IMG/VR virus record: IMGVR_UViG_3300023174_000133
Span: 1 to 64,000 of that record
From: a virus
Direction: 5' to 3' (one strand)
DNA length: 64,000 nucleotides
The notes below the pieces were generated by a model. The model was not told the origin of the DNA. It made no database searches and saw nothing but the letters and a program-made list of their open reading frames with translations. Below are positions 1 to 64,000 of this stretch, piece by piece; positions within the stretch are counted from its first letter, which is position 1, and each line of letters opens with the position of its first letter. A program made the position numbers and the translations under genes.

Positions 1-108
1 CTTGAGCACCAATAGCACCCTGAGCGCCTGTGGTACCTTGAGCACCAATAGCACCCTGAGCGCCTGTGGTACCTTGAGCACCAATAGCACCCTGAGCGCC
101 TGTGGTAC
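1..108 (-). repeat. Three perfect 36-bp tandem repeats inside the collagen tract
   Basis: Three identical 36-bp units occupy 1-36, 37-72 and 73-108. Each encodes a 12-residue block of four Gly-X-Y triplets (GTTGAQGAIGAQ). The array may continue beyond the left edge. Perfect nucleotide identity implies recent expansion by slippage or recombination, so fibre length probably varies between isolates. Confidence 0.95.
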
Positions 109-745
109 CTTGAGAACCTTGAACGCCCTGAATACCATTAAATCCTTGAGCGCCTGTAGAACCCTGGGTGCCTTGAAGGCCTTGGGTGCCTTGAAATCCT
201 CTTTCACCTTGAAAACCCTGCGTACCTTGGGTTCCTTGTGTTCCTTGAGCTCCTTGAGCTCCTTGATAACCCCTAGTTCCTTGAACACCTTGCGCGCCTA
301 CTGGACCTTGTGACCCTATCTTTGTCCAAATTGTTGTATCATAAGGCAAATCGATATTAGTTGCAGCGATGTTAACATATGATTCGCCATAGTATGTTAT
401 AACGTCATATGGAACATAGTCGACTCCTAAAATCCATTCACCTTTAAGTGTAAATCCTTGACCGGTCTCTCCTGCAACGCCTTGAGCTCCTACTGCGCCC
501 TGAAATCCCTGGGGGCCTGGGGAAGGAGAAACCCACGACATAGAACCAAAAGAATTGACTGAAAGAACATCGCCGTCGCTCCCTAATCCGGCAGGAAGAG
601 TGTATGTTATATTTGAAGTTTGCGCCTGCGCTTGTATCGCCGTATAATTTTCGCCTGAGCCTGTGGGTTCATATAAACGAATTTGTACAGGAGCACCCGT
701 ATTTTTTAATTCAAAAGGTCCATTTTTAAAAATATATTTTGGCAT
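1..745 (-). CDS. Collagen-like tail fibre protein (C-terminus beyond window)
   Basis: Reading left from an ATG at 745 the frame stays open to the window edge, so the C-terminus is missing. About 85 residues of non-repetitive N-terminal sequence come first (it starts MPKYIFKNGPFELKN). A Gly-X-Y tract rich in GPQG/GAQG/GTQG triplets follows. It is interrupted near residues 98-140 by a globular insert (GEWILGVDYVPYDVITYYGE-like, the carbohydrate-binding-type repeat seen in many phage fibres) and then resumes to the edge. Collagen-like tracts form trimeric rods in phage fibres. The gene sits directly downstream (14 bp) of the large repeat fibre, so it is probably part of the same host-recognition apparatus. 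The receptor is unknown. Confidence 0.85.
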   Translation of the reverse strand, partial: MPKYIFKNGPFELKNTGAPVQIRLYEPTGSGENYTAIQAQAQTSNITYTLPAGLGSDGDVLSVNSFGSMSWVSPSPGPQGFQGAVGAQGVAGETGQGFTLKGEWILGVDYVPYDVITYYGESYVNIAATNIDLPYDTTIWTKIGSQGPVGAQGVQGTRGYQGAQGAQGTQGTQGTQGFQGERGFQGTQGLQGTQGSTGAQGFNGIQGVQGSQGTTGAQGAIGAQGTTGAQGAIGAQGTTGAQGAIGAQ

Positions 746-759
746 AATTTATAAGTTCC

Positions 760-3700
760 TTAAACTTTAACACGCGTCATATTACCTGACACTGCGAACT
801 TAACAGATGAATACGTTCCGGAAGCCGGAACTCTTGCTGTTATTTTTAAATATCCTGTTGTCGAATCAGCAGAAACGTCGATTTCCCAAGCCTCGGCGGC
901 ACCAGTAGTACTATCCGTTTGTATTGCCAATGAACCTATTAAAGAAGTCGAAGCAGCATTAGCTAATTTAGATATTCCACCTGTTATATCCCACCACGCA
1001 GAATCACCTGTAGTTGTTGAAAGAGCAATAACTTTAATTTTAAACATATACGCGCAATAATTTTCGAGCGTAAAAGTCTTTAGTTCTGATGGATTGAGAT
1101 ATAGCTCCGTGATTACTCCATTCGCAGGAACGGTATTTTGCCAAAGTACAAAAGATTGTTGCGCAATAGCATCGTTTGGTTGACCAGGACCTTCCAAAGT
1201 CAATGCGCCAGCTATACTAACACTACCTGAAGTTTGTAACGTTATATTTCCGCCATCTGATCCTGATATTTGATTACTTATGATGACTAATTCGTTTCCG
1301 AAATAAATGGGCGAACCACCGAATAAAGTACCGGAGATGACAACGTCGCCGCCAAAAACAGCCGTTCCCTGAGTTGAATAGTCAGGAGCACTGGACGGTT
1401 TCGAAGATATATTCCCAGAAACGTAGAAAAATGCATCTTGACCGATGTCAAGCGGAGAATCGATGGAAGTTTCTCCCCCTCTAAAAGCCATCGCACCAGA
1501 TGTATAGATAGAACCATTTGTCGTCGATGAAAAGAATGAATCTCCTGCAACACCTTGTGGGCCTTGAACACCTTGCGGTCCCTGTGGACCTTGAGCACCT
1601 TGTGGTCCTGCAGCGATAGAAGTCCAAGTCAAAACTCCTGAACCATTATTAGTTAAAAATGTTCCTGCTGCGCCTTGCGATTCTGGTAATGTGTAAGTAT
1701 GTGAAGCAAGACTGGACGTAGTCTGTAGCGTTAAAATTCCACCAAAAACGCTTCGAAGTTTTAATGGCGAATTATCAAATACCACACCCTGAGACGAGCT
1801 AATGTTTAAAAGCCCAGAGCCAGCATTTATGAACGTCGTCGATGTCGTATTAGTAGAGCCTATAGATACAGTTTTTGAACCGGCGCCAGTACCAAAACTT
1901 AAACCTTGCGCTGCAGAACCAGTGCCTATGCTAACATCACCAGCCAATGTATTATTTGCTATATTAACTGGCGTATATGTCGCGTCAGTTGCGATATTAA
2001 TACCTGCAACATCTCCGCCTCTAATCGTTACTTTCGATTGACTATTTGTATTTTCTCCGATATTTATAGTCTTCGCACTTGTTCCGCCCGTTCCAACATT
2101 GATTGTTCTTGTTGATGTGGCCGAAGCTCCAACGATATTGACATCACCCGTTCCCGTGTCATTAAATAAATTAAGGACTCCACTCGAAGTATTTGTTACG
2201 TTGATGTTGCCTATAGCTCCATCGGTTGTAATATTGATACCACCTGCTCCACCACTTACATTAGTCGTTGAAGTTGTATTAATAGAACCAATAGATACAG
2301 TTTTCGCTCCGACTCCAGTACCAAAATTTAGAGTTTGAGTAGCAGAACCCGTGCCTATGTTAACTGTTCCTGCCGTTGTATTGTTCGCTATATTAACAGG
2401 CGTTGCAACAGCAGCAGTGGCAATATTCACACCACCCGTTCCACCGTTTATCGTAGTAGTAGATGTAGTGTTAGTAGAACCTACAGAAACTGTTTTCGCA
2501 CCAGCGCCAGTACCAAAACTTAACGCATGCGTCGCAGTTCCTGTTCCAACGTTAACAGTACCAGCGGTTGTACTATTTGAAATATTAACCGGAACAGCTG
2601 CTGCTGATGTTGCTATGCTTACACCACCTGTTGTTCCTGCGTCGATAGTAACGCTGGAGTTGATACTACCTGTGGAACCGATTCTAATATTTTGAGCTGA
2701 TGTGACTGTCGACGTATATCCGATAAGAATATTTTGTTGACCAGAGTTAGAACCGCCAATATTAATATACGGGAATCCAGTTCCCTGTCCAATAAAAATT
2801 GCATTATATCCATCGATTGTTGTGGTTGAAGTTGCATTATTCGAACCTACAATAACAGTTTTATTACCAAGACCTGTTCCAAAGTTAAGCGTCTGAGTAG
2901 CAGAACCCGTGCCAATGTTAACCGTTCCAGCAGTCGTATTATTTGCTATATTAACAGGTGTTGCAACCGCAGCAGTTGCGATGTTAACGGTGCCTGTTGA
3001 ACCAGCAGCTATAGTGACTGACGAACCTGCCACCGTATTATCGCCAATTGTTACTGTCTTAGCGCCAGTCCCACCAGTACCAACGTTAATGGTTCTTGCC
3101 CCCGTTGCTGCAGCGCCAACGATATTGACAGCTCCTGTTCCTGTATCATTAAATAGATTGAGGACACCAGTCGAAGTATTTATTAAGTTAATATTACCTG
3201 CAACACCATCGGTTGTAATATTCACACCACCCGTTCCACCGCTTACATTAGTAGTGGATGTAGTATTAATTGAACCAATAGAAACTGTTTTTACTCCGAC
3301 TCCAGTACCAAAATTTAGAGTTTGAGTAGCAGAACCCGTGCCTATGTTAACTGTTCCTGCCGTTGTATTGTTCGCTATATTAACAGGCGTTGCAACAGCA
3401 GCAGTGGCAATATTCACACCACCCGTCGAACCACCGGCTATAGTGATAGACGAACCTACTGTTGTATTGTCACCGACTATTACCGTCTTAGCACCAGCGC
3501 CGGTACCAAAATTTAGAGCTTGCGTAGCAGAGCCAGTGCCTATGTTAACTGTGCCTGCGACAGTATTGTTTGCTATATTAACAGGCGTCGCAACAGCAGC
3601 CGTAGCGATGTTAACAGCGCCCGTTGTACCTCCGGCTATAGTGACCGACGAACCTGGGATAGTATTTTCACCGATTGTTATAGTCTTAGCGCCAGTTCCA

Positions 3701-6051
3701 CCGGTACCGACGTTTATTGTTCTTGCACCTGTTGCATTAGCGCCTGCAATGTTAATTTGTCCCGTGCCAGTGTCGTTTCCAAGGTTCAACCAACCTGTTG
3801 CAGAAACTACAACGCCAGTCGTCGCCGTCGCTCCGGAACCACCTTGAATAGTCGTAACAGAAGTTGTATTCGTAGAACCTACGGTAGTTGTCTTTATACC
3901 TGCACCGGTTCCTACGTTAGTCGTCTGTGTCAATGCGCTTGTAGCAATATTGATTGTCGGACTTTGCAACGTGCCGATGCTAATCGAGGAAGGCGCTTGA
4001 ATAGAAACAGTATGACCCGTGCCACTACTCGGGCCGATATTAATCGTTTTTGTACCAGTAGGACCCGTACCAACGTTAATGGTTCTTGCCCCCGTTGCTG
4101 CAGCACCGACAACATTGACAGCTCCCGTTCCAGTATCGTTAAATAAATTAAGGATACCGGTTGAAGTATTCGTGATGTTAATATTACCCGCGACTGCATC
4201 TGTAGTGATATTAATACCGCCTGTTGCACCGCTTATATTTGTAGTTGATGTATTATTAATCGAACCTATAGATACTGTCTTGACCCCATCGCCAGTTCCA
4301 AAGTTTAGAGTCTGCGTCGCAGATCCAGTACCAATGTTAACTGTTCCCGCTGTTGTATTATTTGCAATATTGATAGGAGTAGCAATAGCGTTAGTCGCAA
4401 TATTGATGCCACCAGAGGCATCTGCGCTTATTGATACTGTAGAACCTGAAATAGATACGCTTCCACTTGAAACTGTCAAGTTTCCATAGACAGAGACATC
4501 TTTAGCGTATAAAGTCCCACTTGAGTATGTATTACCAGAGATCGAGGCAGTCGGTGCACTCACTTGACCTGACAGCGAAGCATTCACTGCGTTAACGTCA
4601 CCTGTCAATGTGATTGAGTGCGTTGTCTTGTTAAAGGTAAATCCCGAGTCTCCACCGAATGTATTGTCGTCGTTGAATTGGACATAAGTGTCTAATCCAC
4701 CGGGTAATGTTCCACCACCAGCTCCACCGAATGATGCTCCCGCAGAACCTCTAAACAATCCACCTTGATATATTTTCGCATCGAGCGTGTTAAGTAAGTT
4801 TAGGGCATTTCCCTTAAGACAAATATAACCTACTAATATTGCAGAACCTGCTGTATTATCACCCTCGATAAAATTCTCGGTTCCTATACCTGCGACTGCA
4901 TCATCCATAGTCGTGTATTTTGCAGTACCATAATATATGAAAAACGCACGATTAACGGATCTTGGAAACCAAAAGACTCTTTGGACTGTGTATTCACCGT
5001 TACCGACAGACGCGAGTGTTCCATTATTGTTGTATTGACCCGGGTCTAATACTGTATATCCTGCATTTGCAACACCTGTGTCTATAATAGGCGTTGAACC
5101 TGACACATACTCGCGATAAATTTTACTTACTGTGACAGCTGTATCAGTGTCTGCCGTAACGATGTTCGGATTATTGGGGTCGTTAGCATAATTTCGCCCT
5201 TCAACGTAAGATAGACCCGCAGTTTTAGTTAAAGATAACGTAGGCGCTGAACCACTCGCCGCAAGATAGTGTCCTGATATTTTTAAGGGACCGAAAGCTC
5301 TAACAAAATCGTTCGTGTTCTGCGAGACGGCGTAAGCAGTTGTTGGAGTATTCGTAGAACCGTTTGTGACTGAACCACTCTGGTGTAGGACGCGTCCGAG
5401 AACAATTCTATCTTTGAATTGCGCATCATTAAATGCAGTTGGACTCTGTAAAATTTCACCGTGTTGGTCGATTGCGATGTAAGTAATTTGCGCAGAACCA
5501 GAATATTGTAGAGACTGACTAACATAAGCCGGCCACTTGGCGAAAGCTATTGTCGGATATGGGTCTGACGAGGTCGACGCATTTTGATAAACGATGATAC
5601 CGGAACCCGATGTTATAGAAAATGTCGTCGTCCCATTTTGTGTCGATAAGATACCACCATGCAATAGACCGGTTGATAATGAGCTCTCTAACCAACGAAG
5701 ACGTGTTGTGTTCGTGTAAGGACCTGCATATTGCGTAAAATACATGTCATTAGTCGAACCCGACGTGTAGATGTAAGATGCCGTTGTATTTGTTGGAATT
5801 CTTAATTCGTTAACTGGTAACATTTGGACGTAATCGCTTACACCAAGACCACCGGTTACGAATACGTCTCCGCCAAATATAGCGATAGCGCCAAGTGGAC
5901 CATTAACATCTCTTGTACCTGAAACATAAAACTTAGCGTTCGGTGGCAGAGAAGGAAACTCACCAGGTGGCCTATCTGCGATGACGACCGACCCAGAGAT
6001 TGCAGTTGTGGATGTCCCGTTACTTCCAGAAATAGTTCCAATTAACGCCAT
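760..6051 (-). CDS. Giant repeat-built tail fibre / adhesin (1763 aa)
   Basis: The N-terminus (MALIGTISGSNG, then ISGSVVIADRPP and FPSLP) is paralogous to that of the next fibre gene. Residues of about 1-480 are Ser/Gly/Thr-rich beta structure. Residues of about 560-1400 are many degenerate copies of short beta repeats (NIATAAVATPVNIANNTT, GTVNIGTGSATQTLNFGTG, TGARTINVGTG), typical of an elongated beta-solenoid shaft. Next comes a short collagen tract (GPQGAQGPQGPQG). A module then follows (SIYTSGAMAFRGGE, DSPLDIGQDAFFYVSG) that is shared with the two neighbouring fibres. The C-terminal 120 residues look like a globular tip. It is preceded by a hairpin and an ATACTTAG promoter-like word. It is probably a trimeric side or tail fibre; the receptor cannot be predicted. 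Confidence 0.9.
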   Translation of the reverse strand: MALIGTISGSNGTSTTAISGSVVIADRPPGEFPSLPPNAKFYVSGTRDVNGPLGAIAIFGGDVFVTGGLGVSDYVQMLPVNELRIPTNTTASYIYTSGSTNDMYFTQYAGPYTNTTRLRWLESSLSTGLLHGGILSTQNGTTTFSITSGSGIIVYQNASTSSDPYPTIAFAKWPAYVSQSLQYSGSAQITYIAIDQHGEILQSPTAFNDAQFKDRIVLGRVLHQSGSVTNGSTNTPTTAYAVSQNTNDFVRAFGPLKISGHYLAASGSAPTLSLTKTAGLSYVEGRNYANDPNNPNIVTADTDTAVTVSKIYREYVSGSTPIIDTGVANAGYTVLDPGQYNNNGTLASVGNGEYTVQRVFWFPRSVNRAFFIYYGTAKYTTMDDAVAGIGTENFIEGDNTAGSAILVGYICLKGNALNLLNTLDAKIYQGGLFRGSAGASFGGAGGGTLPGGLDTYVQFNDDNTFGGDSGFTFNKTTHSITLTGDVNAVNASLSGQVSAPTASISGNTYSSGTLYAKDVSVYGNLTVSSGSVSISGSTVSISADASGGINIATNAIATPINIANNTTAGTVNIGTGSATQTLNFGTGDGVKTVSIGSINNTSTTNISGATGGINITTDAVAGNINITNTSTGILNLFNDTGTGAVNVVGAAATGARTINVGTGPTGTKTINIGPSSGTGHTVSIQAPSSISIGTLQSPTINIATSALTQTTNVGTGAGIKTTTVGSTNTTSVTTIQGGSGATATTGVVVSATGWLNLGNDTGTGQINIAGANATGARTINVGTGGTGAKTITIGENTIPGSSVTIAGGTTGAVNIATAAVATPVNIANNTVAGTVNIGTGSATQALNFGTGAGAKTVIVGDNTTVGSSITIAGGSTGGVNIATAAVATPVNIANNTTAGTVNIGTGSATQTLNFGTGVGVKTVSIGSINTTSTTNVSGGTGGVNITTDGVAGNINLINTSTGVLNLFNDTGTGAVNIVGAAATGARTINVGTGGTGAKTVTIGDNTVAGSSVTIAAGSTGTVNIATAAVATPVNIANNTTAGTVNIGTGSATQTLNFGTGLGNKTVIVGSNNATSTTTIDGYNAIFIGQGTGFPYINIGGSNSGQQNILIGYTSTVTSAQNIRIGSTGSINSSVTIDAGTTGGVSIATSAAAVPVNISNSTTAGTVNVGTGTATHALSFGTGAGAKTVSVGSTNTTSTTTINGGTGGVNIATAAVATPVNIANNTTAGTVNIGTGSATQTLNFGTGVGAKTVSIGSINTTSTTNVSGGAGGINITTDGAIGNINVTNTSSGVLNLFNDTGTGDVNIVGASATSTRTINVGTGGTSAKTINIGENTNSQSKVTIRGGDVAGINIATDATYTPVNIANNTLAGDVSIGTGSAAQGLSFGTGAGSKTVSIGSTNTTSTTFINAGSGLLNISSSQGVVFDNSPLKLRSVFGGILTLQTTSSLASHTYTLPESQGAAGTFLTNNGSGVLTWTSIAAGPQGAQGPQGPQGVQGPQGVAGDSFFSSTTNGSIYTSGAMAFRGGETSIDSPLDIGQDAFFYVSGNISSKPSSAPDYSTQGTAVFGGDVVISGTLFGGSPIYFGNELVIISNQISGSDGGNITLQTSGSVSIAGALTLEGPGQPNDAIAQQSFVLWQNTVPANGVITELYLNPSELKTFTLENYCAYMFKIKVIALSTTTGDSAWWDITGGISKLANAASTSLIGSLAIQTDSTTGAAEAWEIDVSADSTTGYLKITARVPASGTYSSVKFAVSGNMTRVKV
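2307..2439 (-). repeat. 133-bp exact repeat, copy 1 (partner at 3294-3426)
   Basis: These 133 bases are identical to 3294-3426, an offset of 987 bp or exactly 329 codons. The surrounding shaft-coding sequence is similar but diverged. The whole frames a roughly 1-kb in-frame super-repeat where unequal recombination would add or remove 329 residues of fibre. Confidence 0.9.
3294..3426 (-). repeat. 133-bp exact repeat, copy 2 (partner at 2307-2439)
   Basis: This is the second copy of the exact 133-bp block in the shaft of the giant fibre. Exact identity amid diverged repeats suggests recent gene conversion or duplication. Confidence 0.9.
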
Positions 6052-6067
6052 ATTAAACCGTCCTTAT

Positions 6068-6075
6068 CTAAGTAT
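6068..6075 (-). promoter_or_regulatory. ATACTTAG late-type promoter word upstream of the giant fibre
   Basis: On the minus strand ATACTTAG lies 16 nt upstream of the fibre start at 6051, followed by an AAGGA ribosome site. It is one of nine (A/G)TA(T/C)TTA(A/G) words found just upstream of leading genes in this window. Promoter function is inferred. Confidence 0.45.
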
Positions 6076-6107
6076 CAACGCCGGATAACTGAATCACCCG
6101 GCGTTGA
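6075..6107 (-). terminator. Hairpin between fibre genes
   Basis: A perfect 10-bp inverted repeat (6075-6084 with 6098-6107, 13-nt loop, GC-rich) follows the stop of the gene ending at 6119. No T-run follows; instead a promoter-like word starts immediately. It is probably a terminator or RNA-processing hairpin separating two fibre transcripts. Confidence 0.6.
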
Positions 6108-6118
6108 TTAATCTTTAT

Positions 6119-7336
6119 TTAGACTGGTTCGAGAACGAACTTGAACATCTTACCAGTCTTATTATTTCGAATGCTTAAATACTCGGTCTCTTCGATAACG
6201 GTCCAATCACCACGGTCGTTGCGAAGGTGCAAGTCACCCGTGTACATATTCGCCCAACGATATGCAGGAGAACCTAAGTCATATGTCATGTCAGCATGAG
6301 GAAGTATGCTGGAACTTACATGGGCGTTGAATATAACCTTATCACTCGAACTATCACCGAATGTCGCGTCTGCATCGACTCTTAGGCTGCCAGACGTTGC
6401 AATGCTTCCACCGAACAAAGCTATTGAAGAACCATTCGTAGAACCAGAAACATAGAAGAATACGTCAGAACCCTTATCTAACGGTGAATCGATAGACTCA
6501 GAACCAACGAATGCAGTTGAACCTGTAGTGTAAATTGAACCTAGCGTTGTAGAACTAAAGTACGAAGGAGGAGTGATTAACCCAGCTACGTCGATAGTTA
6601 TTTGACCCAAAGAACTTGTTGTTAATTGAATATTGGAACCGGCTATTAAATAATCAGAACCGTCAATTAATTTAGTCAAAGAACCTGTGAGAGCTGCACC
6701 TTTAATAAGTGAACCTGTTAATGTACCAACATGTAAATCGGCATAAGAAATAATATTGATGCTTGTAGCGTCGGGCGTCGAATTCGTTCGAACGACAGCA
6801 AATTCAGACTCTGAATTATCCCAAAAAACAGAGGCATTATTACCAGTAGCCAACCCACCTACAAGACCACGATCACCATTTGTTCTCGCGATCGAGCCAG
6901 ATTCAAAACCTATGCCTATCAATTGATCGAATATTACGAGATTCGAACTACTAACAGTCGTAGTAGTTCCTTTAATCGTTAGATCTCCCGGGATAACTAC
7001 ATTCGAACCTGTAAATTCAATTACAGTAGCTCCTGTCGAAGACTTTATATAATCTCCGCTTACTTTCAAATCTCCTGCGATTCTTAAATTACCACCGATG
7101 TCGAAGTCGCCAGAACCACTTACTGTTGTGGTTTTCACTCCGCCAGATACTACTAACTTGCCACCGAATACTGACGCAGCTGAACCATCGAGCGCGCCAG
7201 AAACGAAGAACGTCGTATCAGAACCAGGAAGAGACGGGAATAATGAATTAGGACGATTCGCTACGATAACAGAACCGCTGATTCCTATAACGGAGTTCGA
7301 TTGCGAACTACCGGATATGTGTCCAACTAAAGCCAT
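6119..7336 (-). CDS. Tail fibre / appendage protein (405 aa), paralogue of its neighbours
   Basis: The N-terminus (MALVGHISGSSQ, ISGSVIVANRP, SLFPSLPG) matches that of the giant fibre. The middle carries the module STTLGSIYTTGSTAFVG / ESIDSPLDKGSDVFFYVSG found in all three fibres. The last 45 residues (YTGDLHLRN, GDWTVIEE, RNNKTGK) are nearly the same as the C-terminus of the next gene, suggesting a shared trimerisation or attachment tip. Composition is Ser/Gly/Thr-rich beta structure with no enzymatic motif. It is a virion structural protein by context. Shared ends with variable middles suggest module swapping. Confidence 0.8.
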   Translation of the reverse strand: MALVGHISGSSQSNSVIGISGSVIVANRPNSLFPSLPGSDTTFFVSGALDGSAASVFGGKLVVSGGVKTTTVSGSGDFDIGGNLRIAGDLKVSGDYIKSSTGATVIEFTGSNVVIPGDLTIKGTTTTVSSSNLVIFDQLIGIGFESGSIARTNGDRGLVGGLATGNNASVFWDNSESEFAVVRTNSTPDATSINIISYADLHVGTLTGSLIKGAALTGSLTKLIDGSDYLIAGSNIQLTTSSLGQITIDVAGLITPPSYFSSTTLGSIYTTGSTAFVGSESIDSPLDKGSDVFFYVSGSTNGSSIALFGGSIATSGSLRVDADATFGDSSSDKVIFNAHVSSSILPHADMTYDLGSPAYRWANMYTGDLHLRNDRGDWTVIEETEYLSIRNNKTGKMFKFVLEPV

Positions 7337-7388
7337 TTTAGAACCCCATGATGCAAATGTATGCTATCGATTCTATATATGTTTTTTT

Positions 7389-9191
7389 TTAGTCATCTAA
7401 AGGCGACATCGATATTTTATAACGTTTTCCTGTTTTGTTATTTCTAAGAGTTAGATATTCTTCCTCTTCGATAACGGTCCAATCGCCTCTTTCGTTTCGA
7501 AGATGTAAGTCACCAGTATAAACATGCGCGAATCGATAATCGGGTGTTCCGAGCGTGTAAGTAGAATCAAGAGATGGTATTATATTCGAATCAAGAGATG
7601 CGCTAACTACGAGTGTATCAGTCGATGAATTACCGAGTGTAGTATTACCGGTAACAATTGCGCTTCCGCTAATTGCAGTATAAGAATTGCCAAACTCAGA
7701 ACCTATAATAACATATTGATTAACAGAACTTACATTACCTAATTTAATCGTTCGTTGATATTCCTGTTGACCGATTAAAATATCTCCTGTATCATACAAT
7801 GAATTAGAGCCTAAGCTAATACCGCCTGCATTATCAGAAGTTATATCAATCGAATTAGTCGCAGAATTTCCATCAGACTGGATTAGAACGTTGGGAGTCG
7901 AACTAAACGCATTCGAAGCTCGTATTTCTAAAGTTTCATTTGAAAATGAATTCATCTGAAAAGTCATATGTCCATTGGTGTTAACATAGACTCCGTTCGA
8001 AGATTCGATTACAACTTCACCACCCGCAGGATTAAAACCTACACCACCTGTAGATTTCGCCAAAAGTTGAATAGATCCAGCAGGAGGATTATTGCCGACT
8101 GGTCCACCAATATTCGCCAAGAGCTGTATTTTTCCATCGCCGGCCGCGACGATATTTGTTAGATTGCCCAAGGCACCGATGTTGATTGAAGAAGTAGATA
8201 CTGTAGTAGCAATATTAACCGTAGAACCTTGTAGATCTACTAAAGTTCCTACACTTGATAATGAACCTGTTATTTGAACATCATCGTGGTGTTGTGTAAC
8301 TCCACTTACAACAAGTTTTCCGCCAAACAACGCGGATGCCGTATCATCATTTGCACCCGAAACATAAAAAAATACGTCAGAACCCTTATCATAAGGAGAA
8401 TCGATCGATTCGTCACCTACGAAAGCTGTAGAGCCTGTTGTATAAATTGAACCCGCAGTTGTTGAATCGAAATATGAATCGCCACCACCACCGCCACCTG
8501 AACCTATCGTCCATTGTCCTGTCGAATCATCGAAAGTAGCATTTCCAACGAGAAAGTCTGTCGTCATTGCCTCGTCGACGTAACGTATAGATCCAGTAAT
8601 ATTTCTCGCAATCAATGAAGCCGTTACGTGTAATGAACCACTAAAGATACCATCACCGCATACGTCTAATTTAGCATTCGGATTGTGTTTTCCAATTGCA
8701 ATGCGTTCAGATGATGCAGAAACGACGAGTAATCCATGATCACCGCCATATTTTCCTTGCACCAAAAACGTAGATGAAGCAGCGTTATTTCTGCCATAAT
8801 TTATAATAGCGCCAGTGTCTGTCAAAAAACCCGGTTCGTTTGTTCCACCAACATGTAAAGTAGATTCCGGGTCAGTTCTTTTGATACCCACACGTGCAGA
8901 AAGTGGATTAGAACTTGCGGTAGCATAAATTAATGAATCTGTAATATGTGGACTAACAACGAAAGTACCAGAGACTATTGTGTCTCCACCAAACACAACG
9001 CGTTCGTTAGCATTTATACCACCAGAGACGAATAACCAACCATCGCTACCAGTTCCCGTGATTTTAGTTAATGCGCCTAATTCATTAAGGGCAGAACCAG
9101 AAGGATATATTAATAAATACGGTTTCGAATTAGAGCCGGAAGCAATAATCTTATTCGTTCTAATTTGCGATGCTTTAAAATCTATCGGCAT
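7389..9191 (-). CDS. Tail fibre / appendage protein (600 aa)
   Basis: It begins MPIDFKASQIRTNKIIASG. The region around residues 90-200 (RVGIKRTDPESTLHVGGT and GNAKLDV-type repeats) resembles beta repeats of phage fibres. The shared DSTTAGSIYTTGSTAFVG / DSPYDKGSDVFFYVSG module is near residues 240-290, and the C-terminus YTGDLHLRN / GDWTVIEEEEYL / RNNKTGKRYKI is paralogous to the previous gene. No catalytic motif is visible. It starts 1 nt from the stop of the upstream small gene, so they are cotranscribed. It is likely a distal fibre or appendage subunit. Confidence 0.8.
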   Translation of the reverse strand: MPIDFKASQIRTNKIIASGSNSKPYLLIYPSGSALNELGALTKITGTGSDGWLFVSGGINANERVVFGGDTIVSGTFVVSPHITDSLIYATASSNPLSARVGIKRTDPESTLHVGGTNEPGFLTDTGAIINYGRNNAASSTFLVQGKYGGDHGLLVVSASSERIAIGKHNPNAKLDVCGDGIFSGSLHVTASLIARNITGSIRYVDEAMTTDFLVGNATFDDSTGQWTIGSGGGGGGDSYFDSTTAGSIYTTGSTAFVGDESIDSPYDKGSDVFFYVSGANDDTASALFGGKLVVSGVTQHHDDVQITGSLSSVGTLVDLQGSTVNIATTVSTSSINIGALGNLTNIVAAGDGKIQLLANIGGPVGNNPPAGSIQLLAKSTGGVGFNPAGGEVVIESSNGVYVNTNGHMTFQMNSFSNETLEIRASNAFSSTPNVLIQSDGNSATNSIDITSDNAGGISLGSNSLYDTGDILIGQQEYQRTIKLGNVSSVNQYVIIGSEFGNSYTAISGSAIVTGNTTLGNSSTDTLVVSASLDSNIIPSLDSTYTLGTPDYRFAHVYTGDLHLRNERGDWTVIEEEEYLTLRNNKTGKRYKISMSPLDD

Positions 9192-9442
9192 TATGCCCTC
9201 GTACTTATGACTTTATAAGTAAATCGACGTTCTGGTACAGAGGAACCCGCTGTAAAGCCCGACGCTATTTTATTTATAAGAAAAATGTTAAATGAATCGT
9301 CATCAGGGGTTAATAAAATGTTAATGTTTGAATAGTGTACAACTGAATAATTCACCACAACTTGCCCAGTAGAATCAGTAACTGCTGTACCAACTTCGGT
9401 CATCAGATCAGTTATTGAATCACCAGGGAATCTTCTTGGCAT
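9191..9442 (-). CDS. Small structural-type protein, 83 aa, unknown
   Basis: It overlaps both neighbours by one base, so it is translationally coupled inside the fibre operon. The sequence (MPRRFPGDSITDLMT, then beta-rich SVVHYSNINILLTPDDD) shows no known motif and no membrane segment. By position it is probably a fibre accessory or adaptor; this is inference. Confidence 0.6.
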   Translation of the reverse strand: MPRRFPGDSITDLMTEVGTAVTDSTGQVVVNYSVVHYSNINILLTPDDDSFNIFLINKIASGFTAGSSVPERRFTYKVISTRA

Positions 9443-9765
9443 TATTCACCAACCGTTACGATTTGATATGAAATACAATTATTCGTATTCGTCGATGCTC
9501 TTATGATCGCAGAAGACGCAGTGACTGCTTCAACCCAGACATTAAAGTCGTCGCCCTTAGCGGTTATCAATATATTCGGTATCGAAGAATAGGTAGTTTG
9601 AAATGTCAAAGTTACAGTATCATTATTTGAAAAACAAATTTCGCCTATTTCATAAGAAACAGGCGGATCGTTAACGTATGAATATTTGGGCGTTCGAACT
9701 ATGAATGGATACGTTTTCGCGTATCTATTTCTATCGATTCTCTTAGATCTCGAAACCTTCGACAT
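9442..9765 (-). CDS. Small beta-rich structural-type protein, 107 aa
   Basis: A basic N-terminus (MSKVSRSKRIDRNRYAKTYP) precedes a beta-sandwich-like region with TFQTTYSSIPNILITAKGDD and VWVEAVTASSAIIRAST. That pattern resembles the small lectin-like (H-type) modules attached to many phage fibres. It is the first gene of the fibre operon, with the start 7 nt after a perfect hairpin. It may be a receptor-binding or baseplate attachment subunit, but this rests on fold impression only. Confidence 0.6.
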   Translation of the reverse strand: MSKVSRSKRIDRNRYAKTYPFIVRTPKYSYVNDPPVSYEIGEICFSNNDTVTLTFQTTYSSIPNILITAKGDDFNVWVEAVTASSAIIRASTNTNNCISYQIVTVGE

Positions 9766-9772
9766 ATTTCAC

Positions 9773-9800
9773 CCTTCAGGACTATATATCGTCCTGAAGG
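9773..9800. terminator. Perfect 10-bp hairpin between phoH and fibre operon
   Basis: Arms 9773-9782 and 9791-9800 pair perfectly around an 8-nt AT loop. It lies 8 nt after the phoH-like stop and just before the start at 9765. No T-run is present, so it may be an RNA processing or stability hairpin rather than a classical intrinsic terminator. Confidence 0.6.
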
Positions 9801-9807
9801 TTTACGT

Positions 9808-11127
9808 TTACAGAATGCTACTTGCTAATGTCGCTAATTGTGATCTTTCGCCTCTATCAAGTTTAATATGTCCGAATAGATCCTGACCCTTAAGCTTTTC
9901 GATAGCGATAGTCAGACCGTTCGAGTATCTATCCATATATGGAGTATCTACCTGATCGATATCACCAAGAAGCACCATCTTCGTATCCTGACCGCAACGA
10001 GTGATGAGCGTCTTTAATTCATGTATCGTTAAGTTTTGAGATTCATCGACGATGATATAAGATTTAGCAAATGAACGCCCTCGAACATAAGTGATTGGAG
10101 ATACTTCGATTTCTCCCTTCTCTCTCATCATTTCGAACCATGAAACGTCATGGAATGCGTTTCTAAAGTTGTCTACGATAGGCATTAACCAAGGTGCCAT
10201 CTTTTCATCGACAGTACCTGGCAAGAAGCCGATATCACGACCAACAGGTTCGATCGATCTGGTGATAATAATTCTATCGTAAATCTTGTTTCGAAGACCA
10301 GAGATTCCAACCGTGAGCGCCAAGAACGTCTTACCAGAACCAGCAAGACCAGTCAAAGCGACGAGTGGAACGTCAGGGTCAGTCAAAAGGTGCATCGCTG
10401 CCTTTTGTTCTTTGGAACGAGGCTTCACTTGAATCATACTGTCACCAAGTGTCCTCGGGGGCACGATTTTATCGTCTTTTACCATACCGATTAAAGACTG
10501 ACCCTCGGGAGTTGTTCCAACTACAAGACTGTTTTGTATAAACAGCTCAGGATTCACTCCTGTGGCGTCTAAAGGCACACCATCATCGGCATAAAAGTGG
10601 TCAATGGCATCTTTGTCAAGAGTGACGTGGAGTACGCCAGAGTGAATTGGATTGCCATCTCTAACAGATATTGGCAAGTCTCTGTAATAGTCCTCTGCCT
10701 CTAAACCAAGCGCATCACACTTGACTCTGAGATTGATGTCTTTCGTAACTACTTTGACTTTTTTATCTGGGTAATTCGCACGTAATGCTAAGGCCGAAGA
10801 TATAATCCTGTTATCGCCTTGATTTGCAGGAAAAGCGTCAGGTAAATCGTGTCGACGCTCTTCGTTCGAAACTCTAATTACGATGTCTTTATCTTTTAAA
10901 TTTATGCCGGTCGATAAAGAACCAATTTCTCGTAATTCATCGAGATATCGATTGACTAATCTTGCATTGCTTCCGACAGTCCCTTGTTTTTCCTTGAATC
11001 TATCGAGCTCTTCCAAAACTATCATAGGAAGAATAACGTCATTGCCTGTAAACTGATAAATTGACTCTGCATCGTACAACAAAACGCTTGTATCGATGAC
11101 CAAAAGTTTACGTTCACTCAAACACAC
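9808..11127 (-). CDS. PIN-PhoH fusion ATPase/ribonuclease (YlaK/PhoH2 type)
   Basis: The N-terminal PIN domain (residues of about 5-130) opens LLVIDTSVLLYD with the conserved acidic residue and continues VILPMIVLEELDRF. The C-terminal PhoH ATPase (about 235-439) carries Walker A GLAGSGKT, Walker B SYIIVDESQNL and the sensor stretch VLLGDIDQVDTPY. This architecture (about 440 aa) is the bacterial PhoH2 type, in which the PIN RNase is coupled to an RNA helicase-like ATPase. Phages widely carry phoH genes; the PIN-fused form is less usual than the short phage PhoH. The role in infection is not established; RNA unwinding and cleavage is the best family-based guess. Confidence 0.93.
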   Translation of the reverse strand: MCLSERKLLVIDTSVLLYDAESIYQFTGNDVILPMIVLEELDRFKEKQGTVGSNARLVNRYLDELREIGSLSTGINLKDKDIVIRVSNEERRHDLPDAFPANQGDNRIISSALALRANYPDKKVKVVTKDINLRVKCDALGLEAEDYYRDLPISVRDGNPIHSGVLHVTLDKDAIDHFYADDGVPLDATGVNPELFIQNSLVVGTTPEGQSLIGMVKDDKIVPPRTLGDSMIQVKPRSKEQKAAMHLLTDPDVPLVALTGLAGSGKTFLALTVGISGLRNKIYDRIIITRSIEPVGRDIGFLPGTVDEKMAPWLMPIVDNFRNAFHDVSWFEMMREKGEIEVSPITYVRGRSFAKSYIIVDESQNLTIHELKTLITRCGQDTKMVLLGDIDQVDTPYMDRYSNGLTIAIEKLKGQDLFGHIKLDRGERSQLATLASSIL

Positions 11128-11180
11128 CTCACATAATGACTGTCAATAGTAAATGCGACTTAGTAAATCTTAGAACGACA

Positions 11181-11190
11181 CATTATAATC
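11181..11190 (+). promoter_or_regulatory. TATAAT box in front of the sigma-region-4-like gene
   Basis: A consensus -10 TATAAT lies within CATTATAATC about 8 nt before the ATG at 11196, with a weak TTAGTA about 17-20 nt further upstream. If used, the message would have almost no leader. Confidence 0.4.
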
Positions 11191-11195
11191 TAAGT

Positions 11196-11459
11196 ATGCA
11201 AAACGATAACATCATTGAAGGAACAACTTGTTTTAAAGAGCACAAAGATAGAAAACTTCCTTGCTGCAAGGAATCTTGTCGCAGATGGATGAATAACCCC
11301 GATAACTTGAATTGTGCCATAATCGCGAGTGAAATCGGCGAACACACGCTTCAAGAAATCGGAGATATTTTTGGAGTGACAAGAATGCGCATTTGTCAAA
11401 TGGAAAAAAATATAATGAAAGATTTATATTTTCAAAGACAAATGAAAGCTACACAGTAG
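11196..11459 (+). CDS. Small sigma-region-4-like HTH protein with Cys cluster (87 aa)
   Basis: This is a lone plus-strand gene between minus-strand operons. The C-terminal half (residues of about 45-75: ASEIGEHTLQEIGDIFGVTR, then RICQMEKN) is a textbook sigma-70 region 4 helix-turn-helix. The N-terminal half has Cys residues in CF...LPCCKESCRRW, which may bind metal. The ATG at 11196 is preferred: a TATAAT box ends only about 8 nt upstream, suggesting a near-leaderless transcript, and the earlier ATG at 11136 has no ribosome site. It lacks regions 2 and 3, so it cannot be a complete sigma factor. It may be a transcription regulator that competes for the -35 element or for RNA polymerase. Confidence 0.75.
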   Translation: MQNDNIIEGTTCFKEHKDRKLPCCKESCRRWMNNPDNLNCAIIASEIGEHTLQEIGDIFGVTRMRICQMEKNIMKDLYFQRQMKATQ

Positions 11460-11460
11460 A

Positions 11461-11724
11461 TTATTTCTTCTTCTTATCAAAAGATTTAGAATCGACAGGT
11501 GCAACTGCTGGTTTTACTAATGGTTGCGCTTCAAAGATAGGTTCAACTATGACTTCTTGTTCAACTTCGACCTGTTCGATTACAACAACAGGTTCAACTT
11601 TAGCGGGTTCGACTACAACGATAGGTTCAACTGGCGCTACAGCAGGTTGTTGGATAGTATCTTCTAAATATCCACACGCTCCTGGACCGAATCGTGGGCC
11701 TTTTTTATAAGAATCGCGCTTCAT
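11461..11724 (-). CDS. Val/Glu/Pro-rich low-complexity protein, 87 aa
   Basis: The start at 11724 (MKRDSYKKGPRFGPGACG) is chosen over 11742 because a GGAG site lies just upstream. A basic, Gly/Pro N-terminus is followed by repetitive VEPxxVVEP / VEQVEVEQE segments and a basic tail (SKSFDKKKK). No recognised domain. The gene ends one base from the convergent sigma-like gene. Low-complexity acidic/proline repeats resemble flexible linkers. Confidence 0.6.
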   Translation of the reverse strand: MKRDSYKKGPRFGPGACGYLEDTIQQPAVAPVEPIVVVEPAKVEPVVVIEQVEVEQEVIVEPIFEAQPLVKPAVAPVDSKSFDKKKK

Positions 11725-11783
11725 AATTTCTCCATTATGCACATTTGAAAATCAAAGGCATTTTTATATATCTTGCAAAAAAT

Positions 11784-11822
11784 AATCGGGAATGACAGAA
11801 TTTAATCTGAACATTCCCGATT
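11784..11822 (-). terminator. Intrinsic terminator after the histone-like gene
   Basis: An 11-bp perfect stem (11784-11794 with 11812-11822, 17-nt loop) lies 6 nt after the stop at 11828. On the minus strand it is followed by ATTATTTTTT, a proper T-run. Confidence 0.8.
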
Positions 11823-11827
11823 GTTTA

Positions 11828-12034
11828 TCACTCTGCTGCGTCTTCTTTCGCAGACTTTTCTTCGTTTAGCGTGGTCTTAACTAGCTCACTGAGCTTATCA
11901 CGAAGAGCACGAAGACCCTTACGAGCGCGAATACCGGCCGAAGCATTACCCTTCGCATTCTTAACGACATCGACATCGAGTTCAGTAACGGCGAGCTTAA
12001 TGGCAGTCCAGGCTTCGATAATATTCTGATTCAT
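11828..12034 (-). CDS. Histone H1-like (Hc1-type) protein, 68 aa
   Basis: The pattern of an N-terminal helix (IIEAWTAIKLAVTEL), then NAKGNASAGIRARKGLRALR and a helix with Lys/Glu tail, matches the short bacterial histone-H1-like family (Hc1; GNAxAGxRARKxLxxL signature). That family is known from Chlamydia, Bacteroidetes and Bdellovibrio-type bacteria and is thought to bind DNA or RNA. The last gene of a coupled four-gene operon (start overlaps the preceding stop as ATGA), followed by a clear terminator. It could help pack or remodel phage or host DNA; that role is inferred. Confidence 0.75.
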   Translation of the reverse strand: MNQNIIEAWTAIKLAVTELDVDVVKNAKGNASAGIRARKGLRALRDKLSELVKTTLNEEKSAKEDAAE

Positions 12035-12273
12035 AGTATTAACTCCTTTTTTTCTTTTACTTGTTGTTCCGACGCATCTATCGTAGTCCGCACAGCGTCA
12101 GTTAACGCGAGCATCACGCTCCTGTCCTCTACTTCGAGAGCCAGGGACTCGATAATCTTAAGAATTTGAAATTGACTTACACCAAAATCAAGTATTTTTC
12201 TGACAATTTCTCGAGACTGTTGAATTTGATGCAACCATTTTACGTCTCCCTTTAATTCATCATTTTCACTCAT
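12031..12273 (-). CDS. Helical hypothetical protein, 80 aa
   Basis: All-helical, charged composition (LHQIQQSREIVRKILDFGVS, then KIIESLALEVEDR) with no membrane segment or known motif. Its start overlaps the preceding stop as ATGA and its own stop overlaps the histone-like start as ATGA, so the three are translationally coupled. Confidence 0.65.
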   Translation of the reverse strand: MSENDELKGDVKWLHQIQQSREIVRKILDFGVSQFQILKIIESLALEVEDRSVMLALTDAVRTTIDASEQQVKEKKELIL

Positions 12274-12734
12274 AAAGTCTCCGAAAACGTAATGGGTTCA
12301 ATTCTAAACTTAGCTGGTCCTTCAATGATCAATCTTTTTCCATTAGTTACACCATCATCGTACTCTCGAGATACGATAGTAAATTCTCCCCATTTTTCAT
12401 TCGAATAAATAAATTGCACGTGTTCCCACGTCGCAATATCACACTTATATGTTGTAAGAATGGAAGACAATTCTGATGGTATTGAAAGAGATATATCTGA
12501 AAAAGTTTGAATCATAGGATGTTGTTCACGTTTAATCAATTCTGACTTACAGACGTCATAAACGCGATGTATTATGCCACAATTATTACATTGCGCAAAT
12601 TTTTCTAATATTTGACCTTCGTCATTTTCTATTGAAAAAACGACGAAAGAATGAAAAACAGGCGGCGTCTTTCCACGCATTTGAGGAAGAATGCAATTGC
12701 AATCCACTAAGTGTTTGACGCCGTTCATTTTCAC
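12270..12734 (-). CDS. Hypothetical protein with possible zinc site, 154 aa
   Basis: Starts at a GTG overlapping the upstream TGA. Cys/His residues (HLVDCNCILPQ near 8-17 and FAQCNNCGIIHRVYD near 46-60) could form a zinc ribbon. The C-terminal half (HVQFIYSNEKWGEFTIVSRE) looks beta-rich. No family recognised. Coupled to genes on both sides. Confidence 0.65.
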   Translation of the reverse strand: MKMNGVKHLVDCNCILPQMRGKTPPVFHSFVVFSIENDEGQILEKFAQCNNCGIIHRVYDVCKSELIKREQHPMIQTFSDISLSIPSELSSILTTYKCDIATWEHVQFIYSNEKWGEFTIVSREYDDGVTNGKRLIIEGPAKFRIEPITFSETL

Positions 12735-12931
12735 TTACAACTTTTGATGATCGCCGACAAGCCATTTCCTCCTGAGGCGTCGATAGTAGCTTGCGCAGTG
12801 TAAATTAATTTACGTAGAAGATCGGGAGAAATGTCTTCTCCTCTCGTAGCTTCTACTAAATTATTAGCTACTTGATCTTTTACCATATTAAGAACGTCAA
12901 AGTACGTTTGACCTAATTTAACTTCATTCAT
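12731..12931 (-). CDS. Helical hypothetical protein, 66 aa
   Basis: The ATG at 12931 (MNEVKLGQTYFDVLNMVKD) has an AGGAG site 6 nt upstream and is preferred over the longer frame. Short, helical and charged; no known motif. First gene of the coupled group leading to the histone-like gene. Confidence 0.6.
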   Translation of the reverse strand: MNEVKLGQTYFDVLNMVKDQVANNLVEATRGEDISPDLLRKLIYTAQATIDASGGNGLSAIIKSCK

Positions 12932-12978
12932 TTTAGCTCCTGAAATAAACTTACACTGAAACACGCCAGAGTTAAATA

Positions 12979-13419
12979 TTATCTCGCCTGTCTATCTGCA
13001 ACGCAAGATGATGCCCACGACTCGGGCTTACAAGATACTTCAAATCCCATACCCATCACGTACGAAGAAACATTACTGTGAAATTTAGAAGACATCGTAT
13101 CTCTTGAAGAGACGTCAACATGGACTTTTGCTTTTCTACCCGTCGTCTCTTCAATTTCTTGAGCAATTTCAACGGAAAGATACGCTTCGTAAAGTAACCT
13201 GTCAACAAGAGTTTTAAATTGTTCTTTAGGAAAGCGCATGCGCTTTGTATAAAATCGCCCACCCCGCCCAGGAGTATGACAACAAACTACAGTAGCAAAA
13301 AGCCAATCTTTTCCATAAGAATGCGAATCGGTACCGACATATGTTTTATTTTCTTGTACTTTTATATCTTCGAACATCTCGATTGTTCTATCGCGCTCAC
13401 CAGAAGGTTCAAGCCACAT
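12979..13419 (-). CDS. YkuK-type RNase H-like fold protein (DUF458), 146 aa
   Basis: The sequence KTYVGTDSHSYGKD (first acidic residue after a beta strand), HVDVSSRDTMSSKF and CKPESWASSCVADRQAR matches the YkuK/DUF458 family. That family is predicted to have a ribonuclease H-like fold, with Asp residues at the usual positions and the invariant ASSVADR-type C-terminal motif. Length agrees with the family. The substrate is unknown in any organism as far as I know. The start overlaps the chaperonin-like stop by 11 nt, so it is in the PrkA operon. A phage copy is unusual. Confidence 0.8.
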   Translation of the reverse strand: MWLEPSGERDRTIEMFEDIKVQENKTYVGTDSHSYGKDWLFATVVCCHTPGRGGRFYTKRMRFPKEQFKTLVDRLLYEAYLSVEIAQEIEETTGRKAKVHVDVSSRDTMSSKFHSNVSSYVMGMGFEVSCKPESWASSCVADRQAR

Positions 13420-14608
13420 TTTTCACCAAAAATGTATGAGATAAATTATTTTTCAATGAATTGAAAGAATTATTTGCGATATTAATCGCTTCGATAGGAA
13501 TTGTGATCGATTTGTTTTCTATCATGACTTCAACACACCCGCTTTTTCTAGAACGAATTAAATTTCTATTAATATAATCGATTCTATCAAAAATAACATC
13601 GACGGTATTTCCAAATTCTTTCCCAATTCCGACTTCTATTCGTCTCGAAGATAAAAATTTGATCCTTTCTCCAACGATTTCTTTTAAACCATTGAATTCT
13701 ATAGATTCTTTTAAAATTTTAGAAATTAATTCTTTGGAACTTTTCGATAGTCGTTCGTCTTGAAGTAATAATTTCGAATCTTCGATTCTGATATTTTTAA
13801 TCAAAAATCTTTCTTCTAAAAGTAGATTGTTGTTCTCATTCCCAAGACACGTCGCCAAATCTTTTATCACGAACTCAGAATTTAAATCAACCGTTGAAGT
13901 TATTGGTACAATTTTTGTTTTTTGAGAACGCCAGTTGTGCAATAACGTACTAACAACTTCGTATCCAAATCCCCTTGTTAATAAGACAATTGTCGACTCT
14001 TTTTTAATGTGTTCATTAATAATCTTGTCTATTTGAGATGCACGCTCGATTACACCATCGTATATGACAAGGTAGCTATTCGAAAAATTTAATTTTTCTC
14101 CAAATTCCTTTATTTGAATTATAGGAAAAGAAAAGCAATCGTCACATGAAACGTACGACTTGCGAGTATTTTTAATAATACTCATCGAACAATTAGAACC
14201 ACCTAATTCTATGGCTTTTAATATCGAATCTTGAAGAATTTCTATTTTCGCGTCTTCAACAATCTTATTGACGAAGCTTCTATCAAGTAATCCTGATTTT
14301 TTAATCTTTAATTCTGCTTCGACAATTTTCGACAATAAAATCACGGCAGAGCCTGGACATGTTTGTTCTACCTTGTAGAGATTACGAAGTAGTATATCTT
14401 TGGCCGCCGATTCGTCTTCTTTTATTTTTAATTCGACAAGGATTCTAAATAAATCTTGTGGTCCCAAAAAAACGATTCGATTATCAAAAAACAAATGGGA
14501 ATCACCAGCAAAGGTCTTTTGAAAAACCTCTGAGGCGATTCCCTTTATTTGAGAGAAAAGAATAGTTTCTTTATTCTTAACTGTCTCTCCAAAGATTGTT
14601 CGACGCAA
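13409..14608 (-). CDS. Diverged GroEL-like chaperonin, 399 aa
   Basis: Several GroEL landmarks can be aligned by eye. KNTRKSYVSCDDCFSFPII plus SYLVIYDGVIERASQIDKII and STIVLLTRGFGYEVVSTLL correspond to the apical strand-helix units. TKIVPITSTVDLNSEFVIKD / LATCLG corresponds to the KAPGFG / DIAxLTG region. GLKEIVGERIKFLSSRRIEV corresponds to the LxERxAKLxGGVAVI segment returning to the equatorial domain. At about 399 residues it is far shorter than GroEL (about 540), and the ATP-site GDGTTT is replaced by a PGSA-type sequence, so nucleotide hydrolysis may be lost. Starts at TTG and overlaps prkA by 32 nt. Jumbo phages are known to encode diverged chaperonins. Homology is probable, not proven. 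Confidence 0.65.
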   Translation of the reverse strand: MRRTIFGETVKNKETILFSQIKGIASEVFQKTFAGDSHLFFDNRIVFLGPQDLFRILVELKIKEDESAAKDILLRNLYKVEQTCPGSAVILLSKIVEAELKIKKSGLLDRSFVNKIVEDAKIEILQDSILKAIELGGSNCSMSIIKNTRKSYVSCDDCFSFPIIQIKEFGEKLNFSNSYLVIYDGVIERASQIDKIINEHIKKESTIVLLTRGFGYEVVSTLLHNWRSQKTKIVPITSTVDLNSEFVIKDLATCLGNENNNLLLEERFLIKNIRIEDSKLLLQDERLSKSSKELISKILKESIEFNGLKEIVGERIKFLSSRRIEVGIGKEFGNTVDVIFDRIDYINRNLIRSRKSGCVEVMIENKSITIPIEAINIANNSFNSLKNNLSHTFLVKNVA

Positions 14609-16502
14609 ACGTTAAAATCTCCTCGGCAGATTCTGCTGTATAACCATACGAGTCGATCATCGTTTGTATCATTTCTGAATATTTCTTTTGTTGTTCGTTA
14701 TCGCGGCTCTTCGATTTGGTAACAATTCGAGCCATGTCTTTTACTGACGCGATAAGGTAAGACTCGATAGCTTCACGAAGAGGTTCATATGACTTATAAT
14801 CAACCTTCGTACCGCGACGAACCTTGGCAAACATGAATGCTGTCACGTCGGCTCTAAAACCATCGCGAGCCGAACCAGTGATACCAATTTGCTCTTCAAG
14901 ATTCTTCATGAACTTTTCATCTGGCTCGCGTTCTTCTGAGGTCACGCGATCCTTAAGACGTTGGCGCGTCGTGTAAGCCTCAGCGTTATCGAGATAGTTA
15001 TCGAATAGCGCCTGGGCTTGTTCTTCGTAAGCGGTCACGAACGCCTTCGCGATTTCACCTTCAAGAATCTTGAGGTATTCTTCACGAATCGTTTTTTGTA
15101 GAATTTCGAGGTAACGCTTCTTATCATCTTCGTTGATGATTTGTTCCTTTACCTGCTTAACAAGAACATCAACGACTCGCATTGGTGTGATGAATCCCTT
15201 ATCAGAGTCAGTGAGTGCAGAGTCGATGGCCTTGGTAATGAATCGAGTGGAAATACCATCCATGCCCTCATGCTTTGCTTCGTCGCGGAGGTCACGAATG
15301 TCGACCTTCTTAGTGCGACCCTTCTCGACAATTTCTTGACCATCATAAATCTTCATCTTAGTGATGAGATCACACTTTTGTGAAGGCTTGAGACGGCTCA
15401 TAACTGAGAACATCGCAGCAGTCTTAATCGTGTGAGGCGCAAGATGATAACGGAAATCAGACTTACGAAGCATCTTCTCGTAGATCTTCATTTCCTGAGT
15501 GAGTTCTAAGACGTAAGGTACTTCAATCTTAACAACACGATCAAGAATCGCTTCATTTGTGTGTTCGGACTTAAATCGATTCCACTCTGCTTCGTTACAA
15601 TGCGAAAGAATCACGCCGTCGAAGTAAAGCATCGAGTTCTTTCCCGGAGTTGGAACACTCTTTTCCTGCGTCGCAGTGATAATCGTGTGTAAGAATTCAA
15701 TTTCGTTCTTAAAAATTTCTACGAATTCTACGACACCACGGTTACCAACGTTAAAAGCACCGTTCAAATTTAGAACGCGAGGATCATCTTCACTAAATTT
15801 ATCGAGCTTAGAAATGTCTTCTGAGCCGATTAGAGCAGAAACGTCCTGAGAGTTGGCATCCATTGGAGGTACAACTGCAATGCCTCGGCGGCCACGCTGT
15901 GAAAACGACGAACGTACAACTGGGAACTTTTCATACTCACCTTTGTATTCCTCCATTAGACGATGACGACAAACTGGACAAAGATCGCCTTCGATGTGAA
16001 TGCCCAAGATCTCCTGGAACTTATCCCTGAGCGAGCGGGGAAGTAGGTGTAATGGTTCTTCACGGATCGGACACCCGTCGAGGTGGTAGACCGGCTCAGC
16101 AGCTTTCTCGAGCGCCTTTTTAAGGTGGTCAGCGAGCGCAGACTTACCAGAACCGACAGGACCCATGAGCAGGAGAACCTGACGACTTTCTTCGCCCTTA
16201 AGTGACGCTGACTTCAAAAATCGCATGATCTTAGCGATTACACGTTCGTGACCATAAAATTCGTCCTTGAAATAGTTGTAGGTCTTTAGACGATCACCAT
16301 CGAATAATTTACGGCATCGCGGGTCAGATTCGTCGAGCACTTCGACACCTAAACCTTCAATTGAATCGACGAGACGACGAGCTGCTAACTTAACAACTTC
16401 TGGGCTCTTTTGAATTTCGCCAAGATAGTCTACGAAGGTACCCCTCCACGCTTCCTTGACAGATTCTTTCCTTTGCTTTTTAATAATGTCTAAGAAATCC
16501 AT
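14577..16502 (-). CDS. prkA: PrkA-family serine protein kinase (YeaG type)
   Basis: At 641 residues it has the family's full length (E. coli YeaG 644). Walker A MGPVGSGKS is at 114-121, followed by YHLDGCPIREEPLHLLP, a Cys pair in GDLCPVCRHRL, VPPMDANSQDVSALIGSED, and NEAEWNRF in the AAA core. The C-terminal kinase-like PrkA domain is helical and complete. In enterobacteria YeaG with YeaH senses nitrogen or other stress. Here it is followed by a chaperonin-like gene and preceded by SpoVR- and YeaH-like genes, all same strand with gaps or overlaps under 35 nt. A complete trio implies functional, not residual, use. How it helps the phage is unknown. Confidence 0.95.
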   Translation of the reverse strand: MDFLDIIKKQRKESVKEAWRGTFVDYLGEIQKSPEVVKLAARRLVDSIEGLGVEVLDESDPRCRKLFDGDRLKTYNYFKDEFYGHERVIAKIMRFLKSASLKGEESRQVLLLMGPVGSGKSALADHLKKALEKAAEPVYHLDGCPIREEPLHLLPRSLRDKFQEILGIHIEGDLCPVCRHRLMEEYKGEYEKFPVVRSSFSQRGRRGIAVVPPMDANSQDVSALIGSEDISKLDKFSEDDPRVLNLNGAFNVGNRGVVEFVEIFKNEIEFLHTIITATQEKSVPTPGKNSMLYFDGVILSHCNEAEWNRFKSEHTNEAILDRVVKIEVPYVLELTQEMKIYEKMLRKSDFRYHLAPHTIKTAAMFSVMSRLKPSQKCDLITKMKIYDGQEIVEKGRTKKVDIRDLRDEAKHEGMDGISTRFITKAIDSALTDSDKGFITPMRVVDVLVKQVKEQIINEDDKKRYLEILQKTIREEYLKILEGEIAKAFVTAYEEQAQALFDNYLDNAEAYTTRQRLKDRVTSEEREPDEKFMKNLEEQIGITGSARDGFRADVTAFMFAKVRRGTKVDYKSYEPLREAIESYLIASVKDMARIVTKSKSRDNEQQKKYSEMIQTMIDSYGYTAESAEEILTFASNNLWRDS

Positions 16503-16517
16503 AATACCTCCGAGTTT

Positions 16518-17840
16518 CTACGAAACTTCAAAATCTTCTTCTTCAATTATTGTAAAGAGCTTAACCGGACCCTTCCAGAGCTCTCTAACCATTCTAACAC
16601 TATTGTCCGCGTAATCTAATTCTAAATCTCTTCCATCATGTTCATGACGTAAAATTAATTCTCCGTCCTTCATTTCATCGACGTAAATAATGGGTATCAT
16701 ATTACCGCCGACTTGTCCCATGACAACCTTTCTAATTTCTTGAAATGAATCTTCGTCATCAACAATTTCGTCGATGGTCCAATCACCACTTCTTCCCTTT
16801 CCTTTTTTGCTATAAGTAAAAAGATTTAGCTCTCGAGCGAGATCTTCGTTAAGATATTGTCTTATAAAGCTCTCATCATTACATACTTCTCTGGCAAAAA
16901 AACATTCCGCAAGACCAAAATCTTTTTCGATTCTCTTAAAGATTTCGAATCCAAGGTGATATGGATTGATTCTTAATCCCCACGGACGCAAAACAAGGTT
17001 GTGCGTCTTTAAAAATGGAAGGTGATATTCATCGGGCAGATCAAGTTCATGCAAAAGTTTATAGTGCCAAAAACTTGCCCAACCCTCGTTCATCACCTTA
17101 GTTCGAATTTGGGGCATAAAGTAAAGTGATTCTTCATGAACAATATTAATCAAATCCCGTTCCCAGTCTGTAAGACGAGGATTTTGTTCCATGATGAACT
17201 TTAAAATATCGTACTCAGGTTCAAGGGGAATTTTTTCGATATCGAAATCCTTCCATTCTCCCTTTTCATCATTTTTAATAAGATTGTGATACTTCTTACG
17301 TAATTCTCTTTCCGAAAGACGAATTCTTCCTCGTCGATCGTGTTGATACTGAAGCACATGACAAGCATCAAGAATTTTTTCGACTGCTTCTACACCTATA
17401 GATGGATCTTCGATATAACCTTGTATGCGATTTCTTGCGGCTCTAAAACGAAGAGCAACCGTATCAGCGTCTGTATCTTTAAAGGTCCTATTATTTTTAA
17501 AGAAATCACTATGACCGACGCAGTGAGCCATAATAAGAATCTGTAAATACAACGGATTCTCGAGCATAAGATAGGCTATTGAAGGGTTAGAATTGATAAT
17601 CAATTCATAAGGAAGCCCTTCGTTACCTGAATTGTACATCGCGTGGGTTCTTTCGAACGACTTTCCATAAGACCAATGTGAATAGTGACTCGGCATACCA
17701 TGATAACTCATGGCACCGATCATTTCATGATAATTGATGGTCTCATAAGCAATTTCGTACCAATCTAAACCGTAACTTTTGGCAAGTTCACATATTTTTT
17801 TGTCCCATTCTTCGAGGTCATCAAGCGTATAATCAGACAT
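16518..17840 (-). CDS. SpoVR family protein (YcgB-like)
   Basis: At 440 residues it has the SpoVR signatures WYEIAYETINYHEMIGAMSY, HWSYGKSFE, IAYLMLENPLYLQILIMAHC, MNEGWASFWHYKLLHELDLP and the His-rich region AHCVGHSDFF. It is a little shorter than YcgB (about 510). SpoVR-family genes are frequently found with prkA and yeaH in bacteria. Its stop lies 15 nt before prkA and its start overlaps the yeaH stop by 8 nt, so the three form one transcriptional unit. Biochemical activity of the family is not established. Confidence 0.95.
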   Translation of the reverse strand: MSDYTLDDLEEWDKKICELAKSYGLDWYEIAYETINYHEMIGAMSYHGMPSHYSHWSYGKSFERTHAMYNSGNEGLPYELIINSNPSIAYLMLENPLYLQILIMAHCVGHSDFFKNNRTFKDTDADTVALRFRAARNRIQGYIEDPSIGVEAVEKILDACHVLQYQHDRRGRIRLSERELRKKYHNLIKNDEKGEWKDFDIEKIPLEPEYDILKFIMEQNPRLTDWERDLINIVHEESLYFMPQIRTKVMNEGWASFWHYKLLHELDLPDEYHLPFLKTHNLVLRPWGLRINPYHLGFEIFKRIEKDFGLAECFFAREVCNDESFIRQYLNEDLARELNLFTYSKKGKGRSGDWTIDEIVDDEDSFQEIRKVVMGQVGGNMIPIIYVDEMKDGELILRHEHDGRDLELDYADNSVRMVRELWKGPVKLFTIIEEEDFEVS

Positions 17841-19017
17841 TTATTTCTCCTCCGAAGAAATTCATGAACACTTTCCAAATTTCAGTTTTATCTCCAATCG
17901 TCGCAACCTTTACGGGCGCGCCCAAACCAGAGAGCTGCGTGTATAGTTTCGACACGAAACCTTCTTTTTCCCATGCCATTCTATCTTCGTGTGGTCTAAT
18001 TTCGACGTATCCAACTAACTGCGAAATAGAACCGAGCTCTTTGAATTGATGAACGGCGCCATCGTTATCTTCATCAAAGTTATCACCATCCGAGCAATGA
18101 AACGCGTAAATATTCCACGCTGACGGGTGATAACGTTCTCTAATAATTTCTCTTGCGAGTTCTGGTGCAGAAGAGACAAATGTCCCACCGGCCGATCCAC
18201 GCTTGAAGAATGAGTCTTCGTCAGTTTCGAAAGCTTCGGTGGTGTGCGCGACGAACACGATCTCAACTTTCTCGTACTTGTGACGAATGAATTGATATAA
18301 AAGAAAATAAAATGAGCGAGCAAGAAACTTTATATTTTGCGTCATTGAACCAGAAACGTCCATCATAAAAAAGATAACGGCGTTTGTGGCTTCCTTCGGA
18401 CGATTCTGGATATGATGATATCGAAGATCGTTATCGTGAAAAGGAAAAATTTCATCGCCAGTCTCAGGATCGATTTCAACAGCTCCTGCACGTCGAGCAG
18501 CAGATAACCTCTTGATTCGCTGGATAGCCGATTCACGTTTGTCCAAGCGAGGCTTAATGCCAGAAGTTCTTGTTCCATGTCGTCGAGGTTTTTCTTCAAG
18601 AACTGTTCGAAGCTTCTTGCGTTCTAAATCCGGAAGGTTGAGAGAATCGAATAGATATTCGGCTAATTCGTCCAAGTCGATTTCTACATCGTAGAATTCT
18701 TCGCCCTTATCGTTACCAGCCTTTCGACCAGAACCTTGACCTTTTTCACCGCGTCGAACAATTTGGTCTTTTTCAAGATCCGTACCAGGACTTGAACCTG
18801 CGCTTTTTTGATTATTATCGCCGTAAACGAATTGCCATTCTTTAATTCCTTTAACAGGAATTCTAACTTTTTTCTTTCCGTCTTGTCCGATAATAGACTC
18901 TTCGGAAACAATATCCACTATACCTTCGCGAATTGCCTTTTCTATCTTTTGTTTATGTCTCGCTCGGTCAGAAGCAGAACGATCTGCTGTAGTTTTATGT
19001 TCTTTAAAAATAGACAT
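17833..19017 (-). CDS. YeaH/DUF444 family protein with vWA-like domain
   Basis: At 394 residues it opens MSIFKEHKTTADRSASDRAR, the basic DUF444 N-terminus, with GGNDKGEEFYDVEID-like and ELAEYLFDSLNLPDL regions in the middle. The C-terminal vWA-like fold carries the metal-site sequence FFMMDVSGSMTQ and AHTTEAFETDEDSFFKRG. DUF444 proteins partner PrkA in stress responses. Directly abuts the Nudix gene (1-nt gap), and the start is supported by that spacing. Confidence 0.95.
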   Translation of the reverse strand: MSIFKEHKTTADRSASDRARHKQKIEKAIREGIVDIVSEESIIGQDGKKKVRIPVKGIKEWQFVYGDNNQKSAGSSPGTDLEKDQIVRRGEKGQGSGRKAGNDKGEEFYDVEIDLDELAEYLFDSLNLPDLERKKLRTVLEEKPRRHGTRTSGIKPRLDKRESAIQRIKRLSAARRAGAVEIDPETGDEIFPFHDNDLRYHHIQNRPKEATNAVIFFMMDVSGSMTQNIKFLARSFYFLLYQFIRHKYEKVEIVFVAHTTEAFETDEDSFFKRGSAGGTFVSSAPELAREIIRERYHPSAWNIYAFHCSDGDNFDEDNDGAVHQFKELGSISQLVGYVEIRPHEDRMAWEKEGFVSKLYTQLSGLGAPVKVATIGDKTEIWKVFMNFFGGEINV

Positions 19018-19440
19018 TTATGACCTCTTCTTGCGTGGCATAACGGCCGTTAAAGCAAGACCATGAAATAATGCAGGCTTTAAAAATTCTGGCGATCTAT
19101 CAATCGCCTTACGCCAAGGAAGCCAAATTGCTTTATCATGTTCTAAAATACCCGTTTTAGGATTTCGCGCAATTGTAGGAACGCCATCCCAAAAAACGTA
19201 ATAAAATTGAATATTATCAAAAATTCCTGGCTGATCGCTTACCAATTCGCAATCTTCTTCGCGTATGCCCGCTTCTTCGTGTGCCTCTCGAAACGCCGCC
19301 TGAAACGCAGTTTCTCCTCGTTCAATAGCACCTTTGGGTAGGTCTAATCTTTCACCAACCCAAAGTGTTAACACTTTTTTCATATCATAAGACATAGCCA
19401 CAAGACCTGCCCCATTGATTTTATTATTTCTATTCCTCAT
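19018..19440 (-). CDS. Nudix hydrolase, 140 aa
   Basis: The Nudix box is complete: G-AIERGE-TAFQAAF-REAHEEAG (consensus Gx5Ex7REUxEExGU). The flanking sequence (AMSYDMKKVLTLWVGERLDLP and TGILEHDKAIWLPW) resembles the bis-nucleoside tetraphosphate or RppH-like class, with a WxxxxxA aspect around the box. Possible jobs are cleaning nucleotide signals (ApnA) or decapping RNA; the sequence does not decide. Lies at the head of the YeaH-SpoVR-PrkA operon. Confidence 0.9.
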   Translation of the reverse strand: MRNRNNKINGAGLVAMSYDMKKVLTLWVGERLDLPKGAIERGETAFQAAFREAHEEAGIREEDCELVSDQPGIFDNIQFYYVFWDGVPTIARNPKTGILEHDKAIWLPWRKAIDRSPEFLKPALFHGLALTAVMPRKKRS

Positions 19441-19531
19441 GGGACAATCTTAGCTCGTAATTGTGAAATGTTATAGGTTTTGTGCATATAATAGACCTTA
19501 AAATGTGCGACTCCTGCGGAATCTACATAGA

Positions 19532-19873
19532 CTATCTATTATAATCGTCCTCTAATCTTACAACGTCGTTTGGATAATACGTGCTCACTTCTAATAGCTT
19601 GACTTCCACTTGTTCTGCACAAAATCTATGGATTGTTCCTGGTTTGACGTGAAAAGATTCACCAGGTATCAAAAACTCTACACGTAAATCATCTTGCGAA
19701 CCGACTTCTAACCTAAGCACGCCCTCGAGGACTCGTATCGTCTCTTCTTTATTAACGTGATATTGTCTTGATAATCTAAAGCCCGGGTTAATTGTGATAA
19801 TCTTTCCAAGATATGCTTCACATTCTGCCCAAATTTCCTCGTTACCCCATGGCTTTTCAATAAATTTACTCAC
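19532..19873 (-). CDS. Cupin-fold protein, mannose-6-phosphate-isomerase-like, 113 aa
   Basis: KPWGNEEIWAECEAYLGKII followed by the cupin metal motif RQYHVNKEETIRVLEG (two His/Glu ligands) and GESFHVKPGTIHRF is the pattern of the small type II phosphomannose isomerase cupins. The N-terminal EKPWG sequence is the family hallmark. Overlaps the upstream metallopeptidase stop by 8 nt. A sugar-phosphate isomerase role is possible, but small cupins also act as binding proteins. Confidence 0.8.
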   Translation of the reverse strand: MSKFIEKPWGNEEIWAECEAYLGKIITINPGFRLSRQYHVNKEETIRVLEGVLRLEVGSQDDLRVEFLIPGESFHVKPGTIHRFCAEQVEVKLLEVSTYYPNDVVRLEDDYNR

Positions 19874-20300
19874 TTTCTAACTCCTTTTCATATACTTTGT
19901 TATGTCCCATAACTTCTGTGAAAGCATTTAATAACTTGCCAGCGACTTCGTTCGCGCCATCTTCGAGTTCTGACGAGAAATGCAAATCGCTTTTTTTAGG
20001 ATGTAATCCACTTTCGAGTTGTTTTAAATGAAACATTTCGTGTGCGATACTTCGTAGAACATCGGGAAGCAATCTACCACGACAAAATATTTTTATTTTC
20101 TTTAGTTCGAACTGACAGACTGCTGTTGTTTCTATGTTGTGTTTCTTACGATCTCCAACAAGATAACATTTGTATTCGTCGTGCAGCGAAAGCGCTCTTG
20201 AACAATATTGAACGTATAACTCCAATATTCGTTTAACTTCATCGTTAATACGAAGGTTCTTTTCAAGAAAAATTCTTACGCTTACATTATTTGTCGACAT
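19866..20300 (-). CDS. HExxH metallopeptidase-like protein, 144 aa
   Basis: SIAHEMFHLKQLESG carries the zincin HExxH motif near residue 85, followed by ELEDGANEVAGKLLNAF where the Glu/Asn-rich helix could supply the third ligand. There is no signal peptide, so it acts inside the cell. Similar short HExxH proteins occur in phages, with unknown targets. Start overlaps the cytidylyltransferase stop by 14 nt. Confidence 0.75.
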   Translation of the reverse strand: MSTNNVSVRIFLEKNLRINDEVKRILELYVQYCSRALSLHDEYKCYLVGDRKKHNIETTAVCQFELKKIKIFCRGRLLPDVLRSIAHEMFHLKQLESGLHPKKSDLHFSSELEDGANEVAGKLLNAFTEVMGHNKVYEKELESE

Positions 20301-20799
20301 TTGATGCTGACTCTATTAGCCACGATGACGACTGGATTTTGCCACCACCTACTCCGAAAATTACTTTACAACCGATTTCTTCGCATAAATCGAATTCAGG
20401 CACATTCGCAGCAGCGTCTCTATCGCCACCTTTTGTAAATGCAACGGGCTTTAGTATTGCTATAGCTCCGACAACTGTTTGTGAACCATCATCCCATGGG
20501 ACAACATAATCTACACCACGAACGCCAGCTATAATTTCAATACGCTCAGCCTCAGGCATAAATGGTTTGCCTTTTTTGCGCACTAAAAATCCGTCGCTAT
20601 TAACGATAACTGCAAATTTAATTTTTTTTCCCTTAAAATATTTTTGCTCTTGACAAATTTTCGCGCTCTCTTGAAGACAGCGAAGATGTCCAATGTGCAT
20701 GGGATCGAATCCACCTGACGTTACGATAAGTTCTTCGTTAAAAACGTCAGCGTGCATCCTAAGTTCTTGCACATCTTTAAAGATATTGTGTTCATTCAT
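20287..20799 (-). CDS. Cytidylyltransferase-fold protein (HldE/RfaE C-terminal type), 170 aa
   Basis: TSGGFDPMHIGHLRCLQESA is the nucleotidylyltransferase HxGH motif. VNSDGFLVRKKGKPFMPEAE, FTKGGDRD and KIQSSSWLIESA match the pattern of the ADP-heptose synthase transferase domain (ISSSxxI motif). The kinase half is absent. It may activate a sugar phosphate for surface polysaccharide or tRNA/DNA modification. It heads the short gene group with the metallopeptidase and cupin. Confidence 0.85.
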   Translation of the reverse strand: MNEHNIFKDVQELRMHADVFNEELIVTSGGFDPMHIGHLRCLQESAKICQEQKYFKGKKIKFAVIVNSDGFLVRKKGKPFMPEAERIEIIAGVRGVDYVVPWDDGSQTVVGAIAILKPVAFTKGGDRDAAANVPEFDLCEEIGCKVIFGVGGGKIQSSSWLIESASNVDK

Positions 20800-20827
20800 G
20801 TGATCCTCGCAATTTAATACTAACTAT

Positions 20828-22465
20828 CTATTGTAAACTCTTCTTAAATGTCTCTGGGAATAGATGCGAGTTACTACCATAAAATCGTTGCCAGTCGACA
20901 TCAAGAATGTAACTCGCAGCATGATCGTTTTCGTTTCTAATAGAACGACCTAAGGACTGAACAACAGTTTTCGCGGTCTCAAAGGCGTACCACCAACCCC
21001 AGCGGTGCATACGCTTCTTGACAATTTTATCTCCAAGATAAGGGTACGGAACCTTGCAAATAATTTGAAAGCGAGATAAATTATCCTTCAAGTCTACGCC
21101 TTCCTGCATCGAAGGAGACACGATTACGGTAGGTTCTTTTGAGCGCATGTGCTCTTCTAATTTCTTGTGTCGATCCTCAGAACCATGGAAAATCAGTCGT
21201 TTATTCTTAATGTGTTGTTTAATGTAAGAGGCGATTTTATAGCTATGAGCGTGAATGATTCCCTTCTCTTTTGGGTGTTGTTCAAGGATGCTTTTGATTG
21301 CCTCGACCAATTTAGGAAGGTCAGCATCGATCGTCCCAGCTGACATTTTAGCGATTGGAAAAGCGAAAATTGGATGATTGTTAGAATCGAATGGAGACGG
21401 AATCGACATAAACGAAACATCGTCGTCGGCGATGCCAAGCATTCTACAAAAACCTGTTTGATTAATAATGGTAGCAGACATCATTAATACCTTACGACCA
21501 CTTTTAAACAAAATTTGTTCGGCGTATGGCGAAATGTCGATCGACTTAAACTCGAGTTTTCGCATTCCCTTTCCTTCGCCATCAGAAAGATTAAACACCC
21601 AATTCTCTTCATCGTAGAGCGAAAGGAATTGCTCGATCTTCGTAAGATGTTTACTCAACATATCGTACTGTTTCGTAATTTTTTCGAACTCTCCGTTACC
21701 TTTTTCGTTGAGTTTGAACTTCTCGATAATCATTTCATATTGAGCAACATGAACTTTCAACTGCTGAATATAAACGTTTTTAACCCAATCAAAAGATTGC
21801 TTTTGAGTAGAGAGTTCTGGCATTTCAAGCTTGAGCGCGCTCAAAGCGAATCGCTCAGATACCGAGATTTCGATGAACTTACACAGCTCGCCGTCTGCGT
21901 TATGCGCTTCGTCGACGACAAGTAGGTTACGAGGCTCAAGCTTTCCGGAATACGCAGTTTCGGTTAGAAAATAACTGAAATTTGTCACCGACTCGTCTGA
22001 TGAAATAAACTTCGTCTTTTCTTCTCTGTACGTACAGTGAAATTTGCAGGTGCGATAAAACTTCGACGTTGTATCAGTCTCTGCCTTTAATTGTTGTAGG
22101 GATTCACCACAGTTTTGTTTTTTGTGATGCTTGCACTGATAATTTGCAGCCGACATAATTTGTCGCATGCCACCGTCAGGTTCACCGAAATCGTGGATGT
22201 ATTGTTCTTGAAGCAGCTTCTGAGTAGTCAAAAAATAAGCACCGTTTTTATACCCAGAGTCTGAGTTTTGCGGTTGCGTCGCAGTGAGGTAACGTGCGAT
22301 AGTCATACCGATAGCAGATTTTCCAACGCCCGTCGCAGCTTCCAAAACCATGAAGCGTTTATTTTCTGTAACGAATGCGTTAAGAGCAGCGTTAATCGCA
22401 TTTTCCTGCGCTTCACGACACTCGGCATAAGGAAAATACTGAATCCAATCGCTCTTCGTAATCAA
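20828..22465 (-). CDS. DinG/XPD-like superfamily 2 helicase
   Basis: At 545 residues it has Walker A EAATGVGKSAIGMTIA (about 45-58), DEAH box VVDEAHNAD, motif VI QSLGRSIRNEND, and a cysteine cluster CKHHKKQNC/CKFHC between them, as in the Fe-S domain of DinG/XPD enzymes. It unwinds 5'-3' and could resolve R-loops or replication intermediates. TTG start at 22465 with GGAGAG upstream, 5 nt away. T4-like phages carry the related Dda/UvsW types; a DinG type is less common. Confidence 0.9.
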   Translation of the reverse strand: MITKSDWIQYFPYAECREAQENAINAALNAFVTENKRFMVLEAATGVGKSAIGMTIARYLTATQPQNSDSGYKNGAYFLTTQKLLQEQYIHDFGEPDGGMRQIMSAANYQCKHHKKQNCGESLQQLKAETDTTSKFYRTCKFHCTYREEKTKFISSDESVTNFSYFLTETAYSGKLEPRNLLVVDEAHNADGELCKFIEISVSERFALSALKLEMPELSTQKQSFDWVKNVYIQQLKVHVAQYEMIIEKFKLNEKGNGEFEKITKQYDMLSKHLTKIEQFLSLYDEENWVFNLSDGEGKGMRKLEFKSIDISPYAEQILFKSGRKVLMMSATIINQTGFCRMLGIADDDVSFMSIPSPFDSNNHPIFAFPIAKMSAGTIDADLPKLVEAIKSILEQHPKEKGIIHAHSYKIASYIKQHIKNKRLIFHGSEDRHKKLEEHMRSKEPTVIVSPSMQEGVDLKDNLSRFQIICKVPYPYLGDKIVKKRMHRWGWWYAFETAKTVVQSLGRSIRNENDHAASYILDVDWQRFYGSNSHLFPETFKKSLQ

Positions 22466-22541
22466 GTGACTCTCCAGGTATAATTTTAGACACTATGATA
22501 GAATCAAAGACTATATCACAGTTACATTGTAGCGATAAATC

Positions 22542-22862
22542 TTAAATTTTATATTGTATGAAATTAGCAGGGAAATCTTTTTCACCCTGCATTTTCTTTA
22601 GACGTTCTTCGGAGCGCTTTCTTGCGTAAAATTTTGCTTCGGTCTCGTCTTTAAATGACATCGATTCGCTATTTTCTTCATCTTCTTCGTCGTTTATAAC
22701 AACTCGCCATGCTCCATGAGCAACATCAGGCGAAATATTTGCGTCGACGCCAGGGACACTTCTCCAATTAAACATACTATCTTCCGGCGGAAGTGTTGTT
22801 TTATAACTTCTACCGATTTCTTCTGCTATAATTTCGCGAACAAGGGCCCTGAGATTTGTCAT
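22542..22862 (-). CDS. Tagged hypothetical protein, 106 aa
   Basis: The start at 22862 gives MTNLRALVREIIAEEIGRSY, the LRxxIREE-type N-terminal tag found on eight proteins in the window, with an IAE triplet at about residue 13. The remainder is acidic (NDEEDEENSES) with an alanine/lysine-rich end (FYARKRSEERLKKM). The ATG sits in the loop of a perfect 12-bp hairpin. Function unknown; the tag suggests it enters the virion. Confidence 0.65.
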   Translation of the reverse strand: MTNLRALVREIIAEEIGRSYKTTLPPEDSMFNWRSVPGVDANISPDVAHGAWRVVINDEEDEENSESMSFKDETEAKFYARKRSEERLKKMQGEKDFPANFIQYKI

Positions 22863-22884
22863 ATTATTAACTATCTCAGGGCCC
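22844..22884 (-). other. 12-bp hairpin whose loop holds the start codon of 22542-22862
   Basis: GC-rich arms 22844-22855 and 22873-22884 pair perfectly, separated by 17 nt that contain the ATG at 22862. It begins 9 nt after the hsp20 stop. No T-run follows. In RNA the initiation region would be presented in the loop, so it may control translation or end the upstream message. Confidence 0.7.
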
Positions 22885-22892
22885 AAGAAAAA

Positions 22893-23309
22893 TTACTCTA
22901 CTGAAATTTTTCGCTTACTTGGGCGCTTCACAGGAACTTCTAAATGAAGGACACCAGCTTCATACTTCGCAGAAATATTTTCATAGTTTGTACCGTCAGG
23001 TAGAGACCACGACTTTTCATAAGTCGCCTTATTCGTCTCCGAATTTTTCGCAGCATTTACAGGACTCGGAATAAACGAATACATACTCGACGAATTTCGA
23101 ATTTCACGAGATGCACTAACTCGTAGTGTATTCGAAACGATCTCAACGTCGATATCAGAACGAGAAAGGCCGGGCAAATCGATGTCGATTTCAAACCCTT
23201 CATCCGTCCTACGAACGTTTGAATTCGCAAGCCAGGAATTTTCGAACGTGTTCTTGGTATTGCCAAACATATTATCAATCATATCGTAGTGAATAAGACC
23301 AAACATCAT
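22893..23309 (-). CDS. Small heat shock protein (Hsp20 / alpha-crystallin)
   Basis: At 138 residues it has a short N-terminal arm. The alpha-crystallin domain is visible as FEIDIDLPGLSRSDIDVEI, TLRVSASREI and AKYEAGVLHLEVPVKRPSKR (the GVLxLxVP signature), with the beta-sandwich of sHsps. Myoviruses of marine bacteria often carry hsp20. With GroEL-like and PrkA genes it suggests a protein-quality theme in this phage. ATG at 23309 follows AGGAGAAA. Confidence 0.93.
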   Translation of the reverse strand: MMFGLIHYDMIDNMFGNTKNTFENSWLANSNVRRTDEGFEIDIDLPGLSRSDIDVEIVSNTLRVSASREIRNSSSMYSFIPSPVNAAKNSETNKATYEKSWSLPDGTNYENISAKYEAGVLHLEVPVKRPSKRKISVE

Positions 23310-23397
23310 TTTCTCCTAATTTTGCCGAATTCTATCATTCGGACCCATATAAAGTAATCACGCTGGAGAAAAAGAACATAGTCTTAGAGAAAAATTA

Positions 23398-23889
23398 TTA
23401 GAAAAGTTTACTCAATAATTCAACTCTTTCTTTCATTTTCACTTTCTTATCTTTAGGACGTAAAACAGTCGAACAAATCATTCTTGTAGCCTGTTTTTCT
23501 CCCATTTTATTGTAATTTAATTTTTGATCGTTCATAAAATCGACGATCACGTTTGTCGACGTTTCAACATCGAACATCTCTTTACGAGACATCTTATAGC
23601 CCAAACCATCTACATGTAGTTGAAATATTCCAAACGATTTATGACCAGGAGAAGTCGCTCTCGGATCGAGCTCACTTTCAGCGAATGCGTTAACGATTAG
23701 ACCACGAATGACATGTTCCGACTTAAATCCTCGCTTTCTTGCTACTTTTTCAATAGCACATGCTACGATTCTTTGTTTTTCCGTCACGTTTGCTTTAAGA
23801 CACACTGGTTCAATAATCTCGCTCTTATCCAAACCAGGTGCATACGCCATTTTAGTAAAAAATAAACACAGAATTAGAAAATTCATCAT
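23398..23889 (-). CDS. Exported lytic transglycosylase-like protein, 163 aa
   Basis: An N-terminal signal (MMNFLILCLFFTKMAYA) precedes an SLT-like core: NAFAESELDPRATS supplies the catalytic Glu and SFGIFQLHVDG is the second conserved motif. Rather short compared with bacterial Slt enzymes and followed by a basic end. It could open peptidoglycan during lysis or at entry. A lysis protein by activity, separate from the GH46-like enzyme at 62.7 kb. Confidence 0.75.
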   Translation of the reverse strand: MMNFLILCLFFTKMAYAPGLDKSEIIEPVCLKANVTEKQRIVACAIEKVARKRGFKSEHVIRGLIVNAFAESELDPRATSPGHKSFGIFQLHVDGLGYKMSRKEMFDVETSTNVIVDFMNDQKLNYNKMGEKQATRMICSTVLRPKDKKVKMKERVELLSKLF

Positions 23890-23950
23890 TTTCCTTATTG
23901 TATTTGTTTAATTATACAGCGAAAAGCATTTGAATGATACAGAAAAAAGA

Positions 23951-23972
23951 AAGGGGAGCAATTGCTCCCCTT
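23951..23972 (-). terminator. 22-nt perfect palindrome, intrinsic terminator
   Basis: A 22-bp perfect palindrome lies 20 nt after the lipoprotein stop at 23992. On the minus strand it is followed by TTTCTTTTTTC, a proper T-run. Confidence 0.8.
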
Positions 23973-23991
23973 CCTAAAGGATTTATTTAAA

Positions 23992-24252
23992 TCACTGCGT
24001 AACTGTCGTAGAGGTAGCACCGACCTGTGGACATACGCCATCGACAGGCGTTGAACCATCGGCGCAGCTCGTAGCTGGAGTCGTAACAGTCGACGAACCC
24101 GTTGCAGTTACTGTGACGTCAGCAGCAGGAGAAGTCGCATCTACTGGCGCGGGAGTTTGCGTAACACTATCGGTAATTTGGTCATTGACCGCGGTTTCAG
24201 AAGCACAACCAGCAACCATCATGAAAACTACTGCACTAAGACTCTTGAACAA
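23992..24252 (-). CDS. Lipoprotein, Thr/Ala/Val-rich, 86 aa
   Basis: MFKSLSAVVFMMVAGCASE is a clear lipobox signal peptide (VAGC, cleavage before Cys). The mature part is rich in Thr, Ser, Val and Pro (TPAPVDATSPAADVTVTATG) with a Cys pair further on. Probably anchored in a cell membrane, either for superinfection exclusion or lysis. Followed by a terminator. Confidence 0.75.
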   Translation of the reverse strand: MFKSLSAVVFMMVAGCASETAVNDQITDSVTQTPAPVDATSPAADVTVTATGSSTVTTPATSCADGSTPVDGVCPQVGATSTTVTQ

Positions 24253-24317
24253 TTTGCCCTCCTTGTTAATGTGGCATACAGATTATTATCAGACATCTCA
24301 AATTTTATATCGAAAAG

Positions 24318-24408
24318 TGGCGGGTGTGAGGTGATTCGAACACCTGACTGCCTTTCGACAGTGCCACGGTTCCAGCGTGGTGCATTAGACCAACTATGCT
24401 ACACACCC
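24318..24408 (-). tRNA. tRNA-Ser (GGA)
   Basis: 91 nt with a long variable arm, anticodon loop CTGGAAC, stem CCACG/CGTGG, acceptor GGGTGTG/CACACCC, discriminator G and genome-encoded CCA. Starts the scattered tRNA set. Confidence 0.93.
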
Positions 24409-24483
24409 AAAGTTACAAACATTTACAACAATAATTATTCTCGAGACTATGTAAATAAATGAGCTGCGTCACGAGGTGATTTT

Positions 24484-25218
24484 ATGAGGGTAGCTTCGAC
24501 ATTATTCTTATTATTCTCTATATTTTTTCTCACCTCGTTTAGTGAAGTGAGAACTATCGTTAGACAAGACGGAATTAACCCTCCATCTAATTCATTTGGA
24601 TTTGTAGTTTCGATAGTCACTATAAAAAATGCTGAAAAATGTTTAAAAGATGGTTGTCAAGAAGGCATGACTGCTGTCTCTTCTGCGTCTTCAACGATAG
24701 TACAACAAGAGAACGGATTTACAAGATTACTCACGGCCGGTCACGCATGCGCAGTATCAGAAGCCGGAGATACCGTAACGATGATCGAGGATTTCGAAGG
24801 ACAAAAGCACTTCGTAACATCACAAGTCTATTCGGGTGATCCTGATTTGTGTTTACTCGAAACAGATGGGACTTGGGGCACTCCCCTCGGCATCTCGCTT
24901 GTAACTCCACAACATGGAGATAGGGTTTGGAATATGGCTGCGCCAAGTGGAATATTCGCACCAGGCATGTTATTAATTTTCGAAGGATATTATTCTGGCG
25001 AAAAAGACGGGAGCGACTACTACACAGTTCCAGCCGCGCCAGGATCTTCAGGCAGCGCCATACTAAATTCTAAAGGCGATATAATCGGAGTAATACATTC
25101 TGCTATACTAAAGTTTCCAAATTTAGCAGCTTGTGTAACTCAAGAACAAATTATATCTTTTTTGAAAAAAGCAACCGCGATTCTGGACGAGAGACACTCA
25201 AATCCTGATCAGGAATAG
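24484..25218 (+). CDS. Secreted trypsin-like serine protease, 244 aa
   Basis: N-terminal signal peptide MRVASTLFLLFSIFFLTSF is followed by a chymotrypsin-type fold: catalytic His in LLTAGHAC (residue 87), Asp in SGDPDLCLLE (near 119-121) and Ser in APGSSGSAIL (residue 189, GxSGS motif). Six Cys residues after the signal may form disulfides. A plus-strand gene between minus-strand ones. A secreted protease in a phage genome is uncommon; targets could be surface proteins of the host or of predators. Export is inferred from the signal. Confidence 0.85.
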   Translation: MRVASTLFLLFSIFFLTSFSEVRTIVRQDGINPPSNSFGFVVSIVTIKNAEKCLKDGCQEGMTAVSSASSTIVQQENGFTRLLTAGHACAVSEAGDTVTMIEDFEGQKHFVTSQVYSGDPDLCLLETDGTWGTPLGISLVTPQHGDRVWNMAAPSGIFAPGMLLIFEGYYSGEKDGSDYYTVPAAPGSSGSAILNSKGDIIGVIHSAILKFPNLAACVTQEQIISFLKKATAILDERHSNPDQE

Positions 25219-25351
25219 AAAAATAAACGCCGCTGCACAAGTTATAAGAAAGCTCGTTGTTTAACATTAAATGCCCACTAACAAGCTCAGCGGGTCTATT
25301 AAACGGGCTTACAATAACTCCAAAACTAAATAATAAATTTGTGAGTAACAA
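25151..25351 (-). CDS. Possible small membrane protein, 66 aa
   Basis: A TTG start at 25351 with GGAG upstream yields MLLTNLLFSFGVIVSPF and then hydrophilic sequence. It overlaps the protease C-terminus on the opposite strand by 68 nt and has no recognised motif. The Shine-Dalgarno-like site and hydrophobic N-terminus argue for it, while the antisense overlap argues against. Weak call. Confidence 0.35.
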   Translation of the reverse strand: MLLTNLLFSFGVIVSPFNRPAELVSGHLMLNNELSYNLCSGVYFSIPDQDLSVSRPESRLLFSKKI

Positions 25352-25386
25352 AGTGACTCCAAAAAAGTTGAATGCGTTTTTATATA

Positions 25387-25758
25387 TCAACCAAGAGTCA
25401 TTTCTTCCCACTCACCATCCCAATTTGTGTATCGAACGACTTCAACACCACGCAATCGAAGAAATTTTTGACAATGAATACAAGGTTTGGCCATCGTAAT
25501 TTCGCCCGTCGACTTAAAACGAGTAACAAAAATTTTTCTTGGGATATTTTTTCCCATCTTTAGTATCAAATCGACTTCTGCATGTCGTTCATGACAAGAA
25601 CCCTTCCATCCTTGATACCATTTTTTATATTTTGCAGTCTGTTTCCAGCTACAAATACCGCGAGTCTCACTTTTTTTATCCGCCCAAGCCACTACGTGGA
25701 ATGGATGACCATTCGCAAGTGCAGCGTTGAGCAGTTCATAGTAGAGAGTTGGACACAC
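25387..25758 (-). CDS. Cytidine/deoxycytidylate deaminase-fold protein, 123 aa
   Basis: Zinc ligands typical of the deaminase family are visible: CHERHAEVDLIL (HAE) and KPCIHCQKFLR (PCxxC). The length fits a small deaminase, though the sequence between the motifs is unusual (PRKIFVTRFKSTGEITMAKP). Could supply dUMP or act on another nucleotide. GTG start near a GGAGG, behind a GTTATATT promoter word 14 nt upstream. Confidence 0.8.
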   Translation of the reverse strand: MCPTLYYELLNAALANGHPFHVVAWADKKSETRGICSWKQTAKYKKWYQGWKGSCHERHAEVDLILKMGKNIPRKIFVTRFKSTGEITMAKPCIHCQKFLRLRGVEVVRYTNWDGEWEEMTLG

Positions 25759-25772
25759 CCACCTCCAAAACT

Positions 25773-25780
25773 AATATAAC
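25773..25780 (-). promoter_or_regulatory. GTTATATT promoter word upstream of the deaminase
   Basis: The minus-strand word GTTATATT lies 14 nt before the GTG at 25758 and just before the GGAGG. It is part of the nine-copy set described in the findings. Confidence 0.5.
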
Positions 25781-25805
25781 TCGTATTTAAAAAATGAACA
25801 TCTTT

Positions 25806-26693
25806 TTAGAAAAGATTACTGAAATATCTCTCGCCCCGGTCGCAGAGTACGGTCGCGACATTTTTAGCACCTGTCTTACGAGCCCATCGTTCTGCGGCTA
25901 TCAAATTTGCGCAAGCAGAAAATCCAACAAATAAACCCGACGACGCCGCCAATATTCTTGAGCGTTCTTCGGCTTCATGAGTCTTGACAAGGATTATATC
26001 GTCGACTTTTTTCAAATCCACGAGAAATTTTGAACCATCGCCGATTCCCTGAATGCCATGAAGACCTTTTTGTCCACCACTCATAACTGGAGATTCGGCT
26101 GGTTCGACAGCAACTAATTTCGTATTGGGAGAAAGCGTTCTAAATACATGCCCGACTCCCATCAATGTGCCACCTGTACCAGTCCCGGCTACGAAAGCAT
26201 CGAGCGTAATACCTTGTTCACGAAGCTGATTCCAGAGCTCACTACCTGTACCATCAATGTGAGCCCTAATATTCCAATGATTATGAAATTGATTACCGTT
26301 AAACCAACCATTCGTCTCAGCCATTTCGTTCCTAAGCGCAATCGCTCCCTCAAAATCTCCATCTCCCACCTCTATGAGCTTTGCACCATAAGCCTTAAAC
26401 GCTTTCTTCCTTTCCTCACTCATGTTCTTCGGCATAATAAGCGTGCAAGAAATTCCATAATACGCGCAAAACATCGCAAATGAAATACCTGCGTTACCAG
26501 AAGTCGCCTCTATGAGATTTCCACCTCTGGCAAGTTTACCTTCTCGCATTGCCTCTTGCATAATTCTTAACATCGGACGGTCTTTTATCGAACCACTTGG
26601 ATTTAAAAATTCTGCCTTCGCCCAAATAACTAAATCGCCCAAGTCAAATTTTAGTAGTGGAGTATTTCCAACAAGGTCGGGTAACGTTAACAT
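25806..26693 (-). CDS. Cysteine synthase-like PLP enzyme (CysK/CysM family)
   Basis: The PLP-lysine motif is NPSGSIKDRP with K37; LIEATSGNAGI and GTGTGGTLMG (phosphate-binding glycine loop) follow, as does a conserved C-terminal ending. The 295-residue length is near that of CysK/CysM (about 300). The reaction would be O-acetylserine plus sulfide to cysteine, or a related beta-replacement. TSGNAGI instead of the usual TSGNTGI is a small deviation. An auxiliary metabolic gene; it may relieve cysteine shortage or detoxify sulfide in the host. Confidence 0.92.
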   Translation of the reverse strand: MLTLPDLVGNTPLLKFDLGDLVIWAKAEFLNPSGSIKDRPMLRIMQEAMREGKLARGGNLIEATSGNAGISFAMFCAYYGISCTLIMPKNMSEERKKAFKAYGAKLIEVGDGDFEGAIALRNEMAETNGWFNGNQFHNHWNIRAHIDGTGSELWNQLREQGITLDAFVAGTGTGGTLMGVGHVFRTLSPNTKLVAVEPAESPVMSGGQKGLHGIQGIGDGSKFLVDLKKVDDIILVKTHEAEERSRILAASSGLFVGFSACANLIAAERWARKTGAKNVATVLCDRGERYFSNLF

Positions 26694-26701
26694 AAGGATA
26701 A

Positions 26702-26709
26702 GTATTTAG
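26702..26709 (+). promoter_or_regulatory. GTATTTAG late-type promoter word
   Basis: GTATTTAG lies 19 nt before the TTG at 26729, with GGAG between. One of the nine promoter-like words in the set. Confidence 0.4.
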
Positions 26710-26728
26710 AAATATCTGGAGATTTAAA

Positions 26729-27745
26729 TTGTTATTAAAAGAATTTCGCGCACTAATCAGAGAGATCATTCTTGAATCGACCCCAAGAATTCCTGACCTA
26801 TCAAGGGAAGACATAATCGAAGTACTACAAGACATCTTGGGTCGCGATCCTCTAATTTCTTATACTGAAAAATTAGCAGGTCAATTCCTGGAAATCAAAA
26901 TACAAGACGGAGAAGTCGGAAGCATATTCAAGGATGCAAAAGAAAAAGGAGTCCCGCACGGACTTAGATATGACACGGGAGGTACTGCGCGCAGTCTTCG
27001 TTCGATAACGCTGCCACCTGAAATGGAAGGAAAAACATATCAGTTTGAAATCCTAAAACCAGATAATAGGCCTGACTATGTCAATTATACTGTTGGCGAC
27101 AAAACTCTCGCGATTGAATTTACGGGAGCGTTAACACCAGAAGTCGCGTCGAAATTGAACGCTGCACAACCGCATGTTACATTTATGTCGAAGGCTGATA
27201 TTACTCGCAAACCAAAACCTCTTTCGCCTGAACTCGCCGAAAAGGTTAAGGCTGCATTAGTTGGCGTCTCATCTTCTCCGAAAATGAAGAGAGCCGATAA
27301 AGAAGCTATTGAATCTCTAATTTCGACAGCACTCGTAGAAATATTTGGAGACTCGATACTTGGCGGTGCACCAGAAGGTATATTCGCAACTGGCACTTCG
27401 AAATCATTTAAAATACCAGAAGCTTCTTACGCGTTAGTACAAAGGTTACAAGCTCCAATTTATGCCGTATTCTCAGAAAAGAGCACATACGATCTCCACG
27501 AGCTCGAAAATAGGATAGCTTCATTCACACCTGAAGATAAAATGGCGAAGCAAATAAAACAATACTTAGAAGCCACTGCTAACGGTTTACCGAAAGGATT
27601 CAGAACGTTCTTCACGCCTGAAGAAGCATCAGGATTATTGCAACAATTAGAATCGATCCTCACGGGCGACCCGACAACCGCTTCAAGTTTCTATAGGCAA
27701 TTCCGCCGCCGCGTTAGTAACAAAACACAGTGGGTCGCGACCTGA
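26729..27745 (+). CDS. Tagged, ligase-like fold protein, 338 aa
   Basis: TTG start with GGAG spacing. The N-terminal tag is LLKEFRALIREIILES, with the prohead-protease-type triplet ILE at the end. The rest resembles the covalent nucleotidyltransferase (ligase) fold: IKIQDGEVGSIF looks like motif I with shifted spacing (K-I-Q-D-G), YQFEILKPDNRPDYVNY resembles motif IIIa, and APEGIFATGTSKSFKI looks like motifs IV-V. The same layout is seen in 47230-48486. Catalytic lysine spacing is abnormal, so activity is uncertain. Possibly packaged in the virion. Confidence 0.6.
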   Translation: MLLKEFRALIREIILESTPRIPDLSREDIIEVLQDILGRDPLISYTEKLAGQFLEIKIQDGEVGSIFKDAKEKGVPHGLRYDTGGTARSLRSITLPPEMEGKTYQFEILKPDNRPDYVNYTVGDKTLAIEFTGALTPEVASKLNAAQPHVTFMSKADITRKPKPLSPELAEKVKAALVGVSSSPKMKRADKEAIESLISTALVEIFGDSILGGAPEGIFATGTSKSFKIPEASYALVQRLQAPIYAVFSEKSTYDLHELENRIASFTPEDKMAKQIKQYLEATANGLPKGFRTFFTPEEASGLLQQLESILTGDPTTASSFYRQFRRRVSNKTQWVAT

Positions 27746-27747
27746 TT

Positions 27748-27821
27748 TGGTAGGGCCACCAGGATTTGAACCTAGATTCTCAGAGTCAAAGTCTGATGTC
27801 CTACCCTTGGACGATAGCCCT
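27748..27821 (-). tRNA. tRNA-Gln (TTG)
   Basis: Anticodon loop CTTTGAC in stem TCAGA/TCTGA, acceptor AGGGCTA/TGGCCCT (one G-T pair), discriminator A, CCA encoded. 74 nt. Confidence 0.92.
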
Positions 27822-27826
27822 AAAAT

Positions 27827-27901
27827 TGGAGCGGGCGACGTGGATTGAACACGCGACCGGGAGGTTGGAAACCTCCAGCTCTACCGCTGAGCTACACCCG
27901 C
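27827..27901 (-). tRNA. tRNA-Gly (TCC)
   Basis: Anticodon loop TTTCCAA in stem GGAGG/CCTCC, acceptor GCGGGTG/CGCCCGC, discriminator T, CCA encoded. 5 nt from tRNA-Gln, so cotranscribed. Confidence 0.92.
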
Positions 27902-27947
27902 ACAAATAAAATATAAAAAGTTTTTATTCTTTGTTTATTATGAATAA

Positions 27948-29264
27948 TTAGACTTTCGATTTTAGAATAGAAACTTTCGAAGCCGCAGCTATAAGAGCTT
28001 TTAAAGCCGGAGCTGTGATTACTAATTTAGCCACGCTAGTAGTCCCAACAGTCGTTGGAGCTATGCTTTTTGCTATTTGCGAAGTCGAATCAGGAACTGA
28101 AGAAATCGTTTTTTCTGCAGTATCTTTCGAACTTTCTATAATCTTCTGCGAATTATATTGTTCAAGTGTGGTAGAAATTAATCGATTAATAAGAACAAGA
28201 CCACCGTAGTCTTCATTCAACGGGTCACTTGACATTTTTTGAGACACTTCGATTGCGCAATCAAGTCCTGAATCTACGACTTTTTTGGCAAACTCGTAAG
28301 ACAACTCTGTGTCTTTAAGAGCTTCGGGCGTCGGTTTCGACATCGACGCAGTCTTTTTGAAAGATTCAATATCATTAACTAGAGCTTTCTTAAGAGTTTC
28401 GAAAAAAGAATCTTTGTCGATTGAGTCAAACAAACTTTTATCAATCACGACTTGCTTCCCACCACGTCTTGCTGCGATATCTGACACGACGCCCTTCGCA
28501 ACCTGTCGCGCAAAAACAGCAAATTGAAAATCTAAAGAACCGATTTCATTCGATGGTTTATCTAGAACCTGCCTCACAGATTCTACTGAAGAAACAGACT
28601 TTAAGAAATAATTCAGCGTCTTCGAATCATAGATGCTCAAACCTCGCGTAGACAAATTAATTTCTTGCTTTAAGATTGTAATAGATTTTTCAATCGTATT
28701 CTTTAATAATTCATCGTTACCAGTATTAGATGTCCCAATGTCAATATGAGTATAACTCTTGGTATTAACGTAATTAGTGCTTACATCTTTAAGAGATAGA
28801 TAACTTGATGCAGCCGACTGAACGATGGATGCAACTCTACCATCTACTGTGCTCAAAGACGACGGTGGACTAACCAAATATTTCTTTATCGCGTCGAGGC
28901 TCTTCGATATAGAATACAAAGACATTCTCGTTGAATAATCCATCGTCGAACTTCCATACCCAGCCAACGTCGTCTGTCTCGTATACGTGTCTAATAACAT
29001 CTTCTGCACACTCGCGAGCATCTCTGGCGTGATATCTTTCGAGTCGAATGGCGTTAACTTCGTCGACGATGCAGCGTCCGCCTCGACCTTTCCCGTCGCT
29101 TCTAGAGCCGCCTGACTAATCGAGACAATGACTGCAGGAGTGTTATCAACTGTTTGACTCGCTGCAGCTTTAATAGCAGTTGAAGCTGAAGGAGTAAGAG
29201 TCTTCATAATACTCGAACTCGGACTAACGAACTTCATCCCACTCAACGTTGCAACACTCGGCAT
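27948..29264 (-). CDS. Ser/Thr/Ala-rich protein, 438 aa, probable structural protein
   Basis: No domain recognised. Composition is rich in Ser, Thr, Ala and Val with long predicted helices in the middle (DSIDKDSFFETLKKALVNDI, LVLINRLISTTLEQYNSQKI). N-terminus MPSVATLSGMKFVSPSSS has no tag or signal. An ATACTTAA word lies 26 nt upstream, as with fibre genes. A virion-associated role is guessed from composition and promoter class. Confidence 0.7.
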   Translation of the reverse strand: MPSVATLSGMKFVSPSSSIMKTLTPSASTAIKAAASQTVDNTPAVIVSISQAALEATGKVEADAASSTKLTPFDSKDITPEMLASVQKMLLDTYTRQTTLAGYGSSTMDYSTRMSLYSISKSLDAIKKYLVSPPSSLSTVDGRVASIVQSAASSYLSLKDVSTNYVNTKSYTHIDIGTSNTGNDELLKNTIEKSITILKQEINLSTRGLSIYDSKTLNYFLKSVSSVESVRQVLDKPSNEIGSLDFQFAVFARQVAKGVVSDIAARRGGKQVVIDKSLFDSIDKDSFFETLKKALVNDIESFKKTASMSKPTPEALKDTELSYEFAKKVVDSGLDCAIEVSQKMSSDPLNEDYGGLVLINRLISTTLEQYNSQKIIESSKDTAEKTISSVPDSTSQIAKSIAPTTVGTTSVAKLVITAPALKALIAAASKVSILKSKV

Positions 29265-29290
29265 CTTCCACCCCCTAATACATTATATTA

Positions 29291-29298
29291 TTAAGTAT
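29291..29298 (-). promoter_or_regulatory. ATACTTAA late-type promoter word
   Basis: On the minus strand, 26 nt before the start at 29264. Member of the nine-copy set. Confidence 0.4.
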
Positions 29299-29320
29299 GC
29301 GCTTTATACAAAACGCGAGG

Positions 29321-29406
29321 TGGTGGGTGAAGAAGGATTCGAACCTCCGTAGGCGTAAGCCGGCGGGTTTACAGCCCGCTCCCTTTGGCCGCTCGGGCAT
29401 TCACCC
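29321..29406 (-). tRNA. tRNA-Tyr (GTA)
   Basis: Long variable arm, anticodon loop CTGTAAA in stem GCGGG/CCCGC, acceptor GGGTGAA/TTCACCC, discriminator A, CCA encoded. 86 nt. Confidence 0.93.
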
Positions 29407-29420
29407 AAAACTATATTAAA

Positions 29421-29495
29421 TGGTGGAGGATAGGGGAGTCAAACCCCTGACCCCCTGCGTGCAAAGCAGGTGCTCTCTCACTGAGCTAATCCCCC
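29421..29495 (-). tRNA. tRNA-Ala (TGC)
   Basis: Anticodon loop TTTGCAC in stem CCTGC/GCAGG, acceptor GGGGGAT/ATCCTCC (one G-T), T loop TTTGACT slightly unusual, discriminator A, CCA encoded. 75 nt. Confidence 0.9.
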
Positions 29496-29499
29496 GAAG

Positions 29500-29587
29500 T
29501 GGCGGAATCGGCCTGATTCGAACAGGCGGTATCTTTCGATACGGAAGTTTTCAAGACTTCTGGAATAAACCGCTCTCCCACGATTCC
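29500..29587 (-). tRNA. tRNA-Ser (TGA)
   Basis: Long variable arm (GTATCGAAAGATAC hairpin), anticodon loop CTTGAAA in stem GAAGT/ACTTC, acceptor GGAATCG/CGATTCC, discriminator G, CCA encoded. A TTATATTCT box lies just upstream (29592-29600) and may be its promoter. Confidence 0.93.
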
Positions 29588-29621
29588 TCTGAAAGAATAT
29601 AATACAATAAATTCTACATTT

Positions 29622-29891
29622 TTAAACTAAAATATCCCAATCATCGCTCCAATCCCGGTCAAGGCTATCGTACGACCAAGTGGTGCCACCCGCCAACACC
29701 GTCCACACGAAACCGTATTCTTCACCACCCTCAATGGCCACCAGCAACGCCCTATCACCCGGTGCAAAGTAGATAAAATCCCCAGGCTCGTTCGGTCCAA
29801 TGGGCGTCACAATAAAATTAATCAAGTGAATCCGACACTTCGCGACTAAAATATCACCGGGTTTGGGTTGACGATTCATTTCGTTATTCAC
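29622..29891 (-). CDS. Small SH3-like family protein, 89 aa
   Basis: KPGDILVAKCRIHLINFIVT, then GDRALLVAIEGG and WTVLAGGTTWSYDSL, ending SDDWDILV. The layout is GD-(I/L)-V, a beta strand pair, Trp, short acidic end, shared with the next two genes and many small ORFs at 57-60 kb. GTG start overlapping the TGA of the upstream gene. Confidence 0.65.
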   Translation of the reverse strand: MNNEMNRQPKPGDILVAKCRIHLINFIVTPIGPNEPGDFIYFAPGDRALLVAIEGGEEYGFVWTVLAGGTTWSYDSLDRDWSDDWDILV

Positions 29892-30163
29892 TCTTCATCG
29901 CTCCCGATTAGGTCCCAATCATCGTCCCATACACTCGGCGTCTCATAATCATAGATGTTCCCATCCGAAAATACACGCCAAATCCCAGTATTAAAAAAGA
30001 TATCGACGATGATAACAGCATCACCCATTTCAAAATCTCGTACGCTGGAATAGGAATAGGTCGTGTGGTTCTTCTCGTCGATGCACGGCACCCATAGGGT
30101 CAAGTTCTCCCTCGCCACGAGGATATCACCGACACGAGGTATTCGAGGTTCGTCGGCACTCAT
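29888..30163 (-). CDS. Small SH3-like family protein, 91 aa
   Basis: Start chosen at 30163 because it overlaps the preceding stop as ATGA and has a strong GGGGGAAGG site. RIPRVGDILVARENL, MGDAVIIVDIFFNTGIWRV and SVWDDDWDLIGSDEE give the same GD-strand-W-DDWD layout as its neighbours. Paralogue of 29622-29891 and 30160-30402. Confidence 0.65.
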   Translation of the reverse strand: MSADEPRIPRVGDILVARENLTLWVPCIDEKNHTTYSYSSVRDFEMGDAVIIVDIFFNTGIWRVFSDGNIYDYETPSVWDDDWDLIGSDEE

Positions 30164-30402
30164 TCCTTCCCCCAACTCACGACGTCCCAATTGTTCTTCC
30201 AGCCTTCGTCGTGAACCCAGAGATTGAACCAATGCACGATTCCACGGCGGGAAGATAGCGTCCAGCATCCTGGGTAAGGTCTCTTTGAAACCTCAAGAAG
30301 TAGAAATCGCTCGCCACGCTCGGTCGACGTCCACTCGTTTAAACCGAACGAGAGGTCATTCTTGCACCGGGCATTAAGAATCGTTCCGGACGGAGGCGAC
30401 AT
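30160..30402 (-). CDS. Small SH3-like family protein, 80 aa
   Basis: MSPPSGTILNARCKNDLSFG, ERGERFLLLEVSKRPYPGCW and NNWDVVSWGKE follow the layout of its two downstream paralogues, with GTI in place of GDI. First gene of the three-gene coupled group; a GTTATATT word lies 30 nt upstream. Confidence 0.65.
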   Translation of the reverse strand: MSPPSGTILNARCKNDLSFGLNEWTSTERGERFLLLEVSKRPYPGCWTLSSRRGIVHWFNLWVHDEGWKNNWDVVSWGKE

Positions 30403-30419
30403 CGTGACACCTTAATCGT

Positions 30420-30468
30420 GGTTACAAAATAATATAACCCGCGAATCCAAAAATGGACAGGCGGGTTA
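30420..30468 (-). repeat. 49-bp duplicated hairpin-promoter element, copy 1
   Basis: Nearly identical to 31388-31436 (one mismatch). It contains an 8-bp inverted repeat (30435-30442 with 30461-30468) with an inner TCCA/TGGA pair, and the GTTATATT word at 30433-30440. It lies after the stop of 30496 and before the start at 30402, so it could terminate one unit and start the next. Confidence 0.75.
30433..30440 (-). promoter_or_regulatory. GTTATATT promoter word
   Basis: Minus-strand GTTATATT in the shoulder of the hairpin, 30 nt upstream of the start at 30402. Confidence 0.5.
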
Positions 30469-30495
30469 TGAGATTGTATCAAATTAAGTAGAGAA

Positions 30496-31314
30496 CTAGA
30501 CTCTCGCGCAAATCATCTTGCCTCGAGCGTTCTTACGGAACTCGTCACCAGCTCGCTTGACCAATGCGCGTAGTTCTTCGAGCTCAGGAATGGTCTCACC
30601 TGTCGCATCTTGATTGTAATGAAACCCTCGACCCGTAATGAGTTCCTGACACATAATTTCTGAGGAAACATCTTCAGTTGAAGACTCAGGTAACGTGCCA
30701 TCTCTCGCCGATGCCATCGTCAAAGCTTTAAATTTCGTCGCGACAAGACACTTTTTCTGGACTAGTCTAAAAGTTGGTGCCAACTTATACGCGATATCAG
30801 AACCACCACCAGACGCTTGCGAATCAAATATTGCGTGCATTACCATCCAAGGAGACGGCAACGCACCCTGAAACATATTGATGTTTGAAATAAGTATGAT
30901 TAAATCATTAGAACCAACTTGATTCACTAATGCGGGGTCGTACCCAACAGTTATGAGAGCTTCCTTGCCATCCTCAATGGGCATAATCATCGCTCGGCCG
31001 GCCCAATCATCACTATCGTCAACATTGATTCCTACTTCCTCGAAAGCGCTCCCACCGCCCGCGATACCCGCAACAGTCGCAATCCATACATTAAATGGAA
31101 TATTCTTGTAGTAAGCAGACGCTTTCTTCAACCAAGAACCAGACTGCGTGTATTTTTTTACTGCGAGTTGCTGCTTGGCGTCAGCAGGTTCTCCACCAAA
31201 ATCCGTACCATCGACCGCGCCAAGACTACCCGCAAATGCCATCTCATCCAGACTACGCTCGATTTCCTCTCGAACGATTCGTCGCAATCTAGACTCTGTC
31301 AATCTAATCGCCAT
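30496..31314 (-). CDS. Tagged protein, 272 aa, unknown function
   Basis: The start at 31314 (MAIRLTESRLRRIVREEIER, then SLDE) has a GAGG site and gives the tag at the N-terminus; LDE is the protease-type triplet. After the tag comes a beta-rich body (IPFNVWIATVAGIAGGGSAF, DWAGRAMIMPIEDGKEA, YDPALVNQVGSNDLIILISN, and PSPWMVMHAIFDSQASGG) of unknown fold. The C-terminus ends FRKNARGKMICARV. No enzymatic motif recognised. A duplicated hairpin follows and a 36-nt upstream box duplicated before the next tagged gene precedes it. Confidence 0.7.
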   Translation of the reverse strand: MAIRLTESRLRRIVREEIERSLDEMAFAGSLGAVDGTDFGGEPADAKQQLAVKKYTQSGSWLKKASAYYKNIPFNVWIATVAGIAGGGSAFEEVGINVDDSDDWAGRAMIMPIEDGKEALITVGYDPALVNQVGSNDLIILISNINMFQGALPSPWMVMHAIFDSQASGGGSDIAYKLAPTFRLVQKKCLVATKFKALTMASARDGTLPESSTEDVSSEIMCQELITGRGFHYNQDATGETIPELEELRALVKRAGDEFRKNARGKMICARV

Positions 31315-31333
31315 ATCATAACCTCGCAGCGTG

Positions 31334-31369
31334 GAAACATTCAACACACTTATTGGTATATATGGGGCA
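31334..31369 (-). promoter_or_regulatory. 36-nt duplicated upstream box, copy 1
   Basis: Matches 31833-31868 with two mismatches. On the minus strand it contains CCCCATATATACCAATAAG. Located 20-55 nt before a tagged gene in both places, so probably a promoter region. Confidence 0.6.
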
Positions 31370-31387
31370 TTGTGGCATGTTGGATGC

Positions 31388-31436
31388 GGTTGCAAAATAA
31401 TATAACCCGCGAATCCAAAAATGGACAGGCGGGTTA
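31388..31436 (-). repeat. 49-bp duplicated hairpin-promoter element, copy 2
   Basis: Pair of 30420-30468. Hairpin 31403-31410 with 31429-31436 and GTTATATT at 31399-31406; follows the stop of 31466-31813. Confidence 0.75.
31399..31406 (-). promoter_or_regulatory. GTTATATT promoter word
   Basis: Part of the duplicated element, 84 nt upstream of the start at 31314; the nearer 36-nt box may be the true promoter. Confidence 0.35.
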
Positions 31437-31465
31437 CAAATTTTATTTAACGTTTTTAGTCGTTA

Positions 31466-31813
31466 TCAGACGCTGGAGATGAGAGCCGAGTCCCATAACA
31501 AATCGATATCTACGTCTTTGCGAGAACCCGTTTCATCTTCAATCGTCGCAAGACCCTCTTCTTCATCGACAGCGACAACCTTAAAAGAATCAGCAACCCA
31601 GCAACGTCTCTGCCCAACCTTTAATTCAGGCGCAGTCTCTTTCGGAGCATTTGCCCAAGGAGCATAATCCATAGGGTCATCATAACCACCCGGAGCCATC
31701 GCACCCTTACCAACTCGTTTCTTATATCCAGCGGCGACGCTAATCTCACTAATCCTACGAGCTTCTTCCCTAATAATCTGACGCAACTTAGACTCTGACA
31801 ACTTAATAGCCAT
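31466..31813 (-). CDS. Tagged protein, 115 aa, unknown
   Basis: MAIKLSESKLRQIIREEARR followed by ISE, the same tag as 30496. The body is short: YKKRVGKGAMAPGGYDDPMD, and LKVGQRRCWVADSFKVVAVD with ATIEDETGSRKDVDIDLLW resembling the small SH3-like fold. Start at 31813 preceded by GGGGGA. With the neighbouring tagged gene it is a tandem cassette with near-identical flanks. Confidence 0.7.
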   Translation of the reverse strand: MAIKLSESKLRQIIREEARRISEISVAAGYKKRVGKGAMAPGGYDDPMDYAPWANAPKETAPELKVGQRRCWVADSFKVVAVDEEEGLATIEDETGSRKDVDIDLLWDSALISSV

Positions 31814-31832
31814 CTTGTAATCCCCCGGCGCT

Positions 31833-31868
31833 GAAACATTCAACGCGCTTATTGGTATATATGGGGCA
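31833..31868 (-). promoter_or_regulatory. 36-nt duplicated upstream box, copy 2
   Basis: Pair of 31334-31369, 20 nt upstream of the start at 31813. Confidence 0.6.
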
Positions 31869-31881
31869 CAGACTATCAGAA

Positions 31882-31954
31882 TATCCCCGACACGAATTGA
31901 ACGTGCGACCTACTGATTAGGAATCAGTTGCTCTATCCACTGAGCTACGGAGAC
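31882..31954 (-). tRNA. tRNA-Arg (CCT)
   Basis: Anticodon loop TTCCTAA in stem ACTGA/TCAGT, acceptor GTCTCCG/CGGGGAT with G-T and T-G pairs, discriminator A, no encoded CCA. 73 nt. Confidence 0.9.
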
Positions 31955-31958
31955 AAAA

Positions 31959-32615
31959 TTAAAAATTAAATTTTCTACCCTTAATCCATCCTTGAGAAAG
32001 CCACTGCTCAAGTTCTTCTTTTTTGATTTTTTTACTAACCTTCTCTTCTAAAGAATGGACCCAACAAGTTCCATATTGCGAATTCTTTTCACCTAATTGA
32101 CTAATCGCATTCGCTTTACCAATTTTTTCTTTGGTTTCTTCTCGATGCGTTTTACCAGTCCAGTCAGGAGCTTTGAACTTCCCTTCTTTAAAATACTGTC
32201 GATTTCTTTCTGCAACTCGTAAAGATGTATTTTTTCTAAACTCTGGATTTTGCCAACACTTAAAGAAGGCTATAGAACCAGCTTTCGCTTTATTAGCTTT
32301 TATTATTTTTTCATCGCCATGATTCGCAGCGTACCACCCGCCGTTTCCACCTGTTGTCATATTATAAGTTTCATTTGATTTTACGAAATCTTCAGTAACC
32401 AATGACTTTTCAAATAGAAATGCTTCGTCACTAGTATCAAAAAATTGTATTATTTCTTTTTTAAAGTTTTCAATACCATATTTTTTGATAGCTCTATTTA
32501 AAAGTAGACCACTTCCCATATATTCATCGTCGATTTTGGAAGTTGAATGTTTACCGATATAGATTTTACCATCTAATAGATTCGTGATTTTATAGACATA
32601 ATGATAGTGTTGCAT
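31959..32615 (-). CDS. GIY-YIG homing endonuclease-like protein, 218 aa
   Basis: YHYVYKITNLLDGKIYIGKH is the GIY-YIG core, followed by NFKKEIIQFFDTSDEAFLFE. A NUMOD3-type DNA-binding motif (GKTHREETKEKIGKANA) occurs near 160-180, and the C-terminal segment (WVHSLEEKVSKKIKKEELEQ, then LSQGWIKGR) is a common tail of this class. The start at 32615 (MQHYHYVYK) is preferred; 32630 is possible, and neither has a ribosome site. It lies 4 nt from tRNA-Arg (CCT) and between tRNA genes, the usual place for a free-standing mobile nuclease. Confidence 0.9.
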   Translation of the reverse strand: MQHYHYVYKITNLLDGKIYIGKHSTSKIDDEYMGSGLLLNRAIKKYGIENFKKEIIQFFDTSDEAFLFEKSLVTEDFVKSNETYNMTTGGNGGWYAANHGDEKIIKANKAKAGSIAFFKCWQNPEFRKNTSLRVAERNRQYFKEGKFKAPDWTGKTHREETKEKIGKANAISQLGEKNSQYGTCWVHSLEEKVSKKIKKEELEQWLSQGWIKGRKFNF

Positions 32616-32657
32616 ATCATTATATATCAATGATTAGTTCGAATCGCGAAAAAAGAA

Positions 32658-32732
32658 TGGGATTGACGGGGTTCGAACCCGTGACTGTCGGCTTAAAAGG
32701 CCGCTACTCTTCCTAAACTGAGTTACAATCCC
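32658..32732 (-). tRNA. tRNA-Lys (TTT)
   Basis: Anticodon loop CTTTTAA, stem with one mismatch (GCGGC/GCCGA), acceptor GGGATTG/CAATCCC, discriminator A, no encoded CCA. 75 nt. Confidence 0.9.
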
Positions 32733-32740
32733 GTGAAATA

Positions 32741-32812
32741 TGCGTCCACCTGGATTCGAACCAGGAATGCAAGTTTAGAAGACTCGTGTGATATCCCTTT
32801 CACCATGAACGC
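32741..32812 (-). tRNA. tRNA-Arg (TCT)
   Basis: Anticodon loop CTTCTAA in stem CGAGT/ACTTG, acceptor GCGTTCA/TGGACGC with two non-Watson-Crick pairs, discriminator A, no encoded CCA. 72 nt. Confidence 0.87.
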
Positions 32813-32836
32813 GCAAAACGATTTAAAAGAAAAAAG

Positions 32837-32911
32837 TGGAGCCAGCACGCGGATTTGAACCGCGGACCTACAGATTACAAATCTGTTGCACTGCCGCTGT
32901 GCTATGCTGGC
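32837..32911 (-). tRNA. tRNA-Thr (TGT)
   Basis: Anticodon loop TTTGTAA in stem ACAGA/TCTGT, acceptor GCCAGCA/TGCTGGC, discriminator T, CCA encoded. 75 nt. Confidence 0.92.
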
Positions 32912-32926
32912 TTTTAAAGTTTTAAA

Positions 32927-32999
32927 TGCCGAAGGTGAGATTCGAACTCACGCTTGATCGATTTTGAGTCGATGGCCTCTGCCGCTGGGCTACTTCGGC
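32927..32999 (-). tRNA. tRNA-Leu (CAA) with a short variable loop
   Basis: Anticodon loop CTCAAAA in stem ATCGA/TCGAT, acceptor GCCGAAG/CTTCGGC, discriminator A, no encoded CCA. The variable region is only 5 nt (CAAGC), so it lacks the long arm expected of bacterial leucine tRNAs. Confidence 0.85.
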
Positions 33000-33012
33000 G
33001 TAAAAATTAAAG

Positions 33013-33089
33013 TGGCGTCCGAGGTGTGACTTGAACACACGACCCTCTGATTAACAGTCAAATGCTCTAACCAACTGAGCTACACGGAC
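33013..33089 (-). tRNA. tRNA-Asn (GTT)
   Basis: Anticodon loop CTGTTAA in stem TTTGA/TCAGA, acceptor GTCCGTG/CTCGGAC with one mismatch, discriminator G, CCA encoded. First tRNA of the minus-strand array. Confidence 0.9.
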
Positions 33090-33131
33090 GTTTTATCTTT
33101 TATTGTCTCCTTATTGGCGACTGACAAAGAT

Positions 33132-33139
33132 AATATAAC
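33132..33139 (-). promoter_or_regulatory. GTTATATT promoter word of the tRNA array
   Basis: Lies 42 nt upstream of tRNA-Asn; a 6-bp inverted repeat (AACCTG with CAGGTT) abuts it. Confidence 0.55.
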
Positions 33140-33206
33140 CTGTTTATCCCGTCTTTACAGGTTGCCTGCGCACTTTTTTGAGATTATTTTGTGTCCCGGC
33201 GCCTGT

Positions 33207-33214
33207 ATATTTAG
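33207..33214 (+). promoter_or_regulatory. ATATTTAG late-type promoter word
   Basis: Lies 20 nt before the GTG at 33235 with CGGAG between. Divergent from the tRNA promoter. Confidence 0.45.
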
Positions 33215-33234
33215 TGATATTACGGAGAACTATT

Positions 33235-35121
33235 GTGAGCTATAGAAACTTGCGCCTTATTATCGAGTCCCTTTTATTAGAGGGAGTCAAGGACGACCTG
33301 ATTGAGCTGTATCCAGACCACGCTCAAGACATTAAATTGTTGCAGCCGAAGTGGTTCGGTTGGTTGAGTGCTAGGTTTGGAAAGAATCCAAGCAGGGAAG
33401 AGACCCATCCATTCGCTGATGCATTAGAAACAGTGAAGGCATTTTCAATGAAGGATTCTGCGATAAGTGCAAAATACAAGACAAACGAGCAATTTAAGAC
33501 AGCTGTTGACGAGGCATTCCCACCAGATTCTCGCTCTTGGGAAAATCCCTCCGATCCGTCTAATATGACTGTCGACGAGATGGAGACAATCCTCTCGCTA
33601 TCAGAGAGAAAGAAACAACGGTTCGAAGTAAAGACGGCGGCGGTCGAGAACGATAAGGTAGGGAAGGTTGGTCCCTGGAATTTGTGGTTACCATCTTCTA
33701 GAGACAATAGTTGTTACATAGCCGGATATGACCCAGAGACGATGCAACCGAAGACGACATGGTGCACGGCAAGAATGTCTGGTTCTAATTTATTCTATAG
33801 TTACGCCAGTAATCCAAAATTAATTTTATTTTATGTAATCAAAGATGACGCGATAGATTACAAAGATAGATTGTCTATTGGATTTATGGATGGGAAACCT
33901 GTTCTTGAAGGAACGTATGGTGGTTTGTCAGTTGATGCAACAAACAAAGGATTGACAGATAAAATACTTCGCGAAATTTTAGGTTCACATTACGAAGGGG
34001 TCATGAAGGTTCTCGAAGACAAAGTAAAAGAGAGTAAAGGTGTAAGTCCTTACGGTGAAAAATTCGCAGAAGCAGCAATATCAGTCGAAGCATTTAAGGG
34101 AATGACCACAGGACTTTCAAAGGATGAACAAGCAGACTTGATATCGCAGATTCTAAAAGAGAAAAAAATCTCAGATGAAGTATATCTCTACTGTGCCCAG
34201 AACAAACATCCGAAAGTCGTTGACAGTCTTATGCGAAGCAATGCACCAGCATACATTAAGAAGAAGGTCGCAGAGAGTGACGACCCAGTCGTTATGAAAC
34301 GAACTGTGCATAGCGAGTTCTTCCCAGAAGAGAATTTTCGTAAATTGTTTAATATTGCTATAAAGAATCCTGGTGAATATTGGGAAGCGCTTAAGGAAAT
34401 GTCATCTAATAAAAATACGCCAGAAGACGTTCTAGAAAAATTGGCAGATGTTGATATTGATGATACTAACATGATACAAACCAAGTTAGCAAAAAATCCA
34501 TCTATTCCACATAATATTTTAACAAAACTATTCGACAGAGCGTTAAATGGAAAAGAGCGCATTAATATTAGCATTATTACTGCTATCGTGTCGAACAAAG
34601 GCGCATCGAGCGATATCTTGAAAAAAATGTTTGAGATTCGTTCGAAATTTTCCTCGCCAGAAGACATGGTGGTGCGGATTGCAGGTAATCCGTCGACGCC
34701 AGAGGAAATTTTAAGGAAAATAATGGATGGCGAAGAGTCAAAACAGAATGGTAAGAAAAGATCTTTGCGTGCGAGCCTGGCGTTAGCTGGAAATCCCGCA
34801 ATACCAAACGACATTTTAGATACTCTAGTTAATGAGGGAAATATAGATGTACTTCACGTGGCTATAAGTAATCCTGCAACGTCAGAAAGTCTTCTAAAGA
34901 AAATAATCAGTTTCGGAAACGATGAATTAACCCTACGCATACTTTATGCAGCAGAAAAAAATCTCAATTTATCGAACGAAGTGTTACATGATTTTGCGAA
35001 GTCTACAAATGATAAGTTGAGGAAGGCAGCGAAACAAAGCGTCAAAGCAAGAAAGTTAATGAAATCAGGAGCCAGTCAAAATGAATCCAGACTCAGAGAG
35101 TTCATTAGAATGATTTTATGA
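33235..35121 (+). CDS. Tagged protein with LRV/HEAT-like repeats, 628 aa
   Basis: GTG at 33235 is chosen because CGGAG lies 7 nt upstream and the tag then sits at the N-terminus: SYRNLRLIIESLLLEG (LLE triplet). The N-terminal half carries TTWCTARMSGSNLFYSYASN and LSIGFMDGKPVLEGTYGG, an uncharacterised phage domain. The C-terminal half has about seven leucine-rich-variant style repeats (AKNPSIPHNILTKLF, AGNPSTPEEILRKIM, AGNPAIPNDILDTLV, SNPATSESLLKKII). It ends with a second tag-like segment NESRLREFIRMIL, so both termini carry the motif. Function unknown; probably virion-associated. Confidence 0.75.
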   Translation: MSYRNLRLIIESLLLEGVKDDLIELYPDHAQDIKLLQPKWFGWLSARFGKNPSREETHPFADALETVKAFSMKDSAISAKYKTNEQFKTAVDEAFPPDSRSWENPSDPSNMTVDEMETILSLSERKKQRFEVKTAAVENDKVGKVGPWNLWLPSSRDNSCYIAGYDPETMQPKTTWCTARMSGSNLFYSYASNPKLILFYVIKDDAIDYKDRLSIGFMDGKPVLEGTYGGLSVDATNKGLTDKILREILGSHYEGVMKVLEDKVKESKGVSPYGEKFAEAAISVEAFKGMTTGLSKDEQADLISQILKEKKISDEVYLYCAQNKHPKVVDSLMRSNAPAYIKKKVAESDDPVVMKRTVHSEFFPEENFRKLFNIAIKNPGEYWEALKEMSSNKNTPEDVLEKLADVDIDDTNMIQTKLAKNPSIPHNILTKLFDRALNGKERINISIITAIVSNKGASSDILKKMFEIRSKFSSPEDMVVRIAGNPSTPEEILRKIMDGEESKQNGKKRSLRASLALAGNPAIPNDILDTLVNEGNIDVLHVAISNPATSESLLKKIISFGNDELTLRILYAAEKNLNLSNEVLHDFAKSTNDKLRKAAKQSVKARKLMKSGASQNESRLREFIRMIL

Positions 35122-35225
35122 TTCGAGTCTATTGCGTTTTATATTAGTTCTTCAAAATTTTACAATTTTTCTAGATAATTTTGACTGTCTGCACACTTTT
35201 TGAGAAATTATTCTACATATGTATT

Positions 35226-35900
35226 TTAAAATCTATAAAGATATCCTGTCGTACAGTTCGAAGTTTTGTCGCAGATAATTTCATCGCCGACGCTGTCGTA
35301 AAAGACGAAGACAGGTTCTCCTAAAATACTTAGGTAAGGTTCTTGATTTAGATTAATTCCTCTACTAGAGAATCCATCATAATCAAAGAGTTCGTTATTT
35401 TCTTTTTGGCTACTATTTGTTATTAGAGCGAATTTTGTCTTTCTTTTGATTGTTTCTAAAGCTCTGACGTTATAACGAGTAATGAGATGTTCTAGTGTGT
35501 GTCGACACATGATAAGGTCAAAGTAACCGTCTTCATATTTTTCTAGAGAATCGATCATATCACCACAGATAAATTTTATTCGATCGTTGGAGAACTTTTC
35601 GTTATTTGTATTCACGAGTGCTTCTACGATGTCATTACCCACGTAATCAGGTAGTTTATCTTCGATGGTTCGCATCCAATTCCAGTCACCAGATGAACAG
35701 TCGAAGATTTTTTTTATATTTTCTCGTCTGATTATATCTAGTAAGTTTTTTCTAAAAGATTGCGTATAGAGCATAGATGACCCAAGACCTGATTTCGATT
35801 CGCCACTGCCCATATTCCATCGATCTTTGACATAAGTTCTAGTAAAAACAATTCTATTAAAATCTCTAAAGTGAAGCGCAACTACTTTTTCATCGTTCAT
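35226..35900 (-). CDS. Class I SAM-dependent methyltransferase-like protein, 224 aa
   Basis: IKKIFDCSSGDWNWMRTIED resembles motif I (a GxG-like turn after a beta strand), YVGNDIVEALV motif II, and YFDLIMCRHTLEHL motif IV with a catalytic-region Leu/His. Length typical. Substrate unknown. Preceded and followed by AT-rich spacers of about 85-105 nt with no further gene. Confidence 0.8.
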   Translation of the reverse strand: MNDEKVVALHFRDFNRIVFTRTYVKDRWNMGSGESKSGLGSSMLYTQSFRKNLLDIIRRENIKKIFDCSSGDWNWMRTIEDKLPDYVGNDIVEALVNTNNEKFSNDRIKFICGDMIDSLEKYEDGYFDLIMCRHTLEHLITRYNVRALETIKRKTKFALITNSSQKENNELFDYDGFSSRGINLNQEPYLSILGEPVFVFYDSVGDEIICDKTSNCTTGYLYRF

Positions 35901-35985
35901 GTATACCTCGATTACACTTTTTAAAATGTAATGAGATTATCGAAGCTTTACATATCGATCATAAACTTTTCAGATCGAATGCGTA

Positions 35986-36255
35986 TTAAGTAGACTCTGT
36001 AATTTTTAAGACCAGGTCGCCTCGACCTTTAATCAATCTGTGCCATTCGTCTCGAGGAATCCAGAACTTATCGCCTTCGTTCATCACGCGGGGTAATTTG
36101 TCCTCTAATTGTATTTGCCAGCCAGAAGACGATACAACTTCGACCAGTCTATCATTTGCGTCTCGATGCCAGACGAGTTCTTCATCGATCGTATTGCCTG
36201 AGAACGTTCTCACTTTTACGTCACCAGCGAGCACGTCCCTATAGGGCTTCGACAA
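35986..36255 (-). CDS. Cupin-like protein, 89 aa
   Basis: Sequence DEELVWHRDANDRLVEVVSS, GWQIQLEDKLPRVMNEGDKF, WIPRDEWHRLIKG and DLVLKI is a one-domain cupin pattern (W-H, G-D, P, H) found in many phage hypothetical proteins. Adjacent to the next gene with 1 nt between. Ligand unknown. Confidence 0.7.
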   Translation of the reverse strand: MSKPYRDVLAGDVKVRTFSGNTIDEELVWHRDANDRLVEVVSSSGWQIQLEDKLPRVMNEGDKFWIPRDEWHRLIKGRGDLVLKITEST

Positions 36256-36256
36256 A

Positions 36257-36826
36257 TTACCACCTGCCCTTGAAATTTAGACCGAGTTGTTTCTTATAAC
36301 GGTGCAGGTTACAGCTCCACCACCGAGCTTTCCAGCGAGGTCCGGGACTATCACAGTTGTGTCTGGCCAAGAATGATTTGACGCGTTCTGGGTTGTGCGT
36401 CTTTATTCGCATCCCTGATTGTCCGAATCCTAGTTTTATGACGTTTCCCTTATCGTTTTTGACATAGACTGCAAACTTTTTGCCACCACCAGAGTCGCGA
36501 AATGGTTTATTGAGCGTGACAGTCTTGCCACGATACTCTGCTTCGTTTAGATTTTCTTCAAATGGACAATCTAACGGCACAACTTGACCTTCGAATATCC
36601 CCCAGCGACCGATGTCGGTGTTTTCTAAGAGCCACGCGTCGTTTTCACAGAGTTGTATTTCGCCAAGTTCCCATAGCATCCTTGCTTCTGACATAAGCGT
36701 GACGTGGCCCAGAGAACCCCAACGATAGACGGATTCGAATAACGGCACATCATTTTTAGCGTGCCATAGTAGGCCTTCGCTGGCTATAGACGCATTTTCA
36801 AGACGGATTTTTTTATTGTTTCGCAT
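36257..36826 (-). CDS. Phage DUF5872-like protein, 189 aa
   Basis: The C-terminal part (YRGKTVTLNKPFRDSGGGKK, YVKNDKGNVIKLGFGQSGMR, SFLARHNCDSPGPRWKARWW) matches a conserved domain found in many phage proteins, whose Cys/His/Trp content is distinctive. The N-terminal part looks separate. No function is known to me. Confidence 0.65.
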   Translation of the reverse strand: MRNNKKIRLENASIASEGLLWHAKNDVPLFESVYRWGSLGHVTLMSEARMLWELGEIQLCENDAWLLENTDIGRWGIFEGQVVPLDCPFEENLNEAEYRGKTVTLNKPFRDSGGGKKFAVYVKNDKGNVIKLGFGQSGMRIKTHNPERVKSFLARHNCDSPGPRWKARWWSCNLHRYKKQLGLNFKGRW

Positions 36827-36842
36827 GATATTAAATATCTAA

Positions 36843-37100
36843 TCACACGCCTTTGAAATGTTCTATGAGACGAAGAATATCATTGTGTGGTTCAAGCCCA
36901 GTGCTTTTCATTTTTGCGACTTCATCGTGACATGCGTTTATGAGGTGTTGGCGTTCGCCCCATGCCTCAACGAATCCCTGACATTGGAACGATCTAAGGA
37001 CAGTAAGGAGCGAGAGGAGAGTATCGGGCACATCGGCTTGTGAGCCTGGTTTGTTTCGACGCATCTCCTCTAGCATTTTGTTGATTTCTTCACAATTCAT
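36843..37100 (-). CDS. Helical hypothetical protein, 85 aa
   Basis: The start at 37100 (MNCEEINKMLEEMRRNKPG) has TGGAG 7 nt upstream. All-helical, one Cys near the start. No recognised motif. An ATATTTAA word lies 21 nt upstream. Confidence 0.6.
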   Translation of the reverse strand: MNCEEINKMLEEMRRNKPGSQADVPDTLLSLLTVLRSFQCQGFVEAWGERQHLINACHDEVAKMKSTGLEPHNDILRLIEHFKGV

Positions 37101-37121
37101 GATGACTCCATACTTCAAATG

Positions 37122-37129
37122 TTAAATAT
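37122..37129 (-). promoter_or_regulatory. ATATTTAA late-type promoter word
   Basis: 21 nt upstream of the start at 37100; one of the nine-copy set. Confidence 0.4.
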
Positions 37130-37149
37130 GGAGCTAAACAACATGAATG

Positions 37150-37401
37150 CTACGCGAGTGTTCTCGTAGAAATCCACGTCTGTAAAACGCCGATAAAAGC
37201 TTTACGAACGTCAGAGGATTCCAGTCCTTCTAAAATTCCTTTTGCCTCTGTCGCTTCCACGATTTGCTCTTCTTCTGTCAATCCGTCTCTTGACATTTCT
37301 GCAGAAAATGAATCCATCGCTACGATGGGTAGAAGCATGTCTTCGACTGATTCTGTGGCTTCAACTTTTAAAATAAACGTATCGATTCTTTGAGATGGCA
37401 T
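37150..37401 (-). CDS. Helical acidic hypothetical protein, 83 aa
   Basis: MPSQRIDTFILKVEATESVE begins an acidic helical protein ending WISTRTLA. No motif recognised. ATATTTAA and CCGGAGG precede the start. Confidence 0.6.
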   Translation of the reverse strand: MPSQRIDTFILKVEATESVEDMLLPIVAMDSFSAEMSRDGLTEEEQIVEATEAKGILEGLESSDVRKAFIGVLQTWISTRTLA

Positions 37402-37415
37402 CCTAACCTCCGGAT

Positions 37416-37423
37416 TTAAATAT
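37416..37423 (-). promoter_or_regulatory. ATATTTAA late-type promoter word
   Basis: 14 nt upstream of the start at 37401, with CCGGAGG in between. Confidence 0.4.
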
Positions 37424-37427
37424 CAGT

Positions 37428-37649
37428 TTAATTATTGATTTTCTCTTCTGCGATCGGGTCTAAATCATCACCCATGAACACGTAAGTTTCACCATCTCCA
37501 AATAACACCCACCAGTCTCCGCCTTGCCGAAGGTCCCATTCTGTAGCGTCATCTATCTTTCTAACTACGAATCCTACACCCATGTAGCGTAACTCTTCGT
37601 CGTACGCTTTCACGAGCATTCCGGATTTGATTTTTTTATTTTTAGTCAT
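37428..37649 (-). CDS. Small SH3-like family protein, 73 aa
   Basis: IKSGMLVKAYDEELRYMGVG, WWVLFGDGETYVFMGDDL follows the GD/GM-V-strand-W-V-FGDG pattern of the small family. ATG overlaps the preceding TGA stop. Confidence 0.65.
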   Translation of the reverse strand: MTKNKKIKSGMLVKAYDEELRYMGVGFVVRKIDDATEWDLRQGGDWWVLFGDGETYVFMGDDLDPIAEEKINN

Positions 37650-37867
37650 TTATCTAAATATGGATAGTTCCATTCAAGCTCATTCCACTTTTCGAGCTTT
37701 CCCTCGTTCGTCATGACTGAAAAATACACGAGATCTTCATGACCTATGGTCGGCAGTGGCTCATGAATTTCGACGACGATACCATTTAATCTATCTTTTA
37801 GAAATAGACTGTAATACTGGACTATCTCGCCGACTTTTGGAAGTCGTCGCCCAGTACTATTTTGCAC
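37646..37867 (-). CDS. Small SH3-like family protein, 73 aa
   Basis: LPKVGEIVQYYSLFLKDRLN, GIVVEIHEPL and YFSVMTNEGKLEKWNEL match the family pattern. GTG start overlaps the tilS stop by 11 nt. Confidence 0.65.
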   Translation of the reverse strand: MQNSTGRRLPKVGEIVQYYSLFLKDRLNGIVVEIHEPLPTIGHEDLVYFSVMTNEGKLEKWNELEWNYPYLDK

Positions 37868-38477
37868 CCGATTCCTCCTCTAACCTCGCCATGACCCGAC
37901 CTAAAACCGTCTTTCTAATCCCTGGATTGATATGTAGGATGTGTGGCATCATGGTATGACGTATGTAATTCCGGTCGTAATCTGTGTCATCATTAGAAGG
38001 GTCTTGGGCCCATTGGACGCTGTTTTTATTTGCCCATGCGATGAGGTCATCTCGAGTAGTTGAGAGGAAGGGGCGAATAAATCTTTCTCTTTTTACTGGA
38101 ATCGCCTTTGGGTTCCCTCTTAACGAGGTCATGACCCACCATTCTACAGCATCGTCGAGGTGGTGACATGTTACGATAGTGCCTTGTCCCGTAGATTCGA
38201 ACCACTCGTAGCGAGATTTACGCCAGAAGTCTTCAGGTGATTGATTTTTCTCGCACTCTCCGTCGATTTTCCCGACGAGAAGTGGAATATTCCACGTTTC
38301 GCAGTATTTTTTAACGCAAGCCTCGGCTTCTTCTGCGTGTTTTGTCCCGTGGTTGAAGTGTAGGACGGTTAATTCTTTTTTGCCGCGACGTAAAAAATCA
38401 AGACAGGCCATTGAGTCCCTACCACCAGAGACAGCAATGGCCGTTTTAATTGGAATTTTACACGCCAAGTGAATCAT
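37857..38477 (-). CDS. tilS: tRNA(Ile)-lysidine synthase-like protein
   Basis: The PP-loop is SGGRDSMAC; TCHHLDDAVEWW and DPSNDDTDYDRNYIRH-type residues match TilS. 206 residues is the N-terminal synthetase domain only (E. coli TilS is longer with extra C-terminal domains). ATG at 38477 overlaps the upstream TGA as ATGA. The reaction is lysine ligation to C34 of tRNA-Ile2 (CAU). A CAT-anticodon tRNA lies 540 bp upstream, the natural partner. Confidence 0.85.
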   Translation of the reverse strand: MIHLACKIPIKTAIAVSGGRDSMACLDFLRRGKKELTVLHFNHGTKHAEEAEACVKKYCETWNIPLLVGKIDGECEKNQSPEDFWRKSRYEWFESTGQGTIVTCHHLDDAVEWWVMTSLRGNPKAIPVKRERFIRPFLSTTRDDLIAWANKNSVQWAQDPSNDDTDYDRNYIRHTMMPHILHINPGIRKTVLGRVMARLEEESGAK

Positions 38478-38737
38478 TTTGGAGAGCGTGGAAGGGAGTG
38501 ACCGGTGTACTTCGAACACTCTTCTGTCACAATCGCAGGACCACTGTCAGTTTCGAAAATCTCACCAGATTCTGAGCATGAACAGACAACGCATCGATCG
38601 CCACATCGCCAGAAAGTACCAGGTTCGTGTTTGTATCCTCGACTATCAACGCATGCAATGGCATCGATTGCTGTATCGAACGTGTCATTTTCAATCTCTT
38701 GATTCGCGCATGCAAACAAGAAGAGTAACATTGACAT
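38474..38737 (-). CDS. Small lipoprotein, 87 aa
   Basis: Start at 38737 (MSMLLFLFACANQE) gives a short lipobox-like signal, LFAC. The mature part has eight Cys (ACVDSR, FWRCGDRCVVCSC, EECSKY), suggesting disulfides. Stop overlaps tilS start as ATGA. Function unknown. Confidence 0.65.
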   Translation of the reverse strand: MSMLLFLFACANQEIENDTFDTAIDAIACVDSRGYKHEPGTFWRCGDRCVVCSCSESGEIFETDSGPAIVTEECSKYTGHSLPRSPK

Positions 38738-38754
38738 TTTCTTCTCTCTTTTTA

Positions 38755-39005
38755 AAGGGGCCCTGGGTCGCATCACGTCTGGTGCAAACCCTTCCAGTTA
38801 CTTGTGATTAGCTGTCGCCCGGGACCAGGCGAAGTCGAACAAAGACACTCCGACGACCAAGGAGGGATTGGGTACACGCAGCCAATCCCCTGCGACGAGA
38901 ACGGTAAGGAAACAAATCCAAACTCAAAGTGGGACCTTGCGGGGTCGTCGCACTCTTTTCTCGATTTTAGCCGGCAAAAAGCCGACTGTAACAGTACTAT
39001 TTTAT
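38755..39005. ncRNA. GC-rich non-coding island, candidate structured RNA
   Basis: No convincing gene is found in 38755-39005. GC content is clearly above the surroundings, and pairing is dense. An 8-bp stem with 10-nt loop is at 38866-38891 (GGGATTGG with CCAATCCC). An 8-bp arm TGCGACGA near 38891 pairs with TCGTCGCA near 38945. CGCC/GGCG near 38816 and GCCGGC/GCCGAC near 38972 also pair. Adjacent to tRNA-Met/Ile and tilS. No match to tmRNA, RNase P or group I intron motifs that I could recognise. Strand undetermined. It could also be a decayed gene. Confidence 0.45.
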
Positions 39006-39018
39006 AGAACTATATAAG

Positions 39019-39095
39019 TGGTAGGGCGTCTCGGACTTGAACCGAGAACCCGCGGCTTATGAGACCGCTGCTCTAACCGATTGAGCTAACGCCCT
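39019..39095 (-). tRNA. tRNA with CAT anticodon (Met or Ile2)
   Basis: Anticodon loop CTCATAA in stem GCGGT/GCCGC, acceptor AGGGCGT/ACGCCCT, discriminator A, CCA encoded. A1-T72 pairing makes an initiator unlikely on other grounds (no 3 G-C pairs in the anticodon stem). With tilS nearby it may be tRNA-Ile2 with lysidine, but this is unresolved. Confidence 0.9.
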
Positions 39096-39169
39096 TCGAA
39101 ACTAAGTTTTAGCGAATCAACAAATTCTTTTTTATTTCTTCGTGTTCGTTACCAACCAAAGACTTAGAT

Positions 39170-39177
39170 AATATAAC
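39170..39177 (-). promoter_or_regulatory. GTTATATT promoter word of the CAT tRNA
   Basis: 74 nt upstream of the tRNA at 39095. Extends as GTTATATTATC as at 33132. Confidence 0.5.
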
Positions 39178-39206
39178 TTATTTCTCTCTGCTTTACACGT
39201 CTTTGA

Positions 39207-39518
39207 TTAAATTTTCTTATTTATTTTTTCGCCGTGTTCAAGTGTGTAAGTCACTACCGAAGCGTTTCGAGTGTAGATGTCCAGTCGAACAAAACGAAAG
39301 TTACTAGAAATCAAGTCTAATTGCTCAATATCTTTATTCTCTATCGCGTGAAAACTTGAAAAATACGAGACGTTTTTTGATGCTCGTTTTTTATCGCTTG
39401 TCTCTTCTGCCTCGTCAATCGCTTCATGTGAAATAAGACCTGGTTTAAACTTTCCTTTTCTAAATCGGGACATGTCGACCACAAAGTCAGGAAATAATTC
39501 AATAACGTTGAAGCTCAC
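39207..39518 (-). CDS. Hypothetical protein, 103 aa
   Basis: MSFNVIELFPDFVVDMSRFR begins a mixed alpha/beta protein, ending THGEKINKKI-like basic. No motif recognised. Follows the large fibre with 48 nt between. Confidence 0.6.
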   Translation of the reverse strand: MSFNVIELFPDFVVDMSRFRKGKFKPGLISHEAIDEAEETSDKKRASKNVSYFSSFHAIENKDIEQLDLISSNFRFVRLDIYTRNASVVTYTLEHGEKINKKI

Positions 39519-39566
39519 AATATGAATCCCCTACTAATTAAATTATTGTATTGAACGTTCGAGATA

Positions 39567-42500
39567 TTAATACTTAATCCACGAAATAGAGTCCAAGAAT
39601 ATAGTACCACCTGGTGTACTTAAGATATATACATCACCGTCTGACTGTACTGCGATAGCAGCTACGCCAGAAGATGTCGGAACTGAAAACACGTGTGTTT
39701 TATCAGGATACAAACCAGTTGTAAGAGTCGATATAACGGTGTGATTATTACCGCCTGTGACAGCTCCTGATAAGCTTACACGACCGGTCACATCTTTAGA
39801 AATCGAAGCATCATCATAATTCCCGCCAGCGTTTGACCATCCATTTTTTAGGTTCAAGGCAACTTTTTTCCTTGGAGAAGCGGGAACTGTTAAAAGATCG
39901 TCAGAGATGATACATGAACCATCGAAGTAAGTTGAACCTTCGGTCGCTTTAGAATCATATCGACCGAAGATGTCTCCGTTAGTTGAAGTTCTATATACGT
40001 CATTTTCAAGCGATAATCTATATTGTTGAGCCCAACCCGCTGGAAAAATCGTGTATGGTGCCTTCGCTTCTTGGATATCTTGGGGCGTAGTAGAAGACAT
40101 GAGCGCTGTATTAGCCATAACTTTAGAACCCTTCGAAGCCCAAATGTCCCAGTTCCAGTCCGCCCCAGCAGGAGCTCCTACTACATTAGTTCTATAAATC
40201 GGCCCTAAATAAGATGGAGAACAATCCTCTAAACGAAAGGCGTACGCCGTCTCATCAAACCAGTTCCAATGCCCACCTTGTGGGTTATAAACTACTTTCG
40301 ACGAAGTTATATCAACGCCCATCATTTCGCGCCAGGTATTACCTGCCCTAAGATTAAGAAGAGAATTCGAAGCCACTACGAATCTATGAGATATTCCACC
40401 GTATCCAGATGGGGTAGAACCGTAGAATATCACTTGCGTTCCTAATACACCGTCGACTGCGACTCCTTCCATCTCGAGAATTCCCGTGTGTCGACAAATC
40501 TGCCAGAACCCTTGATTATAACCGCCACCGTGTGGAGCGAAATAACTTCTTCGTAAATATAAAATTCCACCATTTCTACAACATAAATTTAAATCTCGCC
40601 ATTCAACGCCTACGACAACAACCTGTGAACCACCTGTAATATTAAGCATCGGGCTATCGTAATTGTAAGGTTGCGTATTATTGTAATCAGTAGAACCAAT
40701 CGTGTATGGATTTCCTTTAAAAAATTTAACGCCTGTTAATATAACATCGACAAACTTTAAATCCCAACAATTAGAAATGAATTGAAATCTATCGAATGAA
40801 TATTCAAGAGTAGTTAGGTGTTTAATTAAACCGAGCGTTTGACCCGGGGTCAAAAGACCAGCTTCATAAATTTCGCCTGGCCGTTCAGCTGCACAATATA
40901 ATACGTTTCCGACGTTTTTAGAAACGATTAACCGTCGATACGTAGGCTCGTCTGCATTATTAAACTGTAACAGTCTTCCGCGCCAGGCGTCGTTCTGCAA
41001 CGTGCTACCATCTATAGTTACAATGATAGGTCCAACGCTTAAGTGACCCGTTCTTTGAACAGATAAAATTGTTCTATTATCTTCTATAGCTATTGTGCCT
41101 CTAATCTGTGTAGAGTGCACACCTTCTATAGAAGGTATACGATAAGTTCCTGGTCCAATTTCTATAAATTTAGAGGGAACTCCATGTCCATCACCAATTT
41201 GAAAAGAGTTGACGAGACCATTGGCTCTGGTAGGTACATCTTTGAATCGTTCCAGAGCCTCATTTAACGTTTTTATTTGAGATTTATAGTGTCTACCATG
41301 ATTCGCATCATTTCCACTTGAGGAAACATAAAGAACCTGTTCTCTATCCGAGACTTTCGTATGAGTCCCGGAAGTTTTTTTCATTTCTTTTTCAATCCAC
41401 GATGTTAATTTTTCTAGTTCAACTCTTGTTAATTCTCTATTAAACTGAAAATAGAATCTCATATCGACGTTATCGATATCAACGCTCGAATTACCTGAAC
41501 CGTAATTATTCATACCAAACATGACGAATCGATAGTTTGAAGGGTCGCCGATCTTTAAATCGTCGAAATCCATAGCAGTAGGAACTTCCTGCGGATTCCA
41601 GCTTCCGTCAGAATTATCTCTTAAAGGACCGCCGAAACGATTTTGTTCATAAAATGAAGTTTTATTTGCATGATTGATACAATTAGTCAAAACGTGCCAA
41701 TTACCATCAATCACATCATTACCCTGAAATACGATACCTGCCCCGCTCGCTTTGGCAGTTATAAACGAAGTGTGATTTTGTTCAGTATGACCAGGTTGCG
41801 CAAGATAAAAACTCCAACCTGTATTAATAGTTCCTTGAACGAATGGGTAATCTGTGTGACTTATTAGTAATTGTCCATTTGTTCTGGCTCGCGCAGTAGA
41901 TTTAATAACAGTGACTATCGTAATGCCATTTTCGGATAGACCAAGATTATTATTGGGAGGCTCTATGTGCATGCGTTGATTCCAAGAACGAACGCTGACG
42001 ACGGGAGCGTCGCCAAAACCTTCAGTCGCTTGTAGTATGTTAGGTCTATTCGCGGCCGTTGGTTGAACGAGAAGTCTACCTGCAGGACTTCTATCTCTCC
42101 ATGATTCAACTTTACCGTTAATGTCGAGTGTAATTCCGACGTTACTATCGAACCAAAGTTGCAAACCAGGTATATCAAGTGGAGACCACTGCGTGTCTAT
42201 CCACTGTTGTAAATTAATATCGCCCGACGGGACTTGAACAAGCGAAATACTATTCGCGGACGTAGGAGAAATACTCGGGACCGAAGTAGCCGCCCACTGT
42301 GTTCCATTCCAAACTAATGCCTTGCCGTTATCTTGTTGTCCCAACGTAGCGTTTGAAACAGCATTCCCTCTTATAGCTTTTACGTTCGGATTCGGAAAAT
42401 TGCCATCTAAATCACCGGCAGCTATGCCCGTTGATGGACCAGTCGCACCTTGCGCTCCATTTTGACCAGCTGCGCCTTGAGGACCTTGCGCGCCAGTTGC

Positions 42501-42923
42501 TCCTTGAGGGCCGGAGATACCATCGATACCTCTTGCACCCTGAACTCCTGTAGCTCCCGTATCACCTTTAGGACCTTGTGGACCGGTCGCGCCTTGTGCA
42601 CCTGTAGCTCCCGTATCACCTTTAGGACCTTGTACTCCTGCGCCTTGTCCTGATGGTCCTTGCGGACCTTGCTGTCCCGGATTGCCCTGTTCGCCCTTAG
42701 GACCTCGTAATCCTTGCGATCCACGAGCACCGGCAGGACCCTGAGGCCCTTGTCTACCTTCGACGAGTGTATTAAAATCTACAGCATTAGTGCCCTGATT
42801 TTTAAACTGTAGTTGACCACCTTCGTTGATGTATATCGAAGCAGATACACTACCACTTTCGAAATTTAAAGAACCACTATTGACTAACGTGATATTGTTA
42901 TTTCCAAATCTAAGCTTAGACAT
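39567..42923 (-). CDS. Collagen-lectin-beta-helix tail fibre, 1118 aa
   Basis: Start at 42923 ([20 protein letters not shown]) has AGGA five nt upstream and is preferred over 42968. Residues of about 50-170 are a Gly-X-Y collagen tract ([20 protein letters not shown]). Residues of about 250-500 resemble a concanavalin-A-like lectin ([39 protein letters not shown]). The rest is rich in short beta repeats with right-handed beta-helix look ([20 protein letters not shown]). A typical multi-domain fibre with possible sugar-binding or depolymerase tip. Confidence 0.85.
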
Positions 42924-42954
42924 GAGTATCCTAATTTGTTGACAGATATACCTA

Positions 42955-43233
42955 TCAATCAAGGACATCTATATTCGGGTCTATTGGCAACGATTCTGAC
43001 ATTCTTAAAGCATGATCGGCTGCGTTTTTAAATGATTCGGCCATCCATCGACGAGTGGTAATCGACTGTCTTACGTTTTCTTTGGCAAGCATGCCGTTTT
43101 CACAAGCTTTAAGCTCGAGTTTTTCTGCGTCTTCTCTATAAGACGAATACATTTCCATCGCCCACTTCGCGAAGGAAATAAGTCCATCACGATTTCCACG
43201 TTGATACGCGGTTAGAACGACGTCACTTTCCAT
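42955..43233 (-). CDS. Helical hypothetical protein, 92 aa
   Basis: Charged, helical ([34 protein letters not shown]-like) with no motif recognised. Its start overlaps the upstream stop by 11 nt. Confidence 0.6.
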
Positions 43234-43441
43234 ACTTCATCTCGATTACGCCCGGGTTTCTTTCTTCGCAGGCGCAGTCGTAACCATTAATGCCTTGCTT
43301 TACGTGATAAGCGAGAGGCATACACATAGAATGGCATTCTTTTTCAATTTCTTTATTTTTAGAATGCATTATGAAGAGAAACATGAGTATTAAGACTACG
43401 AAAAATGCGACTTCGATGAATTCTTGTCTGTCTTTGCTCAT
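43223..43441 (-). CDS. Small membrane protein with Cys-rich C-terminus, 72 aa
   Basis: A single transmembrane helix (VAFFVVLILMFLFIMH) is followed by CHSMCMPLAYHVKQGINGYD and CACEERNP, whose Cys residues could form disulfides outside the membrane. May be a spanin-like or receptor-blocking protein; not decided. Confidence 0.65.
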   Translation of the reverse strand: MSKDRQEFIEVAFFVVLILMFLFIMHSKNKEIEKECHSMCMPLAYHVKQGINGYDCACEERNPGVIEMKYGK

Positions 43442-43476
43442 GATTCACCTAAAATATTTATCAAACGCGTCTACTA

Positions 43477-43638
43477 CTACGCATGAACTGATACAAGTCG
43501 ACCCGTGCCGTTAAATTCATTTTGAATTTTAGCAATCGCCTCGAGGACAGTAACGTAAGTCCTTTGAGGCCTAATGACTTCTTCGCGCGCGGGTAAAGAA
43601 GGCACTTGATAGTATTGCTGGATAAAATTGACTTGCAT
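43477..43638 (-). CDS. Short ORF, 53 aa
   Basis: ATG at 43638 with AAGGAG nearby encodes MQVNFIQQYYQVPSLPAREE and RPQRTYVTVLEAIAKIQ, ending GRLVSVHA. Too short for typical cut-offs but with good ribosome site and fits the otherwise empty gap between neighbours. Function unknown. Confidence 0.6.
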   Translation of the reverse strand: MQVNFIQQYYQVPSLPAREEVIRPQRTYVTVLEAIAKIQNEFNGTGRLVSVHA

Positions 43639-43647
43639 GTTTTCTCC

Positions 43648-43857
43648 TTATTCTTTTCCTAAAACACGACGGCAAATATCTCGCCAGATCCCATTAAATT
43701 GTTGTCGAAGTTCCCTGGATTTTGGGGGAAGTAAGTGTGAAGTTCCAATAGCAATATTTCTAAGTTCTTGTTTCGTTAAGTTCGGGTGTAATTCTAACAT
43801 TTTCTCGAGAGCTTCATCATCAATGGCCAGTTCTTCTTCGAACGTCAAAAAACGCAA
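43648..43857 (-). CDS. Helical hypothetical protein, 69 aa
   Basis: MRFLTFEEELAIDDEALEKM, then helix-rich basic C-terminus (GIWRDICRRVLGKE). No motif recognised. Confidence 0.55.
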   Translation of the reverse strand: MRFLTFEEELAIDDEALEKMLELHPNLTKQELRNIAIGTSHLLPPKSRELRQQFNGIWRDICRRVLGKE

Positions 43858-43901
43858 TAAAACCTCCCAGTAATTTATTATAGGACAGTTATGATAGTTT
43901 T

Positions 43902-44285
43902 TTAAACATTTCTATTAGTAGCTGATTTTATGAATTCTATCGTAGTCTGGAGATTAGCAACTATCTTGGTCGCTTCGTGTGTCGCGTGGACCCATTCTTC
44001 GTGCGATTCTGGTCGTGTTTCTTCTTTTAAGATGAAAGTGAGAAGATCTTTAAATAGAGTGACCTTCTCAGTATTAGTTTCTATAGGAACTTCGATGATT
44101 CTCGTTTCTAATTTTTCACCACGAAGTTTTTCTTCAAGAGATATTATGTAATTTGCTTGTGAACGAATCACAGACAATAAATCCACAGGAGCAAGATACT
44201 CGTGTAAAGGATTTGATTGATAGTGAGTCTGTGGTGGACATGCAGTTGAATCATGTCGTCGACCACAAAATGAGCAAAAAATCAT
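43902..44285 (-). CDS. Zinc-ribbon-like hypothetical protein, 127 aa
   Basis: N-terminal CSFCGRRHDSTACPP resembles a small zinc knuckle; the rest is helical (FKDLLTFILKEETRPE, EWVHATHEATKIVANL). Function unknown. Confidence 0.6.
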   Translation of the reverse strand: MIFCSFCGRRHDSTACPPQTHYQSNPLHEYLAPVDLLSVIRSQANYIISLEEKLRGEKLETRIIEVPIETNTEKVTLFKDLLTFILKEETRPESHEEWVHATHEATKIVANLQTTIEFIKSATNRNV

Positions 44286-44292
44286 ATTATTT

Positions 44293-44565
44293 TTAACGAT
44301 TCTCTGGAGGAAGCGCGCCCAACGCTTCGTCTTTCATCATTTTTACTTTCGCGAGGACTTTATCGATCATGGGTTTTGACATCCCCGCCGCGGCGAGAGC
44401 TGACACGAGAACAGCCGGTGCAATCATACCGAGATCCATGCCCGCCATCGAAGAGCCAACATTGCTGAAAGCAGCTGCGACTTCTGGACCCATTTCGTTT
44501 AACTTTTTCTTTGCAACAATTTCTTCGCGAATGATCTTACGAAGTTGTGACTCTGTGATTTTCAT
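44293..44565 (-). CDS. Tagged small hydrophobic protein, 90 aa
   Basis: MKITESQLRKIIREEIVAKK, then KLNE, is the best example of the tag (the LNE triplet is present). A hydrophobic stretch follows (MGLGMIAPAVLVSALAAAG-like) then a basic end. Possibly a virion or membrane protein. GTG/ATG junction with next gene overlaps as ATGA. Confidence 0.7.
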   Translation of the reverse strand: MKITESQLRKIIREEIVAKKKLNEMGPEVAAAFSNVGSSMAGMDLGMIAPAVLVSALAAAGMSKPMIDKVLAKVKMMKDEALGALPPENR

Positions 44566-44816
44566 TTGACCCTCTGGTTTGATTTGTTTTGTTGAGTAGA
44601 AGCTAATTTAGCTATGCGATCTTTCATTCGCATCCAAGTAGAAAAAAGAAACGTACCTGTAAGTGCTGCTGTAATTATTTCAATTGCGTACATCACCTGC
44701 TCGGGCGTCGCAGTGGCCTGATTAAATCCACTCACAACTTGAGAAGCGACGTCAGCCGACTCGTTAATACTTTTTAATTCTTTTCTAATAGCAAGTCGTA
44801 ATTCGTTTTCGTTCAT
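44562..44816 (-). CDS. Tagged small membrane protein, 84 aa
   Basis: MNENELRLAIRKELKSINES is a tag variant (INE triplet), followed by a transmembrane helix around residues 42-60 (MYAIEIITAALTGTFLFSTW) and a basic end. Its stop overlaps the next start as ATGA. Confidence 0.7.
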   Translation of the reverse strand: MNENELRLAIRKELKSINESADVASQVVSGFNQATATPEQVMYAIEIITAALTGTFLFSTWMRMKDRIAKLASTQQNKSNQRVK

Positions 44817-44877
44817 CGTTCCGCCATAAAATTATATCTATATAGTATCAACGCATCGGTGTTGAATATTATTCACG

Positions 44878-45177
44878 CTATATTTTATTCTGCAACGAAA
44901 TATCGATTAGGTGTCGACCATCGAACCAATAGTAACCACCACGAATTAATACTTTGAACCAAGACGTCCCGCTAAGATTGTCGCCTCTCTCGACGACCAG
45001 GCCAACTTCGTTTTTGTCAGGAGTTATTTGTTTTTCTTTTGTTGAAGCTCGAATCCACGCATTTTGTAAAGACGTATAGCCACTCAGCGGCTCTAAAAAA
45101 CCCACAGGTGGCTCGATGTCTATACCGAAGTCTACATCCATAAACGAGACTATGTCACCTATTCTGACGTCTTTCAT
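44878..45177 (-). CDS. Small SH3-like family protein, 99 aa
   Basis: Start at 45177 (MKDVRIGDIVSFMDVDFGID) within the end of the next gene, matching the family start of charged residues, then GDIV. GLVVERGDNLSGTSWFKVLI and YYWFDGRHLIDISL complete the pattern. Confidence 0.65.
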   Translation of the reverse strand: MKDVRIGDIVSFMDVDFGIDIEPPVGFLEPLSGYTSLQNAWIRASTKEKQITPDKNEVGLVVERGDNLSGTSWFKVLIRGGYYWFDGRHLIDISLQNKI

Positions 45178-45574
45178 TTCTGCTCTGTAAACATGATTCA
45201 CAAGTCGTCGACCACCATCCAGCAGTATCCAGTTTACCAGGCGCACCACAATCTTCACACGTCTTACAAGATTCTTTTTCTGCCGTGCCAATCAATTTGT
45301 AGATGTAGTCGTCGCCACCGTTTACGTAAAAACGAAGGCCTCCGAACTTCTCCTTAACTTGCACTGCGACGACTTGAAATTCAGGGGCACCGTTTGTCTT
45401 CTTCTCATCGCAATATGTCTGAATGCCTTCACACAAATTGTCAATGATTCCATACCACCCATCGCCGTGACAGAATCCATAACACATCAAGGTCGCCCTA
45501 TCATCGTTAAGAGTCCTGTCTTTAAAAATTAGAGGATACTTCTGACAAAGCTTTTCATCAAGTTCCGGACTCAT
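45155..45574 (-). CDS. Conserved phage hypothetical protein with Cys cluster, 139 aa
   Basis: Start at 45574 has GGAGAAGAGAA upstream. ATLMCYGFCHGDGWYGIID, VQVKEKFGGLRFYVNGG and CKTCEDCGAPGKLDTAGWW plus TTCESC-type residues form a recognisable phage family with a C-terminal zinc-ribbon-like cluster. Function unknown. Confidence 0.7.
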   Translation of the reverse strand: MSPELDEKLCQKYPLIFKDRTLNDDRATLMCYGFCHGDGWYGIIDNLCEGIQTYCDEKKTNGAPEFQVVAVQVKEKFGGLRFYVNGGDDYIYKLIGTAEKESCKTCEDCGAPGKLDTAGWWSTTCESCLQSRNERRQNR

Positions 45575-45767
45575 TTCTCTTCTCCTCGATAAATTTCGAA
45601 AGCTCACGAGTTAAAATTTCATTCAAAGATGCGTCGTCACCAGGTTCCAGCCCAAACGCACGGTAAAACTCGTCATCTCTTTCTGACTCTATTTTAATTT
45701 CGACACTCGTCCTATTAAGCTCGACGCTCTTCAACCAGTCTGGATTCTTACCCTTCATTTGAGACAT
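45558..45767 (-). CDS. Tandem paralogue A, 69 aa
   Basis: FYRAFGLEPGDDASLNEILT matches FYASFGLKLGDEEGLRNVII of the next gene, including the spacing. Adjacent overlapping duplicates. Confidence 0.65.
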   Translation of the reverse strand: MSQMKGKNPDWLKSVELNRTSVEIKIESERDDEFYRAFGLEPGDDASLNEILTRELSKFIEEKRNESGT

Positions 45768-45954
45768 CTTGCTTTTGGCTCATGAAATTTTCTAAGGCCT
45801 GTATGATTACATTTCGCAGCCCTTCTTCATCGCCTAACTTAAGACCAAAAGAAGCATAAAACTGTTCTTCCATTCCATCTTCGATCTCCAAATCAAACGT
45901 CCCGTCTTCGTTTTCTACGATGCCTTTGAGTCCTGGTACTTTTTGATCACTCAT
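45748..45954 (-). CDS. Tandem paralogue B, 68 aa
   Basis: FYASFGLKLGDEEGLRNVII pairs with paralogue A. The N-terminus (GLKGIVENEDGTFDLEIEDG) is beta-like. No known function. Confidence 0.65.
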   Translation of the reverse strand: MSDQKVPGLKGIVENEDGTFDLEIEDGMEEQFYASFGLKLGDEEGLRNVIIQALENFMSQKQDVSNEG

Positions 45955-46252
45955 TTTTGTTCTCCTTTTTACTCTTGAAATTTTTGATTAATTCTTCGAT
46001 GTATTCGGTATCGATTTCTATTTTCTGGTGGTCTCGATCAGGATTTTTTGCCCAATGTGATTGTAACCATGCTTCGACGATCTTACGCCAGACAGTAACG
46101 TCGATTCCAACGATAAGTTCTCCACACGGAGAGCTCCGGTATTCTACATCTGATACTTTACTTTCAATTTCAAGCCACACTTTGTCAGTGTCGAAACACT
46201 CTTCGTATAGATGATAATCGTCTCCGTATCCAATCGTGCAGCGGGTGCTCAT
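45947..46252 (-). CDS. Hypothetical protein, 101 aa
   Basis: Start at 46252 (MSTRCTIGYGDDYHLYEECF) follows an AGAGGTC. Acidic/basic mixed, VWRKIVEAWLQSHWAKNPDR, C-terminal Lys-rich. No motif recognised. Confidence 0.55.
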   Translation of the reverse strand: MSTRCTIGYGDDYHLYEECFDTDKVWLEIESKVSDVEYRSSPCGELIVGIDVTVWRKIVEAWLQSHWAKNPDRDHQKIEIDTEYIEELIKNFKSKKENKNE

Positions 46253-46418
46253 TTTCTTTGACCTCTGTAATATATTTTTCGAATTCTGTGTTGAAATCTT
46301 CGACCAACATTTCAACATAAGCTGCTAATACAATAGTAACAAATAGAGCAGATAATGAACACGTCAGAGAAGAAATAATGCATGAAAAAATACGAGACCT
46401 TAGGGTAGGCTTTTCCAT
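46185..46418 (-). CDS. Possible small membrane protein, 77 aa
   Basis: A hydrophobic helix at residues 10-33 (FSCIISSLTCSLSALFVTIV) precedes a charged part. Overlaps the downstream gene by 68 nt in another frame. GGGGG lies near the ATG, but spacing is long. Moderate support. Confidence 0.45.
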   Translation of the reverse strand: MEKPTLRSRIFSCIISSLTCSLSALFVTIVLAAYVEMLVEDFNTEFEKYITEVKENEHPLHDWIRRRLSSIRRVFRH

Positions 46419-46432
46419 ACAAATTTACCCCC

Positions 46433-46440
46433 ATATTTAA
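46433..46440 (+). promoter_or_regulatory. ATATTTAA late-type promoter word
   Basis: 25 nt before the start at 46466, member of the nine-copy set. Confidence 0.4.
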
Positions 46441-46465
46441 GAATATATAGTATCAGAAGGACAAT

Positions 46466-47227
46466 ATGAATAAATTTTCTTTAGGTGTATTCGCGGGTGG
46501 ATACAAACCATTCACGCTCGGACATTTTTCTATGCTTGCGTTAGCAGCTAACGAAAATGATAGGGCAGTTTTATTATACGGTTTGTCGGCCCGTGAAACG
46601 CCTGGTTCTGAATTCGAATACACTTCGCAAATGGCAAAAGAAATATTCGAAATAAACAAAACTGCGATAGAAAGAGAGATGGGTAACGTCGAAGTTTTAG
46701 AAGCGAAACCAACGCCCATCGCTGCAGTCTTTCTAACAATTGAAGCGATGAAAGATAATATGACTTCGGGAATAAACCCGTTAGTTCAACTCGGAATAAA
46801 TCCAGCGTCTATCTCAAAATTGACAATTTACGACGGCCCTGATGATATCACAAGATATTCAAAATACGCAGGCGACCCAGTAAAACGAGAAAAATATTTC
46901 GGTGATATGTTAGAGACGGGACGAATTAGGTTCGACAGCGGCCCAGGAGAATCCCGAGGATACGCGGGAATGTTGGCTGTCGTTAAAAAATGGGCAAAAA
47001 AAGACATGAGCGATGTAGATCTCCAACAAATTCGTGGGACAGCTATTAGAAAGATGGTCGCATCGGGAGCTGGACTCGAAGAATTTAAGAATGTAATACC
47101 ACCGATTTATAACGACGAAGAAGCCTCGAGAATATTCGAAATTATGAAAACTGGTGTGAAAAATAAAATACAATCGAATGTTTCTGAAACACTTAGGGCG
47201 ACCATTCGCGCCTTGATTATGGGATAA
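46466..47227 (+). CDS. Nucleotidylyltransferase-like protein with C-terminal tag, 253 aa
   Basis: VFAGGYKPFTLGHFSMLALA contains the T/HxGH motif of adenylyl/cytidylyltransferases, and QIRGTAIRKMVASGAG matches their ISGTxxR signature. The middle part is unlike known enzymes. The last 13 residues (SETLRATIRALIMG) are a tag-like segment at the C-terminus. Overlaps nothing; the next gene starts 2 nt after its stop, so the two are one operon. Product is unknown: NAD or other nucleotide synthesis is a guess. Confidence 0.75.
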   Translation: MNKFSLGVFAGGYKPFTLGHFSMLALAANENDRAVLLYGLSARETPGSEFEYTSQMAKEIFEINKTAIEREMGNVEVLEAKPTPIAAVFLTIEAMKDNMTSGINPLVQLGINPASISKLTIYDGPDDITRYSKYAGDPVKREKYFGDMLETGRIRFDSGPGESRGYAGMLAVVKKWAKKDMSDVDLQQIRGTAIRKMVASGAGLEEFKNVIPPIYNDEEASRIFEIMKTGVKNKIQSNVSETLRATIRALIMG

Positions 47228-47229
47228 AA

Positions 47230-48486
47230 ATGAGCGGTGCAGCTGGACATTTAATGCATTTGTATGATGACACCGAATTAACGTTCGCTGAAATCAAAGA
47301 CATATTGACGCGTGCCTCAAAAGGACAACTCGAACAAGTCACAGAAAAATTAGACGGTCGAAACATAGTCTTCACGTGGAATATCGAACAAAACGACCTT
47401 AAAGTTGCAAGGTCAGCTGGAGATATTAAATCGGGTGGCATGAACGCGACGGAACTCGCGCAAAAATTTCAAGGTCGTGAGTCTTTAGAAGAAGCTTTCA
47501 ATTCTGCGTTTTCTGTTCTAAGAACTTCGATATCATCATTAGATGATGCGCAACGCTTCAAAGTATTCGGTTCTACAGGAAATAAATGGTATTCTGCAGA
47601 AATAATTTATGCTGCAAGTCCGAACGTCGTTAGTTATGACTCGAATTCAGTTGTGTTTCACGGGTTCCCAGTATTCGATGTCGATTCTGCAGGAAACGTA
47701 GAACAAATTGACGATTCATCTGGTATAGAGATATTATCTTCGAATATCGAAAAGATGCAGCGCGCGCTAAAAGGAAAAGATTGGACGGTACACGGACCCG
47801 CGATCGTTTCTATGAAAGAAATGTCCGATGGTTCTGCACTATCACGCGCGATTTCTGCGATAGACAATCTGTTAAGTCAAAATCGAATTACGGACGCCGA
47901 AACGATACAGGACTTCATCGAAGTAGCGCTTACGAAAAAATTAATCGAACTAGGGTTTTCCGGCTCGTTACTTAACTCAGTACAATCAAGAATCTTAAGA
48001 AAGCCTGGTGCTCCCGACCTTAGAGTACTCAAAAAGACTGCTCCAAATTCGAGTGATTTGCTTGACAAAACGATAAAAGGCGGAGATAAGATGATAACGT
48101 CTATACTCTTGCCACTCGATAAAATCATAGGAGCTTTTGCTATTAAAGTACTCGAAGGATTAAAGTCATCGTTCATCGGAGACAATGAAAGAGAAGTTTC
48201 GAGATTAAAACAGGCAACTGACGAAGCCATATCGACAATTAATGGTAGCGGTGACCAAGGCGCAATCGATTTTTTGAATAGACAGCTTGAAAGATTGGGT
48301 TCGACAGAAAATATAAAGTCTGCAGTCGAAGGCGTCGTATTCAGGTATAACGGAAAAACATATAAATTTACAGGTGCGTTCGCCGCCGCAAATCAAATAT
48401 TGGGATTTTATAGATATCGCCGACCGGCTAAAGAACCAATCGGCGAATCGTACTTACGAAATGTTATAAGGCTAATGTTATTTTAG
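47230..48486 (+). CDS. Ligase-like covalent nucleotidyltransferase with C-terminal tag, 418 aa
   Basis: Motif I EKLDGRN with K40, motif IIIa-like WYSAEIIYAASPNVVSYDSN, motif IV EGVVFRYNGKTYKFTG (Glu and the motif V Lys), giving a probable ATP-dependent ligase or capping-type fold. The last residues GESYLRNVIRLMLF are tag-like. It pairs with the nucleotidylyltransferase gene just upstream. Substrate unknown (RNA, DNA or protein). Confidence 0.7.
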   Translation: MSGAAGHLMHLYDDTELTFAEIKDILTRASKGQLEQVTEKLDGRNIVFTWNIEQNDLKVARSAGDIKSGGMNATELAQKFQGRESLEEAFNSAFSVLRTSISSLDDAQRFKVFGSTGNKWYSAEIIYAASPNVVSYDSNSVVFHGFPVFDVDSAGNVEQIDDSSGIEILSSNIEKMQRALKGKDWTVHGPAIVSMKEMSDGSALSRAISAIDNLLSQNRITDAETIQDFIEVALTKKLIELGFSGSLLNSVQSRILRKPGAPDLRVLKKTAPNSSDLLDKTIKGGDKMITSILLPLDKIIGAFAIKVLEGLKSSFIGDNEREVSRLKQATDEAISTINGSGDQGAIDFLNRQLERLGSTENIKSAVEGVVFRYNGKTYKFTGAFAAANQILGFYRYRRPAKEPIGESYLRNVIRLMLF

Positions 48487-48977
48487 TCTACGAAGATAGA
48501 ACGAACTGACATCTGGACAGAAATTAGCCATGGTGTCTTTTCTGAACGAGACACTTCGCCCCATCCAATGCCTTCAGGAAGCGCCTGCATACGCCATTTT
48601 TCAACGTGCGTATCTTCGTGATCAACAATTCGAATGTCAATGCGCTTCGATTCTGAACTTTGCATCCACTTTCGAAAGAACTTACTCATCTTTTGGACAC
48701 CCTTCGTTTCAAAAACAAGGATGCCAGTGTCCGGAGAGCCAACAGTCAATACTGGAAGTTTAAGACCAGTGAGTTCGATTTCGTCTTCCCATCCATCGAT
48801 GGTGATAAATGCTCCTGGAGATTCATCTGGTGCAGAATCATCTTCGACAGATTCGATAATTCCATGTTCAATTAGAGATTGAATGGTCTCTGGACTAAGC
48901 TCATCAGGCGTAATTTCACCGGCAACGAGCTTCTTTCCAATCTCTTCTGGCGTCAAAGTGGAAAATTCAGGGTTCAA
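48483..48977 (-). CDS. Hypothetical protein, 164 aa
   Basis: MNPEFSTLTPEEIGKKLVAG begins acidic, with FITIDGWEDEIELTGLKLPV and SKFFRKWMQSSESKRIDIRI further on. Convergent to the plus-strand pair with a 4-nt overlap. No motif recognised. Confidence 0.6.
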   Translation of the reverse strand: MNPEFSTLTPEEIGKKLVAGEITPDELSPETIQSLIEHGIIESVEDDSAPDESPGAFITIDGWEDEIELTGLKLPVLTVGSPDTGILVFETKGVQKMSKFFRKWMQSSESKRIDIRIVDHEDTHVEKWRMQALPEGIGWGEVSRSEKTPWLISVQMSVRSIFVD

Positions 48978-49020
48978 TTTTTCTCCTATGTTAGTATTTT
49001 ATTACTTTGCTGATTAATGT

Positions 49021-49776
49021 TCAACTTGACTTTTGTTTGGGTTTACGTTTAAGCAATGAACTGAGTGGAAAGACCTGCGACTTCCCATCGATTAATACGT
49101 CAACAGAGACCTGATAAATTCCTGTGCTATCGAGTCGTTTATTCAATACTAATACCGGTTCACCAGCTCTTGAATACATGATTTTGCCAGCAAAACCATC
49201 GGCACCTTGCCATTCTTCTGTAAATCCTTTAAAGATAGAGCGAAGAAAGTTGAAATCGTTCTCGTCAATCTTTCCGGTTTTTTCGAAAAAATTCATGACC
49301 TGAATGGCTCGATTGTAAGTCCCAGGCCGTTCACTCCAGTAATATGATGTCGTTCCAAACCTTACTTTATTCTTAAGTAGAGAGATAAACCCTTCAATAT
49401 CAGGGGTTAATTCGACATATACGGCTTCTGTTCTGGCTCGTTCCATCAATTTTTCGAGAAACGAGGCTTGACGTTCGGTGAGAGTCCTGCCTTGAGAAAT
49501 CTTGCGGGAAAAGTCTCGAAGCGTTTCTGCGTCGTCCGGTTTTTGAGTTTGCGCGGCACACTTTTCAATTTCTTCTACTCGACGTAGAACATCTTCATTC
49601 ATGGGGTCAGGAATTCCTTTCGAAAATATATCTTCAAGCCATTCCTTACCTCGACCTCGAGGCGGTGAGCAACTTTCAACAAGCGAAGTAAGGAATAGGC
49701 CATTTGAAGTCTGGCCTTTGCCTGCTGCATTATAAGCAGACGCAAAAATCTTTACCTTTTCGATATCGAAGCTCAT
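49021..49776 (-). CDS. Hypothetical protein, 251 aa
   Basis: Basic and helical at both ends, with RTLTERQASFLEKLMERART near the middle and GFAGKIMYSRAGEPVLVLNK. C-terminal tail is Lys/Arg-rich (SLLKRKPKQKSS). No family recognised. Confidence 0.6.
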   Translation of the reverse strand: MSFDIEKVKIFASAYNAAGKGQTSNGLFLTSLVESCSPPRGRGKEWLEDIFSKGIPDPMNEDVLRRVEEIEKCAAQTQKPDDAETLRDFSRKISQGRTLTERQASFLEKLMERARTEAVYVELTPDIEGFISLLKNKVRFGTTSYYWSERPGTYNRAIQVMNFFEKTGKIDENDFNFLRSIFKGFTEEWQGADGFAGKIMYSRAGEPVLVLNKRLDSTGIYQVSVDVLIDGKSQVFPLSSLLKRKPKQKSS

Positions 49777-49827
49777 CGCAACCTCCTGATGTTAGTCTAA
49801 TAACATCATTAGGAAATAATGTACATA

Positions 49828-51150
49828 CTACTTCGACGTTTCTTTCCACGAATGATAAGCTTCGATTATTTTTGGATCGACATCGGACTCTTCACGAAAT
49901 CTGGAGAAGACCGGGAATCTCATGCATCCGTCGGGCGTTAATAGTTGCGCTTCACACTCTACGATTTTACCGATATATGAATCTGGTCCTTCGTTTTGGA
50001 CCGTGCGTTTAATATCATCGGTGTATCCACCACCAACACGAGTAGTCACACCATTAGGCAACAAAACGTTGAACCCTCCGAATTGACCGGCTCTTTTCGT
50101 GGATTCTTTGGAGTTATACCAACCTACGATGACACCTTCATGAGTAGTGACTGGCTTTAGTTTTAAGATTGACTTAGACCGTTTCCATTGATACACCGAG
50201 TCATAGCTCTTCAGCATAACTCCTTCGTATCCGTCTTCTAAACATTCCAAATAAAAATCTTGAATTTCTTTTTCATTTTCACAATCTTTATTTTTCACAA
50301 GCCGAAATTTAGAGTCGTCCATATAGTTTTCTAAAGAAGCGATAAGAAGATCTAATCTTTCTCGATACGTCATATCACATTTTTGGGCTTTCCACGACTC
50401 AAGCGGGACTACATCAAAGATGTGATACAACATATCAGCATCATCTTTTTTCTTTTTCGACGACATTAGGACGGATGCAGAATCATTCCAATCTCGGCCC
50501 ATGACCTCCCCATCGAAAACAATATCATCTCGGGAAATAGATTCAAGTGAGGATTTCAATGTAGGCAACGTATCTAAGACGGTTCCATTTCTCGTGTAAA
50601 AAGTGACGACGCCAGATTCTTTTACTGCGATTACCCGAAGGCCATCTAATTTGGCCTCGACTCTAACGGGATATTTTACGTCTTCTACGATTTTAAAGTT
50701 TCCATTTTTATATTCGGTTTCTAACGTATCAGCGAGCGCAACAGCGAAAGGAACGACCGTATTTGGCCAAAATTTATTGACAAGCGTAGAAGAAACACCA
50801 CACCTGAGATTTCTCCAGAGGATCCGCTCGAACCACTTCTGCGCTAACTCATCGCCAGAATGAATCCACCTTTCAGCAGCTGCTCGGGCCGCATTTCCGG
50901 TGTATTCTCTGTTATTTAGAGATTCTAAACAATCTAAAAATGATGAAAGGAGTTCATCAGAATGACCACCTTCACCAATCGATTTCGGCTTATCGTACTT
51001 AGAAATCCCCCAGTTCTTCCAGGGGTCAAGAGTTAATGCGAAACAACGTTTAAGCAACTCGTTTGAAACGTTACTCTTTAGAACTGATTCTTTAAAGAGT
51101 CGAGAATTGTCCGATTCAAGTAACTCGAGAATTTCAACTACGCTTGTCAT
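49828..51150 (-). CDS. ATP-dependent DNA ligase
   Basis: Motif I EAKLDGLR with K167, FYTRNGTVLDT (motif Ia/III region), FDGEVMGRDWN (motif IV region), EGVMLKSYDSVYQWKRSKS and LKLKP (motifs IV/V). 440 residues fits T4 gp30-type ligases (487) though a little shorter. Seals nicks in replication. Separate from the two ligase-like tagged proteins. Confidence 0.93.
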   Translation of the reverse strand: MTSVVEILELLESDNSRLFKESVLKSNVSNELLKRCFALTLDPWKNWGISKYDKPKSIGEGGHSDELLSSFLDCLESLNNREYTGNAARAAAERWIHSGDELAQKWFERILWRNLRCGVSSTLVNKFWPNTVVPFAVALADTLETEYKNGNFKIVEDVKYPVRVEAKLDGLRVIAVKESGVVTFYTRNGTVLDTLPTLKSSLESISRDDIVFDGEVMGRDWNDSASVLMSSKKKKDDADMLYHIFDVVPLESWKAQKCDMTYRERLDLLIASLENYMDDSKFRLVKNKDCENEKEIQDFYLECLEDGYEGVMLKSYDSVYQWKRSKSILKLKPVTTHEGVIVGWYNSKESTKRAGQFGGFNVLLPNGVTTRVGGGYTDDIKRTVQNEGPDSYIGKIVECEAQLLTPDGCMRFPVFSRFREESDVDPKIIEAYHSWKETSK

Positions 51151-51204
51151 TTTTCGCTCTCGTTTATTATCTAATAACCGCTTTTATGAAATTGAACACT
51201 AAAT

Positions 51205-52134
51205 TTAGCGACTATTTTTAAACCATTCAACAGTTCGAGCGACGCCGTCTTCGAAAGAAATACGAGGCTCCCAATTTAATTGAGATTTTGCTAAATCAAT
51301 ATTAGGCTTACGCTGCGTTGGGTCGTCTTGAGGAAGCGGTTTATGAATGATACCAGCACTATTGTTAGTAAAACGATTGATATATTCTGCGAGTTGTAGC
51401 ATCGTCATTTCGTGTGGATTGCCGATATTACAGGGAGTGTTTAGATTTGATTCCATCAAAGCATTAATACCCCTGACAAGATCTTCGACATAACAAAAAC
51501 TACGAGTTTGTTTACCGTCTCCGAACACAGTCAATGGTTCTCCGTTCAACGCCTGATTGATAAACGCCGGCATTACTCGACCATCATTCGGACGCATTCT
51601 GGGGCCATACGTATTGAAGATTCGAACAATGCGTGTATCAACATTTTTATATCGTTGGTATGCCATCGTCAAAGCTTCGGCATAACGTTTGGCCTCGTCG
51701 TACACACTTCGAGGCCCGATTGGATTCACATTACCCCAATACGTTTCAACTTGAGGGTGTACGGCGGGGTCACCGTACACCTCGGAAGTACTGGCGAATA
51801 AGAATCTTGCGCCATCACTAACGCATCGATTCAAACACACTTCTGACGCTTTCGAACCGGCTTCGAGAGTCTCAAATGGCAATTCAACATAGTCAATCGG
51901 CGATGCTGGAGATGCCATGTGATAGATGCGTTCAAATTTTACATCGCTTGGAATTCCATTGATGACGTTAAATTCGAAAAAATGAAAATTCGAATTATTT
52001 TTTAGATGCGCAATGTTATCTGGTTTTCCTGTGATGAAATTATCAACTCCCCACACCTCGTGACCTTGCAATAACAACAAATCTATGAGATGTGAAGGAA
52101 CAAATCCAGCAGCGCCAGTGACTAAAATTTTCAT
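51205..52134 (-). CDS. UDP-glucuronate decarboxylase-like NAD-dependent epimerase (UXS)
   Basis: Rossmann start [12 protein letters not shown] (a variant of GGAGFLGSHL), [12 protein letters not shown], and [20 protein letters not shown] carrying the catalytic Tyr/Lys, then [19 protein letters not shown] and [13 protein letters not shown] as in UDP-xylose synthase. 309 residues. Makes UDP-xylose from UDP-glucuronate. May modify phage or host glycans, or DNA; role inferred. Confidence 0.9.
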
Positions 52135-52364
52135 CAGTTGTCGTCGTCCTCGAGTTGGACGAATCGAACGTTCTTAATCCAGTAACCTCGACGCTTAAGT
52201 GTGCTGACAATCTCGGTCGCATCGCACATGCTGGCGTAACCATACGAGACCTTGATTTCATTTACCATCGTCTTCTGTAGTTCAGATAGATTATGCGCAG
52301 TAATAGTCGTAGCGCCTTGTTCTTGTGGACGGGTAATCATCACTGGGAAACGAACTTCACTCAT
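52134..52364 (-). CDS. Hypothetical protein, 76 aa
   Basis: Starts [20 protein letters not shown], ends [11 protein letters not shown]. Stop overlaps the epimerase start by 1 nt. GTTATATT lies 20 nt upstream. No motif recognised. Confidence 0.6.
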
Positions 52365-52384
52365 GTTTTCTCCTTCTGTTTGCT

Positions 52385-52392
52385 TAATATAA
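52385..52392 (-). promoter_or_regulatory. GTTATATT promoter word
   Basis: 20 nt upstream of the start at 52364, between it and an AGAAGGAG site; drives the 52134 / UXS pair. Confidence 0.5.
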
Positions 52393-52425
52393 CAATCTTT
52401 TTCTAAATTAACAACTATCGATCGA

Positions 52426-53799
52426 TTACTTTTTAGAGTTTTTTACGATTTTCTTTTTGAGTTCCTTTAGATCTCCTCGATACATTTCAATTGGCAACGT
52501 TTTTTCGACCTTCGAAACTTCTTCTTTCTTTTCTTCGAGCGATTGCTTTAGTTCTTCAAACTTTTCTTTCGTTAGAGTGTGCACTGGAAGCGAAGTCAAA
52601 TAGTTCCAGGTGCCTTCCCGTTTATTAAACTTGAATTTATCCAAGTCGCTTTCTAAATCACTCTTCTTTCTTCCGTTTATTTCGAGTTCGCCGTCGATAA
52701 TCATTTTAATAAAGCGCGCGCGATTATCAAGAACCAACAACTCATCTTTGAGATTCGACAACATCTTTTGTTTGCGGATTTCGTAATAACCAGCACGAAA
52801 CGCTACGAAGTATCGAACGATGTCATGCGCACTATCGAAAATCTTTAGTTTGCCGGACTCGTCCAGAGTCGTAAAATTCTCCGTCTCACGTTCGCTCATT
52901 TTCAGAACATCGTCAAGTTTCTTTTTCTTGATGAGTTCGGAGAGGTTCTGGCGAGGGAATTTAAGGACGTAATTTACCTTTTCTGATGAATTGTCGTCGT
53001 ACGAATGTATGACGCCCTTCTCGATGAGCGAATCGAGGTGCTGTTCATACTTTTCATAAGTAAAAGACGGAGGCACTTCGAAGATTTCGACCGTCGAAGT
53101 ATTCTTCACATCGTATCGACCGCGAATAACCCAGCTCTTAGGAGAGTCCGGGACAGTTGAGTAAGCGCCGTCGAAGCCTTTAATCCACGGATTGAGCGCG
53201 GGCATTTCTTTGTCTTCGAGAACTGCGAGGCAAGCATCGATCAAATCGACAGGATTACGATTCAAGATGTTCGTTGCAAAGCCGACTGCGATACCAGAGC
53301 CACCATTCAAGAGCACAGTCGGAATGATGGGTAAGAAAAACTTCGGTTCAATCTCTTCTCCCTCTTCGAATTGAGGGTCGACGAGGTCGAAATCCTTATA
53401 GAGTAGTCGAAAGTTTTCGTTGAACTTTACGCCGACGTAACGGGGAGCTCCTGCCTCTGGCGATCGAAGCGAACCGAACTGACCGACACCTTCGAAGATG
53501 GGCATTGAGTTCTTAAAGTCCTGAGCCATAGCAGTGATGGCCGACTCCAAAGACCCTCCCCCGTGATGATAGAAGGCTTCTGAAGCCACTCGACCCGCAA
53601 GTTGGAATACCTTAAGGGGCTTCTCATTCCCACTCTTAAAGACCCTATTAGCGACGAATGCGATCTTCCTTTGCGACGGTTTGAAACCGTCGATAACACT
53701 TGGGATAGCGCGCGATGTGATCGTATAAACTGCGTAATTTCGAAGCTCGTTGTCGAAGAAATCGTCAATCTGTCGCGACGGAATCTGATTGCTCTGCAC
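52426..53799 (-). CDS. DNA topoisomerase II medium subunit (T4 gp52-like)
   Basis: EAGAPRYVGVKF carries the active-site Tyr (residue 121), preceded by FQLAGRVASEAFYHHGGGSL and LKDFKNSMPIFEGVGQFGS-like segments. 457 residues. A GTG at 53799 is preferred over the ATG at 53805 by spacing to GGAG. It overlaps the large subunit by about 35 nt, indicating translational coupling. Confidence 0.93.
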   Translation of the reverse strand: MQSNQIPSRQIDDFFDNELRNYAVYTITSRAIPSVIDGFKPSQRKIAFVANRVFKSGNEKPLKVFQLAGRVASEAFYHHGGGSLESAITAMAQDFKNSMPIFEGVGQFGSLRSPEAGAPRYVGVKFNENFRLLYKDFDLVDPQFEEGEEIEPKFFLPIIPTVLLNGGSGIAVGFATNILNRNPVDLIDACLAVLEDKEMPALNPWIKGFDGAYSTVPDSPKSWVIRGRYDVKNTSTVEIFEVPPSFTYEKYEQHLDSLIEKGVIHSYDDNSSEKVNYVLKFPRQNLSELIKKKKLDDVLKMSERETENFTTLDESGKLKIFDSAHDIVRYFVAFRAGYYEIRKQKMLSNLKDELLVLDNRARFIKMIIDGELEINGRKKSDLESDLDKFKFNKREGTWNYLTSLPVHTLTKEKFEELKQSLEEKKEEVSKVEKTLPIEMYRGDLKELKKKIVKNSKK

Positions 53800-55669
53800 T
53801 TTCATCTCCAGAATTAAATTCTACACCGAGAATCTTAGATTTTCTAACATCAATTCCCGCAGGTGAAAACCAAGAATCTAAAGAAAATTTCAAATCGCTA
53901 CCTGGTGCGATAGAGAACATCTTCGGATTCTGAATAATTTCCTTATATTCTTGGTCATCGAGCGCGGCCAAACCTTTCTTGTATGATACGTCCCACTTTT
54001 CGATGTTCTTGCAAGTTGAGACCCACGCTTCGAATTCTTGTGGAGTATAAAACCACTGTGTATCATTACCTTTTTTCGCGACGACCAATGGAGTTTGAAC
54101 TCGACAAATCTTACCACCAGTCAATAGCTCTGGCCAATATCTTCCGAAGAAATTGACAAGCAATCCCGCGATCGAATCACCATCAGGGTCTGCGTCAGAG
54201 TAGATTAAGATCTTACCGTATCGTAAGTCCTTAGGTTCTTCACCGAGCTTAAGTCCAATAGCCATCAACATTTCTTTGACTTCGTTGTTCTGCATCACAC
54301 GTGCAGCTGTCAGTTCAGACACGTTGATGAACTTTCCACGGAGTGGGAATGCACCCTGCGTCGTCGGGTCACGGAATTTACGAAAAGCTGAAGACGCCGA
54401 ATCTCCCTCAAAGAGTGCGAGTGTACATCGATCGCGATTGAATCGAGCTTTTGCGTCGATTAGCTTAAGAACTTTCCCCTTCGCGAGGTTTTTATTAAGT
54501 TCTCGAAGTTGTTTACGCTCATCGGCCAAAGCTTTTTGCTGCGCCCAGTCGAGAATTCGTTGGACAAGTTCCGATTCCATAATCGACTTTAATGTTTTCT
54601 CACCGATTTCATACTTCGACCCGAACTCTCGAGACTCGGTGATGAGCTTTTCCTTAGTCTGAGACGAAAACGCAGGATTGACTACGTCACACTGCACGAA
54701 TACAAACAAGTGATTTCGAAGCTCGGAGGGCTTCAAGTCAACTTTATGTTTACGTTTGACCTTTTCTCGAAGCCAATCGATGACCTGATTCGCGATGTAA
54801 TCTACGTGTGTTCCACCGTCTTTCGTCTCTACCGAGTTAACGAATGAAACCTGCGAAAACGAACCATTAGAGGGAGCAATTCCAATCTTCCAGCGTTCGC
54901 CTTCCTCTTCGTAAATCACGTTTTCGTCGAATAGGACGCAGTAATCCTTGAACGAAGTGAAGCTTTTTTCGACTGCATTAAAGTAAACTTTTAGTTTACC
55001 GTTGCACGCTGCGATGTCGATACAACGCTTACGCATCATTTCTACGTGCGAATCATCGATAGTTTCCATGCCAAAGCGAGCGAGGTCAGGCTGGAAGGAA
55101 ATTTCTGTATAACCGTCGCCAGGAATCTTACGAACTTCGGCTTTTGTCCTGTCTCGCATATTATTCGTGAAGGTCTGCTCGAATTCATTCTTACCGTCGC
55201 AAGTCCGGACTTCGAAACGAGTCGAAAAGATGTTCGTAAGAGTCGAACCGACACCATTCGTACCGGCGACGAGACGTTCTTCGCTATCGTCGAAGTTCGA
55301 ACCAGCCTTCAAGTTCGAAAAAATGAGCTCTGGGACCCACTCATCGTACTCGGAATGCTTGACGACGGGAATACCACCGTTATCCCAGATGGTAACGGTC
55401 GAATTTTTCTGGTTCACCGTCACACGAATCTCGTTTAACTTTTTATTCCTGCGATGTTCATCGACGGAGTTCGAGACGATTTCATCAAAAATCTTCAGGA
55501 ACGCTGGATTATACGTGACTTTATGGAGTTCAAACTTACCCGTTTCAGGAGACAAAAAGTAGACATCGTCTTCTTTCGGTTTCGTAGACCCAATCCACAT
55601 GCCAGGTCGAGCAAGTGCGTGGTCAATGTCGGATAGTTTTTTATACTTTTCTTCAATAGACTTTGTCAT
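53765..55669 (-). CDS. DNA topoisomerase II large subunit (T4 gp39/60-like)
   Basis: ATPase motifs NSVDEH (67-72), WDNGGIPV (95-102), GTNGVGSTLTN (137-147). Toprim motifs LFEGDSASSAF (E421) and SDADPDGDSIAG. In T4 this subunit is split into gp39 and gp60; here one continuous 634-residue ORF carries both. Enough for a functional topoisomerase with the gp52-like gene. Confidence 0.95.
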   Translation of the reverse strand: MTKSIEEKYKKLSDIDHALARPGMWIGSTKPKEDDVYFLSPETGKFELHKVTYNPAFLKIFDEIVSNSVDEHRRNKKLNEIRVTVNQKNSTVTIWDNGGIPVVKHSEYDEWVPELIFSNLKAGSNFDDSEERLVAGTNGVGSTLTNIFSTRFEVRTCDGKNEFEQTFTNNMRDRTKAEVRKIPGDGYTEISFQPDLARFGMETIDDSHVEMMRKRCIDIAACNGKLKVYFNAVEKSFTSFKDYCVLFDENVIYEEEGERWKIGIAPSNGSFSQVSFVNSVETKDGGTHVDYIANQVIDWLREKVKRKHKVDLKPSELRNHLFVFVQCDVVNPAFSSQTKEKLITESREFGSKYEIGEKTLKSIMESELVQRILDWAQQKALADERKQLRELNKNLAKGKVLKLIDAKARFNRDRCTLALFEGDSASSAFRKFRDPTTQGAFPLRGKFINVSELTAARVMQNNEVKEMLMAIGLKLGEEPKDLRYGKILIYSDADPDGDSIAGLLVNFFGRYWPELLTGGKICRVQTPLVVAKKGNDTQWFYTPQEFEAWVSTCKNIEKWDVSYKKGLAALDDQEYKEIIQNPKMFSIAPGSDLKFSLDSWFSPAGIDVRKSKILGVEFNSGDESAEQSDSVATD

Positions 55670-55670
55670 A

Positions 55671-55910
55671 TCAACACCCGATGATGATGGTCCTCATATT
55701 CTTATGCCAATGGCCACAAGTGTATCGTAATTCTTGAGCTTTATTTTCCTTACAGAAAATTTCTACGAACTTTCCACCGTCGTCGGAACCTTGCCGGACT
55801 CTCTCGACAGGAAAATCTTTATATAACTCAATGATTTCTTGTGAGAGTCGCTCGGCAACTGGGTCGATTTCTTCTTCGACCTTGATACTAATCGGCTTTT
55901 GGTCTAACAA
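55671..55910 (-). CDS. Hypothetical protein, 79 aa
   Basis: TTG start at 55910 with GAGG 6 nt upstream is preferred over a GTG at 55937, which falls inside a GTTATATT promoter word. Product starts with LDQKPISIKVEEEIDPVAE and ends YTCGHWHKNMRTIIIGC. No motif recognised apart from two Cys and two His. Confidence 0.6.
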   Translation of the reverse strand: MLDQKPISIKVEEEIDPVAERLSQEIIELYKDFPVERVRQGSDDGGKFVEIFCKENKAQELRYTCGHWHKNMRTIIIGC

Positions 55911-55927
55911 AAACAGCCTCCATGTAG

Positions 55928-55935
55928 AATATAAC
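55928..55935 (-). promoter_or_regulatory. GTTATATT promoter word
   Basis: 17 nt upstream of the TTG at 55910. Probably also reads into the topoisomerase genes 2 nt downstream. Confidence 0.5.
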
Positions 55936-55960
55936 ACATCTTTGACGAAAAGAACATAGC

Positions 55961-56875
55961 CTAAACGATTTCTACTCGATTTTCGATCTTGTCAAGTGCC
56001 CAATCGACCTGAATGTGACGAGTCTGGCCATACCCGTCAGTGGCAACTTTCTTTGAAATAGTCCACTTATTCAACAGAATTACAATGTCTGCGAGTGAAA
56101 TGTCACCACTGGATAATAACTGGTCAAGAGCTCGCATCATCATTTGTTTACGTGTGTGTTCTGCGTTAAAAATACTCGGCCATTCATCATTTTTAACGCG
56201 AGCGACCCATTCGATAAGTAAGTCTTTCGAGGCATGTGTAATCGCATTGTAATTACGATGCATCAAATATTTCGCAAGACGGCGACCAAGGAATGGCGTC
56301 GAGCTTTTGTTAATCTCTATCACCTTAAATTCTTGAAGTTCAAACCATTTTTTAGGAAATACGATTCTCTCCCCGTCGAAACCAACCATACAATTCACCA
56401 GGTCGAAGTCGGAAATCGTATCGATAAGAGTGCGCTTAAACCCGTCAGGTGGATTCGTTACATACTGAATTTTGACCTCGTTAATGCGATTTTCGTCGAT
56501 GTTAGTCGAAGTGGCATAATTACGAGTAAGTCTATTCGGACGCAGGAGCCAGTCGGTCGCGAAACGACCAGTCGTGTTAAATTTAGGAGACCTAAAATTC
56601 GCTGTAGCATCTTCGTTCGCGTTCTTGGCAGAAACAGCGTCAGGGAAAAAGATATCGATATCGCCAGGAAAATCGACGTCTCGACGGCGTTCAGGCCAGA
56701 TGTAATCTACGATTGATTCACCTGCCAGGATGGTCCTCGCAAATCCCCCGGCAATCCAACCTCCGTTTCTAATCCCGATAGAAACAGTTTGGTCTGTGAT
56801 AATGTGGTAAAAAAGCCCAAACTCTTCAGGTCTAATGAATTCTGACAGAGGACGACTAACAAATTCGAGTGTCAT
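55961..56875 (-). CDS. Nucleotidyltransferase-fold protein (Pol beta-like), 304 aa
   Basis: Start at 56875 has GGAG nearby. NGGWIAGGFARTIL and DVDFPGDIDIFFPDA carry the GG/GS and DxD of the nucleotidyltransferase superfamily; TISDFDLVNCMVGFDGERIV follows. Common in phages; substrate unknown. Confidence 0.75.
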   Translation of the reverse strand: MTLEFVSRPLSEFIRPEEFGLFYHIITDQTVSIGIRNGGWIAGGFARTILAGESIVDYIWPERRRDVDFPGDIDIFFPDAVSAKNANEDATANFRSPKFNTTGRFATDWLLRPNRLTRNYATSTNIDENRINEVKIQYVTNPPDGFKRTLIDTISDFDLVNCMVGFDGERIVFPKKWFELQEFKVIEINKSSTPFLGRRLAKYLMHRNYNAITHASKDLLIEWVARVKNDEWPSIFNAEHTRKQMMMRALDQLLSSGDISLADIVILLNKWTISKKVATDGYGQTRHIQVDWALDKIENRVEIV

Positions 56876-56941
56876 TTTTTCTCCACAGCCCAAATTTAAT
56901 GTAACATCATTTTTATTCTTTGGACATAGCGAAAGAGCGAA

Positions 56942-56949
56942 ATACTTAG
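56942..56949 (+). promoter_or_regulatory. ATACTTAG late-type promoter word
   Basis: 18 nt before the start at 56968, with GGGAG between. Member of the nine-copy set. Confidence 0.4.
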
Positions 56950-56967
56950 ATATTATTGGGAGTTAAA

Positions 56968-57513
56968 ATGATTGAAACCTTACGAGCATTGATTAGAGAA
57001 TGCGTTTTGGAAGAAGCACGAACGCTTATGGGAATAGATTTAACGGACTTATCTCTTAGCGAAATCGATGAGCTTGAATTATACCTAAGCGGTAACATTT
57101 CGCTTGATGATATCGAAAGCCCTATCGTTAAAAGAAGAGTTACTGGGATGCAGGCCAAGAATCAAAGAAAACAACCCGATGTTTTCGTGAGAAGAAGACA
57201 AGGTGATGATAAAGACGTCGTCGTCAAAAGAAAAGAGCCCGGTAATCAACCAAGTCTCATTACGAAACCCAACATAGCCAAACCGCCACCGCCAATGAAT
57301 AGACTAATAAATGGTCAAACGATGGGGAAAAGAGAGCACACCGTAGACCTCGGAATGATGAACATAACGAATGATTATGGCGACCGTCTTAGAATACGTC
57401 ACAAAGAAAGACAACAAGCTCCAGGATACTGGATATGGGATACAAATCTACGCGACGAAAAGGGTAAGGTCGGCGATTGGGTTTGGGTGCCAGGAAAGAC
57501 TTACGGAAAGTAA
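56968..57513 (+). CDS. Tagged protein, 181 aa
   Basis: ATG at 56968 (MIETLRALIRECVLEEARTL) gives the N-terminal tag with VLE. The middle is basic (KRKEPGNQPSLITKPNIAKP) and the end (GYWIWDTNLRDEKGKVGDWV) contains Trp/Gly repeats. Function unknown. Confidence 0.7.
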   Translation: MIETLRALIRECVLEEARTLMGIDLTDLSLSEIDELELYLSGNISLDDIESPIVKRRVTGMQAKNQRKQPDVFVRRRQGDDKDVVVKRKEPGNQPSLITKPNIAKPPPPMNRLINGQTMGKREHTVDLGMMNITNDYGDRLRIRHKERQQAPGYWIWDTNLRDEKGKVGDWVWVPGKTYGK

Positions 57514-57518
57514 TTCGT

Positions 57519-57944
57519 TTACGCGTGACAGCCGATTTTAACGAATCGGCCATCTCTAAGTCCGTAAGTATTCACGCAGCAACATCCATATGATCCTCCC
57601 TCCCCCATCCACGAGGGTTCGTCATCATCCGGAAGAATAGACAACCAGTCCTCATCGCCACCATTCGTCGATAACGCCCTGAGCTCGCCTGGGGCGTCGT
57701 AAAACTTCCAGGTAATGATTGAATTTCCTTGTTGTTCAATGGTTGGAACGGGTGGACCAGACCAACACCACTCGTCAAATTCCGAGATGTATTCCGTGCT
57801 TTTATGGTCTGGGTAGTGACGAAATTCGCTCTTACCATCAGCCAAATAATACATATAGACCCTGTCGTACCTTACACCCGCGCGCCAGGCGATGATACAA
57901 CCGCTCGCAGATTCGTCGGGTTCAATCTCGTTCCAATCATACAT
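57519..57944 (-). CDS. Hypothetical protein with Trp-rich middle, 141 aa
   Basis: MYDWNEIEPDESASGCIIAW, DEWCWSGPPVPTIEQ, SYGCCCVNTYGLRDGRFVKI and an acidic tail. No motif recognised. First of the dense small-gene row; its start overlaps the next stop by 8 nt. Confidence 0.6.
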   Translation of the reverse strand: MYDWNEIEPDESASGCIIAWRAGVRYDRVYMYYLADGKSEFRHYPDHKSTEYISEFDEWCWSGPPVPTIEQQGNSIITWKFYDAPGELRALSTNGGDEDWLSILPDDDEPSWMGEGGSYGCCCVNTYGLRDGRFVKIGCHA

Positions 57945-58101
57945 CTTCTTTTCCTCGCCAGAATTCTGTCTCTAACCTACACAAAGGACAAGGATATTCA
58001 AGTGAACATTCTCGTTCAATGTAATCATTAGTGTAAGTCAATCTAACAAGATCTCTAATGATTTCGAGTAAAACCTGAAATTTATTCAATAACTTGGACA
58101 T
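57937..58101 (-). CDS. Short hypothetical protein, 54 aa
   Basis: Start at 58101 (MSKLLNKFQVLLEIIRDLVR) then CSLEYPCPLCRLETEF, a possible zinc site. Starts inside the neighbour's end by 20 nt. Confidence 0.55.
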   Translation of the reverse strand: MSKLLNKFQVLLEIIRDLVRLTYTNDYIERECSLEYPCPLCRLETEFWRGKEDV

Positions 58102-58351
58102 ATGATCGCCGAATCCAACCTTGCCCTTCACCAGGAACGATGACCTTCACCCACCATTCACCACGGGCGAATGCCGTATCGACGAGCAAGGACGACAAAC
58201 CAGCCTTAAATTTAGGTCCTCGAGGTCGCCAATCAGCTGGGTCAACATCGTCTGATGGCACTTTGTTGAAGGTTGTGTAAGAACCATCAACCATTCGAAG
58301 CCTAACGAGGTCGCCCTGTTGCAAATCACATGGAATATCACTTGAATTCAC
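58082..58351 (-). CDS. Small SH3-like family protein, 89 aa
   Basis: GTG at 58351 with AAGGAG spaced about 9 nt is preferred over 58399. LQQGDLVRLRMVDGSYTTFN and GEWWVKVIVPGEGQGWIRRS are the family pattern. Confidence 0.65.
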   Translation of the reverse strand: MNSSDIPCDLQQGDLVRLRMVDGSYTTFNKVPSDDVDPADWRPRGPKFKAGLSSLLVDTAFARGEWWVKVIVPGEGQGWIRRSYVQVIE

Positions 58352-58365
58352 GGTTTCTTCTCCTT

Positions 58366-58635
58366 CTACATCTTGTAAAAATGCCACAACGTCCCCCAAA
58401 AAGTCTTAAGCTCGCCATTTAACATGACAGTAACATCGACAGCATCGCTTACACTCGCTTTCGATTTCGGGTGTTCAACCCCAGTAACGATACAAGGTCC
58501 ATGAAAAGTATGCTCGGCACCAGTCGAATGGGTCGATAAAATAAATGGGTTGTGTATGAAAACTAAATCCCCTTCTTTCAATTTGTTAGCAGGAATCATC
58601 TTATTCGAATCTTTCGTTACGTCAAAGTTGAACAT
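58366..58635 (-). CDS. Small SH3-like family protein, 89 aa
   Basis: LKEGDLVFIHNPFILSTHS, GPCIVTGVEHPKSKAS and VTVMLNGELKTFWGTLWHF follow the family layout; its start overlaps the next stop by 19 nt. Confidence 0.65.
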   Translation of the reverse strand: MFNFDVTKDSNKMIPANKLKEGDLVFIHNPFILSTHSTGAEHTFHGPCIVTGVEHPKSKASVSDAVDVTVMLNGELKTFWGTLWHFYKM

Positions 58636-58853
58636 CGTTCTACCTCATCATCGAAATACTCTCTGATTATACCATCACCGAACATAATTGATACAACGTA
58701 TATGGGTTCTCTTGAAACCCGTCCAGCGTCTCTCACACTTTTCAATTCGTGGTCATTCGCGTTAACTACGTTCCAAACAATTCCTGTATTAGGACAATTT
58801 AGATCGTCAAAATAATCGTGTTTGATGACTACAAGTTCACCGATGCTAAACAT
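58617..58853 (-). CDS. Small SH3-like family protein, 78 aa
   Basis: MFSIGELVVIKHDYFDDLNC, PNTGIVWNVVNANDHELKS and VVSIMFGDGIIREYFDDEVE follow the pattern. Overlaps the next gene by 8 nt. Confidence 0.65.
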   Translation of the reverse strand: MFSIGELVVIKHDYFDDLNCPNTGIVWNVVNANDHELKSVRDAGRVSREPIYVVSIMFGDGIIREYFDDEVERCSTLT

Positions 58854-59025
58854 GGAAACGTCGCAAATTCGACAGTTTATACCAGCGACACTCGCCGTCG
58901 GGTGTCATAACTTTCCACATTCCATCTAAAAAAGTATCATGACGTAAAACAATACAAGTCGTCCCGTCGCTATCAGAAAATCCACCAGTATCGATCTTCG
59001 CCAAGTCTCCCGTTTTGATTGTCAT
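58846..59025 (-). CDS. Small SH3-like family protein, 59 aa
   Basis: ATG at 59025 with GAGGTAG upstream gives MTIKTGDLAKIDTGGFSDSD, then WKVMTPDGECRWYKLSNL and a stop overlapping the next gene. Below usual ORF cut-offs but matches the family exactly. GTTATATT lies 17 nt upstream. Confidence 0.7.
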   Translation of the reverse strand: MTIKTGDLAKIDTGGFSDSDGTTCIVLRHDTFLDGMWKVMTPDGECRWYKLSNLRRFHV

Positions 59026-59042
59026 TTCTACCTCACAAGAAC

Positions 59043-59050
59043 AATATAAC
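59043..59050 (-). promoter_or_regulatory. GTTATATT promoter word
   Basis: 17 nt upstream of the start at 59025; CAGGTTATATTGTTC context. Confidence 0.5.
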
Positions 59051-59055
59051 CTGTA

Positions 59056-59364
59056 TCAAACATCTTTGACATAGCAATCTTTGCCTCTATACCAAGTTTT
59101 TCCAGTCCTAATTTTTTTATAGACCGGTTCTACGGCATACTCGCCCCACCCCTCGGTTACGATTCCGTTGGGTAGTAAGAGTTTCATTTCATATCCACTA
59201 TACTCAGGAATGTCTATCCACTCGAAATCGATAACGACACCACACGTATCGTAAGGAATCTGATTGTCGTGTTGATCTGTCCAGCATCCATTAGAATACG
59301 GACTTTCAGTTTTATAAAATTTCATAATGTCTCCAATAGAGACTTTTTTCGGGTTCTTTTTCAC
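59056..59364 (-). CDS. Small SH3-like family protein, 102 aa
   Basis: GTG at 59364 overlaps the upstream TGA as GTGA and puts KKVSIGDIMKFYKTE at the N-terminus, the family start. GVVIDFEWIDIPEYSGYEM follows with a basic tail (RTGKTWYRGKDCYVKDV). Confidence 0.65.
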   Translation of the reverse strand: MKKNPKKVSIGDIMKFYKTESPYSNGCWTDQHDNQIPYDTCGVVIDFEWIDIPEYSGYEMKLLLPNGIVTEGWGEYAVEPVYKKIRTGKTWYRGKDCYVKDV

Positions 59365-59591
59365 GCAGTTTCCCAAGGAATCAGCGTATTCCAGCCGCAT
59401 ACAACGTACTCAATTTTTTCGCCTATTAAAACGACATAATACCACATGTTCGTATTTTTTATGTTCGAAGAAAAATCGTACTTATCTGTGTGTTCTGCGG
59501 GTATTAATGGTCCATCGAGTAATACATACGGGCCCATTTTAGAACCATGTTGGTCTATCATCCCAACTAATTCGCCTTGCTTAAGAGTCAT
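59361..59591 (-). CDS. Small SH3-like family protein, 76 aa
   Basis: LKQGELVGMIDQHGSKMGPY, MWYYVVLIGEKIEYVVCGWN fit the family with Gly-Glu-Leu in place of GDL. Overlaps the next gene as GTGA. Confidence 0.65.
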   Translation of the reverse strand: MTLKQGELVGMIDQHGSKMGPYVLLDGPLIPAEHTDKYDFSSNIKNTNMWYYVVLIGEKIEYVVCGWNTLIPWETA

Positions 59592-59600
59592 ACAATCATT

Positions 59601-59822
59601 TTATTCTTCTGTAGACGTTTTTTCACGATTCAAGTAGTCGTAAAATTCGAAGGCCAACCAAGTGAAAGTAAACAATTCGATAGCAACAGGCCAGATCGCG
59701 AACCAGTAAAACGTTTCGTTTTTGTCCTTGTCTTCGCTAAAGTCTTCACTCGGGTAAGCCATCCGAAAGCGAGTGAAAAGATAGAACCAGGCGTAAAAAC
59801 AGAAAAGGTGAAACATCAGCAT
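59601..59822 (-). CDS. Small membrane protein, 73 aa
   Basis: Two hydrophobic stretches (MLMFHLFCFYAWFYLFTRF and FYWFAIWPVAIELFTFTWLA) separated by an acidic loop. GTTATATT lies 30 nt upstream with TAGGAG near the start. Function unknown. Confidence 0.65.
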   Translation of the reverse strand: MLMFHLFCFYAWFYLFTRFRMAYPSEDFSEDKDKNETFYWFAIWPVAIELFTFTWLAFEFYDYLNREKTSTEE

Positions 59823-59852
59823 CTTTCGTTCTCCTACGCTTTATCTTTAAAT

Positions 59853-59860
59853 AATATAAC
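59853..59860 (-). promoter_or_regulatory. GTTATATT promoter word
   Basis: 30 nt upstream of the start at 59822, context GGGTTATATTATTTAAAG. Confidence 0.5.
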
Positions 59861-59940
59861 CCGTTGATCTTAAGCGTGACATGTCATTCTGCATTTATTT
59901 TTAAATAAATTTTGAAATTTAGTGAAGATTGCGAATATCT

Positions 59941-59948
59941 ATATTTAA
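59941..59948 (+). promoter_or_regulatory. ATATTTAA late-type promoter word
   Basis: 33 nt before the start at 59982; the spacer contains AAAGGTAG. Confidence 0.35.
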
Positions 59949-59981
59949 TCGTAAGATAAACTAATAAAGGTAGAAATCAAA

Positions 59982-60359
59982 ATGAAAGATAAATGCTATT
60001 TTTATAGAGCCGTAGTATTGAAAGTCACAGACGGAGACACGATCATGGCCGACATAGACGTCGGATTCGGATTCAAAATGTCGAAGGCCCACGTCAGACT
60101 CGATGGAATAGATGCCGGCGAAGTGCACTCTAAAGACGAAGAAATAAAAAATAAAGGTCTGGCCGCAAAAGACTGGTTAGACAAGCAAATCATGGGTAAA
60201 GAAATCTACGTACAGTCAGGTGGATTCGACAAATATGGAAGAGTGTTAGCGAAAATCTACACGTTAGATGGATTGTGCTGTAACGAAGAGCTAATCAAAT
60301 CCGGACTTGCTTTAGCATATGACGGCGGCACGAAGCATCAGGAATTGCTCAAGGGATAA
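59982..60359 (+). CDS. Staphylococcal-nuclease-like (SNase) protein, 125 aa
   Basis: KVTDGDTIMADIDVGFGFKM, HVRLDGIDAGEVHSKDEEIK and KYGRVLAKIYTLDG match the thermonuclease family (D-G-D-T, R-x-x-G-I-D-x-x-E, R). No signal peptide, so it would act in the cell unless the phage uses it later. Convergent overlap of 11 nt with the next gene. Confidence 0.88.
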   Translation: MKDKCYFYRAVVLKVTDGDTIMADIDVGFGFKMSKAHVRLDGIDAGEVHSKDEEIKNKGLAAKDWLDKQIMGKEIYVQSGGFDKYGRVLAKIYTLDGLCCNEELIKSGLALAYDGGTKHQELLKG

Positions 60360-60552
60360 ATTTTTTAAACTGGAATTCGGCCAGTGACCAAATTTGTCCG
60401 TCGGAACAGAGCACTCTCCATTCGTTACCACCGCTATCGTCATCGCGTATAGTCGTCATTTCCAGTAACAAACCGACCTGCTTTACACCTGGTGGCCTGG
60501 CGAGAGGAAATGCGAGTATAAGCTCTCCTGGTTTATAGATATCGTCACTCAT
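60349..60552 (-). CDS. Small SH3-like family protein, 67 aa
   Basis: YKPGELILAFPLARPPGVKQ, EWRVLCSDGQIWSLAEFQFK fit the small family. Overlaps the next gene by 8 nt. Confidence 0.65.
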   Translation of the reverse strand: MSDDIYKPGELILAFPLARPPGVKQVGLLLEMTTIRDDDSGGNEWRVLCSDGQIWSLAEFQFKKFIP

Positions 60553-60937
60553 TCAACTTGGCTAATAGATTCATGGGGACGGGAGACGTAAGACCATCTC
60601 CCCACATGACGATAGCCTCAGGAATGTATTCGTATTTAACAACCCACTCGCCTTTTTTCTTCGAAAAACGAACAGAAGATTCATGTCGTGCCCAGTGAGC
60701 GTCGATAACGATTCCCTGTTCGAAGTCTATTTCGAGTGATCCATTTTTGTATCGAAGTCTCGTAACCAAATCGCCAGGTGCAAGAGTCTTCTCATGCGTC
60801 TGGTGTGGTGGATATTCATCGATGGGAAGATATTCACGCGAAGTATCGAAACCATGGCGATTAAGGCTTTCATCAGCCATAGCCATTGATTTCGTTTTTC
60901 GTCGCCTAAGCTTGCTATCGATGTTTTTAGTAGTCAT
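60545..60937 (-). CDS. SH3-like family protein with N-terminal extension, 130 aa
   Basis: A basic N-terminus (SKLRRRKTKSMAMADESLNR) precedes LAPGDLVTRLRYKNGSLEID, GIVIDAHWARHESSVRFSKK and AIVMWGDGLTSPVPM. The extension may add another role. Confidence 0.6.
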   Translation of the reverse strand: MTTKNIDSKLRRRKTKSMAMADESLNRHGFDTSREYLPIDEYPPHQTHEKTLAPGDLVTRLRYKNGSLEIDFEQGIVIDAHWARHESSVRFSKKKGEWVVKYEYIPEAIVMWGDGLTSPVPMNLLAKLNE

Positions 60938-60943
60938 AAAAAC

Positions 60944-61261
60944 CTATAGCTTTGAGACCATCTCGGCAATTTTTTGAATGTTATTAGTTGCCATGGAATC
61001 CACAACAGCACCACTTCGCATCGTCATAATAAACGGTACAGCCTGGATATTGTGTTGCTGCGTGATTTCCATGTTCTTCTCGATATCCATCCAGAACGCT
61101 GTCACCTTATGTTCTTTCGCGATAGCTGGTATCTTCGGCTTTACCATCTTGCAAGGACCACACCATGAAGCAGTGAAAATAATTACACACTTTTCTGCGT
61201 TCAAAGTAAGATAGTCATAATCACTCGTAGTAAGTTCCTTAAAGTCGATGTCTTCCCACAT
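60944..61261 (-). CDS. Thioredoxin, 105 aa
   Basis: Start at 61261 has GGAG 6 nt upstream. FTASWCGPCKMVKPKIPAIA has the WCGPC site, and AVPFIMTMRSGAVVDS carries the cis-Pro. Reduces disulfides; may serve ribonucleotide reductase as in T4, or T7-style polymerase processivity. Confidence 0.93.
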   Translation of the reverse strand: MWEDIDFKELTTSDYDYLTLNAEKCVIIFTASWCGPCKMVKPKIPAIAKEHKVTAFWMDIEKNMEITQQHNIQAVPFIMTMRSGAVVDSMATNNIQKIAEMVSKL

Positions 61262-61274
61262 TCGATTCTCCATA

Positions 61275-62198
61275 CTATGCAACAATTTTAACGTGTTGCT
61301 TTGAAATGTATTGAATTACTGCGAGTTCTTTCATTTTCGCCTCGATGTCGCAATCGAAAGACAGGCCATAGTCATTAACAGGTCCATCAACAAAATCAGA
61401 ATGCGCCTGCGGGATGACATCTTTGCCTTCACGAAGTGATGCAGATTCGCTGTAGTGCGTCAACTGCCGAACACCTGCAGGCCAAGTAGACGCTGCAAGT
61501 CGGAGTTCTTCTTCCTCGTTCATTCCTTCGCTCTTTCGAAATTTTGCATGGTGGAAATCGTGCACGATGGGAATTCCAACACGCTTGTGAATCATCTCAT
61601 AGAGGTCGAGAGTCGAAAAGAGAGATTCTTTGTCGTCGTTTTCAACGGTGAGTCGAGTCTTGACGCAGTCAGGAAGTCGTTCGAAATTTTTACAAAAGCG
61701 TTCAGCTGCAGACGTTCGATCACCATGGGCACCACCGGCGTGAATGTTAATCAATGCTTCCGGACTACGGGGAAGACCGATGTAATCCATGATTTTACCG
61801 TGGATAGTCAGGTCTTTGATACAATTGAGAACAACATGCTCGTGTGGCGAAGTAAGACAATTAAACTGGCCTGGATGGAACGTGAGACGCTGATTAGAAC
61901 GTTTCGCGATTTCACCAACTTCACGAAGCACCTCACTGATTTCTTGCCAATCTGGGAGCGACTCCATCTCGTATTCAGATGCCCACGGGAAGAGGTCTGA
62001 AGTCATGCGATATACTTCGAAACCGTTCTTCGCATTCCATTCCACAATCCCGCGAAGGATTTTTACATTTTCGAGCGAGAGCTTCGAAGCGTGCGGCAAG
62101 CCTTTCTCAAGCCAGGTGCGCTTGATCATAGACCGAAAGCCGCCCTGCTTTCCGAGGGTAACGTTAAGACACGCATAACCGAAACGAACGTGAGACAA
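61275..62198 (-). CDS. UV damage endonuclease UvsE (UvdE family)
   Basis: TTG at 62198 with AGGAGG 5 nt upstream is preferred to 62225. VRFGYACLNVTLGKQGGFRS, RLTFHPGQFNCLTSPHEHVV, ENDDKESLFSTLDLYEM, GIPIVHDFHHAKFRKSEG and HSDFVDGPVNDYGLSFD carry the metal-binding residues of the TIM-barrel family. Cuts 5' to UV dimers; an alternative to T4 DenV. The stop overlaps nothing; thioredoxin starts 13 nt on. Confidence 0.93.
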   Translation of the reverse strand: MSHVRFGYACLNVTLGKQGGFRSMIKRTWLEKGLPHASKLSLENVKILRGIVEWNAKNGFEVYRMTSDLFPWASEYEMESLPDWQEISEVLREVGEIAKRSNQRLTFHPGQFNCLTSPHEHVVLNCIKDLTIHGKIMDYIGLPRSPEALINIHAGGAHGDRTSAAERFCKNFERLPDCVKTRLTVENDDKESLFSTLDLYEMIHKRVGIPIVHDFHHAKFRKSEGMNEEEELRLAASTWPAGVRQLTHYSESASLREGKDVIPQAHSDFVDGPVNDYGLSFDCDIEAKMKELAVIQYISKQHVKIVA

Positions 62199-62247
62199 TC
62201 GAACCTCCTGTTCTACTAATAACATGTTTTACGATAAAAGGGAAACG

Positions 62248-62409
62248 CTATTCGCAATCTTTTTCAATTTCTTTTTCTAATCGTCGAAGAAGAATAAGAC
62301 AAAAAACACCAAAAATAGTGCAAAAAGATACAAAAGAAAATGCTCCCTCTCGGGTAAACAAGACCCACAATAATAAGTTAGTTAGCAACGTTATTATCGA
62401 ATAGAGCAA
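62248..62409 (-). CDS. Small membrane protein, 53 aa
   Basis: TTG at 62409 with GGGGGTGG upstream gives two hydrophobic helices (LYSIITLLTNLLLWVLF and SFVSFCTIFGVFCLILLRR) and a charged end. A longer frame to 62493 runs into the divergent gene. Function unknown, perhaps antiholin-like by position. Confidence 0.5.
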   Translation of the reverse strand: MLYSIITLLTNLLLWVLFTREGAFSFVSFCTIFGVFCLILLRRLEKEIEKDCE

Positions 62410-62454
62410 GGGATTCCACCCCCTATTCGATACATAGTATGTGAGAGGGTGAAA

Positions 62455-62700
62455 ATGAGCGTCGCAAACGAAATAGAGAAAGCACCACTTCAATCGAAGA
62501 AGTTTATAGCCTATGTCTTGTCAAATATGACTTTGAAAGCTCTCATTTTCTATATGACATATAAAAATGAAGGAGATATAGTCATTATGACAAGTCTCAC
62601 AGCTTCAACATTTTTAGATATAGGCTACATTCTTGGGCAGGCCGCGCTGGATCGATATGTTAGAGTAGCATCGATATCAAGGCCAAAACCCAAGCCTTAG
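62455..62700 (+). CDS. Holin-like membrane protein, 81 aa
   Basis: ATG at 62455 with GAGAGGGTG upstream. Two hydrophobic helices (YVLSNMTLKALIFYMTY and IVIMTSLTASTFLDIGYILG) with short loops and a Pro/Lys tail (RPKPKP). Converges with the GH46 endolysin, overlapping by 4 nt. A holin is likely by position and size. Confidence 0.6.
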   Translation: MSVANEIEKAPLQSKKFIAYVLSNMTLKALIFYMTYKNEGDIVIMTSLTASTFLDIGYILGQAALDRYVRVASISRPKPKP

Positions 62701-63404
62701 ATTTTGGGAATTGTTACACCACGAACTTTAAGTGGCGCTTTCAAATCCCAATTATCTGATTTTGCCAATTCCTCGAGCGCATCCATCCTATATACGGTCT
62801 TCTGCACAAGGGGATTCGAATTGGATAGTAACCAGTCGCGACGTGCCTTGATATATGCATGCACCCAAGCCTTCTCGTTCCCGCCCTTCGAAGGCGACGC
62901 TTCTGGGAACTTCGCACGAATGTTTGCGACCCCAGCAGGACCAGAATGGATACAAGTGTCGTATATAACAAGGTGGCCGAGCGCCGTCGTTAGACCAGCA
63001 TTTTGGGCATGACCCACAGCAGGAATCCAATAACCGGCGTCGAATACTTCGTCCTGCGCTTCTCGCATTAGCGGGTCTGCACCAGCCTGTTTTAAAACAT
63101 CGATAAGGTTTGTAGCCCAGACGGGTTGCTTTTTCGGATCTAACTTCGCAGTCTCGTTCGCAGCCAAACGAGCGAGGAACGGTTTCAATTGCTCTGCAAA
63201 AATACCACCCTTTTCGATGTATAGTTGAACGATTTTATCAAGAGATCCAGCACGATCGGTAGCCTGGTGTTTGCCGTATGAAATGCCAGCGCCATCGGTC
63301 AAAATTGTACAAGTCGAATAAGACGCAGCAGATGGAATCTTGCCAGTCTCGAAAATAGAAAGTACACAATCAACAACGTATTTTTGTTCTTTAGTAATAG
63401 ACAA
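62697..63404 (-). CDS. GH46 chitosanase-like endolysin, 235 aa
   Basis: CVLSIFETGKIPSAAS gives Glu19 and ILTDGAGISYGKHQATDRAG Asp37, an 18-residue spacing equal to that of the catalytic Glu22/Asp40 of Streptomyces GH46 chitosanase. QKYVVDCVL before and DAGYWIPAVGHAQNAGLTTA after follow the family fold. Phage versions of this fold act as endolysins on peptidoglycan; activity inferred. Confidence 0.8.
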   Translation of the reverse strand: MSITKEQKYVVDCVLSIFETGKIPSAASYSTCTILTDGAGISYGKHQATDRAGSLDKIVQLYIEKGGIFAEQLKPFLARLAANETAKLDPKKQPVWATNLIDVLKQAGADPLMREAQDEVFDAGYWIPAVGHAQNAGLTTALGHLVIYDTCIHSGPAGVANIRAKFPEASPSKGGNEKAWVHAYIKARRDWLLSNSNPLVQKTVYRMDALEELAKSDNWDLKAPLKVRGVTIPKI

Positions 63405-63443
63405 TTGATTCTCCAGATTATATTCTACAAACGAAAGATTAAT

Positions 63444-63758
63444 TTACACGAACCAAGCGACGTCAATTTTATACATTTCTAATTTATCGATTTGTTCCTG
63501 TTCAAAAATATCGCAATCTCGAGATTCTATTACTTCATCTATGTCGGCATCGAATATGATTAAATCTACACCAGCGTCTGTATATAAAACAGCAGAACCA
63601 GTTTCGAGTTTTTTAACTAATTTCGCATCGCCATCTGGATATTCGACGGCCCAAGACGGAGGTTGCACTAACACGTACGGTTTATTGTCTACCATGATGA
63701 CTACACGATCATTGTTCTGAATCAATAAATGGGCTCTACTACTATCATCCTGGGGCAT
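63444..63758 (-). CDS. Hypothetical protein, 104 aa
   Basis: NNDRVVIMVDNKPYVLVQPP and ETGSAVLYTDAGVDLIIFDA beta-rich, C-terminus acidic helix (VIESRDCDIFEQEQIDKLE). May be another SH3-like relation but weak. No motif recognised. Confidence 0.6.
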   Translation of the reverse strand: MPQDDSSRAHLLIQNNDRVVIMVDNKPYVLVQPPSWAVEYPDGDAKLVKKLETGSAVLYTDAGVDLIIFDADIDEVIESRDCDIFEQEQIDKLEMYKIDVAWFV

Positions 63759-63818
63759 AATAAAACTCTCGCTTTCATATTTCTAACTATCATTTAAAAA
63801 GATATAATCTTTATTATT

Positions 63819-64000
63819 TTACGAAGCGAGTGTAGTTCTAGACACCAATGTAAAATTCTTCGAATCGTACCAACGAGCCTCAGACGAGCTCGAAGAAAAA
63901 AATCTAACGAATAAATCCTCAGTACCCGTGATCGTAGCAACTCGTCTGTCCAAAACTATTCCGTAATCCTTCTCTTCGCGGCGCCAAGAGACGAGGTCCC
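63819..64000 (-). CDS. SH3-like family protein, partial (N-terminus outside window)
   Basis: The frame is open from the right edge and ends at TAA 63819-63821. The visible 59 residues (DLVSWRREEKDYGIVLDRRV, LFVRFFSSSSEARWYDSKNF) follow the family layout (DLV, GIV, W). N-terminus missing. Confidence 0.6.
   Translation of the reverse strand, partial: DLVSWRREEKDYGIVLDRRVATITGTEDLFVRFFSSSSSEARWYDSKNFTLVSRTTLAS

Follow-up and report, generated by a model that had tools for sequence, protein, structure and literature searches.

The trio locus

The DNA analysed here, referred to as the window, comprises 64 of the 82.5 kb of the linear IMG/VR virus record IMGVR_UViG_3300023174_000133, an incomplete metagenomic contig. 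Three adjacent genes on its minus strand encode YeaH (394 aa), SpoVR (440 aa) and PrkA (641 aa), and they are embedded in the following block.

22893-23309, minus strand: Hsp20 small heat-shock protein near the block (PF00011, E 2e-15)
20828-22465, minus strand: DEAD/Helicase_C_2-type DNA helicase, upstream of the block (phrog_2488, E 2e-110)
20287-20799, minus strand: nucleotidyltransferase, heptose-1-phosphate adenylyltransferase-like (PF01467; TIGR02199, E 6e-16, below the curated cut-off)
19532-19873, minus strand: cupin, mannose-6-phosphate isomerase C-terminal-like (PF01050, E 1e-10)
19018-19440, minus strand: Nudix hydrolase, directly upstream of yeaH (PF00293, E 4e-10)
17833-19017, minus strand: YeaH/YhbH (DUF444), vWA-type, first gene of the trio (PF04285, E 5e-105; TIGR02877 spore_yhbH, E 3e-113)
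16518-17840, minus strand: SpoVR (PF04293, E 1.5e-118, plus SpoVR_C)
14577-16502, minus strand: PrkA/YeaG, AAA+ domain and PrkA C-terminal domain (PF08298, E 3e-140; PF06798, E 5e-80)
13409-14608, minus strand: pseudo-chaperonin, a shortened group-I chaperonin homologue of 399 aa with a TTG start (Foldseek, hhalign)
12979-13419, minus strand: YkuK-like/RNaseH-like protein, downstream of the pseudo-chaperonin (PF04308, E 5e-26)
9808-11127, minus strand: PIN-PhoH ATPase (PF02562, E 2e-51, plus PF13638)

The genes of YeaH and SpoVR overlap by 8 bp, a gap of 15 bp separates SpoVR from PrkA, PrkA overlaps the pseudo-chaperonin gene by 32 bp and the Nudix gene directly abuts that of YeaH. Because of this tight packing the block looks like one operon, and both the spacing and the family matches uphold the preliminary description, made from the letters alone, which had placed the trio in a single operon with Nudix, YkuK-like and chaperonin-like genes. 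Its further statement that the three proteins are near-full length with intact motifs proved correct as to coordinates, full-length Pfam matches, and ATPase and metal-site residues. The Nudix gene precedes the trio in some relatives only and the position of the YkuK-like gene is likewise conserved in some of them, while the PIN-PhoH ATPase is commonly found in relatives a few kb downstream of PrkA. The genes neighbouring the trio specify no pathway, and scans for promoters and for the late promoter (TATAAATA) gave no signal above chance.

That the window might be a fragment of a bacterial chromosome or prophage, a concern raised at the outset, is contradicted by its classification as a virus in IMG/VR, by the presence of phage genes (topoisomerase II, DNA ligase, tail fibre) and by the occurrence of a terminase in 16 of the 18 long relatives of its clade. 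Judged by terminase, the nearest isolates are phages infecting Microcystis and Flavobacterium (about 41-43%), and the terminase and topoisomerase matches taken together point to a T4-like phage. Given that its relatives extend to 293 kb, the window probably belongs to the genome of a jumbo phage.

PrkA and the kinase label

Both domains of the window PrkA are full-length, scoring 467.6 bits (PF08298) and 269.2 bits (PF06798) against curated cut-offs of 25, and structures of a PrkA relative are available (PDB 9xip and two more entries). The AAA+ residues K120 (Walker A), N303 and R322 are invariant among 168 aligned PrkA sequences, N303 presumably occupying a sensor-type and R322 an arginine-finger position. 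In E. coli YeaG the residues K116, R232 and K426 are needed in vivo, and the substitutions K116A and K426A abolish function (PMC4664914). Loss of kinase residues on alignment had been named as a finding that would refute the preliminary reading; at two of the three positions the residue is retained in the window, K116 as K120 and K426 as K424, and R232 is replaced by S231, a serine that is also found at this position in all 16 Clostridia-type PrkAs.

All 81 viral sequences of the window's clade have a lysine at the position of K426. On the other hand, 51 of 61 other bacterial PrkAs have D or N in place of this proposed catalytic lysine, while their AAA+ residues are invariant; furthermore, no Pkinase family appears among the Pfam matches and neither an HRD nor a DFG motif occurs in the PrkA translation. 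With a lysine that is not universal and no canonical kinase domain detected, the label "kinase" is weak. The biochemical literature is divided on this point, E. coli YeaG having reportedly phosphorylated AceA in vitro when malate was present (PMC8055822), whereas purified B. anthracis PrkA has no detectable kinase or protease activity and has been classed as a clade III AAA+ protein (PMC13001217). Thus, of the term "stress-kinase cassette" used in the preliminary description the three families stand and the word kinase calls for correction, with the reservation imposed by the AceA result. Judging from its conserved residues, PrkA is better read as the AAA+ partner in an AAA+/vWA machine than as a stress kinase.

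A further trait of the protein is a group of three cysteines (C144, C175 and C178), all present in 31 viral sequences of the clade, the window included, and all replaced (D-S-A and similar) in the remaining 50; the triad is possibly a metal site.

YeaH and SpoVR

The MIDAS-type metal-site residues of the vWA domain of YeaH (D220-x-S222-G-S224, T279 and D310) are invariant in 46 of 46 aligned sequences, and the residues H106, H110, E252 and H259 of SpoVR in 80 of 80. The Pfam matches of both proteins (PF04285 and PF04293) are full-length, and their scores against the equivalog profiles lie under the respective cut-offs (YeaH, 379 vs 468 bits with TIGR02877; SpoVR, 275 vs 679 bits with NCBIfam PRK11767). 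SpoVR was modelled by AlphaFold2 with a pLDDT of 92.7; comparison of this model with the PDB returned no fold match, and no relative of either SpoVR or YeaH was found in a sequence search of the PDB.

A chaperonin-like protein devoid of ATP motifs

The product of the ORF at 13409-14608 matched no Pfam or PHROG family. Its AlphaFold2 model (pLDDT 89.7) has the equatorial-intermediate-apical fold and was matched by Foldseek to Hsp60/GroEL (E 1e-18), and hhalign related the protein to group-I chaperonin with a probability of 99.8% (E 1.6e-27). Fold and domain order are those of phage and bacterial GroEL, from which the protein differs in length (about 400 vs about 545 aa), in sequence (about 14% identity) and in having lost the LGPKG and GDGTTT motifs. 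Among 31 homologues, GDGTT is found in none and LGPxG in a single one. The name pseudo-chaperonin, rather than chaperonin, was chosen because of the loss of these nucleotide-binding motifs, and sequence and model show the protein to be a divergent, shortened group-I chaperonin.

Of the 75 viral loci offering sufficient room, 56 have a pseudo-chaperonin gene no more than 1.5 kb 3' of PrkA (about 58/80 in a wider count). No other protein of the block evolves nearly as fast, the pseudo-chaperonin having 30% identity where PrkA has 88%. At eight loci the best match is, in place of the pseudo-chaperonin, an intact GroEL located about 8-10 kb from PrkA, and the nearby full-length copies at three relative loci retain the ATP motif. 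A full-length GroEL is encoded elsewhere in the genome in all seven of the relatives of at least 190 kb that were searched; several jumbo-phage relatives possess both proteins. Beside the two other viral PrkA types described below, as well as beside the trio of the Thermus phages (profile search), no chaperonin match was obtained.

The trio in other viruses

Close relatives of the window PrkA were found in at least 153 IMG/VR contigs, the closest among the matches listed being 88% identical. Detailed locus counts were made on the best 80 of these 153: in 77 the genes follow one another in the order YeaH-SpoVR-PrkA on the same strand, the other three loci being truncated where the contig stops. 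Scans were also made with two further PrkA types, acquired independently by viruses, and yielded 230 and 171 additional viral hits, a subset of which was kept. When the count is made on kept contigs extending at least 4.5 kb on both sides of PrkA, the complete trio is present in 55/55 cases in the window's clade and in 45/46 and 60/60 cases in the two other types. Among the contigs of these two types there may be bacterial DNA assigned to viruses by mistake: terminase was strongly matched in 6 of their 18 long contigs, as opposed to 16 of 18 in the window's clade. The complete trio is the norm in virus genomes having PrkA and not a peculiarity of the window phage.

Among annotated phage records, tblastn with PrkA returned 16 entries corresponding to Thermus phages, four uncultured phages of ~600 kb and Enterobacter phage LAU1 (MN688132.1, 1-3308). 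The latter was set aside as probably host DNA, since its yeaG-yeaH genes are nearly identical to those of the enterobacterial host and lie at the very end of the record. Topoisomerase II, tried as a marker of trio prevalence, was abandoned as too broad, PrkA being present in 2 of 12 records.

The Thermus phages phiYS40, TMA, phiLo and Lalka8 carry the complete trio, deposited earlier with the annotations "serine kinase", "SpoVR" and "vWA protein"; profile searches recovered all three genes in phiYS40, phiLo and Lalka8. Their PrkA, about 33% identical to that of the window, belongs to a separate, very divergent lineage and not to a sister clade. The uncultured phages LR745206, LR756502, LR756504 and LR756511 likewise have all three genes, unannotated. 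For the Ralstonia jumbo phage RsoM2USA, SpoVR (ORF28) and PrkA (ORF30) have been listed two ORFs apart, with best matches in bacteria (Vibrio, Alcanivorax) and without a role being proposed for PrkA (PMC8504454); its likeness to the window is drawn from this published gene list, the phage being absent from the tblastn matches of PrkA to phage records.

The families themselves, the deposition of the trio in Thermus phages and the listing of PrkA and SpoVR in RsoM2USA are already known. The literature searched holds no function of the trio in phages, in agreement with what had been stated at first. The trio as a viral unit, its repeated acquisition and the pseudo-chaperonin were not found in the open-access literature, an absence that is not proof, and no paper with time-course data on phiYS40 was found there either.

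Origin and selection

In bacteria (Clostridia, Proteobacteria and others) an operon of PrkA, YhbH/YeaH and SpoVR comprises the same three full-length families as the window. The window PrkA is 54-61% identical to the Clostridia-type copies, and the Walker A and vWA metal-site residues are kept. The window differs from the bacterial operon in its location in a phage, in having the pseudo-chaperonin as the next gene and in gene order, the bacterial genes being usually arranged as PrkA-YeaH-SpoVR (55 of 80 loci); by comparison with this arrangement, the window's clade carries a rearranged version.

In the PrkA tree the window belongs to a single virus clade with full support, whose closest neighbour is a Clostridia clade. 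The same phages form a single clade in the SpoVR and YeaH trees (supports of 100 and 98), with inner groupings that match those of PrkA, and the recurrence of one phage clade in all three gene trees indicates that the window's clade inherited the trio as a unit. Elsewhere in the PrkA tree, three of the ~600-kb phages group with proteobacterial YeaG and the fourth with a Chloroflexi/Myxococcota type, which makes their acquisitions separate from that of the window, while the Thermus phages stand apart; from these separate positions it follows that there were at least three acquisitions of the set by viruses. Bacterial contamination as the source of the trio was rejected for the window's clade on the basis of synteny and phylogeny. 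A 306-kb contig deposited as part of a metagenome-assembled genome (NHDW01000006.1, "Methylococcaceae bacterium TMED69") also falls inside the phage PrkA clade and has the phage helicase-to-PhoH gene block; it is likely a binned phage genome.

As comparisons against the window were mostly saturated, dN/dS was determined on closer pairs of relatives with unsaturated dS, giving values of about 0.02-0.06 for PrkA, 0.014-0.05 for SpoVR and 0.013-0.05 for YeaH; purifying selection on all three genes is strong. Within the block PrkA evolves most slowly, its identity to the nearest relative being 88%, as compared with 75% for YeaH, 74% for SpoVR, 67% for the helicase and 66% for PhoH.

What could the trio do during infection?

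The trio is most likely an AAA+/vWA protein-remodelling machine used in infection, for host quiescence or for virion assembly. Its all-or-nothing occurrence in three independent viral lineages is strong natural evidence that the three proteins constitute one machine and that this machine is useful during infection.

The reading that we tentatively favour, granting it slightly less than an even chance, is that the three proteins make up one functional unit, a viral PrkA-YeaH-SpoVR system that would hold the infected cell in a quiesced, stress-tolerant and usable state. According to this scheme, the ancestor of the jumbo-phage clade would have taken the trio from a bacterium endowed with a Clostridia-type PrkA; PrkA would be the AAA+ ATPase motor, YeaH, its metal site intact, the vWA partner and SpoVR the third component. 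Made during infection, the trio would remodel or sequester particular proteins, and its action on host proteins would leave the cell quiesced but usable, as do YeaG and YeaH in E. coli, where the two act together as a "metabolic brake" under nitrogen starvation (PMC4664914, PMC10954441). The pseudo-chaperonin could be a non-ATPase, substrate-binding accessory that may hold substrates. In favour of the unit and of its braking function are the coupling of three genes with intact active-site residues, including both lysines whose substitution disables E. coli YeaG, their co-retention, the matching trees, the low dN/dS and the chaperone role already proposed for AAA+/vWA pairs of jumbo phages (PMC7824862), while the conserved pseudo-chaperonin, the Hsp20 and the intact GroEL of large relatives fit a protein-remodelling role. 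On the other side of the balance, a brake phenotype has been established for YeaG of the E. coli type only, a protein about 33% identical to the window PrkA, and virion assembly could be served by the trio equally well.

Virion assembly is indeed the main rival to host quiescence, albeit a somewhat unlikely one: PrkA as the motor, YeaH as co-chaperone, SpoVR and the pseudo-chaperonin would fold, dock or process phage structural proteins. A chaperonin-like gene does abut PrkA in most relatives, the large ones having also a full GroEL, and in Thermus phage Lalka8 the trio sits between portal/head genes and the terminase gene. In addition, the MoxR AAA+/vWA pair of group 2.2 jumbo phages, a proposed chaperone-cochaperone, has been put forward for such a role with a precedent in an archaeal virus (PMC7824862); like the trio, this pair combines an AAA+ motor with a vWA partner in jumbo phages, and it departs from the trio by its different AAA+ family, by the lack of SpoVR and by the fusion of the vWA domain to a metallopeptidase. 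However, a 257-kb relative of the window has its terminase gene about 56 kb away from the trio, the genes around the trio encode helicase, PhoH, Nudix and nucleotidyltransferase and not head proteins, the bacterial orthologues work in starvation and sporulation, where no virions are made, and no chaperonin match adjoins PrkA of the two other viral types. Quite unlikely, in our judgement, is that PrkA acts as a Ser/Thr kinase phosphorylating host targets and thereby resetting stress or starvation signalling, in spite of its long-standing annotation, of the AceA phosphorylation and of the lysine shared by the whole viral clade; the missing kinase domain, the D or N at that position in most other bacterial PrkAs and the lack of detectable kinase activity in the B. 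anthracis protein all argue against it.

It is very unlikely that the phage copy competes or forms mixed complexes with the PrkA system of the host, so as to block host quiescence or a linked defence. Such interference would be in keeping with the nature of these orthologues, which are intact yet have diverged from a host system of broad distribution, and with the very fast evolution of the pseudo-chaperonin, which could reflect conflict; yet a dominant-negative decoy requires neither full catalytic integrity nor low dN/dS, and PADLOC gave only weak generic AAA matches and hence no support for a defence system. Finally, the notion that the genes are passenger bacterial DNA or an assembly artefact, having no role in the virus, is hardly credible: the family is bacterial and the record an incomplete metagenomic contig, but 80 or more contigs share the trio, the long ones with a terminase, and each of the three genes forms one deep phage clade and is strongly constrained by selection.

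An extension of the favoured host-quiescence reading, unlikely as it stands, would see in these genes a four-component machine in which the PrkA motor, YeaH and SpoVR are joined by the ATPase-dead chaperonin as a substrate-binding platform; on three or more occasions large viruses would have captured the core, as an inseparable set, in order to keep hosts quiesced, and the "sporulation genes" of ocean viromes would then be this machine. In the viromes of oxygen-minimum zones spoVR is the most abundant sporulation gene and has been interpreted as such (PMC8940887), although its presence there may bear no relation to spores. Bacteria of many kinds possess PrkA, YeaH and SpoVR, and the present analysis exposes in jumbo phages an unannotated, fast-evolving family of chaperonin-like proteins lacking ATP motifs. 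Insofar as trio-bearing Thermus phages are in culture, the idea of a machine is open to experiment.

Other features of the record

The large subunit of topoisomerase II (53765-55669, minus strand) is closest (53-55%) to that of the ~640-kb phages LR756502 and LR745206, both of which also have the trio, with a PrkA type different from that of the window. A cysteine synthase (CysK/CysM)-like gene at 25806-26693 on the minus strand (E 6e-85, below the curated cut-off) is a candidate auxiliary metabolic gene. Thirteen tRNA genes are spread over 24318-39095, mostly clustered around 27.7-33.1 kb, and a protein of 1763 aa encoded at 760-6051 on the minus strand has no PHROG match.

At least nine otherwise unrelated small proteins share the N-terminal motif (M)xIKLTEaxLRqIIREE. 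Their genes are found inside the window at about 31287, 31786 and 44544, on the minus strand, and, in the portion of the record searched beyond these (63001-82534), at record positions ~66889, 68356, 68767, 69917, 71052 and 77707. The shared motif resembles a tag for targeting or cleavage that these proteins have in common, perhaps comparable with the capsid-targeting sequence of T4.
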